DNA of 64,000 nt from Henckelia pumila (taxonomy: Eukaryota > Streptophyta > Magnoliopsida > Lamiales > Gesneriaceae). Shown here piece after piece: positions 1 through 64,000 of this stretch. The stretch is from the NCBI RefSeq assembly GCF_033568475.1, contig NC_133123.1, forward strand, positions 157,867,753 through 157,931,752, read 5' to 3'. The notes beneath the pieces were generated by a model, which worked only from the letters and a program-made list of their open reading frames with translations, was not told the DNA's origin and ran no database searches. Numbering within the stretch: position 1 is the stretch's first letter; the number at the start of each line of letters is the position of its first letter. The position numbers were made by a program, and so were the translations under genes.

Positions 1-1151
1 GTTCAGATAGGATGATTCATAATCCAATCATGTTCCTTATCCGACACCAATTAACTAGCTATTTCGATGGATTCTAATCATCAAATATATGATGCAGTTT
101 CTGTTGTGAAAAAATGTTGATTAACAAAAGGGAAAAGAGCAGATGTCCGGTAGGATGGACGGTCTTATAGATTTTATATTCGTGTTATGAATCGACTGAT
201 GCTATATTTATAGCGAAAAGTAATATTTTTAATATAAAATATGATATTATTTTTTATGAATAGGTTCGAATTTGAGATTCATTAAAGAAAATTGATCCGT
301 GAGACTTTATAGGAGTTTTTGTAAAAGAAAATATAGTTTTGGATATCTATATATGGTATACCTGAGATGTTTTTTCTCTCCTAGATGTGGTGAAATTTAA
401 TAATTGGATAATTAATCCAATGTAAAATATGAAAGAGTCACATGATCTAATGATATTGAGATATAAAAAGAATGACTCCAATTGTAATATAGATTAAAGC
501 AGTCAATTGTATCAATGAGCATGTTTGCATCAGATTTGTGATATTTTTCGTTGGAACATCCTTAAAATGATGTTTTTTCTTGAATTAACTCATTGGTAAA
601 TAAATTAGGATGTTATTATCAATTAAATGTACCTATTTCTTCTGCTACATACAATTAATACTATTGAAACCGAAATTTATTGTGATCTATGCTCTGTGAT
701 CCAATTATTAGACAATAAAGTGTGCTTCACCCAATATAGTATATATAACAAATGGTGTGAAAGTTTTGGCAGAAAGTGTAAGGTCCCCATTAGATATTTT
801 GATGAAGAGATTTTTTAGGAACTTGTTATATTTGGATATCGAATTTGAAATATTTTTTTAAATTTGATATCTTACAAGTCATTAAACCTTTTTAGCATTA
901 GACTCTTCGGTGAAAAGATATTGTCATTTTATGTAAATTTGTATTTTTTTTATTATTAATTAATTATTAAAATTCTATATAGTTTTAGCGGAAAATTTCT
1001 TTGAACCTATATTAAGCAAATTAATTATTTTAAATTTTAATATGAAATAAAAACTTTGTTATTTGAGTAAGTATTTTGTTTGAACCCATGTTATCTACTA
1101 GAAAAATAGAATTATAAATAAATTATATAAATATGATAATTCCAAGCTGGG
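1..1151. other. AT-rich intergenic DNA, no gene recognised
   Basis: No open frame here resembles a known protein. The stretch is AT-rich with many short stop-rich frames. Around 190-330 there is a degenerate copy of a repeat seen elsewhere in the window (near 6700, 7850, 20570, 45660 and 45820), recognised by phrases such as gagatt/gtgagac next to AT-rich runs. The missing 5' exon of the isochorismate synthase gene, if it exists in this window, should lie here, but I could not find a transit-peptide-like exon. Confidence 0.5.
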
Positions 1152-5367
<4,216 letters not shown>

Positions 5368-8174
5368 TTCAAACGGTTAGTAACTTCAAAGTACCTGTCT
5401 TCACCATATAGCCAGACGCTAGTGACAGATTCATTTGTTATTTTAGTTTTCAATCCTTCATCATCAGCTTAAGTGCTTCTGAACTTTAAAAGTTGATGAT
5501 TACAATTTCGCAATTCATGGTATCAATTTTCTGCTAGATCTTTGAGTCAAGTGAACATATTTTTTCAGGCACTTTGTTGATTACAGATATCAGTCCTGAA
5601 GAGGATATTGTTGCCTTGAGATGAAACTTCTGTTGCCGCTTATTGATGAAAATCGGCTTTCTTTTTCATTCCTTTTGTCCTTTTGTGAATATTATTGAAT
5701 TTGATTTGCTGCTGTTACTCATGTATATAGAGAACAAGAACGGAGGAAATGATATGTTGTGATCCATCATCAGTATACCCTTCATTGATTCTTGTACAGT
5801 TTTACAAGGTTGAGCAGTAACAGAGCATATGTGCAGCTTCCAAATGCTCTTCCTTCCTCTTTTTCAAACTTTGGATGGTCAAAATTCTTTCCATACACTC
5901 CAAATTTGCTGTTTCATGGTTGAGTCCCATTCCATTCTTATATACCGCCATCGACCAAGATGGATCCGGTATCCGAAACTTTGTTTTCAATTTAAATTCC
6001 CAGCACTCCAACACAAGTATCAGAGAAGTATCTGCTAAATATTCGTATCATATAATAGGCATTTTGACATGATATATTACTGTGTTTGGAACTATCCGTA
6101 CATGCGTCTCTGGTTCGTTGCAGCCGGTTCAAGACGCAACAATAGTAAACTATACGATTCTACTACAGTCTGAAGAGTGAATATCCTATCAAAATAAGCA
6201 TCAGAACAAACATTTTTATATCTTTTACAACCCCCCTTTTATCTAAGAAGGATCTGATTCCAAAAGAAGCCCACCAAAATTGATAAAAGGTTAAATGCCT
6301 CACAAGATCCCTCTGTTCATCTTCTTATTAGTGCTGTGCACTAAACTGGAAATTAGACCAAACATTTACAAATTGTAAGAATTTTGTGCTTCAAGCAAGA
6401 AAACGAATCAAAGAATAATAGCCTTATTCCCTATTACATTTACTCATCTCAGATTCTCATATTTAAAAGCAAACTTAAAATAAGATTGCCACACAAAGCC
6501 GATACATAATTCTATGTTCGAAATTCCATCACAAAACCATAATCTTAGCATCAATTAGAACTATGCTATTAGGATTGCCAAGAAAAAAATCCATTTTAAA
6601 ACGAAACCCGCGCTTTACATGCATGATTTCATGCTGAGTTTCATCTTTCCCATGGTTAATCATTTCAATAAAACAAAAACTTTTTTTGAGACAATTTGGT
6701 CGATCAGTTTTGTGAGAATATTACACAAAAAATTATTTTTTATGGTAAATATAGTAAGATTGACTCATGTCACAAATGAAACCGTCTTATAGAAACCTAC
6801 TCGTTAAAAAAAAATGTGTATTTTTACTCGTGTGCTTGAACTAAGTTTCACATTTGAGGTATTGACAATGGATGTTAGAAAGAATAAGTACCAAAATCAA
6901 TAAAGTGGATGCTTTTGCAACTTTTGACAAAAAGGGGCGTTGTGTTGGCCATGGTTGACGAGAGCCGAATCGAGTTCTTAAATCTTAAAGTATACATCAC
7001 TATTTTACATAGGGATGGGATATATGCTTCTTCGAGTGTCTTGAGATGGTACTTTGTTTTCTATGCCAAAATTTACGGGAAAAAATTGGCTATAATTTAG
7101 TGTATTTTTGGTCACATATGATGCACTTTGATTGAAAATCTTGAGTTTTCGTTGATAAAATTTTAATTCCTTTTTTTTTTTTTTGGAAATTTCACAGTAA
7201 AATTTGACCTTTATGCAATTAACAATGATAACTATATATTTAACTTGACATCAATGGATTTTACTAACAAGTTATCATTTACTCAAAATAATTAATGTAT
7301 ACAGTTGGACTATATTCTAAGATCTCAACTTTGAAACAAAGTATTATGTTATGTTAAATATATTCATTTTTTAAGAAAATATTTGTATTCAATTCTCTAA
7401 TATCTCGTTTAAAATAACCACCGATCATTTTAATAAACTAGCAAATCTATTTATGTAGGGTATGTTCTTGGAGTTGGCCATGTTACTCCCTCCTTCAGGT
7501 TCTATCGCTCGTGTACATCTCTCGATTTAACCTTCGCATGAGCCAATGAACATCTGACTCATGTGAAATGGAGTCTCCTTCGAGGTCAACCATTTTTTTA
7601 AACTAGCAAAAATGTTCATTCTTTTATGTTTTTTAATAAATTTATTATTTATTACTTATAACTCCGTCTTTTAACTTTATATTTTTAATTTAAAAATATA
7701 AAAAAATATATTAATATATTTTTAAATATAACATAAATTATTTATATTCGTGAATTTTTACTTACGAAGAATACTAGTATATTATAATATGATGATAGTT
7801 AATATAAATACACAAAAAACTCTAATACAACGTTTTTATTTTTAATTTTGTGAGATAAATCTTTTATTTGAGATAATTCATGAAAAATCGATATTTTTTA
7901 TGTTAAAAATATTAATTTTTATTATAAAATAAGTGGTGTCAACTTTTTTTTTTTAGAGATAATAGATCCATGAGATCAAATAAAAATAATAATAACATAT
8001 TATTTTAAAAAATAAAAAAATTAATTTAGAAAACTTGAGAAGAGAGAATAGAATCCAATCTCCCTTTGCTTCTCTCTCCTTTCCCCACAAACAAATAAGC
8101 AATCAAGAAAACATTCTTCGCATTGCATAAAACTACCGTAACAACTTCCATAACAACAACTGATGAAATGAACC
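5368..8174. other. ICS 3' region, intergenic DNA and QKY leader
   Basis: The first few hundred bases after the ICS stop probably contain its 3' UTR. No further coding region is recognisable to 8174. A degenerate member of the dispersed gagacggtctca-type repeat lies at about 6685-6805 and another at about 7840-7960. The last 135 bases (8040-8174) are less AT-rich, CT-rich and A-rich, with no stop-rich character, as expected of a plant 5' leader for the gene that follows. The ATG at 8175 lies in an AACCATGG context, which is favourable for initiation. Confidence 0.5.
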
Positions 8175-11100
8175 ATGGCCACGCCGGCCGACAACCCTCC
8201 GCCGCCGCATTCTGACCATCCTAAGCCACCGACCCCCGTCCGGAAGCTTGTGGTGGAAGTGGTTGAGGCGAGAGACCTTTTGCCCAAAGATGGTCAGGGG
8301 AGTTCCAGTTCTTACGTTGTGGTTGATTTTGATGGCCAAAAGAAGAGAACTTCTACGGTTCAAAGAGACCTCAATCCGGTTTGGAATGAGGCGTTGGAGT
8401 TCATTGTGTCCGACCCGAATGGGATGGAGTTTGAAGAACTTAATGTGGAGGTGTTTAATGACAAGAAGCTGAGCAATGGGAATGGGAGGAAGAATCATTT
8501 CCTGGGGAGGGTGAAATTGTATGGGACTCAGTTTGTGAGGAGAGGGGAGGAGGGGTTGGTGTACTTTACGTTGGAGAAGAAGAGTGTTTTTAGCTGGATT
8601 AGAGGTGAGTTGGGCTTGAAGATTTATTATTATGATGAGATTCCGGCGGAGGAGCCGCAGGAACCACCACTGGAGCAGCCGCAGCAGCAGCAGGAGCCTC
8701 CGCAACAGGTGGAGGAAGTGATGAAGAAGCCGGTGATAGTGGTGTACGAGGAGCTGCCTCCGATGCCATTTCCGGGTCACGTGCCTATGGAGGGGCGTGT
8801 GCATTCCCCGCCATTGGTCAGAGTTCACGAGGCTCCGCCGGAAAGCGGACCGCCGATGGATAATGGGCCTCCGATGGAATTCTCATCGGATATGAGGAGA
8901 ATGCAGATGGGAGACGGCGGCGGTGGGCCCATGTCAGGAGAGAGGGTGAAGTTATTTCGGAGACCTGTTCATGGTGATCACTCCCCGAAGATTATTGCCG
9001 GGAAGTTCGCCGGAGACACTTCCGGCAGAATTCCGGCGTATGATTTGGTCGAGCCCATGCAGTACTTATTCGTAAGAATAGTGAAAGCCCGCGGGCTCTC
9101 CCCGAACGAAAATCCACACGTGAAAATCCGAACGTCGGGCCACTCTGTCAGGTCGAAGCCCGCGATCACTCGTCCCGGCGGCGGTGATCCATTTGCCAAC
9201 CCGGAATGGCAGCAGGTGTTCGCTCTTGGCTACAACAAGGATACCACAGCGAACTCCACGCTTGAAATTTCCGTTTGGGACGGAGCATCAGATAAATTCC
9301 TCGGCGGCGTGTGCTTCGATTTGTCCGACGTTCCAGTGCGGGACCCACCGGACAGCTCGTTGGCCCCTCAATGGTACCACCTCGAAGGCGGCGCCGCCGC
9401 CGATGATCAGAACAGAGTCACCGGCGACTTGCAGCTCTCCGTTTGGATTGGCACGCAGGCTGATGATGCTTTCCCAGAATCTTGGAGCTCAGACGCGCCG
9501 CAACCTTTCGTGTCATACACTCGAGCAAAGGTATATCAATCTCCTAAGCTATGGTATCTGAGAGTGACAGTAATTGAAGCTCAAGATCTTCACATAATTC
9601 CCAATTTGCCCCCACTGACTGCCCCTGAGATTCGGGTCAAGGGTCAGCTCGGGTTTCAGTCGGTCCGAACCCGAAGAGGGTCGATGAGCCACAACACCTC
9701 CACATTTCACTGGAACGAAGATTTGATCTTTGTTGCAGGTGAGCCACTCGAAGATAGTCTCATCTTGCTAATGGAAGACCGCACGGGGAAAGATCCGGTG
9801 CTTCTGGGGCACGTCTTAATCCCCGTGGGGTCGATCGAGCAACGAATAGACGAGCGCCACGTGCCCGCCAAATGGTTCGGATTGGAAGGTGGTCCGGGAG
9901 GGAGTGGTTCCTACTGTGGAAGGCTGCACTTGAGGATGTGTTTGGAAGGAGGATACCATGTATTGGATGAAGCAGCCCATGTTTGTAGTGATTTTAGACC
10001 CACAGCGAAGCAGTTATGGAAGCCTGCAGTTGGGATTTTGGAACTTGGAATTCTTGGTGCCCGAGGATTGCTGCCTATGAAATCCAAGGGCAATGGCAAA
10101 GGATCCACTGATGCTTTTTGTGTGGCCAAGTATGGCAAGAAATGGGTCCGAACCAAGACCGTCACAGATAGCTTTGATCCGAGATGGAATGAGCAGTATA
10201 CTTGGCAGGTATATGATCCATGTACGGTCCTCACAGTCGGGGTGTTCGACAACTGGCGTATGTTTACGGAGGGCGGGGAGGAGAAGCCCGATTATCGGGT
10301 TGGAAAGGTGAGAATCCGGGTGTCTACTCTGGAGAGCAATAAAGTGTACATGAACTCATATCCCTTGATGGTGTTGTTAAGAACAGGGTTAAAGAAAATG
10401 GGGGAGATTGAGTTGGCAGTGCGGTTTGCTTGCCCTTCGTTGCTGCCGGACACTTGTGGAGTCTATGGACAACCGTTGCTGCCACGGATGCACTACCTCC
10501 GCCCGCTTGGGGTAGCTCAGCAAGAGGCATTGCGTGGCGCTGCCACGAAAATGGTAGCTGCTTGGTTGGCTAGGTCAGAACCGCCACTAGGACCGGAGGT
10601 AGTAAGGTATATGTTGGATGCAGATTCTCACAGTTGGAGCATGAGGAAAAGTAAGGCGAACTGGCTTCGGATAGTTGCTGTACTTTCTTGGGCAGTGGGG
10701 TTAGCAAAATGGTTGGATCACATCCGGAGGTGGAGGAATCCGGTGACAACCATCTTGGTTCATGTTCTTTACTTAGTTCTAGTTTGGTACCCAGATTTGA
10801 TTGTTCCCACCGGTTTCTTATACATATTCTTGATAGGTGTCTGGTACTATCGGTTTAGACCGAAAGTCCCAGCCGGCATGGATACACATCTATCTCAAGC
10901 TGAGACAGTTGATCCTGATGAATTGGATGAGGAGTTCGATACATTTCCGAGTTCAAGATCACCTGAAGTCATTCGGGCTCGTTACGACAGGTTAAGGATC
11001 TTGGCAGCAAGAGTTCAAACAGTTTTGGGTGATTTTGCTACACAAGGTGAAAGAGTCCAAGCATTGGTTAGTTGGAGGGATCCCAGAGCATCAAAGTTGT

Positions 11101-11273
11101 TCATTGGTGTATGCCTTGCAATTACGATAATATTGTATGCTGTGCCGCCTAAAATGGTGACGGTGGCCCTCGGATTCTTCTTCCTCCGCCACCCCATGTT
11201 CCGGGATCCCATGCCACCGGCTAGCTTGAGTTTTTTCCGGAGGCTTCCTAGTTTGTCCGATAGGTTACTTTAG
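8175..11273 (+). CDS. QKY: QUIRKY-type multiple C2 domain and transmembrane region protein (MCTP)
   Basis: A 1032-residue intronless frame. MCTP proteins tether ER to plasma membrane, especially at plasmodesmata; QUIRKY acts with the receptor kinase STRUBBELIG in organ shape. Order of parts: C2A at about residues 23-160 (begins KLVVEVVEARDLLPKDGQG, with WNE motif and SVFSWIRGELGLKIYYYDE at its end), a Pro/Gln/Glu-rich linker at 160-285, C2B at about 292-430 (LFVRIVKARGL), C2C at about 458-605 (LWYLRVTVIEAQDLH), C2D at about 622-775 (LELGILGARGLLPMKSKG), and the PRT_C membrane anchor at about 870-1032 with hydrophobic segments near VHVLYLVLVWYPDLIVPTGF and KLFIGVCLAITIILYAVPP. The ending FFRRLPSLSDRLL is characteristic. 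Length is slightly below Arabidopsis QKY, mainly because of a shorter low-complexity linker. The gene looks intact. Confidence 0.97.
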   Translation: MATPADNPPPPHSDHPKPPTPVRKLVVEVVEARDLLPKDGQGSSSSYVVVDFDGQKKRTSTVQRDLNPVWNEALEFIVSDPNGMEFEELNVEVFNDKKLSNGNGRKNHFLGRVKLYGTQFVRRGEEGLVYFTLEKKSVFSWIRGELGLKIYYYDEIPAEEPQEPPLEQPQQQQEPPQQVEEVMKKPVIVVYEELPPMPFPGHVPMEGRVHSPPLVRVHEAPPESGPPMDNGPPMEFSSDMRRMQMGDGGGGPMSGERVKLFRRPVHGDHSPKIIAGKFAGDTSGRIPAYDLVEPMQYLFVRIVKARGLSPNENPHVKIRTSGHSVRSKPAITRPGGGDPFANPEWQQVFALGYNKDTTANSTLEISVWDGASDKFLGGVCFDLSDVPVRDPPDSSLAPQWYHLEGGAAADDQNRVTGDLQLSVWIGTQADDAFPESWSSDAPQPFVSYTRAKVYQSPKLWYLRVTVIEAQDLHIIPNLPPLTAPEIRVKGQLGFQSVRTRRGSMSHNTSTFHWNEDLIFVAGEPLEDSLILLMEDRTGKDPVLLGHVLIPVGSIEQRIDERHVPAKWFGLEGGPGGSGSYCGRLHLRMCLEGGYHVLDEAAHVCSDFRPTAKQLWKPAVGILELGILGARGLLPMKSKGNGKGSTDAFCVAKYGKKWVRTKTVTDSFDPRWNEQYTWQVYDPCTVLTVGVFDNWRMFTEGGEEKPDYRVGKVRIRVSTLESNKVYMNSYPLMVLLRTGLKKMGEIELAVRFACPSLLPDTCGVYGQPLLPRMHYLRPLGVAQQEALRGAATKMVAAWLARSEPPLGPEVVRYMLDADSHSWSMRKSKANWLRIVAVLSWAVGLAKWLDHIRRWRNPVTTILVHVLYLVLVWYPDLIVPTGFLYIFLIGVWYYRFRPKVPAGMDTHLSQAETVDPDELDEEFDTFPSSRSPEVIRARYDRLRILAARVQTVLGDFATQGERVQALVSWRDPRASKLFIGVCLAITIILYAVPPKMVTVALGFFFLRHPMFRDPMPPASLSFFRRLPSLSDRLL

Positions 11274-12042
11274 CATAGTTTGAAAGCAATCCCCAGAAAT
11301 TTGATTTTATGCCGCAGAATTTGTGGAAGTGGTGGGGAAGGACTGCAGGGGTGTGGAACAACTTGTTTAGGCACTTTCTTGAAAAGGGCTTTGATTAATA
11401 ACCTCGGGCTCGGAGGAAGTGAAAAGGGTGAGGAATTTATTTACTAAAATAGTTGAATAAAGGGAAAAGGGGTCGGAAAGTTGGGAGTGGCAAGAAAATT
11501 GGGATGCAATTGTGCGAGATTAATGGAGGGATATGATATGACTCAGTTTTTGATGTAATTATGTCCCCAAAAAGTATTGGCATTTATTTTATTCTAACAA
11601 TTTTTTCATATTCTGTGTTTTGGCCTTTGGGAAGAAAATTGGGATGCAATAATTTGAGACTTACTTTTTGCTTGTTTAAAAACAATCGAATTACATCCAT
11701 AATTCTTTACTCGTCATGCACAGATAATGGTTGAATTTGATAAACAAGCGAAATTTTCAAGGGCAAAAGTACAGATTTTTCCTGTCATTGAGCACATTGG
11801 ATATACCATGGATACTTTCATGCGTCAACGAGTTTTCAAAGTCAATCCCATAATAACAAAAGAAAAGTACTTCAATGTGAGATGATATGGATATACGAGA
11901 CATCAAGTTCATATACAATCTTTCGACGGGAGGGAGTAGTATTACTACTAGAGCAAACAAAAGTTGCAACAGAAAGATTAAAAACTACTTTAAGAAAGCA
12001 TGTTTCAGTAAACAAGTTCTCAAAACACCAGAAGTAGTATGT
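11274..12042. other. QKY 3' region and convergent spacer
   Basis: Holds the probable 3' UTR of the QKY gene and the 3' UTR of the convergent HIR gene. A phrase of about 18 bases, aagaaaattgggatgcaa, occurs twice (about 11491 and 11632). No coding region is recognised. Confidence 0.5.
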
Positions 12043-13700
12043 TTATGGTGTACTAAGCTGGGAAGCCTGAAGAAGTCCTTCACGGATCTGAGTAGCCACA
12101 TCACGAACCGCACCAGGTCCATGAGGAATGAACACAGCAGAAGACTTAGAAGTAGCACCGATTTCTTTCATTGTGTCAAAGTACTGGGTGACAAGTACCA
12201 TATCCATAACATCCTTTGCAGTGGTACCAGGAACGTTCACCGAGAAACCAAGCACACTATCTCTTAATCCATCGACAATTGCTTGACGCTGGCGAGCGAT
12301 ACCTAAACCAGCGAGATACTTAGCTTCTGCTTCACCTTCTGCTTTCTTGATTTGCAGAATCTTTTCAGCCTCGGCTTTCTCATTAGCAGCCACCCTCATC
12401 CTAGCAGCTGTAAATATTGAAAAGAATTATTATTTTGAAGAACAACATGCAGAGCCAGATATGAGAAGTTTTGTCGAACTTATATAACGGCCAGGACGAA
12501 AAAGATCAGAAGGCAGCCAAGATCTAACAAAATTGAACCATGAGAAAGATACCTGAAAGTTAAGACTTTCTTTTACTGCAACAGTATTCAAAATTACAAT
12601 ACCAAGAAAATACAATGTCCATTTCCAACTGAACTTAGAAAGCAACAGTGAAAACAAAACATTTTTCCAATGCTGATGTGTAGTATTAGCGCTTTGAGGG
12701 TTAGAATCCTTGAGTAGTTTTGATATGAACCTGACTGTAAGCCTCATGGTAAACTATTCGACATCCGTCTCACATTTCTCATCCAAGAGTTGTCAGTGTC
12801 TAAGTAATGAAGGGGATGATATAATAAGCAGAAAAGAAGGCTTTACTACTTCATCCAAACAACAGATTTTATACTTGACCTGCATTGATCTCGTTCATTG
12901 CCCTCTTAACACGCTCATCAGGTTCTATGTCGACAATCAGCGTCTGAACAATTTCATATCCATAAGCAGACATAGCCTGCAAGCAACCATCGCAAAGATC
13001 AGTCTCTCAACTTCAAGAATTACGTTCAACCATATCAATCAGAACCATTGCCAAAGTGGTCTTACCTTTTCAAGTTCATCTTCAACAGCCTTAGCAATTT
13101 CAGTTTTCTGCTCAAAAGCATCATCAAGATTGAGTTTCGGAACACTTGCTCTAATTACTGGATAACAAGACGAACACGATCTCAATATATTGGTCAATTA
13201 ATACTTTAACAAACACATGCATACCAATCAAAATGAATACCAAGAATCATATCTATTAGTAAGAGAAGAACAGAGTGGTACCATCAAAGACATAAGCCTG
13301 AATTTGACTTTTTGTGTTGCTGAGTTTGTAAAAAGCATCACTTGCCTTATCTGCAAGTGCACGGTACTGAATTGATGCCACCACATTCACAAATACATTG
13401 TCCTAAAGGCCAATTAATATTTAGACGAATCAGTATCACCATATTCTTGGTTTTGGTAGCATCTAAACATGCTTTAAAATTTATTGCCAAAAGTTGATAC
13501 AGCAAACAGACCTTTGTCTTGGTCTCACACTTCACATCTAATTGCTGCAGACGAAGCGTGAGATGTCCGGCCAGCTGGCTTCCAAGAAACCAAGGCAGAC
13601 AATGACATCCTGGCTCCAAGACTTCAGCAAACTTTCCAAACGTCTCTTTAATAGCAACAGTAGATTGGTCCACTTGAACGCAACACAATAAATTTCCCAT
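12043..13700 (-). CDS. HIR: Hypersensitive-induced reaction (HIR) protein, SPFH/band 7 family, copy 1
   Basis: Five exons on the minus strand: 13700-13512, 13402-13282, 13157-13066, 12976-12880 and 12407-12043 (stop TAA), 287 residues in total, the normal size for plant HIR proteins. HIR proteins are plasma-membrane microdomain scaffolds that oligomerise and take part in immune signalling and cell death. The start MGNLLCC offers Gly2 for N-myristoylation and Cys6/Cys7 for palmitoylation. The SPFH domain follows ([43 protein letters not shown]), then the coiled region [24 protein letters not shown] and the C-terminal [12 protein letters not shown]...FIPHGPG. All exon lengths (189, 121, 92, 97, 365) equal those of copy 2. 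Intron 4 is about 330 bases longer than in copy 2. A donor-like site at about 14240 and an acceptor just before the ATG suggest an intron in the 5' UTR. Confidence 0.95.
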
Positions 13701-14345
13701 TCCCTGCACATTCACAGGAACACTTACACAATGATGATGCAAAATTCTGGCTCCTCCAAAAGAAAATGCCAAACAATTGCTAGCTCATGAAAAGATTATA
13801 ATATTCTTGAACGAACAACTCATTACATAATTTAATTACAACAAATTTCAACCCTTATTTGCCCTACGGATCAATACAATTCTTGCTCAACAATTAAACC
13901 ATGTCAAGAAAAGGGCCGATAGAGAAATGAATCACAGTGTTTGCTGTAAATGTAACAAAACAAGATGGATAAACGAATATCATAAATCTTTATAATTTGA
14001 ATTTCAAGTGTCAAAAGACTCGAAACAGAACACCCACATCTGCGTGATCACAAAACAATCAAATACCCGAAATTGGTTACGCAAGAAGAGGGGAAATTCA
14101 ACTTACTACACGCTTCAAATTAAACAAGAACCCAATTACCACGGAGTCTCAAGGATCTTCACTGACCCAACAATCAATCACTACAGATTACAAATTAACC
14201 GTAACACCTCAAGAAAAACTTCAAGATAGTAGACTTACAGATGTTTGACGAAAGAGGGGCCACAGAAACTACAAAAAAAATGAGTGGGCTTCACGAAATA
14301 TCTGCGAGTGATCGCTGAGCACCGCGTTTGACACCATCTTAATAG
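13701..14345 (-). promoter_or_regulatory. Probable 5' UTR intron and leader exon of HIR copy 1
   Basis: Read on the minus strand, an acceptor (ends tgtgcag) lies a few bases before the ATG at 13700 and a donor-like CT|GTAAGT lies at about 14240. This suggests a leader exon at about 14241-14345 and a 5' UTR intron of about 530 bases. Copy 2 shows the same arrangement. No TATA position can be fixed with confidence. Confidence 0.45.
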
Positions 14346-16282
14346 AAATTTTCTCTGTGAAAGAAACGTTCGAAACCGGTAAATATTAAAATATGGGTGA
14401 AAATGGAAGCCCTATATTTTTATACAGAAGATTCATAATAATTTACACGTCTTGTCAAAAATAATAATAATAATTATAAGGGAAAATTTACAATGAAAAA
14501 ATAGTTAAAATAATAATTCCGTAAGTTCCCCATGAATTTTGTGTTTTTGTCATATAAATATAATTTTCCCAACATAAATATTAAATTTTCGATCTTATTC
14601 CCTTTTTGTTATGTTGTGTTTAGATTTTCAGTAATTTTTAAACGTCCAAAAATAATGTTGTGACATTAAAAAAAAATACTGGTTATCACATCAACTTTCA
14701 ATATAAATAAATGGATTAAAATCAAAGTATAACCTAAATTATAAGACAAAACCAAAATGGAATACAAATTTACATGACTATTTTAGTATTTTTTTTCCCT
14801 AATATAATATTTGAGGCATTAGAATAAGCATTTTGGTATAATATATCACACCAAAATATTCTTCCCATCTCGTGATTTAAATAAATTACATTTCCTAATT
14901 ACTAATCTTTTCAACTTCTGTAACCAATCTTTTCCCTTTTTCCCAACTAAATGCTACAAATTACTTAAATTTGTTTTAATTAAGGTATTTGAAAATCTTT
15001 ATTAGTTTTCTTTTTAAAATTTTGTAAATATTCTCGTTGGTCTTATCCAATGGCAATGGACGAGGATCCTAGGCTCCTAGCTGACATAACGTGAAAAATC
15101 TTTTTTTTTTTTTAAAATTACATAACGTGAAAATTATAATGAATCATACGAAGATATTTTGTGATTTTTGTAGGCAGGTTTTTGTTCTCATTGGTAGAGA
15201 AGAAAGGAACAAAAAATTTGTGGGACTTCTATATTTAAAAAATTGTGATTTGCGGTTTTATATTTTGTAGCATGCGGATGAAGACGGATAACACGATAAC
15301 ATGTAAATCACGGTAAAATGTCTTTAGCAAACTCTGTTCAACAAACTCATTCGAAAAATGTTAGTAAAAAAAATTGAACAAATAACTATCGGTCAAACAC
15401 TGATTTATTCTATCATACTTATCTAGGTCTTATGGTATCTTGGTATACCAATAAATTGAAAAAAAAAAACAAAAAAAAAATGTTCCCTCCACTATCTCAA
15501 TTTTCTCACCTCCATTATGATTTATTTATTTTTTTTAATTTAACTATTTTTTCCTTTTCACATCAATTTTTGTATTTAATATATAATAATTATTTAGCAC
15601 TCAATGAATGCAACAAGTTGCTAGTTTGTTTAATACTCCGATATATGTTTGAGCAGATGGTTTTAGTCTATTTACATCAGACAGTAGAGTCGTGACATAT
15701 TTAACAAAATTAGATACATATTGCATATATTCCTAATTTGACCAATACTTTTAATATATACACAATGCTTATTGCACCTATTCTTTGTTTGGACTTTGGA
15801 TGCTTATAGTTTATGGAAAATAAGCATTAAAACAGTGGAAATGCCCCGATGACAGAAAGTCATATATGTTCACACCAAGGAAAAAATAGCTATAGGGTTA
15901 CTGCCTCAAGTTCGAATCCCGCAAAAATCTTCTGTTCTTGAAGATGTTACCTGATGTGTGTGATTTGCAACTTACTGCACTTACCTTTCGGACCGTGGTT
16001 CCTCGTCACATTTGCTATCAAAATATCAAATTAAACTATAGTTCAACATAAAATATAGTAATACTGCTAGCTAAGAAATTAAAATTTTATTTACTGGAGC
16101 AGTGGACAATATTTAGTTTGAGCTGGGTTATGCTGGCACATATAATCCAGTTGGAGACTTGCTGCATACAGAATATCGACAAAATTCGACCTAAAAAAAA
16201 TTTATCACCACTAGAAATATTAGAATCTACTTTAAGAAAGCTTATTCGATGAAAAATTCTCATAAAACCAGAAGTTGAATTT
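14346..16282. other. AT-rich spacer between the two HIR genes
   Basis: No gene seen. The segment at about 15050-15170 (gacgaggatcc..., gctgac, gtgaaaattat) is a diverged relative of 19340-19440 upstream of HIR copy 2, so the duplication seems to include promoter-distal DNA. At about 15905-15925 the phrase agttcgaatccc matches a tRNA B box and may be a decayed SINE. Poly(A) runs lie at about 15460-15480. Confidence 0.5.
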
Positions 16283-17616
16283 TTATGCTGTATCAAGCTG
16301 GGAAGCCTGAAGAAGTCCGTCACGGATCTGAGTAGCCACATCACGAACTGCACCAGGTCCATGAGGAATGAACACAGCAGAAGACTTGGAAGTAGCACCG
16401 ATTTCTTTCATCGTGTCGAAATACTGGGTGACGAGTACCATATCCATGACATCCTTTGCAGTGGTACCAGGAACGTTAACAGAGAAACCAAGCACACTGT
16501 CTCTTAATCCGTCGACAATTGCTTGACGCTGGCGAGCGATACCTAAACCAGCGAGATACTTAGCTTCTGCTTCACCTTCTGCTTTCTTGATTTGCAGAAT
16601 CTTTTCAGCCTCGGCTTTCTCATTAGCAGCCACCCTCATCCTAGCAGCTGTAAATATTGAAAAGAATTATTATTTTGTCAATGTCAAAAGTAATTGAGGG
16701 GATAATACAATGATGTCCACATATGATAAGAATAATGAACAGAAAACCGGGATTTACTACTTTATCCAAATAACAAATCTTATGCTTGACCTGCATTGAT
16801 CTCGTTCATCGCCCTCTTGACACGCTCGTCAGGTTCTATGTCGACAATCAGCGTCTGAACAATTTCAAACCCATAAGCAGACATAGCCTGCAAACGAACC
16901 ATGTAAAAGTCAATCTTTTTAACTTCAAGAACCACGTTCAGCCATATGAGTTAGCATCAATGCAAAAATGGCCTTACCTTTTCAAGTTCATCTTCAACAG
17001 CCTTAGCAATTTCAGTTTTTTGCTCGAACGCATCATCAAGATTGAGTTTTGGAACACTTGCTCTGATCACTGGATAATAAGACAACATGTTCTTTTTGAT
17101 TTGTTCTATGTTATACTTTGACAAACACATTCATAATAATCAAAATGAAGACCAAGAATCATAATTCATAATGACTAAGGGCACAACAGAACATTACCAT
17201 CAAATACATATGCCTGAATCTGAGTTCTTGTGTTGCTGAGTTTGTAAAAAGCATCACTTGCCTTATTTGCAAGTGCGCGGTACTGTATCGACGCCACCAC
17301 ATTCACAAATACATTGTCCTAAAGGCCAATCAGTATTTGACAAATTAGTACCGCCGTAATCTAGGTTTCCATTGCATCTAAACTTGCTTTTAAATTATTG
17401 CTAAAAGGTTTGAAACAGCAAACAGACCTTTGTCTTGGTCTCACACCTCACGTCTAATTGCTGCAGCCGGAGCGAAAGATGTCCGGCTAGCTGGCTTCCA
17501 AGAAACCAAGGCACCCAATGGCACCCCGGCTCTAAGACATCATCAAATCTTCCAAATGTCTCCTTAATAGCAACAGTGGATTGGTCCACTTGAACACAGC
17601 AAAATGTATTCCCCAT
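16283..17616 (-). CDS. HIR: Hypersensitive-induced reaction (HIR) protein, SPFH/band 7 family, copy 2
   Basis: Five exons on the minus strand: 17616-17428, 17318-17198, 17069-16978, 16887-16791 and 16647-16283, giving 287 residues. Same domain plan as copy 1: myristoylation/palmitoylation start MGNTFCC, SPFH domain, coiled region, C-terminal FIPHGPG segment. Exon 1 differs from copy 1 at 9 of 63 residues (for example C34 to W in the GCHC/GCHW stretch), but exon 5 differs at only 3 of 121 residues, all near the C-terminus (ending QLDTA instead of QLSTP). The intron bases next to exon 5 are also identical over about 30 bases. This suggests gene conversion over the 3' end. Nothing indicates inactivation. 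Confidence 0.95.
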
Positions 17617-18185
17617 TTCCTACACATTTACAGAAACAGAAACATATTGACAGAAAAATCTGGCTCACGGAAAAATAGAAACAAATAATCGCTAATTCAC
17701 CACAGGATAATAATTTTCTTGAAACAACTCACTACATAACCTTGAGTATAAAATTCTTGCTCATACAAACCAACAATCAAACGATTTCAAGGCAAAAAGC
17801 CTGATTGAAAATCGAGTTACAGTGTCATACGGCGTGTTTGCTACCTATCATGGCATAAAATCTTCCAAAACAAACCCTTTATGCATGTGATAGAAAAATA
17901 TGGGTAAACAAGAACAAAATATTCATCAGTTATATTTCAGGTGCAAAAACAGAACAAAAAAACATAAACTTGATCAAAAACAAGAAAAGGGTTCTAGTGA
18001 AAACACATTTCGGATCACACCAAGAACCCCAATTTACCACTGAGTTTCAGAATCTTGGATGAACCACCAACCAAAACTACAAAAAATTTGAAGGGTTTTA
18101 CTTTTACCGTCTACGAATTATCTGCGGGAGATCGTTAAGCAATGCGAGTTATTGGTGACATCTAATGTCAATAGTATTTATCCTT
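17617..18185 (-). promoter_or_regulatory. Probable 5' UTR intron and leader exon of HIR copy 2
   Basis: As in copy 1, an acceptor (minus strand, ...gtgtag) lies directly before the ATG, and a donor-like gtaaaagt lies at about 18105. The leader exon would be at about 18108-18185. The sequence is diverged from copy 1 in this region. Confidence 0.4.
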
Positions 18186-18424
18186 CTTAGGAAATTTATC
18201 TATCTATAACTAACAGTCTGCTTTTAAAATTTTAAAAAATGAGTAAAATATCTTTATGATTATCTATAATTTTTAAGGGCAATTTTAAAAATATATAATA
18301 TTCCACGTCACTTTGCATAATTTTCATAATTGCACAATCAATTTTATAAAAAAAATATTATATTTAATTTTATTAATGATTATTAATAATTAAAATTATA
18401 AAATTAATTTATCTAACTATACAA

Positions 18425-19055
18425 TATATAAAATTTGAACCTCTTAGCGGAAGGACAACAATTTTTTTTTTTCCTTTCTGAAATTGCCCTTTCAATTCAT
18501 GTATATAAATTTGAATTTATATGTATATATTTTTCTCAAATAACAACTATAGATAGGATAATTTTTTAAAAAATTTAATTATAAGTAAAGATTTTATTTT
18601 TGGATATTTTTATATTTTTCTCAACTAACTATTATAAATATAATATTGATAAATAAATTTTAAATAAATTTTTATATTATCTATACTATTATATAAAAGA
18701 TGTGATATTATTATTATTATATAAAAAATATGTCTATTATAGTAACTACCTTGAGAACACCAAATTTACTTATTCTATATTTACCTTTTTCTGTCAACTA
18801 CCCACTAAAAACCTTCCACAATGTTTTGATTTTAAAAAAATAAATAAACTTTTCTTTTACACACGGAAGACGTGTGCATTTTTTCTTAGTTTTATATATA
18901 AAAATTCAGCCCCTTAAAGAGAGGACATCAATTTTTTTTCCGAAATTGTCCTTTCAATTCATGTATGTATTTTTGAATTTATTTGTGTATATTTTTCTCA
19001 AATAACAATTATAGATATGATATTGATAAATAAATTTTTATATTATTTTAGAAAT
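18425..19055. repeat. Direct repeat pair of about 130 bp in AT-rich DNA
   Basis: The segment at about 18430-18565 recurs, diverged, at about 18905-19045. Shared phrases are ccctttcaattcatgta, gaatttat.tgt.tatattttt and ctcaaataaca.ctatagata. The surroundings are very AT-rich with no gene. The pair could be remains of a transposon or a local duplication. Confidence 0.55.
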
Positions 19056-19375
19056 GAAAAAAATATTAAATATTATTTTTTTGACCAAAAAAATTTAAAT
19101 ATTATTTAAAAATAACATTATATGTAAAATATAATATTAAATATTATATGATTTTATATACATATAAGGGTGCGTGCAATTATGCTAATTTAATTAAAAA
19201 ATCAGGTACCTTGCAAATTTGTCACAAAATCGATGTTTTCAATGTTTCATGTTGATAATTAATTCCATTACTAAAAGCATGACTAAAATATCTTTTTAAA
19301 AAATGTTGATCTTTCCAGGGAATTGCGTAATTGACGACTATCGGATCCAAGCTGACAAAAATGCGAAAATTATGA

Positions 19376-19530
19376 GGAATTATGAGAGCATATTTTATGA
19401 TTGTTGAATGAAATTTTCTTCGAAAAAACTATTTTCTGGGACATTATTGTTTTAGATATTCATTTATGTAGAAATAGTTTTTTCGAAGAAAATTTCATTC
19501 AACAATCATAAAATATGCTCTCATAATTCC
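19376..19530. repeat. Perfect 59-bp inverted repeat with 37-base loop
   Basis: Left arm 19376-19434 and right arm 19472-19530 are exact reverse complements by eye, separated by 37 bases, so an RNA from either strand would form a long perfect hairpin. The left arm with its upstream flank resembles single-copy DNA at about 15050-15170 near HIR copy 1, which lacks a right arm. The right arm is therefore probably an inverted duplication made after the HIR duplication. Confidence 0.85.
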
Positions 19531-19723
19531 TGTAGAAATTATATATCTGACAGTAGTTTTTTTTCTTTTTCCCCTTTTTTAAGTATCTTAATGTAGTTTG
19601 TTCCTTTTCTACAAAAAATGTAGTTTGTTCTTTATTGTCGTTATGTGGGTGCATGAATAGTACAATTAGGAACACCGATATAATATATAGTAAATATTTC
19701 TTGAATAAAATATTATATACGAT

Positions 19724-19983
19724 ATTTCCTCCGTCCCAATTATATTGTCCACGTTTTTTTTATTTTTCATAAATATATAGTCATATACCATATTTAATAA
19801 TATTTTTTTACACTTCTTTACTATCATATCTGTATTAACTATACCTTGAAAATTGTGCAATCATTTTTTAATACATTAAATAGGGATAAAATATGAAGTT
19901 TATATAAAATTTGTTATCCCAATAATTTTTTCTTAATCTGTATGAAAAACAAAATAAGATAATATAATGGGGACGGAGGAGTA
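19724..19983. mobile_element. Stowaway-like MITE (Tc1/mariner type)
   Basis: Bounded by inverted ends reading cctccgtccc on the left and gggacggagga on the right, the hallmark of Stowaway MITEs. It is about 260 bp, AT-rich, without coding capacity. Related degraded copies lie at about 43118-43368 (same orientation) and 43670-43930 (opposite orientation). Confidence 0.9.
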
Positions 19984-20657
19984 TTAAATTGATGAAAAAA
20001 AAGAATCTTAGAAAAAGGTTTTTTTTTTCTCTCTTTTAGATCTCTTTTCTTTTGTTTACAATTCTATAAATATGGAAATTTTTGATTTTTTTCTTAGTTG
20101 CTTTCTCTCTTATGAGGAATGACTTCAGGGATATTTAAATATATGTAAACTCTCAAATGCATAATGAATTAGTGACATTGATATATAGAAGCTTGTTGTA
20201 AAAAAAACAAAAACAAAAACAAAACCAATTCAATAATGAATTATGTTTAAATTTTAACATAAAATTTATTAATTTTTGAAATTGAAAATAGTAATAGAGA
20301 AAAAAATAAAATAATATAAAAGAAAATGCTATTAAAATAGTAAAGCTACATAGTTAATTTGATAAAAATGATAGTTTTTCTTTTATACGCAAATTCAAAA
20401 TTAACATATCATGACCGCGGGTATTATAAGCATTCAAATATGATATGAAGAAAAAAAAAATAGAAATCAAATTAACCTATGTTTAACGTTAAGAATATCT
20501 ATACTACTTTCAATTATGTAAGCACGCATTAATGTGACTACTTGGACACTAGTATTATACAAAAAATCTTAAGAGACGATTTCACGGATAAATTTTATGA
20601 GATAGATCTTCTAATTTGATCATCCATCATGATAATGTATTACCGATTAAGTTGGCA

Positions 20658-21391
20658 TTATAATTCAGTTTTTTTTTTTAAAAAGAAAACATCGCTGGAA
20701 GCGGGGATTAGGCAGACCACTACCTGTATATAAACATAAATAAGCAATACAAGAAAATTCTAAAGGAGAAGGAGGACTAGGCCAAGACCTCCTCAGAAGG
20801 TCACACATTAAAAATAGTCACATCCAAACAACTAGGGTATCAGACCAAGACAACCCTAGAAACTGAGTGAATATAGACAAAATATCATTGACAACTAACA
20901 AATCATAAGCAGAAGTCATCCTGCGCAGCAAAAGGACAGCAAAATCCACGACTCTAGTTAGAAAAAATCCAAACAGACACTGAGGCGCGAATGTAGCGCT
21001 TTCAACATCCTGAAATGGACTAGAAGGTGAAAGCTAAGCTAGAGATATATCCCGAAAGTCACGATCAGCTGTAGAGTCAGCGAACAAAATAGGTCGCCTT
21101 GGAAAAGGAAAAGCGGCCACCAACCAGCACACCCGGAACAAAAGGTAGCAGAGATATGGCGTAGAGATCCCAAACCATATCCTAAAAACAGAGTAGATAG
21201 TAAGACCAAAAAAGAAGAAGACATATGAATCCACCACCGTCTCCCACCATCCAAAAGAAAGAGTCAGGCAAGGGAAAACCACAGTGAGCGCTTGACAAGT
21301 ATATCTCCTTGAAAAATCAAGTCGATCGGGGCAGGGAGACTAGGTAACTCCAAAAGACTCCGAAAGGTAGCCGGAAAGCTGAACCTGCAAA

Positions 21392-21436
<45 letters not shown>

Positions 21437-22472
21437 GTCTAGGCGGAGCTAGAGCAAAAGAAGAAAAGAAAGGAAGCCCAAAAAAAACGGCCAAAAGCGA
21501 ATAAAAGGCCTAGGTAAACCTAGATCTAAGGTAAGGAATCCCGGATAAATCAGAACGGGCCAAGGCAGCGATGTGAGTGGTTAGAGGAACACCAGTCTCT
21601 AACAAACACTGCCTATGTTCATGAGCAAGTTGCGCCAGCGCATCCGCTACCGAATTCCCTTCCCTATAGATATGAGAGAAATGAACCGGCCTATCCCGCA
21701 CCAAAACACGCGTCCTCGACAAAATATGGTCCAAATCCCAACGACACCTCCGAGATCAAAGAATCTGAATGGCTATCTGGGAGTCGGTCTCAAACAAAAG
21801 GGGAAAAAGGCTAAGATCATAACAGAGAAGGATACCCCTCCAAACCGCCCAAAGCTCTGCACGGACATTGGACCCCACACCGATGAACTCACTGAAATAA
21901 GCCAAGACCCGCCCAAAAGAATCTCTAACAACCCCACCCACAGAAGACTCACCCGGGTTCCCTCTCGAGCTACCATCAACATTTAGCTTGAAGAACCAAG
22001 GCGGTGGCCTCAGCTAACGGACAATCGCAGTCTTATGAATCCGTTGAAGGCCAACTGAGATACCCATGGTCCGGGCAGCCTGCAAAGCCCCAATCCAAAG
22101 GTTGGGCTTGATAGTGGTTGCCGAGTGAGCAAGTCTCAGATAAGATAAAATTTGAAATTTGACTTTCTTCGCAGAAGAGGGTAAGTGACGGTGCTTAGCA
22201 TCATTGCGTGCAGTCCAAAGGAACCAAAGCACGACAAATGAAATGAACCCCTTCACATTATCCCAGGAGACCACTCGCGACCCCGCTTCCAAGCACTGAA
22301 AAACAGACGAAAGTCCTCAGTGACGGGGATGCGGACACGGAATATGGCCCCAAAAAAATGCCACACAGAACGGGCAATGAGACCGTCGATGAAAATGTGG
22401 GTGAATGTCTCCGACATCTCACAACATTAACACTTGGACACAAGTGTAATACCATGCTGCTGTTATAATTCA
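20658..22472 (-). mobile_element. 5'-truncated LINE (non-LTR retrotransposon) with 10-bp target duplication
   Basis: Flanked by TTATAATTCA at 20658-20667 and 22463-22472. The left copy is followed by a T run, which is the poly(A) tail read on the minus strand. Minus-strand frames match the 3' end of a plant LINE: a zf-RVT-like part (near ETFTHIFIDGLIARSVWHFFG, about 22330-22430), WLFWTARND-type and then an RNase H-like region (RAELWAVWRGI, FETDSQIAIQIL, REGNSVADALAQLAHEH) at about 21510-21940. Several stops and frameshifts make it inactive. A (TA)n tract lies at 21398-21433 inside it. Confidence 0.9.
21398..21433. repeat. (TA)n microsatellite
   Basis: About 18 uninterrupted TA units inside the LINE. 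Confidence 0.95.
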
Positions 22473-22670
22473 ATTGAAATAGATATGAATTAAGTAACCA
22501 TTTTCTCGGAAAAAAAAAAATCAAATTTTATGTATAAAAATGTTTACGTCGTACCAAATTTTTTTCTTAGAATAAAATACATCCAGTATGAATTTTTATG
22601 TTGTTAATTAAAAGTTGTTTATGGAAAAAATGCAACGCGCAAATCATAGTCAGTTCAAATTATTCAATTA

Positions 22671-23631
22671 GGCCCCGTTTGATACGTTTGATAACTCCAT
22701 GGTTTCACAAGCCACGTTTGTTTCAATTTTTGAGCTCAGATAAACATAAGGATTGATAGATATCTACTGTAGAACTTGGACTACTAATATATATGTTTTG
22801 CTGTGGATTGCATTTGTCCTGGTCGATTAGATAACGCCATTTACCAAATTACCCCTTCAATATAAATATAAATATTAAAAACCACAACTCTTCACTTCTT
22901 CTACCCAAGTCTTCCCTCATCTTTCCTCACCGTCGATCCGCCGCCACCCTTTCCGTTGGAAACACTGCCCTCTCCCGTGATCGAAGATAGCAAAGTCGAA
23001 GAAGAGTTCCCCGAAGTCGATAGACTGAACCACTCTTTAATCCTCCACCTCTTCAGATTTCGCAACAAGAAAAAAGGGACAAAGCTGGATCTATTTCTTC
23101 TTCATTTTGCCGTTCAAATCTCGCGACAAAGAGAAAGGGAAAAAGCCCGTTCAAATCTGGCGACAAGGAGAAAGGGAAAAAGCTGGACAAATTTCAGATC
23201 TTTTTGTTTTGCCTATTGGTTTATTAAATCGTGGGTGAGAGATTTGTTTGGTAGATGGGGGCATTTTGGTCTTGAAATAAATAATATTAACTTATCCCAC
23301 TTTTAAAAAACACACCAAACATAATAATAACTACCAAATATATTATCAATCTTTCTTTATGGTTGAGTAAATGCTACCCGCAGGGTAGTGTCCTGCAGGT
23401 GACATGACGGCTCGTGATTGATTAAAATCAATGGACCCCACTAATTTTGACCAATCATGGGGTTACACATCACCCGCAGGGTACTACCCTGCGGGCGACA
23501 TGTACTAAACCCTTTCTTTATCAACCAAGTACCCTGCGGATGACATGTACTAAACCCTTTCTTTATCAACCAATATTTATCAATCAATTTTTTAATCATT
23601 TAATTATGAAATGCTCGTACCGAATGCAGCC
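22671..23631. mobile_element. Harbinger/Tourist-like non-autonomous element
   Basis: Left end GGCCCCGTTTGATACG follows TTA, and the right end reads, on the opposite strand, GGCTGCATTCGGTACG next to TTA. A 3-bp TTA target duplication and GGC..GTTTG ends are typical of PIF/Harbinger elements. No transposase frame is visible. The interior (22920-23200) is GC-richer, with a short internal tandem repeat (caaatct.gcgacaa.gagaaagggaaaaagc, twice), and might be captured exon DNA. Confidence 0.65.
23484..23573. repeat. Tandem duplication of about 45 bp
   Basis: Two adjacent near-identical copies ending gacatgtactaaacccttt...caaccaa, next to a palindromic cccgcagggta/taccctgcggg motif (23370-23500). 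This may be a small nested foldback insertion in the Harbinger-like element. Confidence 0.7.
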
Positions 23632-23634
23632 TTA

Positions 23635-24594
23635 TAGTACTCCCCATTCACATGGAAATTCGATGGCAACTATTCATGAACAAGAAAATAAATATAGTAT
23701 GATTATTTTATGAAGAGGAGACAAATTTCGAAGAAGACGTGTGGTCTGTGGAGGCATGCAGGAGGTTGACCTATTTTTGGGTCGATGTCATTTTCACGAT
23801 TAAAGAATTTATTAATAGAAACATGTTTCTATTTTAAGAGAATACGTGTGTCATGGTTTATTATTAATGATTGATAAAAAAAATACTCATTTTCTTAAAT
23901 TGAAGAATATTCTATTTTTTATATTTTTGTTAAAATAAAAAGAAAATAACAATTTTTTTAATGAAAAATATCATAAATTTTATTTTAAATAATTTGCATC
24001 TTATCCATATCTATTATATTCTAATAAAAAAAATTTATGATCTTTATCTGTACTTTTGAATTTGTAAATAATCATATAACTCAATTGCATAAATAATTAT
24101 TATTAAAAAACCATTTTTAAAGCCTCTAATTTTAATATTAATCTCGAGATTCTTACCAGATATTTTTAAAAAATTACTTTTATTAAATTTTTATAAAACA
24201 TTTTAAAAATTTTTTAAAAATAAATATATGTTTGAAAAACTATTTTTTAAAAATATTTTTAAGATTGAAAAGGTGTTTGATAATTATTTTAAAAAAAATT
24301 CAAAAAACATCTTTCAATTGATCTTTAACAAACTAAAAATAGCAAAAACTGTTTAAAAAAAAAAACAGAAAATGTTTTACAAATTCTCACTCAAACACAA
24401 ATTTTAAGGGTTTTTTAACTTATAAAACACTCTAAAAATGTTTTTAAATTACTTGTTCAAACAGTGTCAATACTTTTAACTACTTTAACAATAGACAATT
24501 ACTTAGTATACGTAGATTAGTATGATATGGGTATGAATTTGTCTACTGTAACGCATGTATAATTTATTTATAATAATATTAGGAAATTGGTTTT
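23635..24594. other. AT-rich intergenic DNA, nothing recognised
   Basis: Very AT-rich, with many oligo-A/T runs and no coding signature on either strand. Confidence 0.5.
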
Positions 24595-24830
24595 TTTATT
24601 CGGTTAACTTGTTTTTTTTTTTTCTTTTGATCAATCAACTTTTTAAAATTTGGTTTTGATACACTTACTTTTAGTTTTAAGCTATTTTAGTCCAATTTTT
24701 GATTTGACACCGAAAAATGCACACATATCAAACTTTCACGTTACCAATTAGACCAAAATAACCGTAAATTAAAAGTCTATATATGAAAACCAAGTTTTGA
24801 AAATTTAATAAATCAAAACAAAAAATTAAA
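24595..24830. mobile_element. Foldback MITE-like inverted repeat
   Basis: The left half (gatcaatcaacttttt, aaaatttggttttgatac, agctattttagtcc) is mirrored as an imperfect reverse complement by the right half (gaccaaaataacc, gaaaaccaagttttgaaaatt, aataaatcaaaac). About 235 bp, no coding capacity. Borders approximate. Confidence 0.6.
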
Positions 24831-24839
24831 CAATTTTAT

Positions 24840-26273
24840 AATATAATTGGACAGAATTCAAGTCGATCCCACAGAGACTAATGTTCAAATACTAAGATAT
24901 AGATTATTAAATTTAGTCTAGGCTAATTAAAATGAGAGATTTTTACGACTTATTCAACTAATGAAAATAACTAAATTATTCTAAAGCGGAAGTTTAAATT
25001 AAATTAAATGAGCAAAAAAACTTTAAGACTGATTCAAATTTTTGAAAAATGACCAGGAACATACAACGGTACCAGACATCGATAATTGTCATGTATTGGA
25101 TTTAATCAAACAAGACTCATTCATATTCACGACGAAATTCCCTAGAATAATTATTAATCTATTTCTAGAATTAATAATCCTATTTTCATTTAACAGTCCA
25201 ATTATTTCTAATTGAATTTAATTAAACAAAAACACATTCACGAGTTATGGAATTTCAGCTTTCGCCTAAAATCGCACACTGAAACCGAATACTATTTCTA
25301 GTCAAGCGGTTTAACCATGTGTCAATCAATATTTTTGAAGCTAATTTCAATCTTTTCTTTTTCAAGTCCAGATCAAACAATAAACATGCAATTAATTGGT
25401 CAGATTAAAAGCAAGAATTATGCACAAATATCAATCAATAAATATTTCATAAATAAAAAATCAATCAATCCATTCCATGAACAAAAATCAATAGTTTGGC
25501 TCTATCGTGGCCCCGGTCAAAATATGATTACTCCATAATATCAAAGAGAGACAAAATTCTCATGTTTGAATTCATAATAAATAAATCAGAAAAAGAAGAA
25601 TAAAGAAAATCTCAGCGATGATGCCGAATCTTGCTTGTGTTCTTCAATTCTGCTCTCCGCCGTCAGTTCTGAAATCTGGCAAAAGTTTAAGAGTCAAAAG
25701 TCCTCTCCCATTAGGGCTTGATTCCCTTTTATATCTCTCTCAAAAAGCCCTATTTTTCGTCCCAAATATGTGTCCAATATTGCCTTCAATAAAAGAGTCT
25801 CGAAATTTCCAAATTTTGGAAATATAATTTTTTTCCAAATTCGCGAACCACACGGACCCCGGATACCCTCCGGATGCACATCCGGATATTAAATTTTCTT
25901 GTGAACAGTAACTACACGGACCCCGGATAATGTCCGTGTACCCCTCCGAATGTACTCTGTCCCGAATTTCTTCATTAACATGTGCACGGAGGTGGTTCCA
26001 GACAGGGCACGGGGTCCGGATATTTTTCTGTCTAGAATCCTTCTTGGCTTCTAGGGATTTTTTCGTGTTTTTCGGCCAAGTTCCGACGTGGCATCGCATT
26101 GTTTGACTTTTTCTTCAATATTTAAGTCTTCTCAACTTTTATTCAAACCTACAAACGCATAAAAGTATGACAAAATCGGCGCAAAAGTCGGAATAAAAAT
26201 GCCAAATAAGCACGAATAAGGCAAAATAAAGTGTCAAATAAACGATATAATTTGTGCTTATCAATTATGCATG
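24840..26273 (-). mobile_element. Probable solo LTR of a Gypsy-type element
   Basis: On the minus strand it begins TGATAAGCACAAATTATA (at 26273) and near its other end contains CTCTGTGGGATCGA (about 24863-24876). The LTRs of the element at 54602-60244 begin TGATAAG and carry CTCTGTGGGATCGA about 80 bases before their ends. No internal domain or second LTR is adjacent. It contains three GC-rich phrases related to cacggaccccggata (25850-26020). The left border and the target duplication could not be resolved. Confidence 0.55.
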
Positions 26274-27174
26274 GTTTAGAGGTTGCATGCATGAAAACAC
26301 AAACCATGGTTAAAGAATTTGCTTGAGTTTGACGACATAGAAGAGGGAACAATAAAACACTTGTGATTTAGGTGCATAAGCTGCCTCGCGGCCCGAAAAA
26401 GAAATGAACAATCAAGCTAGAATCAAGCTGGTGATTACCTTTCCCAGGAGTAACGAGTAAATTATATCTGAAGACATGTACATGTTTTTTTTACAAATAT
26501 AAAAGGAACCAGCATTTTGGGCTCATTATTTGTTGAGAAAGATAGCCAAAATTAATTGAATTTTATGTAGCGGAAGTTTTTGATTCTTTTTTCTTATACT
26601 ATCGGATCAAAGTGTTTCCATGATATCAATATCAATCAAGATAATAAGCACGAAGAAAACGACACAAGGATTTTTACGTGGAAAACCTAAATTAGAAAAA
26701 AACCACGGGACCTAAGTCCACCAAGAAAATCTTCACTATATCAATAATGAGTACAACACATTCCTAGAATAATAGGAGATAACAACAACGCTCCCTAGAA
26801 CAACTTAGGGGATACCAAGTACTTCAAGAATAATAATTCTTGGATGACACACTCAATCTCACTTTACAAGTGGAACTCACACAAATCTAATCACATAGAA
26901 AATTCTTTCTGATGTGGAAAATCGGACATCGCCGCAACCACAGAGCATACTAAAATTTATCTAAATGACTAGGCTACAAAAAACACTATTTATTAATTGC
27001 TTGTGTTTTTGGGATTTCTTGGGATGATTTGAAACAATGGTTTTGGGGTGTATTTATAGGCAAGATTTTGGATGTTAGGTAAAGTGTGAAACCATGACAA
27101 TGTGAATGGTATCAAGTTTGGTAGCCATCAAATTTGAGTTGAATTGTTGAATCCAAAATGACACTACAAGAAAA

Positions 27175-27495
27175 ACGCAAAAAGACAATGGATTTTATCC
27201 ATTGTCGTAGGGGGTTAAAAACTGTTGTAACTGAGGGTGTTGTTAAAAGTACGCACCTACGACAACGGATAAAATCCGTTGTCTTTGAGGGAAAAGACAA
27301 CGGATAAAATCCGTTGTTGTAGGTGCATATACGACAACGGATTTTATGCGTTGTCGTTAGGGGCGAATCCGTTGTCTTTGATAGAAACAACAACGGATTT
27401 TATCCGTTGTCGTAGGGGCGTGCTTTTAACAATACCATCAGTTACAACAGTTTTAGATCCCTACGACAACGGATTTTATCCGTTGTTGTTTTTTA
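27175..27495. repeat. Left subterminal repeats of the CACTA element
   Basis: Repeated units of the form gacaacggattttatccgttgtc, itself a palindrome, in both orientations. These are the presumed transposase-binding region. Confidence 0.85.
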
Positions 27496-28369
27496 TATAA
27501 AAAACAAAAAAAAAATTTAAAAAATAATATAAATTTCAATATTATAAATAAACCAAAATTTAAAATTTCAAAAATAAAATTTAATATACAATTTTTTAGT
27601 ATTACAAATCACTCAAAATTAGAATTCTAATTCAATACAAATCATTAGAATTCTAATTCAATACAAATCGGAACATCCAAACATCAAATATACAACTTGC
27701 AGCAATTTTTCGAGCTCCTCATTGTTCCTCATGGCTCATGGTCAATAGCAAGTGTGTCGAGATTATCCTGTTCTTGTTATCACACACAGCATTTCCAACC
27801 AATTCCAACACCTTTAATCACTAACCAAAATGTTGGATAAAAAAAACGAAATATATTAATACTAACTTGGTGCCGAGGCCTAAAAGTATTTTACAGGACA
27901 ACACCTACACATATTATTTCATCAACCATATCTGAAATTTGAAACCACCATTAATATACTATACGAGTCAATAATTATGCAATGTTTCAATATCACTATT
28001 TCACCATGCTAGCATTTGGAAGGCCCATTTAACATATTTTTCACGGAACAAGGATGCCAAATTTTATTGAGGAAAATGTAATCTCGAAGTAGCCATAAAA
28101 TGCAAGCATAAATTACGCACTACCTTCATTATACGTGTATGGAACACATTTGAGAGGTACAAGGAACCTGCTAGAATACCAGAGATCCCTGGTAGCGTAG
28201 ATCTTTTCCAGGATGACAAGAGGAGCTGCAAGATAGCAATTAGCAAAGTTAGCATAAAATAATAAGTATAAAGAAAAAGGTAACGACATAAAAGAATGAA
28301 TAGGCTGGTACCTAAACTCAAGAAACAAAATGATACTAAACAAATCAAAACAAAGGCCAAATCCTCAAT

Positions 28370-28885
28370 TCCGAATCTGTTGACCGAAGCCCAGGCTTTC
28401 ATGAAAGGAACAATCGAGCTGGAGTCTCCGATGGCGTGGTGATTGGAGAAACCCAGGCAGATTCCATGGTCTGGGAACAGTGTCACCTGCACAGCTAACA
28501 CAGGGAAAACCACAACATCCGTCGAATGAGTAGCCGGCGGGAGATTCGGAACACAGGCGTACAACTCATCGGCAACTCGAGGGTGGTTCCCGGTGAGGTG
28601 ATTGAAGTCTTTCATGCATTCGGCTATGGTAAGCGACACAGAGTCTCCCACCACGAATCTCGAATAGGGCCTGCTGGAATCCAGAGGATGGACGATAATC
28701 CCAGAAAGTGGCATGAAATGCTTGAGCGTCTGGAGCAACGATTCCTTGAGTTTGGGGACGATGGATTCCACGAAAAAAGACTTGGAGATGGGGAAATCGA
28801 AGAACATCAGACGCTCCACTGGGTGGAAATAGATACATACCTCATCAAACACCTTCCTGGAAATATATATATATACATCAATCAC
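28370..28885 (-). pseudogene. Captured N-terminal half of a BAHD acyltransferase gene
   Basis: Minus-strand translation shows BAHD features: HPVERLMFFDFPISKSFF, LKHFMPLSGIIVHP, LFPDHGICLGF and the catalytic HxxxD motif as HHAIGD. These resemble the anthocyanin/flavonoid malonyl-CoA acyltransferase branch. About 190 residues of a normal 430-470 are present. The start region and the second half, including DFGWG, are missing, and the frame runs on into non-homologous sequence after FGIEDLA. It lies inside the CACTA element, so it is best read as a transduplicated gene fragment. A 28-base phrase (cctcatcaaac.ccttcctggaaatata) is duplicated at 28839 and 28920. Confidence 0.85.
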
Positions 28886-29010
28886 GATTCAAGTTCCGGA
28901 TTCTCGGTGAAAATGTAAACCTCATCAAACCCCTTCCTGGAAATATAAGAAAAAAGAAAACAAGGAAACAAGTTACTTGATGGTCAAATTACTACAAATT
29001 CACCAATGTC

Positions 29011-29013
<3 letters not shown>

Positions 29014-29043
<30 letters not shown>
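29014..29043. repeat. (TTA)n microsatellite
   Basis: About ten TTA units in the CACTA interior. Confidence 0.9.
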
Positions 29044-29049
29044 TTTGTA

Positions 29050-30465
29050 AATTTTTCAGATATTAACTTTTTCACATATTTTTGCGCATAGTGATAATAT
29101 TTGAGAATGGTTACAATCCTATGAGAAAATTAATTTAAGCTAGCAGTTTTAAAGTTCCTATTATTTTAAATATGTGTGTGTGCATAATAACTCTTTTTCA
29201 TTTTCGATCAGAATTTCAATAGTTGGATTAAACTAATAATATAACAATATTTGACCCAAAAAATAGTACATAAAATTTAGAACATATTAGTCACATGATG
29301 CGTAAACACTATATTAACTCTAGCAAGAATAATATTAAAAAATGATTCACAAAAAAATTGAGAAAGTGGAGCTCGCACATTATGACAGTGAAATATGAGG
29401 TAGGAATTAATGCAAACTACTAGATGGAGTAGAATCTATTCGGTGAAGAAATCATTCATTAAAGAACTGATGATCATATATACCCATAAATCCACATTAT
29501 TCACAACTCATCTCTGAATGTATGCATCCCCATGAAAAAAAGGTTGTTTCGTGTTCCTTGGTTTTCCACCGCAGCCTCTGTATTCATACAATTCACAGGA
29601 AGTATATACACATCTGGGCACCCTCTGAAATGAAGTTTCGAGAGGTACACTGCCACAAGTAACAACCTACAGTACACAATCACTCTATGATGTAAAGTGT
29701 AAGAAAAAATCACTGAGGAGAGCAGAGCACCAATGCTTAACAAGATTCAGGCCACATCCAGCAAATAGTTTAGCAGCACAATAGAAACTGGGTGAGCACC
29801 AATGTTTAACAATATTCCAAAAGCAAGAGACCAAGAATCTCCGTATTAGTAACTCAAACATGTTGACATGGTGAATTGGTTGGAAGATGAAACTTGAGTT
29901 CTTGTAACACTCTACGCCTCCAAAGACATCTCTAAGAAAATGAGATCAGATTCAGAACTATCTTATATTTTCCAAGTTTAAAGAGAAAAGTCACACAAGG
30001 CAAAGCTAAAGGTGACGATAAAACAATCTTTCAAGTCCTCAACAAGGTTAAAAATAAAAAGATAAAGCAATACGAAGCCACGTACACAAATTGAAGCACA
30101 ATGTATTGCCTTTTCTCAGTGAATAACACTGCAAAAGTAGAAAATTCCAGCAGCCACCATTTTTTACTTGAAAATTAGCACAGAAAACGCCAAACCAAAA
30201 CTTACCAAAAGTTACAAGTATTAATATAATATATGTAGTAGAATGGATTGTTTCCTGTATATGCATAATAAGTTAAATATCAAGTCCTATCTAGCTAGCT
30301 AGCTCACAAGAACATGGTAATTAAAATCTGCTACCTCAACTTATGCCAACCAGCCATACCCTCCCCCCTCCCCACCCCGAGAGAGTATACATGGGTGCCA
30401 ATATGTATCCTAAATCCTAATCATGTATCTTCTTTATTTTTCTTACATTCCATCATTTACACACA
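29050..30465. other. CACTA interior without recognised gene
   Basis: AT-rich DNA with short frames only. I see no homology that I can name. Intron or UTR pieces of the captured genes may be included. Confidence 0.4.
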
Positions 30466-30469
30466 GTCG

Positions 30470-31560
30470 GACTGATGGTTGTGTCTCGCCACTGTCGAGT
30501 TCTCGATCTTCAAAGCCCCTTCAGCTGTTGAACTAATCCGGCTAGTGCAGCCAACTTCTTGAATGCATTCGCACCGACCACAAAAGATGCTTTGGCGATC
30601 GATATCATTCTTGTCAACTGCAAAACGAAAGAATAAGTTACAAGTTAGCTCTAACTTGTGTTGATTGATATGCTTGCAAGTTGAATCATATATCAAGATG
30701 TGTGGAATTCATGAACCTCACATTTATGAAGTTTCAAATTCTTGGAAGCTTGATGATTTGTTTATTTTAATTTTTTTTTTTTGTATATGGACGAAGTATG
30801 GTTTATAAGAAGCTCACCGGAGGCGATTAAGGAAGCCAAATTAATGTTGATATTATCAATCTCTACGACCTCTTCACCAATGGTGCTCAACTGCCAAAAC
30901 AATGGCCAAAAGAGAGTTCAGCAACTGCCTAGGAAATGTCTTTATGCCAATTTACCTGCAAATTATTTATAGTGCAGAAGCAGACAAGTAAATCATAAGG
31001 ATGCACTTCAAATCTTGTGAGCCGCAAATGTCTTTATGTAGAATCAATAGATTTTTATCACCATAATTTTTAAAACATATATATATTACAATTTATTTTT
31101 ATTAGCTCCTCGTTTACGTTACCCAATTTCATTCTCATTCTTAGATACACCTCAGCGAATTTAACAAAAAAAGACAAAGAAACATCACAAAAAAAAAAAT
31201 AAATACCCGTTACTTACTCTAATTGTTTTCGCCGGAGTTAGAGCAGCCCCAATGCTCACCGAAATATATCCAAACACGGCTGAAACGAGCTAAAAAGAGT
31301 GGAATGTTTCAGAATGGTTTCCTAAACTTCGATTCCAAGCTAAAACACTTCTAATCAACCCAAAATAGCTAATAAAGGAGAAGGGCCGCCACCTGGTGCA
31401 GAATCAACCGCGAACATGGCTTCGAGACACGCACAGTAGGGATCCTAACTGAATGGAGGTCGGACGACCTATTTTCGGCGATCGATCGGCGAGTACGGCG
31501 CCGAAGCAAAGCTGGGTCGAAGGGGCGATGGATTGCGGCTAGGGTTTGGATTTCCTTTTC
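30470..31560 (-). pseudogene. Captured fragment of an unrecognised plant gene, apparent exons
   Basis: Minus strand. A GC-richer block at about 31560-31250 looks like a 5' UTR and first exon (contains AAACCCTAGCCGC, and a short frame starting MFAVDSAPGGGPSP). An exon-like piece at about 30900-30824 reads QLSTIGEEVVEIDNININ and ends at a GT donor. After an AG acceptor at about 30620, a piece reads VDKNDIDRQSIFCGRCECIQ to a stop near 30470. I do not recognise the protein. The piece has four cysteines but no known motif. Its presence in the CACTA interior indicates capture. Confidence 0.5.
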
Positions 31561-31659
31561 TTTCTTTTGTTCTTTGTTCTGTTAAGGCAGCTTGTAGGTA
31601 AATGTGTTAAATACGTAAGTTATTAGGTTTTTTTTAAATAAATTTTTTTTAAAAAAAAA

Positions 31660-31992
31660 GAAAAGAAAAGACAACGGTTTAGACAAAAGTGTTGTCTTAC
31701 ACTACATAAAACAATAAAAAAAGACAACGGTAAAAAAAACCGTTGTCGTAGAGCTTCAAAAAAACACACATAGACAACGGTTAATTAAAACCGTTGTCAT
31801 AGGCCTAAAAAAACCTGCTCATAGACAAAGGTTTTTAAAACCGTTGTCTTTTACACATAAAAGACAACGGTTTTTAAAAAATTGTTGTCTTCTTTCATTT
31901 AAATAAGGCCAACGACAACGGTTTTTGAAAAAACCGTTGTTAAAAGTCAAAAGACAACAGTTTGTGTATAAAACCGTTGTCTTTTTAGTGTG
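31660..31992. repeat. Right subterminal repeats of the CACTA element
   Basis: At least six units of the form agacaacggtttt...aaaaccgttgtc. The core acaacgg matches the left subterminal array but the spacer differs (tttaaaa instead of attttat), so the two ends have diverged as separate arrays. Confidence 0.85.
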
Positions 31993-32050
31993 GTTAATTA
32001 GCATATTTGTTGTAGTGTGAGTTGAATTCCAACAATTCTCCCCCTCAAAC

Positions 32051-35000
32051 TCATTTTGTATATTCAATCAGACTAGCTGCACTTCTACAGCTTTCTAGCT
32101 TTTCTTTTGGCAATGACTTTGTGAACATATCGGAACCATTTTCATCAGTATGTATCTTCTCAAGATGTAACAACTTGTCGTTTAACGCATCTTGGATCCA
32201 ATGATACCTCACATCAATATGCTTCGATCTTGAGTGTAAACTGGAGTTTTTACTCAGATGGATTGCGCTCTGACTGTCACAGTAGAGCGTAAACTTATCT
32301 TGCCTTAGACCTAACTCTTGTAGAAACTTCTTCAACCATAGAAGTTCTTTGCATGCTTCGGTCGTGGCTATGTACTCGGATTCTGTTGTGGATAATGCCA
32401 CACACTTTTGAAGTTTTGATTGCCATGAGACTGCTCCCCATGCAAATTTCATCAAGTATCCGGATGTGGACTTTCTAGAATCAACATCACCAGCCATATC
32501 TGCATCAGTGTATCCTTCTAACACAGGTAGGTTAGTTCCAAATCTCAAACAAAATCTAGAAGTACCTCTCATATATCGGAATATCCATTTCACTGCTGAC
32601 CAGTGATCTTTGCCAGGATTTGAGAGAAATCGGCTTACCACGCCAACTGCATGAGCGAGGTCAGGTCTCGTACACACCATTGCATACATCAAACTGCCAA
32701 CTGCTGAAGCATAAGGAACACTTTCCATTTCTTTCTTTTCTTCATCACTTGTAGGACATTGGCCTGAACTTAGTTTGAAATGCCCTGCAAGTGGAGTGCC
32801 AACGGTCTTTGCCTTATCCATTTTAAATCTTTCAAGAACTTTCTCAATGTAATGTTCTTGAGATAGCCACAGCTTTTTATTTGTCCTGTCCCTGGAGATC
32901 TTCATTCCAAGAATCTGTTTCGCTGGTCCTAAGTCTTTCATTGCAAAAGACTTGTCAAGCTCCCCCTTAAGCTTGTCTATCTTGGTTGAATCGTGACCAA
33001 TGATCAACATATCATCAACATACAACAATAGTATGATGATATCATTGTCATCATATTTCTTAAGAAATACGCAGTGATCAGAACTGGTTCTCCTGTACCC
33101 GTGACTCATCATGAATGAATCGAACTTTTTGTACCACTGCATTAGGGCTTGCTTCAATCGATACAAGCTTTTGTTCAACCTACACACCATTTTCTCTTTG
33201 CCTTTGACTTTGAATCCTTCTAGCTGATCCATATATATTTCTTCATCTAGATCACCATGAAGAAATGCGGTCTTGACATCAAGTTGTTCTATCTCCAAGT
33301 CCAAACTAGCAGCGAGTCCAAGAACAACTCTGATAGAAGACATCTTCACCACTGGTGAGAAAATTTCATCAAAATCAACACCTTTCTTTTGGTTGAAACC
33401 TTTTACGACTAGCCTCGCTTTGTACCTTAGTCGTGATCCATTGTCTTCAGTCTTCAACCTGTGAACCCATTTATTTTTAAGTGCTCTCTTACCTTTTGGT
33501 AGATTTACCAATCCATAGGTGTGATTGTCATGAAGCGATTGCATCTCATCCTTAATCGCTTTGATCCACTTATCTTTTTGGGCACTTGATACAACTTCTT
33601 TAAAACTTTCTGGTTCTCCGCCATCAATGAGCATCACATATTCATGTGGACTGTATCTTGAATAAGGTATTCTTTGTCTGGTTGACCTTCTAATCTCTGT
33701 CTCGGAAGGTGAATCTGAAGAGTTTTCTTGAGAATCATCTGGTTCAACTAACTCTTCATGATCACTCTGCATATCTCCCCCATGATCACGAACTATGGGT
33801 GAACGAACATGATCTAGATTAACTGGGATTTCTGAACTGGATGGTTGTGATTCTTTATTGTGTTCAACATCACAACCAATCTCATCTTCAAGAAATACAA
33901 CATCTCGGCTTCTAACAATCTTTTGATTGACTGGATCCCATAGTCGATATCCGAACTCTTCATGGCCATAACCCAAAAATATGCACCTTTTGGATTTATC
34001 ATCAAGCTTGAATCTTTCATCTTTTGGAATATGAACAAAGGCTCTACATTCAAACACTCTTAAGTGTTTGTAGGAGACATCTTTCCCAAACCAAACTCTG
34101 TCAGGAACATCACCATCTAACGGAGCTGATGGAGAAAGGTTGATTAAATCAATTGCAGTTCTCATAGCTTCACCCCAAAAGGAATTGGGCAATTTGGACT
34201 GAGATAACATGCACTTTATCATCTCACAAATTGTTCTGTTCATTCTTTCAACAATACCATTGTGCTGAGGTGTTTTTGGAACACTTTTCTCAAGCCTGAT
34301 TCCATGAGTTGAGCAATATTGCTCAAATGGACCCCTGTATTCGCCACCATTGTCTGCGCGAACACATTTCAACTTCATTCCAGTTTCTCTTTCAACTTTT
34401 GCGTGAAAATTCTTAAAGATCTCAAGAACATGATCTTTAGATTTTAACGCAAAGCACCAGACCTTTCGGGAGAAATCATCGATAAAGGTCACGAAATATA
34501 GAGCACCGCCGAGAGTTCTATCTTTCATATAGCACAAGTCTGTGTGCACTAAATCCAAGCATTGAGTTTTTCTAGATGGAGAAAAACTTTGAAATGCAAT
34601 TCTGTGTTGTTTTCCAGCTAAACAATCAACACAAGTTTCCAAGTGCATACCAGATACTTCAGGTAGGAGTTTCTTTCTAGCCAAAGTTTCCATTCCTTTT
34701 TGGCTTATATGGCCAAGTCTCCTGTGCCATAATTCAATGGTGGAATTCTTTGTAGACACATTAACCTCTCCACTGGATACCTTAGCCTGCATCAGATAGA
34801 GAGAGTTTTGCTTCACACCTTTAGCGATAATGAGAGAACCTTTGATGAGTTTCCATTTTCCTTCTCCAAAGTGACTGACACAACCTTCATCATCAAGCTT
34901 TGCAACAGAAATGATATTAAGTCGAATATCTGGAACATGGCGAACTTCTTTGAGAGTGAGACGAGATCCTGTATCTGTCTCCAAGACAATGCTCCCCATA

Positions 35001-35995
35001 CCAATGACTTCTGTCATACCTTGATTGGCCATTCTAACTTTTCCAAAGTTTTCACTTGAGTAGGACGCAAACATATCTCTGTATGGAGTGATATGATATG
35101 AAGCTCCAGAATCAATAATCCAATCAGTTTGTTGGTATGATACGTTGAAACATGCTTCATCGCCAAAAATGATAATATCTCCATCAGATGTAACTACAAC
35201 TGTGTCTTTCTCTTCTAACTTTGTACCATTCCTTTGATCTCTCTTCTTTTTCATGCATTCTCTTTCGTAATGGTTTGGACCTCCACAATAATGACACTTG
35301 AATTCTTTTCTGGTCTTAGACTTCCCCCTGGATTTGTCTCTTCCTTTCTGAGGACCTCTGGTGTAACTTCGTCCTCGATTATCAGCCGTTTCTGTGACCA
35401 ATGCCTTGGTTTCAGAGTTATATTCTTGCTCTTTTCTTCTAGACTCTTCAGTGAGAAGGCAATCTTTGACTGTTTGTAATGTCATTTTTCCATCAAGAGC
35501 AGAATTACTGAGCGATACCACAAGAGTATCCCAACTATCTGGCATAGAGCTCAGTAGTAACAAGGCTGTAACTTCATCATCTAGGGCAATCTTTATGGTG
35601 GTAGATTTGTTGATTAAACCCTGATAAGTATTTAGGTACTCCGTCATATTTGCACCTTCTTTGTATCTGAGTCGTGCGATACTTCTGATAATTGAGGCTT
35701 TGTTTAAGGCATTCTTCCTCTCAAACATAGCTTCAATTTTTCTCCACAGAGCATCAGCTTTATCTTCGTTTGCAAAGTGATGGAAGATACTATGTTCGAT
35801 AAAACGTCGTATGTAGCCGACAGTTTTTCGATGTAGTATAATCCATTCTTCATTTGATTGATTTTCTGGCTTGACTTCATCACCACTCAAGGGCAAGTAC
35901 AAATCTTTGCAATATAGCAGATCCAGCATGCTTGTCTTCCATATGGAATAGTTTGACCCGTTCAGTTTGAACATCCCTCCAAGGGGCTCCTCCAT
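32051..35995 (-). CDS. Copia gag-pol polyprotein, uninterrupted
   Basis: About 1314 residues from the first ATG (35995) to the stop at 32051. Domains in order: Gag (start MEEPLGGMFKLNGSNYSIW), CCHC zinc knuckle (CHYCGGPNHYEREC, about residue 235), aspartic protease (WIIDSGASYHIT, about 295), pre-integrase (LWHRRLGHIS), integrase core (VHTDLC, RADNGGEYRG, QHNGIVERMN), reverse transcriptase (ARLVVKGFNQKKGVDF, LYVDDMLIIG) and RNase H (GYTDADMAGD, STTESEYIA, SKHIDVRYHWI). This is the copia order, with integrase before RT. Key residues are present and the frame has no stop, so the protein could still be made, although one LTR is broken by the CACTA element. Confidence 0.95.
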   Translation of the reverse strand: MEEPLGGMFKLNGSNYSIWKTSMLDLLYCKDLYLPLSGDEVKPENQSNEEWIILHRKTVGYIRRFIEHSIFHHFANEDKADALWRKIEAMFERKNALNKASIIRSIARLRYKEGANMTEYLNTYQGLINKSTTIKIALDDEVTALLLLSSMPDSWDTLVVSLSNSALDGKMTLQTVKDCLLTEESRRKEQEYNSETKALVTETADNRGRSYTRGPQKGRDKSRGKSKTRKEFKCHYCGGPNHYERECMKKKRDQRNGTKLEEKDTVVVTSDGDIIIFGDEACFNVSYQQTDWIIDSGASYHITPYRDMFASYSSENFGKVRMANQGMTEVIGMGSIVLETDTGSRLTLKEVRHVPDIRLNIISVAKLDDEGCVSHFGEGKWKLIKGSLIIAKGVKQNSLYLMQAKVSSGEVNVSTKNSTIELWHRRLGHISQKGMETLARKKLLPEVSGMHLETCVDCLAGKQHRIAFQSFSPSRKTQCLDLVHTDLCYMKDRTLGGALYFVTFIDDFSRKVWCFALKSKDHVLEIFKNFHAKVERETGMKLKCVRADNGGEYRGPFEQYCSTHGIRLEKSVPKTPQHNGIVERMNRTICEMIKCMLSQSKLPNSFWGEAMRTAIDLINLSPSAPLDGDVPDRVWFGKDVSYKHLRVFECRAFVHIPKDERFKLDDKSKRCIFLGYGHEEFGYRLWDPVNQKIVRSRDVVFLEDEIGCDVEHNKESQPSSSEIPVNLDHVRSPIVRDHGGDMQSDHEELVEPDDSQENSSDSPSETEIRRSTRQRIPYSRYSPHEYVMLIDGGEPESFKEVVSSAQKDKWIKAIKDEMQSLHDNHTYGLVNLPKGKRALKNKWVHRLKTEDNGSRLRYKARLVVKGFNQKKGVDFDEIFSPVVKMSSIRVVLGLAASLDLEIEQLDVKTAFLHGDLDEEIYMDQLEGFKVKGKEKMVCRLNKSLYRLKQALMQWYKKFDSFMMSHGYRRTSSDHCVFLKKYDDNDIIILLLYVDDMLIIGHDSTKIDKLKGELDKSFAMKDLGPAKQILGMKISRDRTNKKLWLSQEHYIEKVLERFKMDKAKTVGTPLAGHFKLSSGQCPTSDEEKKEMESVPYASAVGSLMYAMVCTRPDLAHAVGVVSRFLSNPGKDHWSAVKWIFRYMRGTSRFCLRFGTNLPVLEGYTDADMAGDVDSRKSTSGYLMKFAWGAVSWQSKLQKCVALSTTESEYIATTEACKELLWLKKFLQELGLRQDKFTLYCDSQSAIHLSKNSSLHSRSKHIDVRYHWIQDALNDKLLHLEKIHTDENGSDMFTKSLPKEKLESCRSAASLIEYTK

Positions 35996-36002
35996 TGGAC
36001 GT

Positions 36003-36015
36003 GGCTCTGATACCA
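36003..36015 (-). other. Copia primer-binding site (initiator tRNA-Met type)
   Basis: TGGTATCAGAGCC on the minus strand, two bases after the 5' LTR end CCCAACA. Complementary to the 3' end of plant initiator tRNA-Met, as usual for Copia elements. Confidence 0.93.
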
Positions 36016-36017
36016 CT

Positions 36018-36658
36018 TGTTGGGAAAGATAGCCAAAATTAATTGACTTTTATGTAGCGGAATCTTTTGATTCTTTTTCCCTATACTATCGGATCAAAGT
36101 GTTTCCTTGATATCAATATCAATCAAGATAATAAGCACGAAGAAAATGACACAAGAATTTTTACGTGGAAAACCCAAATTAGGGAAAAACCATGGGACCT
36201 AAGTCCACCAAGAAAATCTCCACTATAACAATAATGGGTACAACATATTCCTAGAATAATAGGAGATAACAACAACGCTCCCTAGAACAACTTAGGGGAT
36301 ACCAAGAACTTCAAGAATAATAGTTCTTGGATGACACACTCAATCTCACTTTACAAATGGAACTCACACAAATCTAATCACATAGAAAATTCTTTCTGAT
36401 GTGGAAGATCGGACATCGCCGCAACCACAGAGCATACTAAAATTTATCTAAATGACTAGGCTACAAAAAACACTATTTATTGCTTGTGTTTTTGGGATTT
36501 CTTGGGATGATTTGAAACAATGGTTTTGGGGTGTATTTATAGGCAAGATTTTGGATGTTAGGTAAAGTGTGAAACCATGACAATGTGAATGGTATCAAGT
36601 TTGGTAGCCATCAAATTTGAGTTGAATTGTTGAATCCAAAATGAGTTGAATTCCAACA
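36018..36658 (-). repeat. 5' LTR of the Copia element
   Basis: 641 bp; on the minus strand begins TGTTGGAATTCAACTC and ends CCCAACA (TG..CA). It should carry the element's promoter. Confidence 0.95.
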
Positions 36659-37855
36659 TTATTTTACCTCATAGACAGTGAAAGAGACTTCAACTGGTCC
36701 ATTCTGGTAAATCTCTGCCATTTTATCGGCGGGATCGGAATTTATTTTATATGCATTGACAGTGAAGTGCTTTGATGTTGCCCAGACCAGGTTCTCTTTA
36801 CTGCATTTCTTCTCACATAATGGGGTGGGACATAGATCGAGGTTCACAACCAGGATGGGAGCATCCGATCTTATCGAAGTTAGGGTCACACTGCCAGAAA
36901 TACCTCATTCAGTGTTCGAGCATATATATGTATGTGCTGCATGCAAAAAATTACACCAACACCAACAAAACCATTGTTGTTTTGGCAGTTACAGTCATTT
37001 TTTCGATGCAACACTGACATATGCAGTGTGTCGTATCAGCACGCTCGATGAAAAAGAACAAAAATTATAAAAAATCGGAAAATACAGAACTAAGACCAGA
37101 ATTTGTCTCATTCTTTAGAGTAAAGGCTGCTCCTTGCTGCTCAAGTTATAACTTGATCAAACTACTTTCAACACACTCTCTCATAAAGAAACATATACCT
37201 CTGAAGTCACCACACCATGTTGGACGAAATATCGTCATGCCATTATAGGGTAGCCTCCATCACAACCATCACCGCACATAAAGCTGTAGCAAGATAAGGG
37301 ATCATTGACACAGAGTGAGATATTCTACAAATTAAACATAAAATGAACACGTACAACAAATGTTCTTGCTAGTTATTCGATATTACATACGAGTTGAAAT
37401 AAGAGTGTTCGTCAATTAACCATGTCGAAACTAATGCAAAAGCGGTCTGAGAGAGCTTTAACAACACCAAATGTCCAAGATGAACCACAATGCCCCTAAA
37501 GTACCTATGAATAACCAAAAACTAAGTACGTACCTTGCTAAATATGCATGCATGCACCGCGTGATAAGTAAACAAGAAAAACAAATTATCAGAGAAGAAC
37601 GTTTCAAGAATTGATTTGGATATATATTTCGCATGAGCACAAATCAAGATAAGTACATCAGCAACTCTTGAAGAAAATGGAAAATAACTACTAAATAAAA
37701 ATTACCATGCATGCATGTAATTTACTAACCAAGGATGTCTCCAATTGTGCTACACTGAGGCCAAGCTGTTCGTGCATCGAATGCTTTCGGCAACTTCAGT
37801 AAACCTTTTTCGTGAGTGACAACTGGAACACTCTCCAAATAACCTTCTGGCGTCG

Positions 37856-38008
37856 GTGCGTAAATTGACTAACCCGGAGATCAAATTATGATGATCAGCA
37901 TCTGGGAGTAAATTAAACTATAGATTTGAAGAACTCGTCATCCAATATTTCTGCCTCATGAGTTCTAAAACTTAGAGTATAATTGGCCAGTCGAGGATTC
38001 ATAGTAGC
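37856..38008. repeat. Left copy of 153-bp target duplication around truncated Copia-1
   Basis: From gtgcgtaaattgac to gaggattcatagtagc. Matches 40654-40806 with about four substitutions. Pairs with the precise LTR end at 40653 to define an extended target duplication. Confidence 0.9.
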
Positions 38009-38011
38009 CTT

Positions 38012-39784
38012 TTGGATTCTTCTGTGCCAGATGAAGGGTCAGAAGAGATGCAAGATGAGATTGTGACAGCAAGAGATCAAACAGAGGATTTGAGCACTTA
38101 CAATCTTGCAAGGGACAGAACCAGAAGGGAGATCAGAGCTCCTAAGAGGTTTGGTGAAGCTGATCTGGCTTGGTATCCACTTACAGTAGCTGAGGAGGTG
38201 GAGCATTCAGAGCCAAATACTTATGATGAAGCTATGGCGAGTAAACAGAAAAACAAGTGGATTGAAGCTATGAATGAAGAGATGAACTCACTTGAGAAGA
38301 ATCAAACCTGGAAGCTAGTAGACAGACCGAAGCATCAAAAGACATTGGGATGCAAGTGGATCTATAAACAGAAGGAAGGATCTCCTGGTACAGATCAGAT
38401 CAAGTATAAAGCAAGATTGGTTGCAAAGGGTTTTGGTCAAGTATAAGGGATAGATTTTAATGAGGTCTATTCTCCAGTGGTCAAATATTGTTCCATCCGA
38501 ATTATGTTAGCACTGGTGAACCAGCTCGATTTGGAGCTTGAGCAGATGGATGTGAAAACTGTGTTTCTACACGGTGACCTGGAAGAAACCATTTATATGG
38601 AACCACCAAAGGGCTTCATACATCAGAAAACCAAGAACAAGGTCTGCTTATTGAGAAAATCATTGTATGGGCTGAAGCAGAGTCCGAGGCAGTGGAACAA
38701 GAGGTTTGATGAGTTCATGATTGATATTGATTTTGTGAGAAGCCAATATGATAGATGTGTCTATCTGAAGAAGGATGAAAGACAGGTTATCTTGTACCTA
38801 CTGATTTACGTTGATGATATATTGATTGCAAGTAAAAGTAGGACATATTTATCATCCTTGAAACAACAGCTCAACACAGAGTTTGAGATGAAAGCTCTGG
38901 GTGAAGCGAAGAGAATTCTGGGCATGGACATAGTGAGAAACAGGAAAAGGCAGGAGATTCATCTGAGTCAGAAGAACTATTTGAAGAAGGTTGTTCTGCG
39001 GTATAACATGAATCAAGCAAAATCTATCTTGACCCCTCTGGGACAGTATTTGAAGCTATCTGCGAATCAGTCACCTGAATGTGAGGAAGACAAGATGAAA
39101 ATGGCTGGTATTCCATATGCTAGTGGAGTGGGGAGTCTCATATATGGAATGGTGTGCAGTAGGCCTGATCTGGCATACATAATCAGTGTTGTGTCGAGAT
39201 TTATGGCTAATCCGGGAACATATCATTGGGAAGCTCTTAAGTGGATTCTCCGATATCTCATAAACACAACTGGGCTGGGGTTGAAGTTTGAAAAACATCA
39301 AGATGGGATTGATCCGGTAGTTGGATATGTGGATTCAGATTTTGCTGGAAACTTAGACACGAGAAAATCATTGACTGGTTATGTGTTCACCTTTTATGGC
39401 ACAACGATCACCTGGAATTCAAATTTACAGTCAGTGTTTGCCCTTTCTACCACTGAGGCAGAATTCATAGCTGTTACTGAGGCCATAAAAGAAGGATTGT
39501 GGTTAAAAGGAATGATAGCGGAGTTGGGTGTAAAACAAGATCAAGTTGTAGTAAACTGTGACAATCAAAGTGCAATACACCTGACGAAACACCAAGTCTA
39601 TCATGAACGATCGAAACACATAGATGTGAAGATGCATTTCGTGAGAGATGTGATTGAAAAAGGAGATGTGATCCTTGTGAAGATAGCATCAGAAAAAAAC
39701 CCTGCAGATGCTATGATGAAGTCACTGTCGTATGCTAAGTTCAAAAAATGTTTGGACTTAGTTAATGCGGTGATTGGAAATTAG
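38012..39784 (+). pseudogene. Copia-1 reverse transcriptase/RNase H remnant
   Basis: One frame with an in-frame TAA at 38444-38446 (after ARLVAKGFGQV). Motifs: QMDVKTVFLHGDLEETIYM, YVDDILIAS, GYVDSDFAGN, STTEAEFIAVTEA and SKHIDVKMHFVRD. The internal stop and the missing N-terminal half make it a remnant. It differs clearly in sequence from the full Copia element nearby. Confidence 0.92.
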
Positions 39785-39839
39785 CCAAGGAGGCTAGGAT
39801 GGAGAGCAGCATTCAACCTGAAAGAATCAAGGTGGAGAT

Positions 39840-40653
39840 TGTTGAAGTATGCTTCTATCAGATTGAATGGAAATAGAGAAGAGATCGGATCGAATGGTAC
39901 AGATCAGATGAGCTCGGTGTTCAGATGAGTTCATGGCCCAGATCGAATACTGGGTTCAGATCGATGTGATGGTCAGATGAGTCTTCGGATGAGTTCATGC
40001 AGATAGATTGCTCGAGTATTGTGACTTGGTTAGAAGTCAGATGAAGTTTCCGTAAAGCTGGAAGCTTGCAGGCAGATCGATGCAGATCGAAATACGAGGG
40101 CAGATCAGGCTGATGAATGAAGGCTTATCGGGCTGGACCAGGTTGACTTTATATTTGAGTCATAAGTTACTGTTGACCTAAAGCCCAAGATGAAAGTCGG
40201 TCTAATTCTCTATATAAGCAGATGGAAGCTGGCCGCAACGAGAATAACAGAAAATCTAAATTCTTCAGAATATATTGAGAGAGAAGAAGAAGAGATTTCG
40301 GAGGAGAAAACTAAGCGTAGATTGTGACGGGAAGATTCAAGTATCAATAGCTTGAATCATGTCTGTATCTAGCTTGATAGTTTGTCTGAGTCCATCTATG
40401 CAATAAGCTCTGTTCTTGAGCTTGGGTTGTTCTGTTGGTAATTAATAAAAGTGGTGTGTTGCTCTCCCGTGAACGTAGACAAATTCATTGCCGAACCACG
40501 TAAATACTTGCGTCGTTTAATTGCTTTCGCGTGAGTTGGTTGATTGATCTGTGTGCGTTGGTTTTATCTGATTTTTGGGATTATTGTTCTTATCTGTGTG
40601 TTTCGTTTGCTTGGTGAATTCTCGATAACCAAATTTCGGATTGATTTCTAACA
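39840..40653 (+). repeat. 3' LTR of truncated Copia-1
   Basis: 814 bp, begins TGTTGAAGTATGC after the purine tract and ends GATTTCTAACA. A TATA-like TATATAAGC lies at about 40211, consistent with an LTR promoter. Confidence 0.88.
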
Positions 40654-40806
40654 GTGCGTAAATTGACTAACCTGGAGATCAAATTATGATGATCAGCATC
40701 TAGGAGTAAATTAAACTATAGATTTGAAGAACTCGTCATCCAATATTGCTGCCTCATGAGTTCTAAAACTTAGAGTATAATTGTCCAGTCGAGGATTCAT
40801 AGTAGC
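40654..40806. repeat. Right copy of 153-bp target duplication around truncated Copia-1
   Basis: Starts GTGCG immediately after the LTR and ends agtagc, then continues into the cathepsin B exon sequence tctccatccggcatgag. Confidence 0.9.
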
Positions 40807-40823
40807 TCTCCATCCGGCATGAG
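40778..40823. repeat. Left copy of 46-bp target duplication around truncated Copia-2
   Basis: From taattgtccagtc to ccggcatgag, part of the cathepsin B propeptide exon. Matches 42038-42083 with two substitutions. Confidence 0.9.
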
Positions 40824-42037
40824 TGTGAAAACTATGTTGGACTATGTTGGACTATTTAAATCTACTGGCAACAGGTGTCATTTAACAAAAGAGTACTAAA
40901 AAGTCACTTGTTATAGTCTCTTTTGTCATGACAGTAGAGTTTATAGTATGTTACAAGGCATCCAATCATGTTTCTTATTATTGAAGTAAGAGTTCAGAGT
41001 GAATAATGTCTGTAAAGCACATCGGTACAAACTCCATGATTGTGGATCCATTTGCTAAGGGACTATCACCCAAAAAGTTTTGTGTGCACATTATTTGTAT
41101 GGGTGTTTTGTCAATCAAGAATATTCAGTTTCAGTGGGAGTTTGTAATTTTAAATGCTTTTATAGACATGTTTGGTTATTCGGTTTTTGGTTTATGGATA
41201 CATAAAGAAAAGTTATTTCTGTAGAAATAAAGGTTTTGATTTATTCACACTCTGACTCTGTTTTGGTTGATCTCACTAAAGTTAAGGGTGGACCAGTTGG
41301 AAATAGGCATGTTAAGATCACATTACATGAAATTTCCATGCTACACATCCACATCATAATCCATGTCGTTCAGTTATCTGGCATATATGACCATTGATGG
41401 GTCGAGTTACGATGAATGTGACAAAAGCCTCTTTGATCCTATGTTAGTATGATTGATGGACCAGATTAGCAGTAGATACATTTCGGTAATGACAGCAAAG
41501 TTGAGCTCATTTGGTTATTTTGCAAAACATAATTATAAAGTTTCACATATAGCCCAGTGGGAGATTGTTGGATCATAAATCAAAATTTGGACTTATATGT
41601 AAATAATTATGTGTTGTAGACTGTCAAATAAAGTTTGCCCATAAAAGCGATCTAAATAATGTTTCGGTTTATTTGGGCTTTAATGTATCTAATGGGATAT
41701 GACCTTTAATGTGTAGATACTAGTGGGCTTTTTTATTTGATTGATGGGCTTAAATAGAATCTCAAAATATAAATATAGGGTTATGGTCTCCTTATCACAC
41801 GACGTCTACATCGACACAGTCATTCTATTCTATTTCCATCAATAGTTAGAGAACGTGAGAGAACTGAAGGAACTCTCAAGGCAAATCGTGTTGATTTGGA
41901 AGGCCAAACCATGCAGATCTACATCGGTATCAATTGTTATGAATTAAGGTACGCTTCCGCTTAAGTTTACAGATTTATTCTTGATGGTTTAGCATGATGA
42001 TTCTGGGTTTAAGTTTATAGGGAATTTTTCCCTAACA
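40824..42037 (+). mobile_element. Truncated Copia-2: RNase H tail plus one LTR
   Basis: Contains the C-terminal tail typical of Copia polyproteins (HIGTNSMIVDPFAKGLSPKKF at about 41020-41090), a purine tract (agtgggagatt) and a 3' LTR at 41566-42037. Everything upstream is missing. A short tandem phrase (tatgttggac) occurs at the left junction (about 40832-40850). The LTR ends CCTAACA and is followed directly by the right copy of the 46-bp duplication. Confidence 0.9.
41566..42037 (+). repeat. 3' LTR of truncated Copia-2
   Basis: 472 bp, begins TGTTGGATCATAAATC and ends CCCTAACA. Unrelated by eye to the LTR of Copia-1. Confidence 0.87.
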
Positions 42038-42083
42038 TAATTGGCCAGTCGAGGATTCATAGTAGCTTTCCATCCGGCATGAG
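42038..42083. repeat. Right copy of 46-bp target duplication around truncated Copia-2
   Basis: Begins taattggccagtc right after the LTR and continues into the rest of the cathepsin B exon. Confidence 0.9.
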
Positions 42084-42243
42084 CGTCGTCGTTGATTCGT
42101 TTGACAATCGACTCCTGAAAGGCGAATTTGCAATTAGCTCAAAACTGAATGCAAAAATGATAAATTAAACTTCATGCATCTCTCCTCATGCATGCAAGTA
42201 GGAAATAACCTGAAGTATCTTAGACTGAGGCATTGGCAATTCC

Positions 42244-43117
42244 CTGCAATGACATGCTGCAGTGGAGTTCAGGGAGAAATCACTGAATTTTTTTTATTAT
42301 TCAAAATATATATATATATGAAATCATTGGATGAATGATTTATATATAATACAATAGCAAACAAAGTAACAATTACACCCTCTGTTTTTTCAGGCATAAA
42401 ACTCTCACAAATAAGGAGCAATGGATATTCTCCCATGGTCTATGTATAAAAGATATTTGGACCACACGTAATCAAATTTAAATTATAACGTTGGATATAT
42501 ATATGGTGATATGATAGTTGATACTACCATTTATGCTAGCTAGCATTTCATCGTGCAAAATGGCCCATAAATATCAGATCGGGGGAGACAGAATCATCCA
42601 AAGAAATCGGCAAATAGCCCATAAACATAAATTAAGAACCGAGTGTTTATATAAATTAAATACCTCAACAGCGAAAATAGCCGGCCCCCACAAGCAACAA
42701 GCATATCCTAGCACCGGTTACCATCTCCAACTTCCAAATTGGCTATTATATATTTGGACTGTGAACATAAATGGACATATACATATACATATGGTCTCCA
42801 GTGACTTGAAGTGCACATGGCTGGATTTGATTGTCCCGACCTCCCATACAATCTTTGGATATTATTATTATTATATGATATTAAATGTCTATTAAGATGG
42901 ATCGATTAAATTATATTAATTTTTATGCCAAAAAATTTATTTCTCAATATAAATATGAATCGAATTGATCAATGTCATGCACATAAATCCGTGTTGTCAG
43001 ATCATCATACTTGCTCTTATTATATTCAAACTCTCTTTTCATCTTCTGAATACGATTGGTCCCATGCATTTCAACGGTACTGATTTATAGTGGATTCATT
43101 AATTACTATTTAATAGT
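42244..43117. other. Upstream of the cathepsin B remnant, nothing else recognised
   Basis: A signal-peptide exon for the cathepsin B remnant would be expected here on the minus strand, but I cannot identify one. A short (TA)n tract lies at about 42306-42318. Confidence 0.4.
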
Positions 43118-43368
43118 CTTTCGTCTCAATTATACACATTTTCTTTTTCTTATTTTAAAGTCGTCCCAAACGTATAGTAAAATCTTATTTTCCCATATAA
43201 ATTAGTAATATTTTTTATTTTAGTAGAATACATTTATTAATTAATTTTTAGAAAACGTTCGATCATTTTTTGAATGAATTAAAAAGACAAAATATGAAAT
43301 TTGTTCGTAAAGTTTGTTGTTCAATAATTCTTTAAATTTGCGTGAAAAACAAAATAAAAATATAAAAA
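43118..43368. mobile_element. Degraded Stowaway-like MITE
   Basis: Left end tctttcgtctcaattata resembles the Stowaway end. The interior matches the element at 19724-19983 (gacaaaatatgaaatttgttcg, gtgaaaaacaaaata). The right end is lost or decayed. Confidence 0.6.
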
Positions 43369-43669
43369 TACCTAAAATAATTTATTTAAACTTATTTATA
43401 TCTTAAACAAACAAACGCAAAAAAATATTATAAATATTAGTCATTAATCTAACTTTTACTTTTATTTACTTCTTAATTATATATGATTTTCGTCGATGAC
43501 GTGTAGCTTATCTGACACCAAGATATTAAATATGAGACGAGGTTTCGAGTTCGAAATCCAATTATAACAATATCTTTCCTCAATTCAAAAAATAAAATCG
43601 ATTCCAAATTCTTTTTATTAAATATACTATATTATAACAAAATATCATTTGACCACCGAAAAAACTTGT

Positions 43670-43930
43670 TACTTCATCCGTTCCGATTATATAGTCATAC
43701 TTTTTTCACACATATTAACAAAAATAATTGTGAAAACAAATTTTATACAAACTTTATATTTTGTCCATATTTAATGTATTAAAAAATGATTGCATAATTT
43801 TCAAGATATAGTTAATAGAGATACATATATTAGTAAAGGAGTGTAAAAAAATATTACTAAATATGGTATATCACTATAAATTTGGGACAAAAAAACGTGT
43901 ACTATATAATTGAGACAGGTGGAATATTTT
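43670..43930. mobile_element. Stowaway-like MITE, opposite orientation
   Basis: Ends cttcatccgttccgattatata and tataattgagacaggtgga. The interior is the reverse complement of the 19724-19983 element (aaaatgattgcataattttcaagatatagttaat). Confidence 0.8.
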
Positions 43931-43976
43931 AAAATGAAATATGATTATCTAATTTATGGTTAATATTTTTGTGGAA

Positions 43977-44286
43977 AAATTGATTTTTTGGTCCTGTATG
44001 TTTGTCATTTTGCGATTTCAGTCCTTTATATTTTCAGATTTCAGTTTTAGTCCGCTATCTTTATTTTTTTGGAAATTTTAGTCCTTTTTTAGACGTGGCG
44101 CTGACGTGGCAACAATTCAGTGCTGATGTGGAGCTGACGTGTACAGTGCCACGTAAGCATTTTTGAATAAAAAGGACTGAAATTACCAAAAAATCAGAAC
44201 TTGCAGGACTAAAACTGAAATGTGAAAACATAGAGGACCAAAATTGCAAAGTGACAAACATACGGGACTAAATTTATAATTTTTCC
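43977..44286. mobile_element. Foldback MITE with long imperfect inverted repeats
   Basis: The left half (ttttttggtcctgtatgtttgtc, tcagttttagtcc, ttttagtccttttt) is mirrored by the right half (aaaaggactgaaatt, caggactaaaactgaaat, gacaaacatacgggacta). The central gacgtggc/gccacgt phrases also pair. No coding capacity. Confidence 0.8.
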
Positions 44287-44481
44287 TATATTTGTCATGT
44301 AACATTTTTCAAAATAAAAAAATCGATACAAACTAATTTTTGGTAAATCGAAATGTTGTTCCTTTCGAATGTACTAGCTCCTCGTTTGAAGCACAAGATG
44401 GCGTTATGAGTCTTATGACGAAGTATTTATTAGGTATGGGATCCAAAGTCTGTCAATATGGTTATTATATATGATAAAATA

Positions 44482-44485
<4 letters not shown>

Positions 44486-44533
<48 letters not shown>
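44486..44533. repeat. (AT)n microsatellite
   Basis: About 23 AT units. Confidence 0.95.
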
Positions 44534-44535
<2 letters not shown>

Positions 44536-44577
44536 AGATAAGTACAACTGTTTTGGTAATTGCAATGTAAACTATAA

Positions 44578-44965
44578 GGCACCGTTCTCTTCACCATATT
44601 ACTAATATATGTATAAGTTATCTCATCATATTCTACGTTCTTTTCATCATATTATTTATACATATATTAACTATTTATTTTACATCAATCAAATCATTAA
44701 TTATTTAACTCACATCAATCAAATCATTGAATTCAAATTACTATACTAACTCTTATAAATAATATAATTTTTATTTTATTTATTGTTAAAAGGACAAAAT
44801 AGTCATTTAACATTTTTATATAAATATTAATCAATCAAATCAAACAAACTATAATCTATCAATCAAATCCAATACTATTTTAACTATCATTTTTTATTTA
44901 TTTTTTATTACATTATATTACTTATCTATATATTACTTATATCATAACTCAAACCAAACGGTGCC
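44578..44965. mobile_element. Tourist-like MITE (PIF/Harbinger type)
   Basis: Ends GGCACCGTT and AACGGTGCC, flanked by the 3-bp target duplication TAA (44575-44577 and 44966-44968). About 388 bp, AT-rich, no coding capacity. The terminal GGC..CCGTTTGGTTT form resembles the larger element at 22671. Confidence 0.85.
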
Positions 44966-44968
44966 TAA

Positions 44969-46884
44969 TAATAGTAGGTGTCCAACGGTTTAACGGGTGA
45001 TGGATAAACTCGATTGATATTTGCAATGAAAAATAATTTTATACATAATAATAATAATTTTTATTCAAATTATTATATATTATACAATATATTTTTTACA
45101 TAAAAAAATTAATAATATAAAATTAATATTTCTCATAATATATCATAAATTAAATTGATTTGTTAGACGATCTCACACAAATTTTTGTGAAAAATTCATG
45201 TATTTGACAAAAAAATTATCGAGATTGTTGGAGTCTAATAATCGTCTTGTTGAGTAGAGCGATCGAACATAACACTTTGAATGCATGTCACCACAACTAC
45301 AGATTTGGGTAAGCGCATTTTTACAGATATATTTAGTTAATATTATACTAGTAAAAAAATTCACACGCTATGCGTGTGTAAAATAAAGTTATTTTTAAAG
45401 ATGGAGTGAGTGAGAGGCTTAGTGGGATTTTGGGAAGGTTGATGGATTGGGTGACCATGACCCATTTAATTGGAAAGTTGTGAGCATAAGAGTTGATGTG
45501 TAAGAATTACTCAATGTAGAAATGTGAAAAGTGGGTAATATGAAAAAGAAAGTTAGTGTCCTCAAACGAACAATTATTCTAACCAACTCAACTATTATAA
45601 AATAGTAAAGATATATCATAAATATAAATAATAGATATATAACAAAAACTCACGTGAGATGATTTCACGAATCAATTTGATCAGACATATCTCTTATTTT
45701 TATCATTCATGAAAAAGTATAATTTTTTGTTCCAAAAATAGTACTTTCTCAACTAAACTATGAGTATGTTGTACAAGAAACATGCTCTAGATATAAACAA
45801 AAACTTCAATGAGACGGTCTCAAGGGTCATTTTTTAAGACGGATTTCTTATATGAGTTGTCCATTAAAAATATTACATTTTATATCAAAAATATTTTTTA
45901 TTCTTATAAATATGGGTAGAATTGACTAATCTCACCGATGAGACCGTCTCATAAAAATTTTACTCATGGTACAATATATACACACAGCACACTTGCATTT
46001 GTCAATTTTAAAAACTTTGTATGAAACACGTAGTATTGGGTTCAAATACCACGCGTGTATCGGTGTAGGGAGAGAAGTTGGAAAATTTCCTCATCCCTTG
46101 TATTAAAAAATAAAAATAAAAATCTAAACATTAACTTTCGCTGGAAGAGAGTCGTGAAACATTAGGTTTTTCTGTTGTCCATCCCTATCTTAGGATTTGG
46201 AAGATAATATATTAATAATCATAGCCAATTACTTCTCTCTTTTAAAAAAAATTATTATTATCAGCAGCAGCAGCGACACATGTTATTATTCGTAAAAAAT
46301 ATATAAAGAATAAAATGACATTTGCCAATTTTTTAAGTCGAAATGATATATGCCGCCATTTGTCCAAAAATCCCCAGATGATCAATTTTTGAAATTAAAC
46401 GACAGAATAGGAAAAAAAAAATTGTTAGTGAAGAATAATATAGTAAAATCATATTTAGTTTGACAAGATGAAGGATATATTTTAAGGATATGTAATTAAA
46501 ATGATACCAACTCATTCTAGTATAGTGTCCATGCATTATTAATAGTAATTAGTACTGAATTGCAGTGTGCTTATATAGTGTGTTTTTGTATATGTGTAGT
46601 TTGTTTTTGTATATGGGTTGCGTATTTTTACAATTCTTTTTTTATTAAATAATTTTAAAAAATAAAATATTAAATAATTGTAAAAAAATAAACAAAATAA
46701 ACAAACAATACCAACATACTAATTTCATATGACCTCACACTTAATATATTAAAATAGATAGATAATTATCAAACCTATGATATCCGTGTATTTCGTCACT
46801 ACAATCCAACATACAAATTTAATCACCCGTATTATCTTAATTTATCTTTATACTATGGCACCACGGTGTGAATAATTAATAAGC
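44969..46884. other. AT-rich intergenic DNA with small repeats
   Basis: No gene recognised. It contains copies of the gagacggtctca repeat family and, at about 46030-46060, a tRNA B-box-like phrase gggttcaaatacc followed by an A-rich tail near 46110, perhaps an old SINE. Confidence 0.5.
45812..45962. repeat. MITE-like repeat with TGAGACGGTCTCA ends
   Basis: Begins tgagacggtctcaagggtc and ends ccgatgagaccgtctcat, so both ends carry the same palindromic core in opposite orientation around an AT-rich centre. Diverged partial copies lie at about 45650-45725, 20565-20645, 7840-7960, 6685-6805 and 190-330. Confidence 0.75.
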
Positions 46885-46893
46885 GATTGGTAT

Positions 46894-47125
46894 AAGGAAG
46901 TGTCTAAGTTGATGGAGTGGGTGAACTATTGGCCAGAGGTCAGGAGTTTGATTTCCTCTGCCAACACCTTCTTGGACTAGCCTGTTATACAGGTTGCGGC
47001 TTGCCTAGTGTAGTTTACCTGGCTAACATAGTTTGCAGGTTATTGCGTTAGTTCGGGGGTTTACCCAGTGCGCACCGTAGGTAGCGGTTGCGAATTTCCC
47101 ACGTCACAAAAAAAAAAGAGAAAGA
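46894..47125 (+). mobile_element. SINE with 9-bp target duplication
   Basis: Flanked by GATTGGTAT at 46885-46893 and 47126-47134. A tRNA-like head carries an A-box-like ttgatggagtgg and a B-box-like gagtttgatttcc. The body is about 180 bases and the tail is A-rich (aaaaaaaaaagagaaa). About 232 bp overall. Not assigned to a named family. Confidence 0.85.
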
Positions 47126-47210
47126 GATTGGTATTGATTACACACTTTGTTTTGTACAATGTTTAGTTCAAATTTTTCAAAAATTTGTGTCAAACATCAT
47201 TATTTGTTAT

Positions 47211-47211
47211 C

Positions 47212-47254
<43 letters not shown>

Positions 47255-47384
47255 AATAATCACCTGCACCCTAGAGTGCAGAATTTTTCGTGTGCGATGA
47301 CTAAAACCCGCCGGGTTTTAGTGTTTCTTTTTTTTTTTACACTAACGCACACGAAAAATCCTGTACCCTAGGATGCAGGTGATC

Positions 47385-47448
<64 letters not shown>
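47211..47448. mobile_element. Foldback MITE embedded in (TA)n, Micron-like
   Basis: A core at about 47252-47388 with 36-bp inverted arms (47261-47296 and 47346-47381, four mismatches) and a central palindrome ctaaaacccg/ccgggttttag, bounded on both sides by (TA)n runs (47213-47250 and 47389-47447). MITEs that insert in TA microsatellites are known in rice as Micron; the link here is by structure only. Confidence 0.75.
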
Positions 47449-47452
<4 letters not shown>

Positions 47453-47469
47453 AATTACTTGATACATAG

Positions 47470-48030
47470 GCAAAGCTACCACCATCCCTCACACAACTGC
47501 CATATGGGGGTGAGGACTCCCCATATCTACTAGTATTTCTCCCATTGCCAAATCCAGGACCACGCGGCGCACCACTAGAGCGTTCGAAACCTGGACTATA
47601 GCTACGTGTGCACCCCTACAACGCAGAGGATAAATAGGACTTGAACGTGTTCTATAACCTGAAAAAAGCCATTTTAAATGAATGTTTTCGTGATCCGCAA
47701 CATATCCAGTTAGGAAAAACAAAAAAAATTAAAAAAATATATCTCACTAATACCACGAGGAGGGAGTGGAGGAGAGGGAAACTGTTGGTTGTGTCCATGA
47801 GGAGACGTCGAAATAGTGAAGTTATCATAGGTCATTTTAGCCAACGAGTTTCGAGCTTCCTTGACAGTCTTGTTTTTAGTCGGAGTCTCGAAATTAAGGC
47901 CGTTAACCACAGCAATGGCTTTGAATCTGGGAAGATGGTCTGGGCCCTCTTTCACGGTGCTGTATCCTTGTAGATCTCACCTATTCCTCTGTCACAGCTC
48001 CTGCAATTTACTCTTGTACAATTTTCAGCA
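47470..48030 (-). pseudogene. dsRBD/zinc-finger gene remnant, copy A (no zinc-finger exon)
   Basis: Minus strand. The dsRBD exon (about 48030-47745) reads STVKEGPDHLPRFKAIAVVN with an in-frame TGA at 47979-47977 just before the DL..GY..TVKEGPDH stretch. The Arg/Ser/Gly-rich exon (about 47690-47480) reads GESSPPYGSCVRDG near its end and is still open here, unlike in the other copies. The zinc-finger exon would lie left of the array edge and is absent. Confidence 0.7.
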
Positions 48031-48039
48031 AAAGTCAAA

Positions 48040-48700
48040 TGAATACAAAGACGGATTTAGATTCAAAGGGAGCTTTGCTCCCATTTTCAATTAATTTCTC
48101 GCTTGCATCAAGGGACTTTGAATGCATATCACCATCGACCCATTTAATGCAACCAAGAAGTTGATGTTCATCAAAAGACGAGCTTTGGTCACGGGGGTGT
48201 TAAAAAAAATTTGATTCAAATCCAAAAAATCAAACATCCAACCAAAAATTAAAATTTGAAATTCGGATATAAATGTTAAAACCAAAATTTATTTGGTTTG
48301 TTTCGAATTATATATTTCAAAATCGAACCAACGAAAAAATCGAAATTTTATTAAATTAATAATTTTATTTATTTATATTTTATGATATGATCTTTAGTGA
48401 AATTGTGATTATATGTTTTGCTGACTTTTTTTATTCTTAATTATAAAGATTATTATCTTGATCGATTATTGATATGATTATCTTAGTAGATTATTGATAT
48501 CTTTTATTTAAAAGAGTTATTTACTAACAAAAGACTTGTTTCCATGCTTGCAGACTCTATCAAAAGGAAACAATCTAATTTATTTACTTTAGTGTGGAAG
48601 AAAGAACAAGTGAGATTCACATAGAACAGATGCAGAGAGTTACAGACGATTTCTGAAACCAAGCAATTGAAGATCTAAATTTTTCCGGTTGAAGAATCCT
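48040..48700. other. Array-unit spacer, non-coding (repeated in every unit)
   Basis: Between the dsRBD remnant and the gag remnant each unit has about 650 bases without recognised genes (also about 50310-50900, 52580-53175, 60780-61395 and 63050-63640). The first 150 bases read on the minus strand as FDERQLLGCIKWVDGDMHSK, strongly conserved between units but unrecognised. The rest is AT-rich (gaaattcggatataaatg...). Confidence 0.6.
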
Positions 48701-48708
48701 TGCCGTCG

Positions 48709-49119
48709 TCAAGTGTCCTTCAGAAATTTAGCATATCTAGGCACCTGAGCTACAACATCTTCAAAGGGTATGTTAACATATAGTTTTTTGAAAATTTCAA
48801 TAAACTTTTTAAACTGGAGATCAAACAATAATTGCTTAGCTATATGAGAAAAAGGTAAAGTGAAAATATCAACATCAGCATTAACATTAGAATTTATTTT
48901 CTTACCTTTCTTACCTGTAGGCGATGGTTGTGCGGGGTTGCGCTTGTCCTCTGTTTCCCCATCTCCGTCGATCCTCCTCTCAAGTTCTTCAGATTGTGAT
49001 CTAGTCACAATCATGATAGCATTCACGTCTTTGGGATTCAGTTCTAAATCAACAAAATGAGAAACATGTATCAAGATACAACCACATGTGGGTAGGGTTA
49101 CGGTAGGGCTCGTGGGCAT
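48709..49119 (-). pseudogene. Gypsy-type gag remnant, unit A
   Basis: Minus-strand frame of 136 residues with LPFSHIAKQLLFDLQFKKF and IFKKLYVNIPFED...QVPRYAKFLKD. This is the conserved Gag segment of plant Ty3/Gypsy Athila/Tat-type elements (usual form QFxKFLxxxKxLxINIPFxxALxQMPxYxKFxK). Only this segment of the element is present. Confidence 0.8.
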
Positions 49120-49124
49120 TAGCT

Positions 49125-50295
49125 AGAACCATGGAAACCGCGCCGATCGTCTCTTCCCCAACTCAAGTATATATATACTAGACTGAAATTCTTTAGTAGG
49201 TGCCCTAACTGGAGATGGCGACAACACTCTCCTCCCATAACCTCTCCCCATTCTTTCATTCAATAAATCATTCCTACCATGATCTCTACGATCCCATTCT
49301 AGCAACATCGGTGGTCTATCATACTTGTATCTATCACTATAATCATCTCCTAGAAAATATCGTCTTTCACTTCGAAATGGAGGAGGATCAGGATATCCGG
49401 CTTGGGTGAGGGTCTAGCATCTCCGAAATCTCTAGGATCGTGCCTTGGCCAACCACGGGTAGGGGACCTATAGCTGCCATTCATTATGCGTCCTGGGGAA
49501 TGATAAACCCTTGTCTTGGGGGAAATGAAGGGCCACGATATCCCCTCCTAGGACTGGCAGGTTGTGCGTTGGGGGAATTGTTGCAGTTGCTACATTGCTC
49601 TGGCCTTGGGAAATTCAAGTTTTTGCACCTGCGGGAGGGTATAAAATATTTAATGCACTGAAACAGGTGGTGACAACATGATTTAAGAACAACATCAAAG
49701 TAGTATTTAAAATCCGGGATAAATTCATTGATACAAGAGGCAAACCTGACACCATCCCTCACACAGCCGCCTTATGGGGTGAGGACTCCCCATATCTACT
49801 AGGATTTCTCCCATTTCCAAATCCAGGACCACGCGGCGCACCACTAGAGCATTCGAAACCTGGACTATAGCTACGATGTGCACCCCTACAACGCAGAGGA
49901 GAAATAGGACTTGAACATGTTCTATAACCTAAAAAAAGCCATTTTAAATTAATGTTCATGATCCGCAACATATCCAGTGGAGAAAAACAGAAAAAAATTT
50001 AAAAAATATATCTCACAAATACCACGAGTAGGGAGTGGAGGAGAGGGAGACTGTTTACTGTGTCCATGAGGAGACTTCAAAATAGTGAAGTTATCATAGG
50101 CCATTTTAGCCACCGAGTTTCGAGCTTCCTTGGCAGTCTTGCTTTCAGCCGGAGTCTCAAAATTGAGGCCGTTAACCTCAGCAATGGCTTTGAATCTGAG
50201 ACGATGTTCTGGGCCCTCTTTCACGGTGGTGTATCCCGGTAGATCTCACCTATTCCTCTGGCATAGCTCTTGCAATTTACTCTTGTACATTTTTT
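49125..50295 (-). pseudogene. dsRBD/zinc-finger gene remnant, copy B (all three exons)
   Basis: Minus strand. The dsRBD exon (about 50295-50015) reads MYKSKLQELCQRN, stop TGA (50248-50246), DLPGYTTVKEGPEHRLRFKA and NGLNFETPAESKTAKEARNS, the alpha-beta-beta-beta-alpha consensus of plant dsRNA-binding motifs. The Arg/Ser/Gly-rich exon (about 49960-49745) reads RSYSPGFE and GAPRGPGFGNGRNPSRYGES. After an AG acceptor (ccctcccgcag), the zinc-finger exon (about 49628-49200) reads CKNLNFPRPEQCSNCN, like the second half of a RanBP2-type finger, then an Arg/Pro/Gly/Tyr-rich tail (RPPMLLEWDRRDHGRNDLLN). I cannot name the parent gene. Stops and shifts make it a pseudogene. Confidence 0.75.
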
Positions 50296-52046
50296 AGCAG
50301 AAGTCAAATGAATACAAAGACAAATTTAGATTCGAAGGGAGTTTTGCTCCCCTTTTCAATCAACTTCTTGCTTGCATCAAGGGGATTTGAATGCATATCA
50401 CCATCGACCCATTTAATGCAACCAAGAAGTTGACGTTCATCAAAAGACGGGCTTTGGTCACGGGGGTATTAAACAAATTGTTGATTCAAATCCAAAAATT
50501 TAAACACCCAACCCAAAACTAAAATTTGAAATTCGGATATAAATGTTAAAACCAAAATTTATTTGGTTTGTTTCGAATTATATATTTCAAAATCGAACCG
50601 ATGAAAAAATCGAAATTTTATTAAATTAATAATTTTATTTATTTATATTTTATGATATGATCTTTAGTGAAATTGTGATTATATGTTTTGCTGACTTTTT
50701 TATCCTTAATTATAAAGATTATTATCTTGATCGATTATTTATATGGTTATCTTAGTAGATTATTGATATCTTTTATTTAAAAGAGTTATTTACTAACGAA
50801 AGACATTTCCATGCTTGCAGACTCTATCAAAAGGAAACAATCTAATTTATTTACTTTAGTGTGGAAGAAAGAACAAGTGAGATTCACATAGAACAGATGC
50901 AGAGAGAGTTACAGAGGATTTTTGAAACCAAGAAATTGAAGATCTAAAGTTTTCCTGTTGAAGAATCCTTGCCGTCGTCCAATGTCCTTCAGAAATTTAG
51001 CATATCTAGGCACCTGAGCTAAAGCATCTTCAAAGGATATGTTAACATATAGTTTTTTGAAAATTTCAAGAAACTTTTTAAACTGAAGATCAAACAATAA
51101 TTTCTTAGCTATATGAGGAAAATGTAAAGTGGAAATATCAACATCAGCATTAACATTAGAGTTTATTTTCTTACCTTTCTTACTGTAGGCGATGGTTGTG
51201 CGGGGTTGCGCTTGTCCTCTGTTTCCCCATATCCGTCGATCCTCCTCTCAGGTTTTTCAGATTGTGATCTAGTCACAACCATGATAGCATTCACGTCCTT
51301 GGGATTCGGTTCTAAATCAACAAAATAAGAAACATGTATCAAGATACAGCCACATGTGGGTAGGTTACGGTGGGGATCGGGGGCATTAGCTAGAAGCCTA
51401 GAAACAGTTCCGATCGTCTCTTCCCCAACTCAAGTATATATATACCAGACTGAAATTCTTTAGTAGGTGCCCTAACTGAAGATGGCGACAGCACTCTCCT
51501 CCCATAACCTCTCCCCATTCTTTCATTCAATAAATCATTCCTACCATGATCTCTACGATCCCATTCTAGCAACATCGGTGGTCTATCATACTTGTATTTA
51601 TCACTATAATCATCTCCTAGAAAATGTCGTCTTTCACTTCGAAATGGAGGAGGATCAGGATATCCAGCTTGGGTGAGGGTCTAGCAGCTCCAAAATCTCT
51701 AGGATCGTGCCTTGGCCAACCACGGGTAGGAGACCTATAGCTGCCATTCATTATGCATCCTGGGGAATGATAAACCCTTGTCTTGGGGGAAATGAAGGGC
51801 CAGGATATCCCCTCCTAGGACTGACAGGTTGTGCATTGGGGGAATTGTTGCAGTTGCTACAATGCTCTGGCCTTGGGAAATACAAGTTTTTGCACCTGCG
51901 GAAGGGTATAAAATATTTAATGCACTGAAACAGGTGGTGACAGCATGATTTAAGAACAACATCAAAGTAGTATTTAAAATCCGGGATAAATTCATTGATA
52001 CAAGAGGCAAACCTGACACCATCCCTCACACAGCTGCCTTATGGGG
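49779..52046. repeat. Array unit B
   Basis: 2268 bp. One G is missing from the gggg run at its left edge, shifting the reading frame there. Confidence 0.92.
50909..51330 (-). pseudogene. Gypsy-type gag remnant, unit B
   Basis: Same Gag segment as in unit A (FKKFLEIFKKLYVNISFEDA). A base is missing in the lysine-rich linker relative to unit A, so the upstream MIVTRSQSEE-type part is out of frame. Confidence 0.78.
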
Positions 52047-52570
52047 GTGAGGACTCCCCATATCTACTATGATTTCTCCCATTGCCAAATCCAGGACCAC
52101 GCGGCGCACCACTAGAGCATTCGAAACCTGGACTATAGCTACGATGTGCACCCCTACAACGCAGAGGAGAAATAGGACTTGAACGTGTTCTATAACCTCA
52201 AAAAAAGCCATTTTAAATTAATGTTTTCGTGATCCGCAACATATCCAGTGGAGAAAAACAGATAAAAAATTTAAAAAATAAATCTCACAAATACCACGAG
52301 GAGGTAGTGGAGGAGATGGAGACTATTGACTGTGTCCATGAGGAGACTTCAAAATAGTGAAGTTATCATAGGCCATTTTAGCCACCGAGTTTCGAGCTTC
52401 CTTGGCAGTCTTGATTTCAGCCGGAGTCTCAAAATTGAGGCCGTTAACCTCAACAATGGCTTTGAATCTGGGACGATGGTCTGGGCCCTCTTTCACTGTG
52501 GTGTATCCCGGTAGATCTCACATATTCCTCTGGCACAGCTCCTGCAATTTACTCTTGTACATTTTTCAGC
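51395..52570 (-). pseudogene. dsRBD/zinc-finger gene remnant, copy C
   Basis: Same three exon remnants as copy B. The shared TGA of the dsRBD exon is at 52520-52518. At the end of the Arg/Ser-rich exon the frame meets TAA (SPP then stop) where copy A has TAT. Confidence 0.75.
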
Positions 52571-53180
52571 AGAAGTCAAATGAATACAAAGACGAATTTA
52601 GATTCGAAGGGAGTTTTGCTCCCCTTTTCAATCAACTTCTCGCTTGCATCAAGGGGCTTTGAATGCATATCACCATCGACCCATTTAATGCAACCAAGAA
52701 GTTGACGTTCATCAAAAGACGGGCTTTGGTCACGGGGGTGTTAAAAAAATTGTTGATTCAAATCCAAAAAATCAAACACCCAACCCAAAACTAAAATTTA
52801 AAATTCGGATATAAATGTTAAAATTGAAATTTATTTGGTTTGTTTCGGATTATATATTTCAAAATCGAACCGACGCAAAAACCAAAATTTTATTAAATTA
52901 ATAATTTTATTTATTTATATTTTATGATATGATCTTTAGTGAAATTGTGATTATATGTTTTGCTGACTTTTTTATCCTTAATTATAAAGATAATTATCTT
53001 GATCGATTATTGATATGGTTATCTTAGTAGATTATTGATATCTTTTATTTAAAAAAGTTATTTACTAACAAAAGACTTTTCCATGCTTGCAGACTCTATC
53101 AAAAGGAAACAATCTAATTTATTTACTTTAGTGTGGAAGAAAGAACAAGTGAGATTCACATAGAACAGATGCAGAGAGAG

Positions 53181-53600
53181 TTACAGAGGATTTCTGAAAC
53201 AAAGAAATTGAAGATCTAAAGTTTTTCGGTTGAAGAATCCTTGCCGTCGTCCAGTATCTTTCAGAAATTTAGCATATCTAGGCACCTGAGCCAAAGCATC
53301 TTCAAAGGGTATGTTAACATATAGTTTTTTGAAAATTTCAAGAAATTTTTTAAACTGAAGATCAAACAATAATTTATTAGCTACATGAGGAAAAGGTGAA
53401 GTGGAAATTTCAACATCAGCATTAACATTAGAATTTATTTTCTTACCTCTCTTACCTGTAGGCGATGGTTGTGCGGGGTTGCGCTTGTCCTCTGTTTCCC
53501 CATCTCCGTCGATCCTCCTCTCAGGTTCTTCAGATTGTTATCTAATCACAACCATGATAGCATTCATGTCCTTGGGATTTGGTTCTAAATCAAAAATAAG
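53181..53600 (-). pseudogene. Gypsy-type gag remnant, unit C
   Basis: Same segment; FKKFLEIFKKLYVNIPFEDA intact, upstream part contains an extra stop in the SQSEEPERR region (tta in place of tga-type codon). Confidence 0.75.
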
Positions 53601-54150
53601 AAACATGTATCAAGATACAGCCACATGTGGGTAGGGTTACGGAGGGGCTCGAGGGCATTAGCTAGAAGCCTAGAAACCGCGCCGATCGTCTCTTCCCCAA
53701 CTCAAGTATATATATACCAGACTGAAATTATTTAGTAGGTGCCCTAACTGAAGATGGCGACAACACTTTCCTCCCATAACATCTCCCCATTCTTTCATTC
53801 AATAAATTATTCTTACCATGATCTCTACGATCCCATTCTAGCAACATCGGTGGTCTATCATACTTGTATCAAATAAGAAACATGTATCAAGATACAGCCA
53901 CATGTGGGTAGGGTTACGGTGGGGCTCGAGGGCATTAGCTAGAAGCCTAGAAACCGCGCCGATCGTCTCTTCCCCAACTCAAGTATATATATACCAGACT
54001 GAAATTATTTAGTAGGTGCCCTAACTGAAGATGGCGACAACACTTTCCTCCCATAACCTCTCCCCATTCTTTCATTCAATAAATTATTCCTACCATGATC
54101 TCTACGATCCCATTCTAGCAACATCGGTGGTCTATCATACTTGTATCTAT
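53594..54150. repeat. 277-bp direct duplication inside unit C
   Basis: The segment starting aaataagaaacatgtatc is present twice (offset 277, at 53600 and 53877). It covers the junction between the gag remnant and the zinc-finger exon tail. The two copies are almost identical, so the event is recent. Confidence 0.9.
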
Positions 54151-54601
54151 AACTATAATCAACTCCTAGAAAATATCGTCTTTCACTTCGAAATGGAGGA
54201 GGATCAGGATATCCGGCTTGGGGTGAGGGTCTAGCAGCTCCAAAATCTCTAAGATCGTGCCTTGGCCAACCACGGGTTGGGGACCTATAGCTGCCATTCA
54301 TTATGCGTCCTGGGGAATGATAAACCCTTATCTTAGGGGAAATGAAGGGCCAGGATATCCCCTCCTAGGACTGGCAGGTTGTGCGTTGGGGGAATTTTTT
54401 CAGTTGCTACAATGCTCTGGCCTTGGAAAATTCAAGTTTTTGCACCTGCGGGAGGGTATAAAATATTTAATGCACTGAAACAGGTGGTGACAACATGATT
54501 TAAGAACAACATCAAAGTAGTATTTATAATCCGGTATAAATTCATTGATACAAGAGGAAAACCTGACACCATCCCTCACACAGCTGCCTTATGGGGGTGA
54601 G

Positions 54602-56051
54602 TGATAAGTGTATTTTATACAGTTAATTTATATATGATTTTAATTATTAAATGTTGGTTTCGAGCAGATTTATGTGGGTGTTTTGTTGTTTTTGTGATTG
54701 TAGGAAATTATCGAATTATTGTGAAAAAGAAGAAGGAAATGAGATTGATGAAGAGAATTTAAAGAAGCTGAGAAGAAAAAGAAAGGAAAAGAAAGAAGAG
54801 AAGTCAAGAGAAGAAAAAGAAAAGAAGAAAAGAAACGTACAGACAAGAAGGAAAGTTATTGGGCTTTTGCTTAATGGGCCAATGGTTAGCGCTATCTTTA
54901 GCGCTAAAGGAGAAAAAGGGAAGAGCTATCGCGCAAGACACATGAAGGCGTGAGAATTGAATTCCAGAGAGCCATGCGCGCCCGCCTATAGTTCTGAAGC
55001 GCCCGCGCCTCGAAGAGATTTCTGAATTTAGAATTTTATCCGGAAAGGAAACTTTTGTATTTTTACGGGCTTTTTGATGGGCTTTTTTAGGACGATTTAA
55101 AAAGGAGACTTCTGAGTGCAATGGAGAGAGCCGCCACAACACAAACTTACGTACATATTAGAGAAGAGATCGTGACTTTCTGTGGAATTTCTGTGAAGAA
55201 TTTCTGGAGCTTAATTGAAGAACGAAGACGGAGTTCGATAGACCGGACACGGCGTCGACGACGGATTTGATTCTTATCTTTATCTTTTATTTTATTCTGA
55301 ATATGTTTGGATTTATGAATTATTGTTTTATTCAGAATTTTATTATGAACTAATTTTTTAGAGTCTAGAGGTCGGGTGAAACCTGATGTAGACACTTTCA
55401 TGAATTTTTGATTTTATTGAATTGAGTTTCTTCTAGATTAATTGTTTTTTTCTAGAATTGATTGTCTTTTCAATTATCTGATCAATAATTGATTTGTTAT
55501 ACTTATTTGAATTATGGCACTCGGGAGAGGAGATTTTGAATAGGACCAATAGAGAATACACTGTTAATTATTTATACAGCTCGGGAGAGTGTATAATTTT
55601 AACAGAGCTTTTAAAGAGAACATTGTTTTGTGATAGATCACTGCGATAAATTCTTAATAAGGATATTGGAATTGAATTGTAGTTGATAAAAATTATTTGT
55701 TGCTCGGGAGAGGGAAATAATAAACTTAAGTGTTCTTGACTATTAATTGATTTGGATTCATGAAACTAAATTAATTAGGATTGACTGTTGTTGAAACATG
55801 TGAAATCTATACATCTAGATCATTTTTCTCTGATTGAATTTTATCTGAAAGTTGTGTGCGTGCTAATCAAAACTTCATTGCTATTTTATTTTTATTGCGC
55901 ATTTCTCTTTATTTGATTTTCTAGATAAAGTTTGGACTATTTTAATTACAAGTACTGAATATTTTCATTTTACTCTCTGTGGGATCGATATCTGATTTTA
56001 TCACTATATTAAAACTTGACATTCGTACGCTTGCGAGCAATTTTCACAACA
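54602..56051 (+). repeat. 5' LTR of the LARD-like element
   Basis: 1450 bp, TGATAAGTG...CACAACA. Contains CTCTGTGGGATCGA near its end, a lysine/glutamate-rich purine stretch (54720-54850) and GC-rich agcgct and gcgcccgcgc phrases (54890-55015). Confidence 0.95.
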
Positions 56052-56057
56052 AGTTTT

Positions 56058-56075
56058 TGGCGCCGTTGCTGGGGA
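56058..56075 (+). other. Primer-binding site, tRNA-Asp type
   Basis: TGGCGCCGTTGCTGGGGA, six bases after the 5' LTR. It matches the reverse complement of the 3' end of plant tRNA-Asp with one mismatch, the primer typical of Tat/Athila Gypsy elements. Confidence 0.9.
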
Positions 56076-58778
56076 GTAAATTTTGATTATTTTTTTAGTC
56101 TTGTTACCAATTAGTCTAGATTTTAATTTAGAGTTTTTATTTTATTTTATTTTAAGTTACTAATTAATTTTTCTAATTTTAATTGCAGTTTATGCGACGA
56201 TCTCAAAACACCAATTTTGATTGATGATTGGCGAGTAAAAAAGAAATAGAAGATCTAACACCGGTGAAAGTCGGGCTGATGACTTTAAACCAAGCGCTAC
56301 TTGGGAGGAAACCCAAGCATTTTCTTTTATTTTATTTTATTTGCTTTTATTTTCAGTTTAATTTATTTTTTTATTTAGACGTTTTTAAGTATTTTTTATT
56401 TTTAATTTTTGAGCTTAATTTTTCTTAATTTTCAAAATTTTTCAGGCTCTAGAAAATCTCAATGCCGAGCGAAGGGCGCGCCCGCCCCACTTAATCGAGC
56501 GCCCGCGCGATACCCTTTATGAAATTGGAGTTGTTTGCAAAATTAAAGGCGCGCCCGCGCCACTCCTGCCGAGCGCCCGCGCTTCCTCTGCGCCACACTA
56601 ATGCAAGAACTAGCGTTAATGCGCTGCTCATTAGCGCTATCGCGCTACACACCCTCCATCTGCGCCCTACTTAGCGCTAACGTGCACTCCGAAAGCCACT
56701 ATCCGCGCCAGCTCTTGCGCAATCGCGCTCATCCCAGCCCACCATCAGCGCTGCCTCTAGCGCTAACGCGCGTCCAGCCTCCCCATCTGTGCTTCAACAA
56801 CTGCACAACCGTCTGCACCTCTACCTTGCGCAAATAACCTCTTCAGCCCTGCCTCCTCTTGAGCAAGCACTCCACAGCAGCAATCCCATGCGTGATCGTG
56901 TTTCCCAGCAGCATGCTAACAGCTCATCTCCATGGCCCTTCTTCCATGCACCATCGTCCTTCATGGCTACTATGCCTAGCACTCGTTCCTTTTCACTTAG
57001 CCATTAAGAGTTTGCTATTGTCTTTATTGCTTTAGGGATTCGTTATTGTTTCTTATTGTGTGCATGTTTTATTTTTTCAAGCCAATTTGGATGTTCATGT
57101 CGTGTTTCTCAACCACTTTAACCATGATGAAGGGATGCGAATTATGATCTTACCATGGAAAATTTGATAACATCGAGTACTGATGCTCGGTGTCGAAGGT
57201 ATGAGTCCCTTGATCTTTTTATTGATTTTTAATCATTAGGGACAATGATTACATTAAGTTTGGGGGGGTGAATCATTTTGTTTGAATTAGTTGGTTGGTT
57301 GATATTGTAGTTGAATTTTACTGTGTGATTCATAGATTAAAATTTTGTTGTGTTAGTCGAGTTGAAAAGAAGTTGAGAAAGAATTGGATGCATGGCTAAT
57401 GATGAAAATATTTTTTATGCTATAACTGAAATCCATGATTGTCTGCCTATCTGACAAATATTTTTGAAAAAAATGGAACCAATTGAATGAACAAATTTCC
57501 TATATACTCTGTGATTAATACTTGAATCTGATTTTTGAGACGTACAGACATAGATATGATTGAGGCATTGTTTGAAATTTTGGGCCTAATTTTTATTGAA
57601 TTAATTTATCCTTAGTAGCCCATTTGAGCTTACACTTATACGAGTACATTGAGGTACGGAAAATCTAAATTTGTTGAAAATCATCGTTTACTGCTGATGA
57701 TTATGCTTTTCTGCACTGATTGGATATTTGTATGAATTAATTGTGGATTGAGACTTGTCTAGAACTAGTTCGGACACTCTTCGAGGCGAAATACGGGCAA
57801 AACTGAGATTAGGAATGATTTAGGTTATTTTTTTGAATTCGTTTTAGCCTTTCAAGCTATTAATTATTTATTTTATCCCCAGTACCTTGTTTGAGCTTTA
57901 TCGATAATCGAATGGATGCGTGTAAACGTGTGATAAAACTCCCATTCATCATTATTTCAAGATCCTACATTGACTGCCTGAATAGCCTAAACACTAATTC
58001 CTACCTTTAAGGGAGTAATTTGAATGCTAAAATGTTATATGCTCCTAGTTTTATTTGTGAAAATGGAATGGTGTGGTGGATGAATTGAAAATAAAGAGGT
58101 AGTAGAAAAGAAAAAAAATTGTGTGGAAAAAAGTTGAAAGAGAAGAAGTGAAAATTTGAAAAATCAATGAAGTGAAGAAAAAAAAAAGTGTGAACGTGTG
58201 AATGAAAGGAGTTGAAATTAGAGCATAAATATGAATTACTCCTTATTTTTGAATTCTTATTCCTTTATTTGTAGTCATGAGTCAGGCCTGACATTATAAG
58301 CTAATTAAGTCCTATTGACCGAGTCTCAGTTGCCCAATATACTAGTGGAGAAGAGTTGCGAGAATTTAGCCTATGGACTGTTGATTGATACTTTTAATGA
58401 TTATGAATTTTGATCTAAATACTTACACACTATTATTCTTTGAATTTACCTATTTGTGAGTGTTTTTGATAGATATCCTATATTTGATCTTATGCTACCT
58501 TGAAAAGTCCTCATGATCTATGAATGTGTGAATTGAACTTGGATAAGGGTGTTTTGAACGTGAGTTGCGGAGATTGTGAGTTTATGCGGTTATTTTGTTA
58601 TTGGCTAAAACTTTCAAGTGTTAGTAGGTTGGATGAGATTGGATTTGATTATTTTTGAAATCATTGCCGAGGCCATTGCTCCATAATATTTCCTGGCTAT
58701 TTTTGTTGGTTGTTGGGTAGTATTAGTTTTTGGAATATTAGTATTTTGAATAGTTTTGCTCGGGACTAGCAAAAGTCT
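56076..58778 (+). other. Internal domain of the LARD-like element, non-coding
   Basis: No gag, protease, RT, RNase H or integrase motif on either strand. A short frame at 56228 reads MTLNQALLGRKPK. Similar short sequences follow the coding part of Tat/Athila elements. A block at 56455-56775 is GC-rich and dense in gcgcccgc and agcgct/gcgctaacgcgc phrases. A second purine-tract-like phrase (ttaagtttgggggggtg) lies at about 57254-57270. Confidence 0.7.
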
Positions 58779-58793
58779 AAGTTTGGGGGTATT

Positions 58794-60244
58794 TGATAAG
58801 TGTATTTTATAAACTTAATTTATATATAATTTTAATTATTAAATATTGGTTTCGAGCAGATTTATGTGAGTGTTTTGTTGTTTTTGTGATTGTAGGAAAT
58901 TATCGAATTATTGTGGAAAAGAAGAAGGAAATGAGATTGATGAAGAGAATTTAAAGAAGCTGAGAAGAAAAAGAAAGGAAAAGAAAGAAGAGAAGTCAAG
59001 AGAAGAAAAAGAAAAGAAGAAAAGAAACGTACAGACAAGAAGGAAAGTTATTGGGCTTTTGCTTAATGGGCCAATGGTTAGCGCTATCTTTAGCGCTAAA
59101 GGAGAGAAAGGAAAGAGCTATCGCGCAAGACACATGAAGGCGTGAGAATTGAATTCCAGAAAGCCATGCGCGCCCGCCTATAGTTCTGAAGCGCCCGCGC
59201 CTCGAAGAGATTTCTGAATTTAGAATTTTATCCGGAAAGGAAACTTTTATATTTTTACGGGCTTTTTGATGGGCTTTTTGAGGACGATTTAAAAAGGAGA
59301 TTTCTGAGTGCAATGGAGAGAGCCGCCACAACACAAACTTACGTACAGATTAGAGAAGAGATCGTGACTTTCTGTGGAATTTCTGTGAAGAATTTCTGGA
59401 GCTTAATTGAAGAATGAAGACGGAGTTCGATAGACCGGACACGACGTCGACGACGGATTTGATTCTTATCTTTATCTTTTATTTTATTCTGAATATATTT
59501 GGATTTATGAAGTATTGTTTTATTCATAATTTTATTATGAACTAATTTTTTAGAGTCTAGAGGTCGGATGGAATCTGGTGTAGACACTTTCATGAATTTT
59601 TGATTTTATTGAATTGAGTTTCTTCTAGATTAATTATTTTTTTCTAGAATTGATTGTCTTTTCAATTATTTGATCAATAATTGATTTGTTATATTTATTT
59701 GAAATCTGGCACTCGGGAGAGGAGATTTTAAATAGGACCAATAGAGAATACACTGTTAATTATTTATACAGCTCAGGAGAGTGTATAATTTTAACAAAGC
59801 TTTTAAAGAGAACATTGTTTTGTGATAGATCACTGCGATAAATTCTTAATAGGGATATTGGAATTGAATTGTAGTTGATAAAAATTATTTGTTTCTCGGG
59901 AGAGGGAAATAATATACTTAAGTGTTTTTGGCTATTAATTAATTGGAATTCATGAAACTAAATTAATTAGGATTGACTGTTGATGAAACCAGGTGAAATC
60001 TATACCTCTACACCATTTTTCTCTGATTGAATTTTATCTGAAAGTTGAGTGCGTGCTAATCAAAACTTCATTGCTATTTTATTTTTATTGCGAATTTCTC
60101 TTTATTTGATTTTCTAGATAAAGTTTAGACTATTTTAATTACAAGTACTGAATATTTTTATTTTACTCTCTGTGGGATCGATATCTGATTTTATCACTAT
60201 ATTAAAACTTGACACTCGTACGCTTGCGAGCAATTTTCACAACA
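58794..60244 (+). repeat. 3' LTR of the LARD-like element
   Basis: 1451 bp, begins TGATAAGTG directly after the purine tract and ends CACAACA, collinear with the 5' LTR. Confidence 0.95.
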
Positions 60245-62514
60245 GTGAGGACTCCCCATATCTACTAGGATTTCTCCCATTACTAAATCCAGGACCACGC
60301 GGCGCACCACTAGAGCATTCGAAACCTGGACTATAGCTACGATGTGCACCCCTACAACGCAGAGGAGAAATAGGACTTGAACGTGTTTTATAACCTAAAA
60401 AAAGCCAATTTAAATTAATGTTTTCATGATCCGCAACATATCCAGTGGAGAAAAATAGAAAAAAAAAATTTTAAAATATATCTCACAAATACCACAAGGA
60501 GGGAGTTGAGGAGAGGGAGACTGTAGGCTGTGTCCATGAGGAGACTTCGAAATAGTGAAGTTATCATAGGCCATTTTAGCCACCGAGTTTCGAGCTTCCT
60601 TGGCAGTCTTGCTTTTAGCCGGAGTATCAAAATTGAGGCCATTAACCTCAGCAATGGCTTTGAATCTGGGACGATGGTCTGGACCCTCTTTCATGGTGGT
60701 GTATCCCGGTAGATCTCACATATTCCTCTGGCACAACTCCTGCAATTTACTCTTGTACATTTTTCAGCAGAAGTCAAATGAATACAAAGACGAATTTAGA
60801 TTCGAAAGGAGTTTTGCTCCCCTTTTCAATCAACTCCTCGCTTGCATCAAGGGGCTTTGAATGCATATCACCATCGACCCATTTAATGCAACCAAGAAGT
60901 TGACGTTCATCAAAAGACGGGCTTTGGTCACGGGGGTGTTTAAAAAATTGTTGATTCAAATCCAAAAAATCAAACAACCAACCCAAAACTAAAATTTGAA
61001 ATTCGGATATAAATGTTATAATCGAAATTTATTTGGTTTGTTTCGGATTATATATTTCAAAATCGAACCGGCAAAAAAATCGAAATTTTATTAAATTAAT
61101 AATTTTATTTATTTATATTTTATGATATGATCTTTAGTGAAATTGTGATTATATGTTTTGCTGACTTTTTTATCCTTAATTATAAAGATTATTATCTTGA
61201 TCGATTATTGATATGGTTATCTTAGTAGATTATTGATATCTTTCATTTAAAAGAGTTATTTACTAACAAAAGACTTTTCCATGCTTGCAGACTCTACCAA
61301 AAGGAAACAATCTAATTTATTTACTTTAGTGTGGAAGAAAGAACAAGTGAGATTCACATAGAACAGATGCAGAGAGAGTTATAAAGGATTTCTGAAACCA
61401 ATAAATTGAAGATCTAAAGTTTTTCGGTTGAAGAATCCTTGCCGTCGTCCAGTGTCCTTCATAAATTTAGCATATCTAGGCACCTGAGCTAAAGCATCTT
61501 CAAAGGGTATGTTAACATATAGTTTTTTGAAAATTTCAAGAAACTTTTTAAACTAAAGATCAAACAATAATTTCTTAGCTATATGAGGAAAAGGTAAAGT
61601 GGAAATATCAACATCAGCATTAACATTAGAATTTATTTTCTTACCTTTTCTTACCTGTAGGCGATGGTTGTGCGGGGTTGCGCTTGCCTCTGTTTCCCCA
61701 TCTCCGTCGATCCTCCTCTCAGGTTCTTCAGATTGTGATCTAGTCACAACCATGATAGCATTCACGTCCTTGGGATTCGGTTCTAAATCAACAAAATAAG
61801 AAACATGTATCAAGATACAGCCACATGTGGGTAGGGTTACGGTGGGGCTCGGTGGCATTAGCTAGAAGCCTAGACCGCGCCGATCGTCTCTTCCCCAACT
61901 CAAGTATATATATACCAGACTGAAATTCATTAGTAGGTACCCTAACTGGAGATGGCGACAGCACTCTCCTCCCATAACCTCTCCCCATTTTTTCATTCAA
62001 TAAATCATTCCTACCATGATCTCTACGATCCCATTCTAGCAACATCGGTGGTCTATCATACTTGTATCTATCACTATAATCATCTCCTAGAAAATATCGT
62101 CTTTCACTTTGAAATGGAGGAGGATCAGGATATCCGGCTTGGGTGAGGGTCTAGCAGCTTCAAAATCTCTAGGATCGTGCCTTGGACAACCACGGTAGGG
62201 GACCTATAGCTGCCATTCATTATGCATCCTGGGGAATGATAAACCCTTGTCTTGGGGGAAATGAAGGGCCAGGATATCCCCTCCTAGGACTCGCAGGTTG
62301 TGCGTTGGGGGAATTGTTGCAGTTGCTACAATGCTCTGGCCTTGGGAAATTAAAGTTTTTGCACCTACGGGAGGGTATAAAATATTTAATGCACTGAAAC
62401 AGGTGGTGACAACATGATTTAAGAACAACATCAAAGTAGTATTTAAAATTCGGGATAAATTCATTGATACAAGAGGCAAACCTGACACCATCCCTCACAC
62501 AGCCGCCTTATGGG
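60245..62514. repeat. Array unit D
   Basis: 2270 bp. Its first bases, GTGAG, are the right-hand target duplication of the LTR element. Confidence 0.92.
61400..61830 (-). pseudogene. Gypsy-type gag remnant, unit D
   Basis: Same Gag segment, with a stop in the LLFDLQFKKF region (taa at the position of the glutamine codon) and a frameshift in the SPTGKKGKK linker. Confidence 0.75.
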
Positions 62515-63040
62515 GTGACGACTCCCCATATCTACTAGGATTTCTCCCATATCCAAATCCAGGACCACGCGGCGCACCACTAGAGCATTTGAAACCTGGA
62601 CTATAGCTACGATGTGCACCCCTACAACGCAGAGGAGAAATAGGACTTGAACGTGTTCTATAACCTAAAAAAAGCCATTTTAAATTAATGTTTTCATGAT
62701 CCGCAACATATCCAGTGGAGAAAAACATAAAAAAATTTAAAAAATATATCTCAAAAATACCATGAGGAGGGAGTGGAGGAGAGGGAGACTGTTGCTGTGT
62801 CCATGAGGAGACTTCGAAATAGTGAAGTTATCATAGGCCATTTTAGCCACGGAGTTTCGAGCTTCCTTGGCAGTCTTGCTTTCAGCCGGAGTCTCAAAAT
62901 TGAGGTCGTTAACCTAAGCAATGGCTTTGAATCTGGGACGATGGTCTGGTCCCTCTTTCACGGTGGTGTATCCCGGTAGATCTCACCTATTCCTCTGTCA
63001 CAGCTCCTGCAATTTACTCTTGTACATTTTTCAGCAGAAG
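61885..63040 (-). pseudogene. dsRBD/zinc-finger gene remnant, copy E
   Basis: Same three exon remnants. dsRBD stop TGA at 62985-62983. The Arg/Ser-rich exon ends like copy B, with one G missing from the gggg run. Confidence 0.75.
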
Positions 63041-64000
63041 TCAAATGAATACAAAGACGAATTTAGATTCGAAGGGAGTTTTGCTCCCCTTTTCAATCAA
63101 CTTCTCGCTTGCATCAAGGGGCTTTGAATGCATAACACCATCGATCCATTTAATGCAACCAAGAAGTTTACGTTCATCAAAAGACGGGCTTTGGTCACGG
63201 GGGTGTTAAAAAATTGTTGATTCAAATCCAAAAAATTAAACACCCAACCCAAAACTAAAATTTGAAATTCGGATATAAATGTTAAAACCGAAATTTATTT
63301 GGTTCGTTTCGGATTATATATCTCAAAATCGAACCGACGAAAAAATCAAAATTTTATTAAATTAATAATTTTATTTATTTATATTTTATGATATGATCTT
63401 TAGTGAAATTGTGATTATATGTTTTGCTGAATTTTTTATCCTTAATTATAAAGATTATTATCTTGATCGATTATTGATATGGTTATCTTAGTAGATTATT
63501 GATATCTTTTATTTAAAAGAGTTATTTACTAACAAAAGACTTTTCCATGCTCGCAGACTCTATCAAAAGGAAACAATCTAATTTATTTACTTTAGTGTGG
63601 AAGAAAGAACAAGTGAGATTCACATAGAACAGATTCAGAGTGAGTTACAGAGGATTTCTGAAACCAAGAAATTGTAGATCTAATGTTTTCCGGTTGAAGA
63701 ATCCTTGCCGTCGTCCAGTGTCCTTCATAAATTTAGCATATCTAGGCACCTGAGCTAAAGCATCTTCAAATTCTATGTTAACATATAGTTTTTTAAAAAT
63801 TTCAAGAAACTTTTTAAACTGAAAATCAAGCAATAATTTCTTAGCTATATGAGAAAAAGGTAAAGTGGAAATATCAACATCAGCATTAACATTAGAATTT
63901 ATTTTCTTACCTGTAGGCGATGGTTGTGGGTTGCGCTTGTCCTTTGTTTCCCCATCTCCGTCGATCCTCCTCTCAGGTTCTTCAGATTGTGATCTAGTCA
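62515..64000. repeat. Array unit E, cut by the window end
   Basis: 1486 bp visible, ending inside the gag remnant. Confidence 0.92.
63645..64000 (-). pseudogene. Gypsy-type gag remnant, unit E, cut by window end
   Basis: Same Gag segment (FKKFLEIFKKLYVNIEFEDA). A deletion in the lysine-rich linker relative to the other units (cttacctttcttacctg reduced to cttacctg). Confidence 0.75.

Follow-up and report, generated by a model that had tools for sequence, protein, structure and literature searches.

The 64,000-bp stretch of Henckelia pumila DNA analyzed here (the window) carries, from position 47450 to its end, a tandem array of direct repeats, all head to tail in one orientation, as revealed by self-BLAST and anchor positions. 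The array occupies C4:157915202-157941507, ends ~9.76 kb past the window end and comprises five full copies (u1–u5) and one partial copy (u6), which form one local cluster in this 885-Mb plant genome (Table 1). The array matches itself over as much as 4161 bp with 94.5% identity, far beyond chance. The unit lengths of u1–u5 are 2269, 2267, 2273, 2271 and 2255 bp: u3 measures 2273 bp without and 2550 bp with its 277-bp internal duplication, u4 was measured after removal of an inserted LTR element, and u5 was completed from neighboring DNA. We used u2 as the reference unit (unit position p is window position 49718+p). A preliminary description of the window had reported a tandem array of nearly identical units of 2268–2273 bp. 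The array and the head-to-tail amplification of its unit hold, but the units range from 2255 to 2273 bp outside the one duplication, and pairwise identity among u1–u5 is 93.6–96.1%, which is not near-identity; a 5643-bp LTR element inside the array had been missed. Neither RNA families at gathering score nor tRNAs were found in the 64-kb window.

Table 1 Features of the array (window positions; the parts of one unit are given for u2)
Feature	Position	Strand	Remarks
Fold-back element	47208..47447		between (TA)n tracts, left array edge
Copy u1, 2269 bp	47450..49718	-	left end copy; starts directly after (TA)n tract; anchor positions, self-BLAST
Copy u2, 2267 bp	49719..51985	-	reference unit
Zinc-finger fragment, part b	49740..49941	-	exon and end of preceding intron; 90% to C103 parent, L011:3437-3636
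97-bp link	49942..50038		splice-like ends; without own match outside array (10 of 10 candidates scored)
dsRBD exon	50039..50396	-	first exon and leader of DRB-like gene
MITE-like dispersed repeat	50471..50673		34 of 40 listed places outside array (best 40 of 516 candidates)
Second dispersed repeat	50674..50983		more diverged; 68-83% in matches elsewhere of ~80 bp or more
329-bp gag-protease piece	50984..51312	-	between gag and protease, dispersed Ty3/gypsy family; at least 32 dispersed matches
Zinc-finger fragment, part a	51307..51985	-	half RanBP2 finger to 3'UTR; 82-88% to L011:4477-5248, without parent 5006-5060
Copy u3, 2550 bp	51986..54535	-	includes nested duplication
277-bp tandem duplication	53594-53870 and 53871-54147		in u3
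Copy u4, 2271 bp	54536..62454	-	parts 54536-54601 and 60250-62454, split by element 1
LTR element 1, 5643 bp	54602..60244	+	LTRs 54602-56051 and 58794-60244 (TGATAA...ACAACA)
Copy u5	62455..64000	-	cut by window end; completed by L009:1-709
Copy u6, partial	right of window (L009/L010)		unit positions 1-1592
LTR element 2, 7443 bp	right of window (L009/L010)		in last copy, u6

Each unit consists of the 3' part of a zinc-finger gene, a dsRBD exon of a DRB-like gene, two dispersed repeats (one of them termed MITE-like by its look) and 329 bp of a gag-protease region. The parent of the zinc-finger pieces is a RanBP2-type gene on contig C103, 82–90% identical to them, and relatives of the DRB-like gene lie on C2, with a parent exon 85% identical over 230 bp; the host exon–intron remnants noted earlier are thus present, but come from two genes instead of one. 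The zinc-finger piece retains parental intron sequence before two exons, the introns being judged by splice-like ends and open frames. The dsRBD assignment is secure: Pfam dsrm scores above its gathering score in the two copies scanned (5.3e-05 and 2.3e-05), and the best match to plant DRB2/3/4 structures is 1.7e-08. The finger of the zinc-finger parent gene matches Zn_ribbon_RanBP at E 3.5e-05 with 23.4 bits, below the 27-bit cut-off, and the half finger of the array gave a single match to solved structures, at a chance-level E of 2.1. Among viral contigs, 18 and 4 pattern matches to the gag and dsRBD pieces yielded no confirmed relative.

The gag-protease piece occupies less than one sixth of the unit and itself falls below every Pfam gathering score. 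The earlier gag assignment is nevertheless confirmed, through sequence relatives only: ORFs adjoining dispersed copies of the piece match Retrotrans_gag and Asp_protease_2. The lineage may be Tat/Athila, the name given in the preliminary description. The contact between gag and zinc-finger sequence had been interpreted as a fusion of retrotransposon and host gene; judged by sequence, it is instead the head-to-tail joint of the duplication, because the rightmost copy reads on across the joint into gag. All seven dispersed gag copies examined (of at least 32) match up to right-flank position 9823/9826, ~70 bp beyond the joint. An apparent gene/retrotransposon fusion can therefore be a mere duplication joint. 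At the joint, the gag and zinc-finger parents have the 4 bp CGGT in common; a joint between unrelated sequences with four common bases is what illegitimate recombination leaves, through a repair pathway that we infer. Given that at least four common bases are expected at ~1.6% of random joints under a simple model, and that the zinc-finger parent is 10–18% diverged, we regard this microhomology as no more than suggestive. Because u1 has lost its left end at the (TA)n tract, the breakpoint of the duplication on that side is not visible.

The whole-unit chimera occurs at a single locus among the 50 matches listed in the genome search (best 40 of 1446 candidates scored), and the other matches are to parts of the unit. 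For the zinc-finger/dsRBD stretch, for which 10 of 10 candidates were scored, seven rows belong to the array, two to the C103 parent and one to a putatively transduced piece on C4. Satellites form long many-copy arrays, usually at several loci, with homogenized monomers; the five full copies and one partial copy at one locus, 4–9% divergent and with few splits common to copies, do not support the term satellite used previously. No second copy of either array flank, i.e. an empty site, was found beyond dispersed repeats among the best 40 of 4565 and 40 of 2958 candidates, and the state before the patchwork is therefore not seen.

Two LTR elements with target duplications interrupt the array at different unit positions, each in a single copy. 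Element 1, in u4, has two LTRs, the target site duplication (TSD) GTGAG at 54597–54601 and 60245–60249, and from 56058 the motif TGGCGCCGTTGCTGGGGA, a putative primer-binding site; with these features it classes as an LTR retrotransposon. No ORF of more than 120 codons is listed inside it, and it is therefore probably non-autonomous.

The unit carries the marks of decay that began early. In translation, a stop replaces the conserved dsRBD tryptophan in all five copies u1–u5, and a common frameshift lies in the zinc-finger exon of all four copies available; lesions common to the copies imply that these pieces were dead before amplification. Variable sites are spread over codon positions 1, 2 and 3 as 8, 15 and 11 of 66 each in the dsRBD piece and as 12, 10 and 9 of 60 each in gag. 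C>T changes affect 52 of 227 CG and CHG sites versus 58 of 643 CHH sites (odds ratio 3.0, p=3e-7; counted in columns that have at least five letters and at most one deviating copy), and other changes of C affect 12 of 227 and 57 of 643 (p=0.11). The even codon-position changes and the CG/CHG bias suggest unselected, methylated DNA, methylation being read from mutation context alone. Computed without u6, variable columns amount to 52 of 357 in the dsRBD piece and 20 of 96 in the 97-bp link, versus 8–12% elsewhere in the unit.

The copies are 4–9% divergent, the end copies most, and each has many private changes. The K2P distance is 0.086 between u1 and u6, 0.040–0.048 among the inner copies u2–u5, 0.042 between the LTRs of element 2, 0.034 between those of element 1 and 0.011 between the halves of the 277-bp duplication. 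In outgroup comparisons restricted to sites with a single derived state and to the 14 commonest patterns, derived gag sites present in u1–u5 and absent from u6 numbered seven (outgroup L015) or six (outgroup L016); derived sites present in u2–u6 and absent from u1 numbered four in the dsRBD piece and two in zf_b; and two gag sites (outgroup L015) join u1 with u6, which counts against u1 as the oldest copy. The sign that u1 is oldest is absent from the largest piece, zf_a1, in which (506 columns) no site separates u2–u5 from u1 among the 14 commonest patterns. The inner copies are star-like, with 12 two-versus-two sites against 201 single-copy sites and few common splits, a pattern equally compatible with a burst and with unequal exchange in steps.

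We consider it highly probable that the array arose from a patchwork that was already dead on C4. In the order of events that we infer, the zinc-finger 3' part, the dsRBD exon, the two repeats and the gag piece would already have stood together at this spot, unable to code; a tandem duplication, probably via the short common sequence, would have joined the gag end to the zinc-finger end; unequal exchange would then have amplified the middle, raising the count to about six copies; the two LTR elements would have inserted after the expansion; and the array would now be decaying as silent, presumably methylated sequence. The array is an ordinary kind of genome debris. It offers a small and relatively datable case of the birth of a long-period tandem repeat: a patchwork of scraps, one illegitimate joint, expansion of the middle, and decay.

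Several same-orientation gene fragments with introns are typical of captures by Helitrons or Pack-type transposons, and head-to-tail insertions of such an element could have produced an array. However, no CTRR/TC joint of the Helitron kind lies at the unit boundary, since all six matches in 47450–54601 fall within gag or the zinc-finger exon; of the terminal inverted repeats expected of a Pack-MULE or Pack-CACTA element there are only short arms, 73–86% complementary, none of which bounds the unit-long stretch examined; no dispersed chimera appears among the matches listed; and the head-to-tail joint falls inside gag and a 3'UTR. We regard capture as improbable. A shade less probable still is amplification of a fused copy that a retrotransposon had produced by transducing the host parts along with gag sequence of its own: the gag piece does adjoin gene pieces in its own orientation, but the parental introns before two zinc-finger exons indicate that these did not come from spliced RNA, and the end copy's continuation into gag marks the contact as a duplication joint. 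The preliminary description had itself named a dispersed transposon body as a competing account, against which stands the single chimeric locus among the matches listed.

The preliminary description had named collapsed reads as well, and tandem repeats are often misassembled; yet the array does not have the look of an artefact, given copies 4–9% apart with many private changes each and two LTR insertions with TSDs, each in one copy, and a remote C4 element carries private u6 sites. We give assembly error the least credence of all. Maintenance of the array for small RNAs that would regulate the DRB-like or the zinc-finger gene is the least improbable of these alternatives, although still unlikely. 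Of 2080 21-mers in the stretch of the zinc-finger parent, 200 have a perfect match in some copy, and the C>T pattern is consistent with methylated DNA. Against this, only 8 of 580 21-mers in the stretch of the DRB-like parent are perfectly matched, so that any silencing of this dsRNA-binding parent would depend on a handful of sites; the two frames tested (dsRBD and gag) give no sign of selection; and all copies run in the same direction, which leaves no built-in hairpin between copies.

A dead patchwork amplified in place has partial parallels. In maize, CRM1TR and CRM4TR, which derive from centromeric Ty3/gypsy elements, are likewise described as local tandem repeats containing Ty3/gypsy DNA, with a monomer joint ascribed to illegitimate recombination and an amplification dated by later-inserted LTR elements, CRM1TR being confined to two neighboring loci (PMC3648361). 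Their units are described as wholly one retroelement (LTR and UTR) (PMC3648361), whereas the Henckelia pumila unit is mostly host pseudogene and other repeats, and its retroelement part is a gag-protease region. The sobo satellite of wild potato shares a long chimeric monomer (4.7 kb of gypsy-related and genomic DNA), but is reported to span ~360 kb, compared with six copies here, the last of them partial (PMC3648361). The maize P1-wr cluster is also a plant locus of multiple tandem copies and includes a chimera, the p2/p1 gene, ascribed to non-homologous end-joining with subsequent exchange among the copies; P1-wr copies are described as genes (PMC2686159), in contrast to the dead fragments of our array. 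Satellites derived from LTR retrotransposons have also been described in Lathyrus (PMC7004042).

A relative of element 2 lies at C4:157808976-157832987, 82–106 kb left of the array. This complete element has the TSD ATTAA on both sides and LTRs with a K2P distance of 0.037. Where its 5' LTR meets the internal region, it contains 338 bp of the last array copy: the piece is 97.9% identical to u6 and at most 95.6% to other copies, with seven sites common to u6 alone and one to u3 alone. A complete element with its own TSD and the flank of its source copy is what retrotransposon transduction leaves, and the piece is best read in this way. Given these LTRs, the TSD and the private u6 sites, we dropped the views that the remote dsRBD piece (L012) was a source of the array or pointed to a circular or tandem intermediate. 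The C4 element may alternatively reflect a circle integrated into an older LTR by recombination, because the TSD of the older LTR would be kept. As for the route of transduction, we lean, by a modest degree, toward read-through of the 3' LTR of element 2 into the dsRBD piece, followed by irregular strand transfer at a short common sequence; the piece would thereby have replaced the primer-binding site between 5' LTR and internal region, and the new copy would have inserted at a distance of 82–106 kb, generating a target duplication of its own. In that case, retroelements that sit inside tandem debris can carry pieces of it elsewhere, in copies left without the usual way to prime again. Rider/SUN and an Arabidopsis TRIM are likewise described as LTR elements that move adjoining host DNA, by 3'-transduction through read-through (reviewed in PMC13317346). 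In contrast to these, the piece moved here comes from a copy of a tandem array and occupies the expected place of the primer-binding site, just inside the 5' LTR; a retroelement carrying off part of an array in this way would link tandem debris to retrotransposon transduction.

Self-comparison of the window (C4:157867753-157931752) places the start of the array at window position 47450 and its copies (u1 to u6, left to right) head to tail. Copies u1 to u5 measure 2269, 2267, 2550, 2271 and 2255 bp, respectively, u3 being 2273 bp once a nested 277-bp duplication is left out; u5 is completed beyond the window and is followed by a partial u6 (unit positions 1-1592), which brings the right end of the array to position 157941507 of contig C4. 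With five full copies and a partial sixth, the array does not qualify as satellite DNA, and the long-period satellite of the preliminary description has to be given up; nor does it qualify as a Helitron or a Pack-type element. LTR element 1, which that description had missed, carries a PBS-like sequence, and a search inside it for a long reading frame found none. The frames of LTR element 2 match gag, protease, reverse transcriptase, RNase H and integrase families. (TA)n tracts lie at or near both array ends (window 47390-47447 and C4:157941577-157941632) and perhaps represent break sites where the patchwork was inserted. A short high-copy dispersed repeat, SINE-like by look and 83-87% identical in full-length matches, lies just left of the array (window 46893-47117).

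Features of the array unit and of the LTR elements (unit position p of reference copy u2 is window position 49718+p)
Feature	Position	Length	Remarks
Zinc-finger gene pieces	unit 22-223 and 1589-2267		82-90% to single gene on contig C103
Link	unit 224-320	97 bp
First exon (dsRBD) of DRB-like gene	unit 321-678
Link	unit 679-752	74 bp
Dispersed repeats	unit 753-955 and 956-1265
Dispersed gag-family piece	unit 1266-1594		at least 32 matches outside array
LTR element 1	window 54602-60244	5643 bp	splits u4; LTRs 1450 and 1451 bp; TSD GTGAG
LTR element 2	beyond window	7443 bp	splits u6 at unit 672-678; TSD ATGCA
Relative of element 2 (fetched stretches L012, L026)	C4:157808976-157832987		two LTRs, K2P 0.037; TSD ATTAA on both sides

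The genome search with the unit that the preliminary description had put forward as a check (884.66 Mb, 133 contigs; 50 matches listed, the best 40 of 1446 candidates scored) located a parent gene on C103, and among the matches listed the complete chimera was confined to the array. For the zinc-finger/dsRBD stretch all ten candidates were scored, giving seven rows in the array, two in the C103 gene and one short row in L012. The C103 gene has an open frame over the examined exons and encodes a zinc finger of the RanBP2 type (3.5e-05 to Pfam Zn_ribbon_RanBP, under the curated cut-off). Two parental stretches are absent from its copy in the array, one of ~840 bp that covers the end of an exon plus most of an intron, the other of 55 bp further along; intron sequence is retained ahead of two exons. 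The exon-intron remnants described earlier are real, but they derive from two source genes, not one. We traced no source for the 97-bp or the 74-bp link.

The second source is DRB-like, the array dsRBD resembling plant DRB-like dsRBDs. A dsRBD protein search of the genome (26/26 candidates scored) returned 18 places: six in the array, one on C4 to its left, eight at C2:109.41-109.46 Mb (61-72% identity) and three weaker ones elsewhere (42-45%). At C2:109463699 (65%) the dsRBD exon is open and a second dsRBD lies close by; this locus is the likeliest intact relative. About 39 kb from it, C2:109413144-109424883 (L013, L014) holds separate tandem units of ~1.08 kb with seven DRB-like dsRBD exon copies (two, a gap, then five), 80-83% identical to the array unit; therefore, tandem multiplication of the exon has occurred twice in this genome.

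The gag identity of the unit piece comes from its dispersed relatives, of which we fetched seven of at least 32 and scanned three: adjoining ORFs match Retrotrans_gag in 3/3, and aspartic protease in 2/2 where that part was covered, one just below cut-off. In u6 the gag match runs ~70 bp beyond the joint position and stops at the (TA)n tract, a continuation matched by all seven dispersed copies examined; at the head-to-tail joint within the array, gag switches to zinc-finger 3'UTR at CGGT, which is common to both parents (chance of at least four shared bases ~1.6% under a simple model). Therefore, the contact between gag and host gene is a duplication joint, and not the fusion that had been proposed. 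On the left, another (TA)n tract, this one accompanied by a fold-back element, directly precedes u1, which begins at unit position 1; the matching left breakpoint is therefore lost.

The unit was dead as coding DNA before amplification and has been unselected since. The dsRBD tryptophan is replaced by a stop in 5/5 copies compared, and a zinc-finger exon frameshift is common to the 4/4 available; variable sites are spread evenly over codon positions 1/2/3, both in the dsRBD (8/15/11, each out of 66) and in gag (12/10/9, each out of 60). Variable columns are more frequent in the dsRBD piece (52/357) and the 97-bp link (20/96) than in other unit parts. C>T changes affect 52/227 CG+CHG sites vs. 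58/643 CHH sites (odds ratio 3.0, p=3e-7), and other C changes show no such excess (12/227 vs. 57/643, p=0.11); judged from sequence, this context pattern would be the mark of methylated DNA.

Divergence (K2P) is 0.086 between u1 and u6, 0.061-0.068 between u6 and the inner copies, 0.060-0.062 between u1 and u2-u5, and 0.040-0.048 among u2-u5. In comparison with outgroups, the older gag state persists in u6 at 6-7 sites, whereas u1 has the older state at four dsRBD and two zinc-finger sites; two gag sites run counter to this pattern by placing u1 with u6, and the largest zinc-finger piece (506 columns) gave no older-state sign for u1 among the commonest patterns listed. Old ends and a young middle would be expected from repeated exchange mid-array; the star-like inner copies would fit a burst of amplification as well. 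K2P between LTRs is 0.042 for element 2 and 0.034 for element 1, and 0.011 for the u3 duplication, values that give a relative order only. As in maize CRM1TR/CRM4TR (PMC3648361), the array is local, has an illegitimate joint and is dated by later LTR insertions; unlike them, it consists mostly of host pseudogene and other repeats.

More unusual than the array itself is a probably transduced piece of u6. C4:157810297-157810634 corresponds to unit positions 341-678 and is 97.9% identical (331/338) to u6 vs. at most 95.6% to other copies, with seven sites common to u6 alone and one to u3 alone. It lies within the relative of element 2, which is split by a later 16,483-bp insertion (TSD TTCTC); in the sense of this relative, the u6 piece follows the 5' LTR and precedes the internal region, with the 3' LTR last. 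The piece occupies the slot held in element 2 by what we take to be the primer-binding site, which the relative lacks; element 2 itself has this u6 sequence straight after its 3' LTR. The simplest reading is that transcription of element 2 read through its 3' LTR into u6, and that irregular strand transfer would then have put the u6 piece between 5' LTR and internal region; a circle that recombined with an older LTR could also have placed it there. A 2026 review (PMC13317346) gives Bs1, a TRIM and Rider as plant examples of transduction, cites a survey in which 1343 transduced sequences were listed for LTR elements of sorghum, and describes 5'-transduction in plants as not reported; a limited literature search including that review found no published precedent for a piece in this position.

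Elsewhere, the window holds genes for a Transferase-family acyltransferase and for a protein that combines multiple C2 domains with PRT_C, as well as copia elements; together with the DRB-like dsRBDs, this content is indicative of plant DNA. Duplicated blocks at 11971-17739, 83-93% identical, carry ORFs that presumably resemble a hypersensitive-induced-reaction (SPFH) protein; the two pieces scanned gave no Pfam match. The copia-type element at 32054-36049 has a single open frame of 1332 codons and is probably young.
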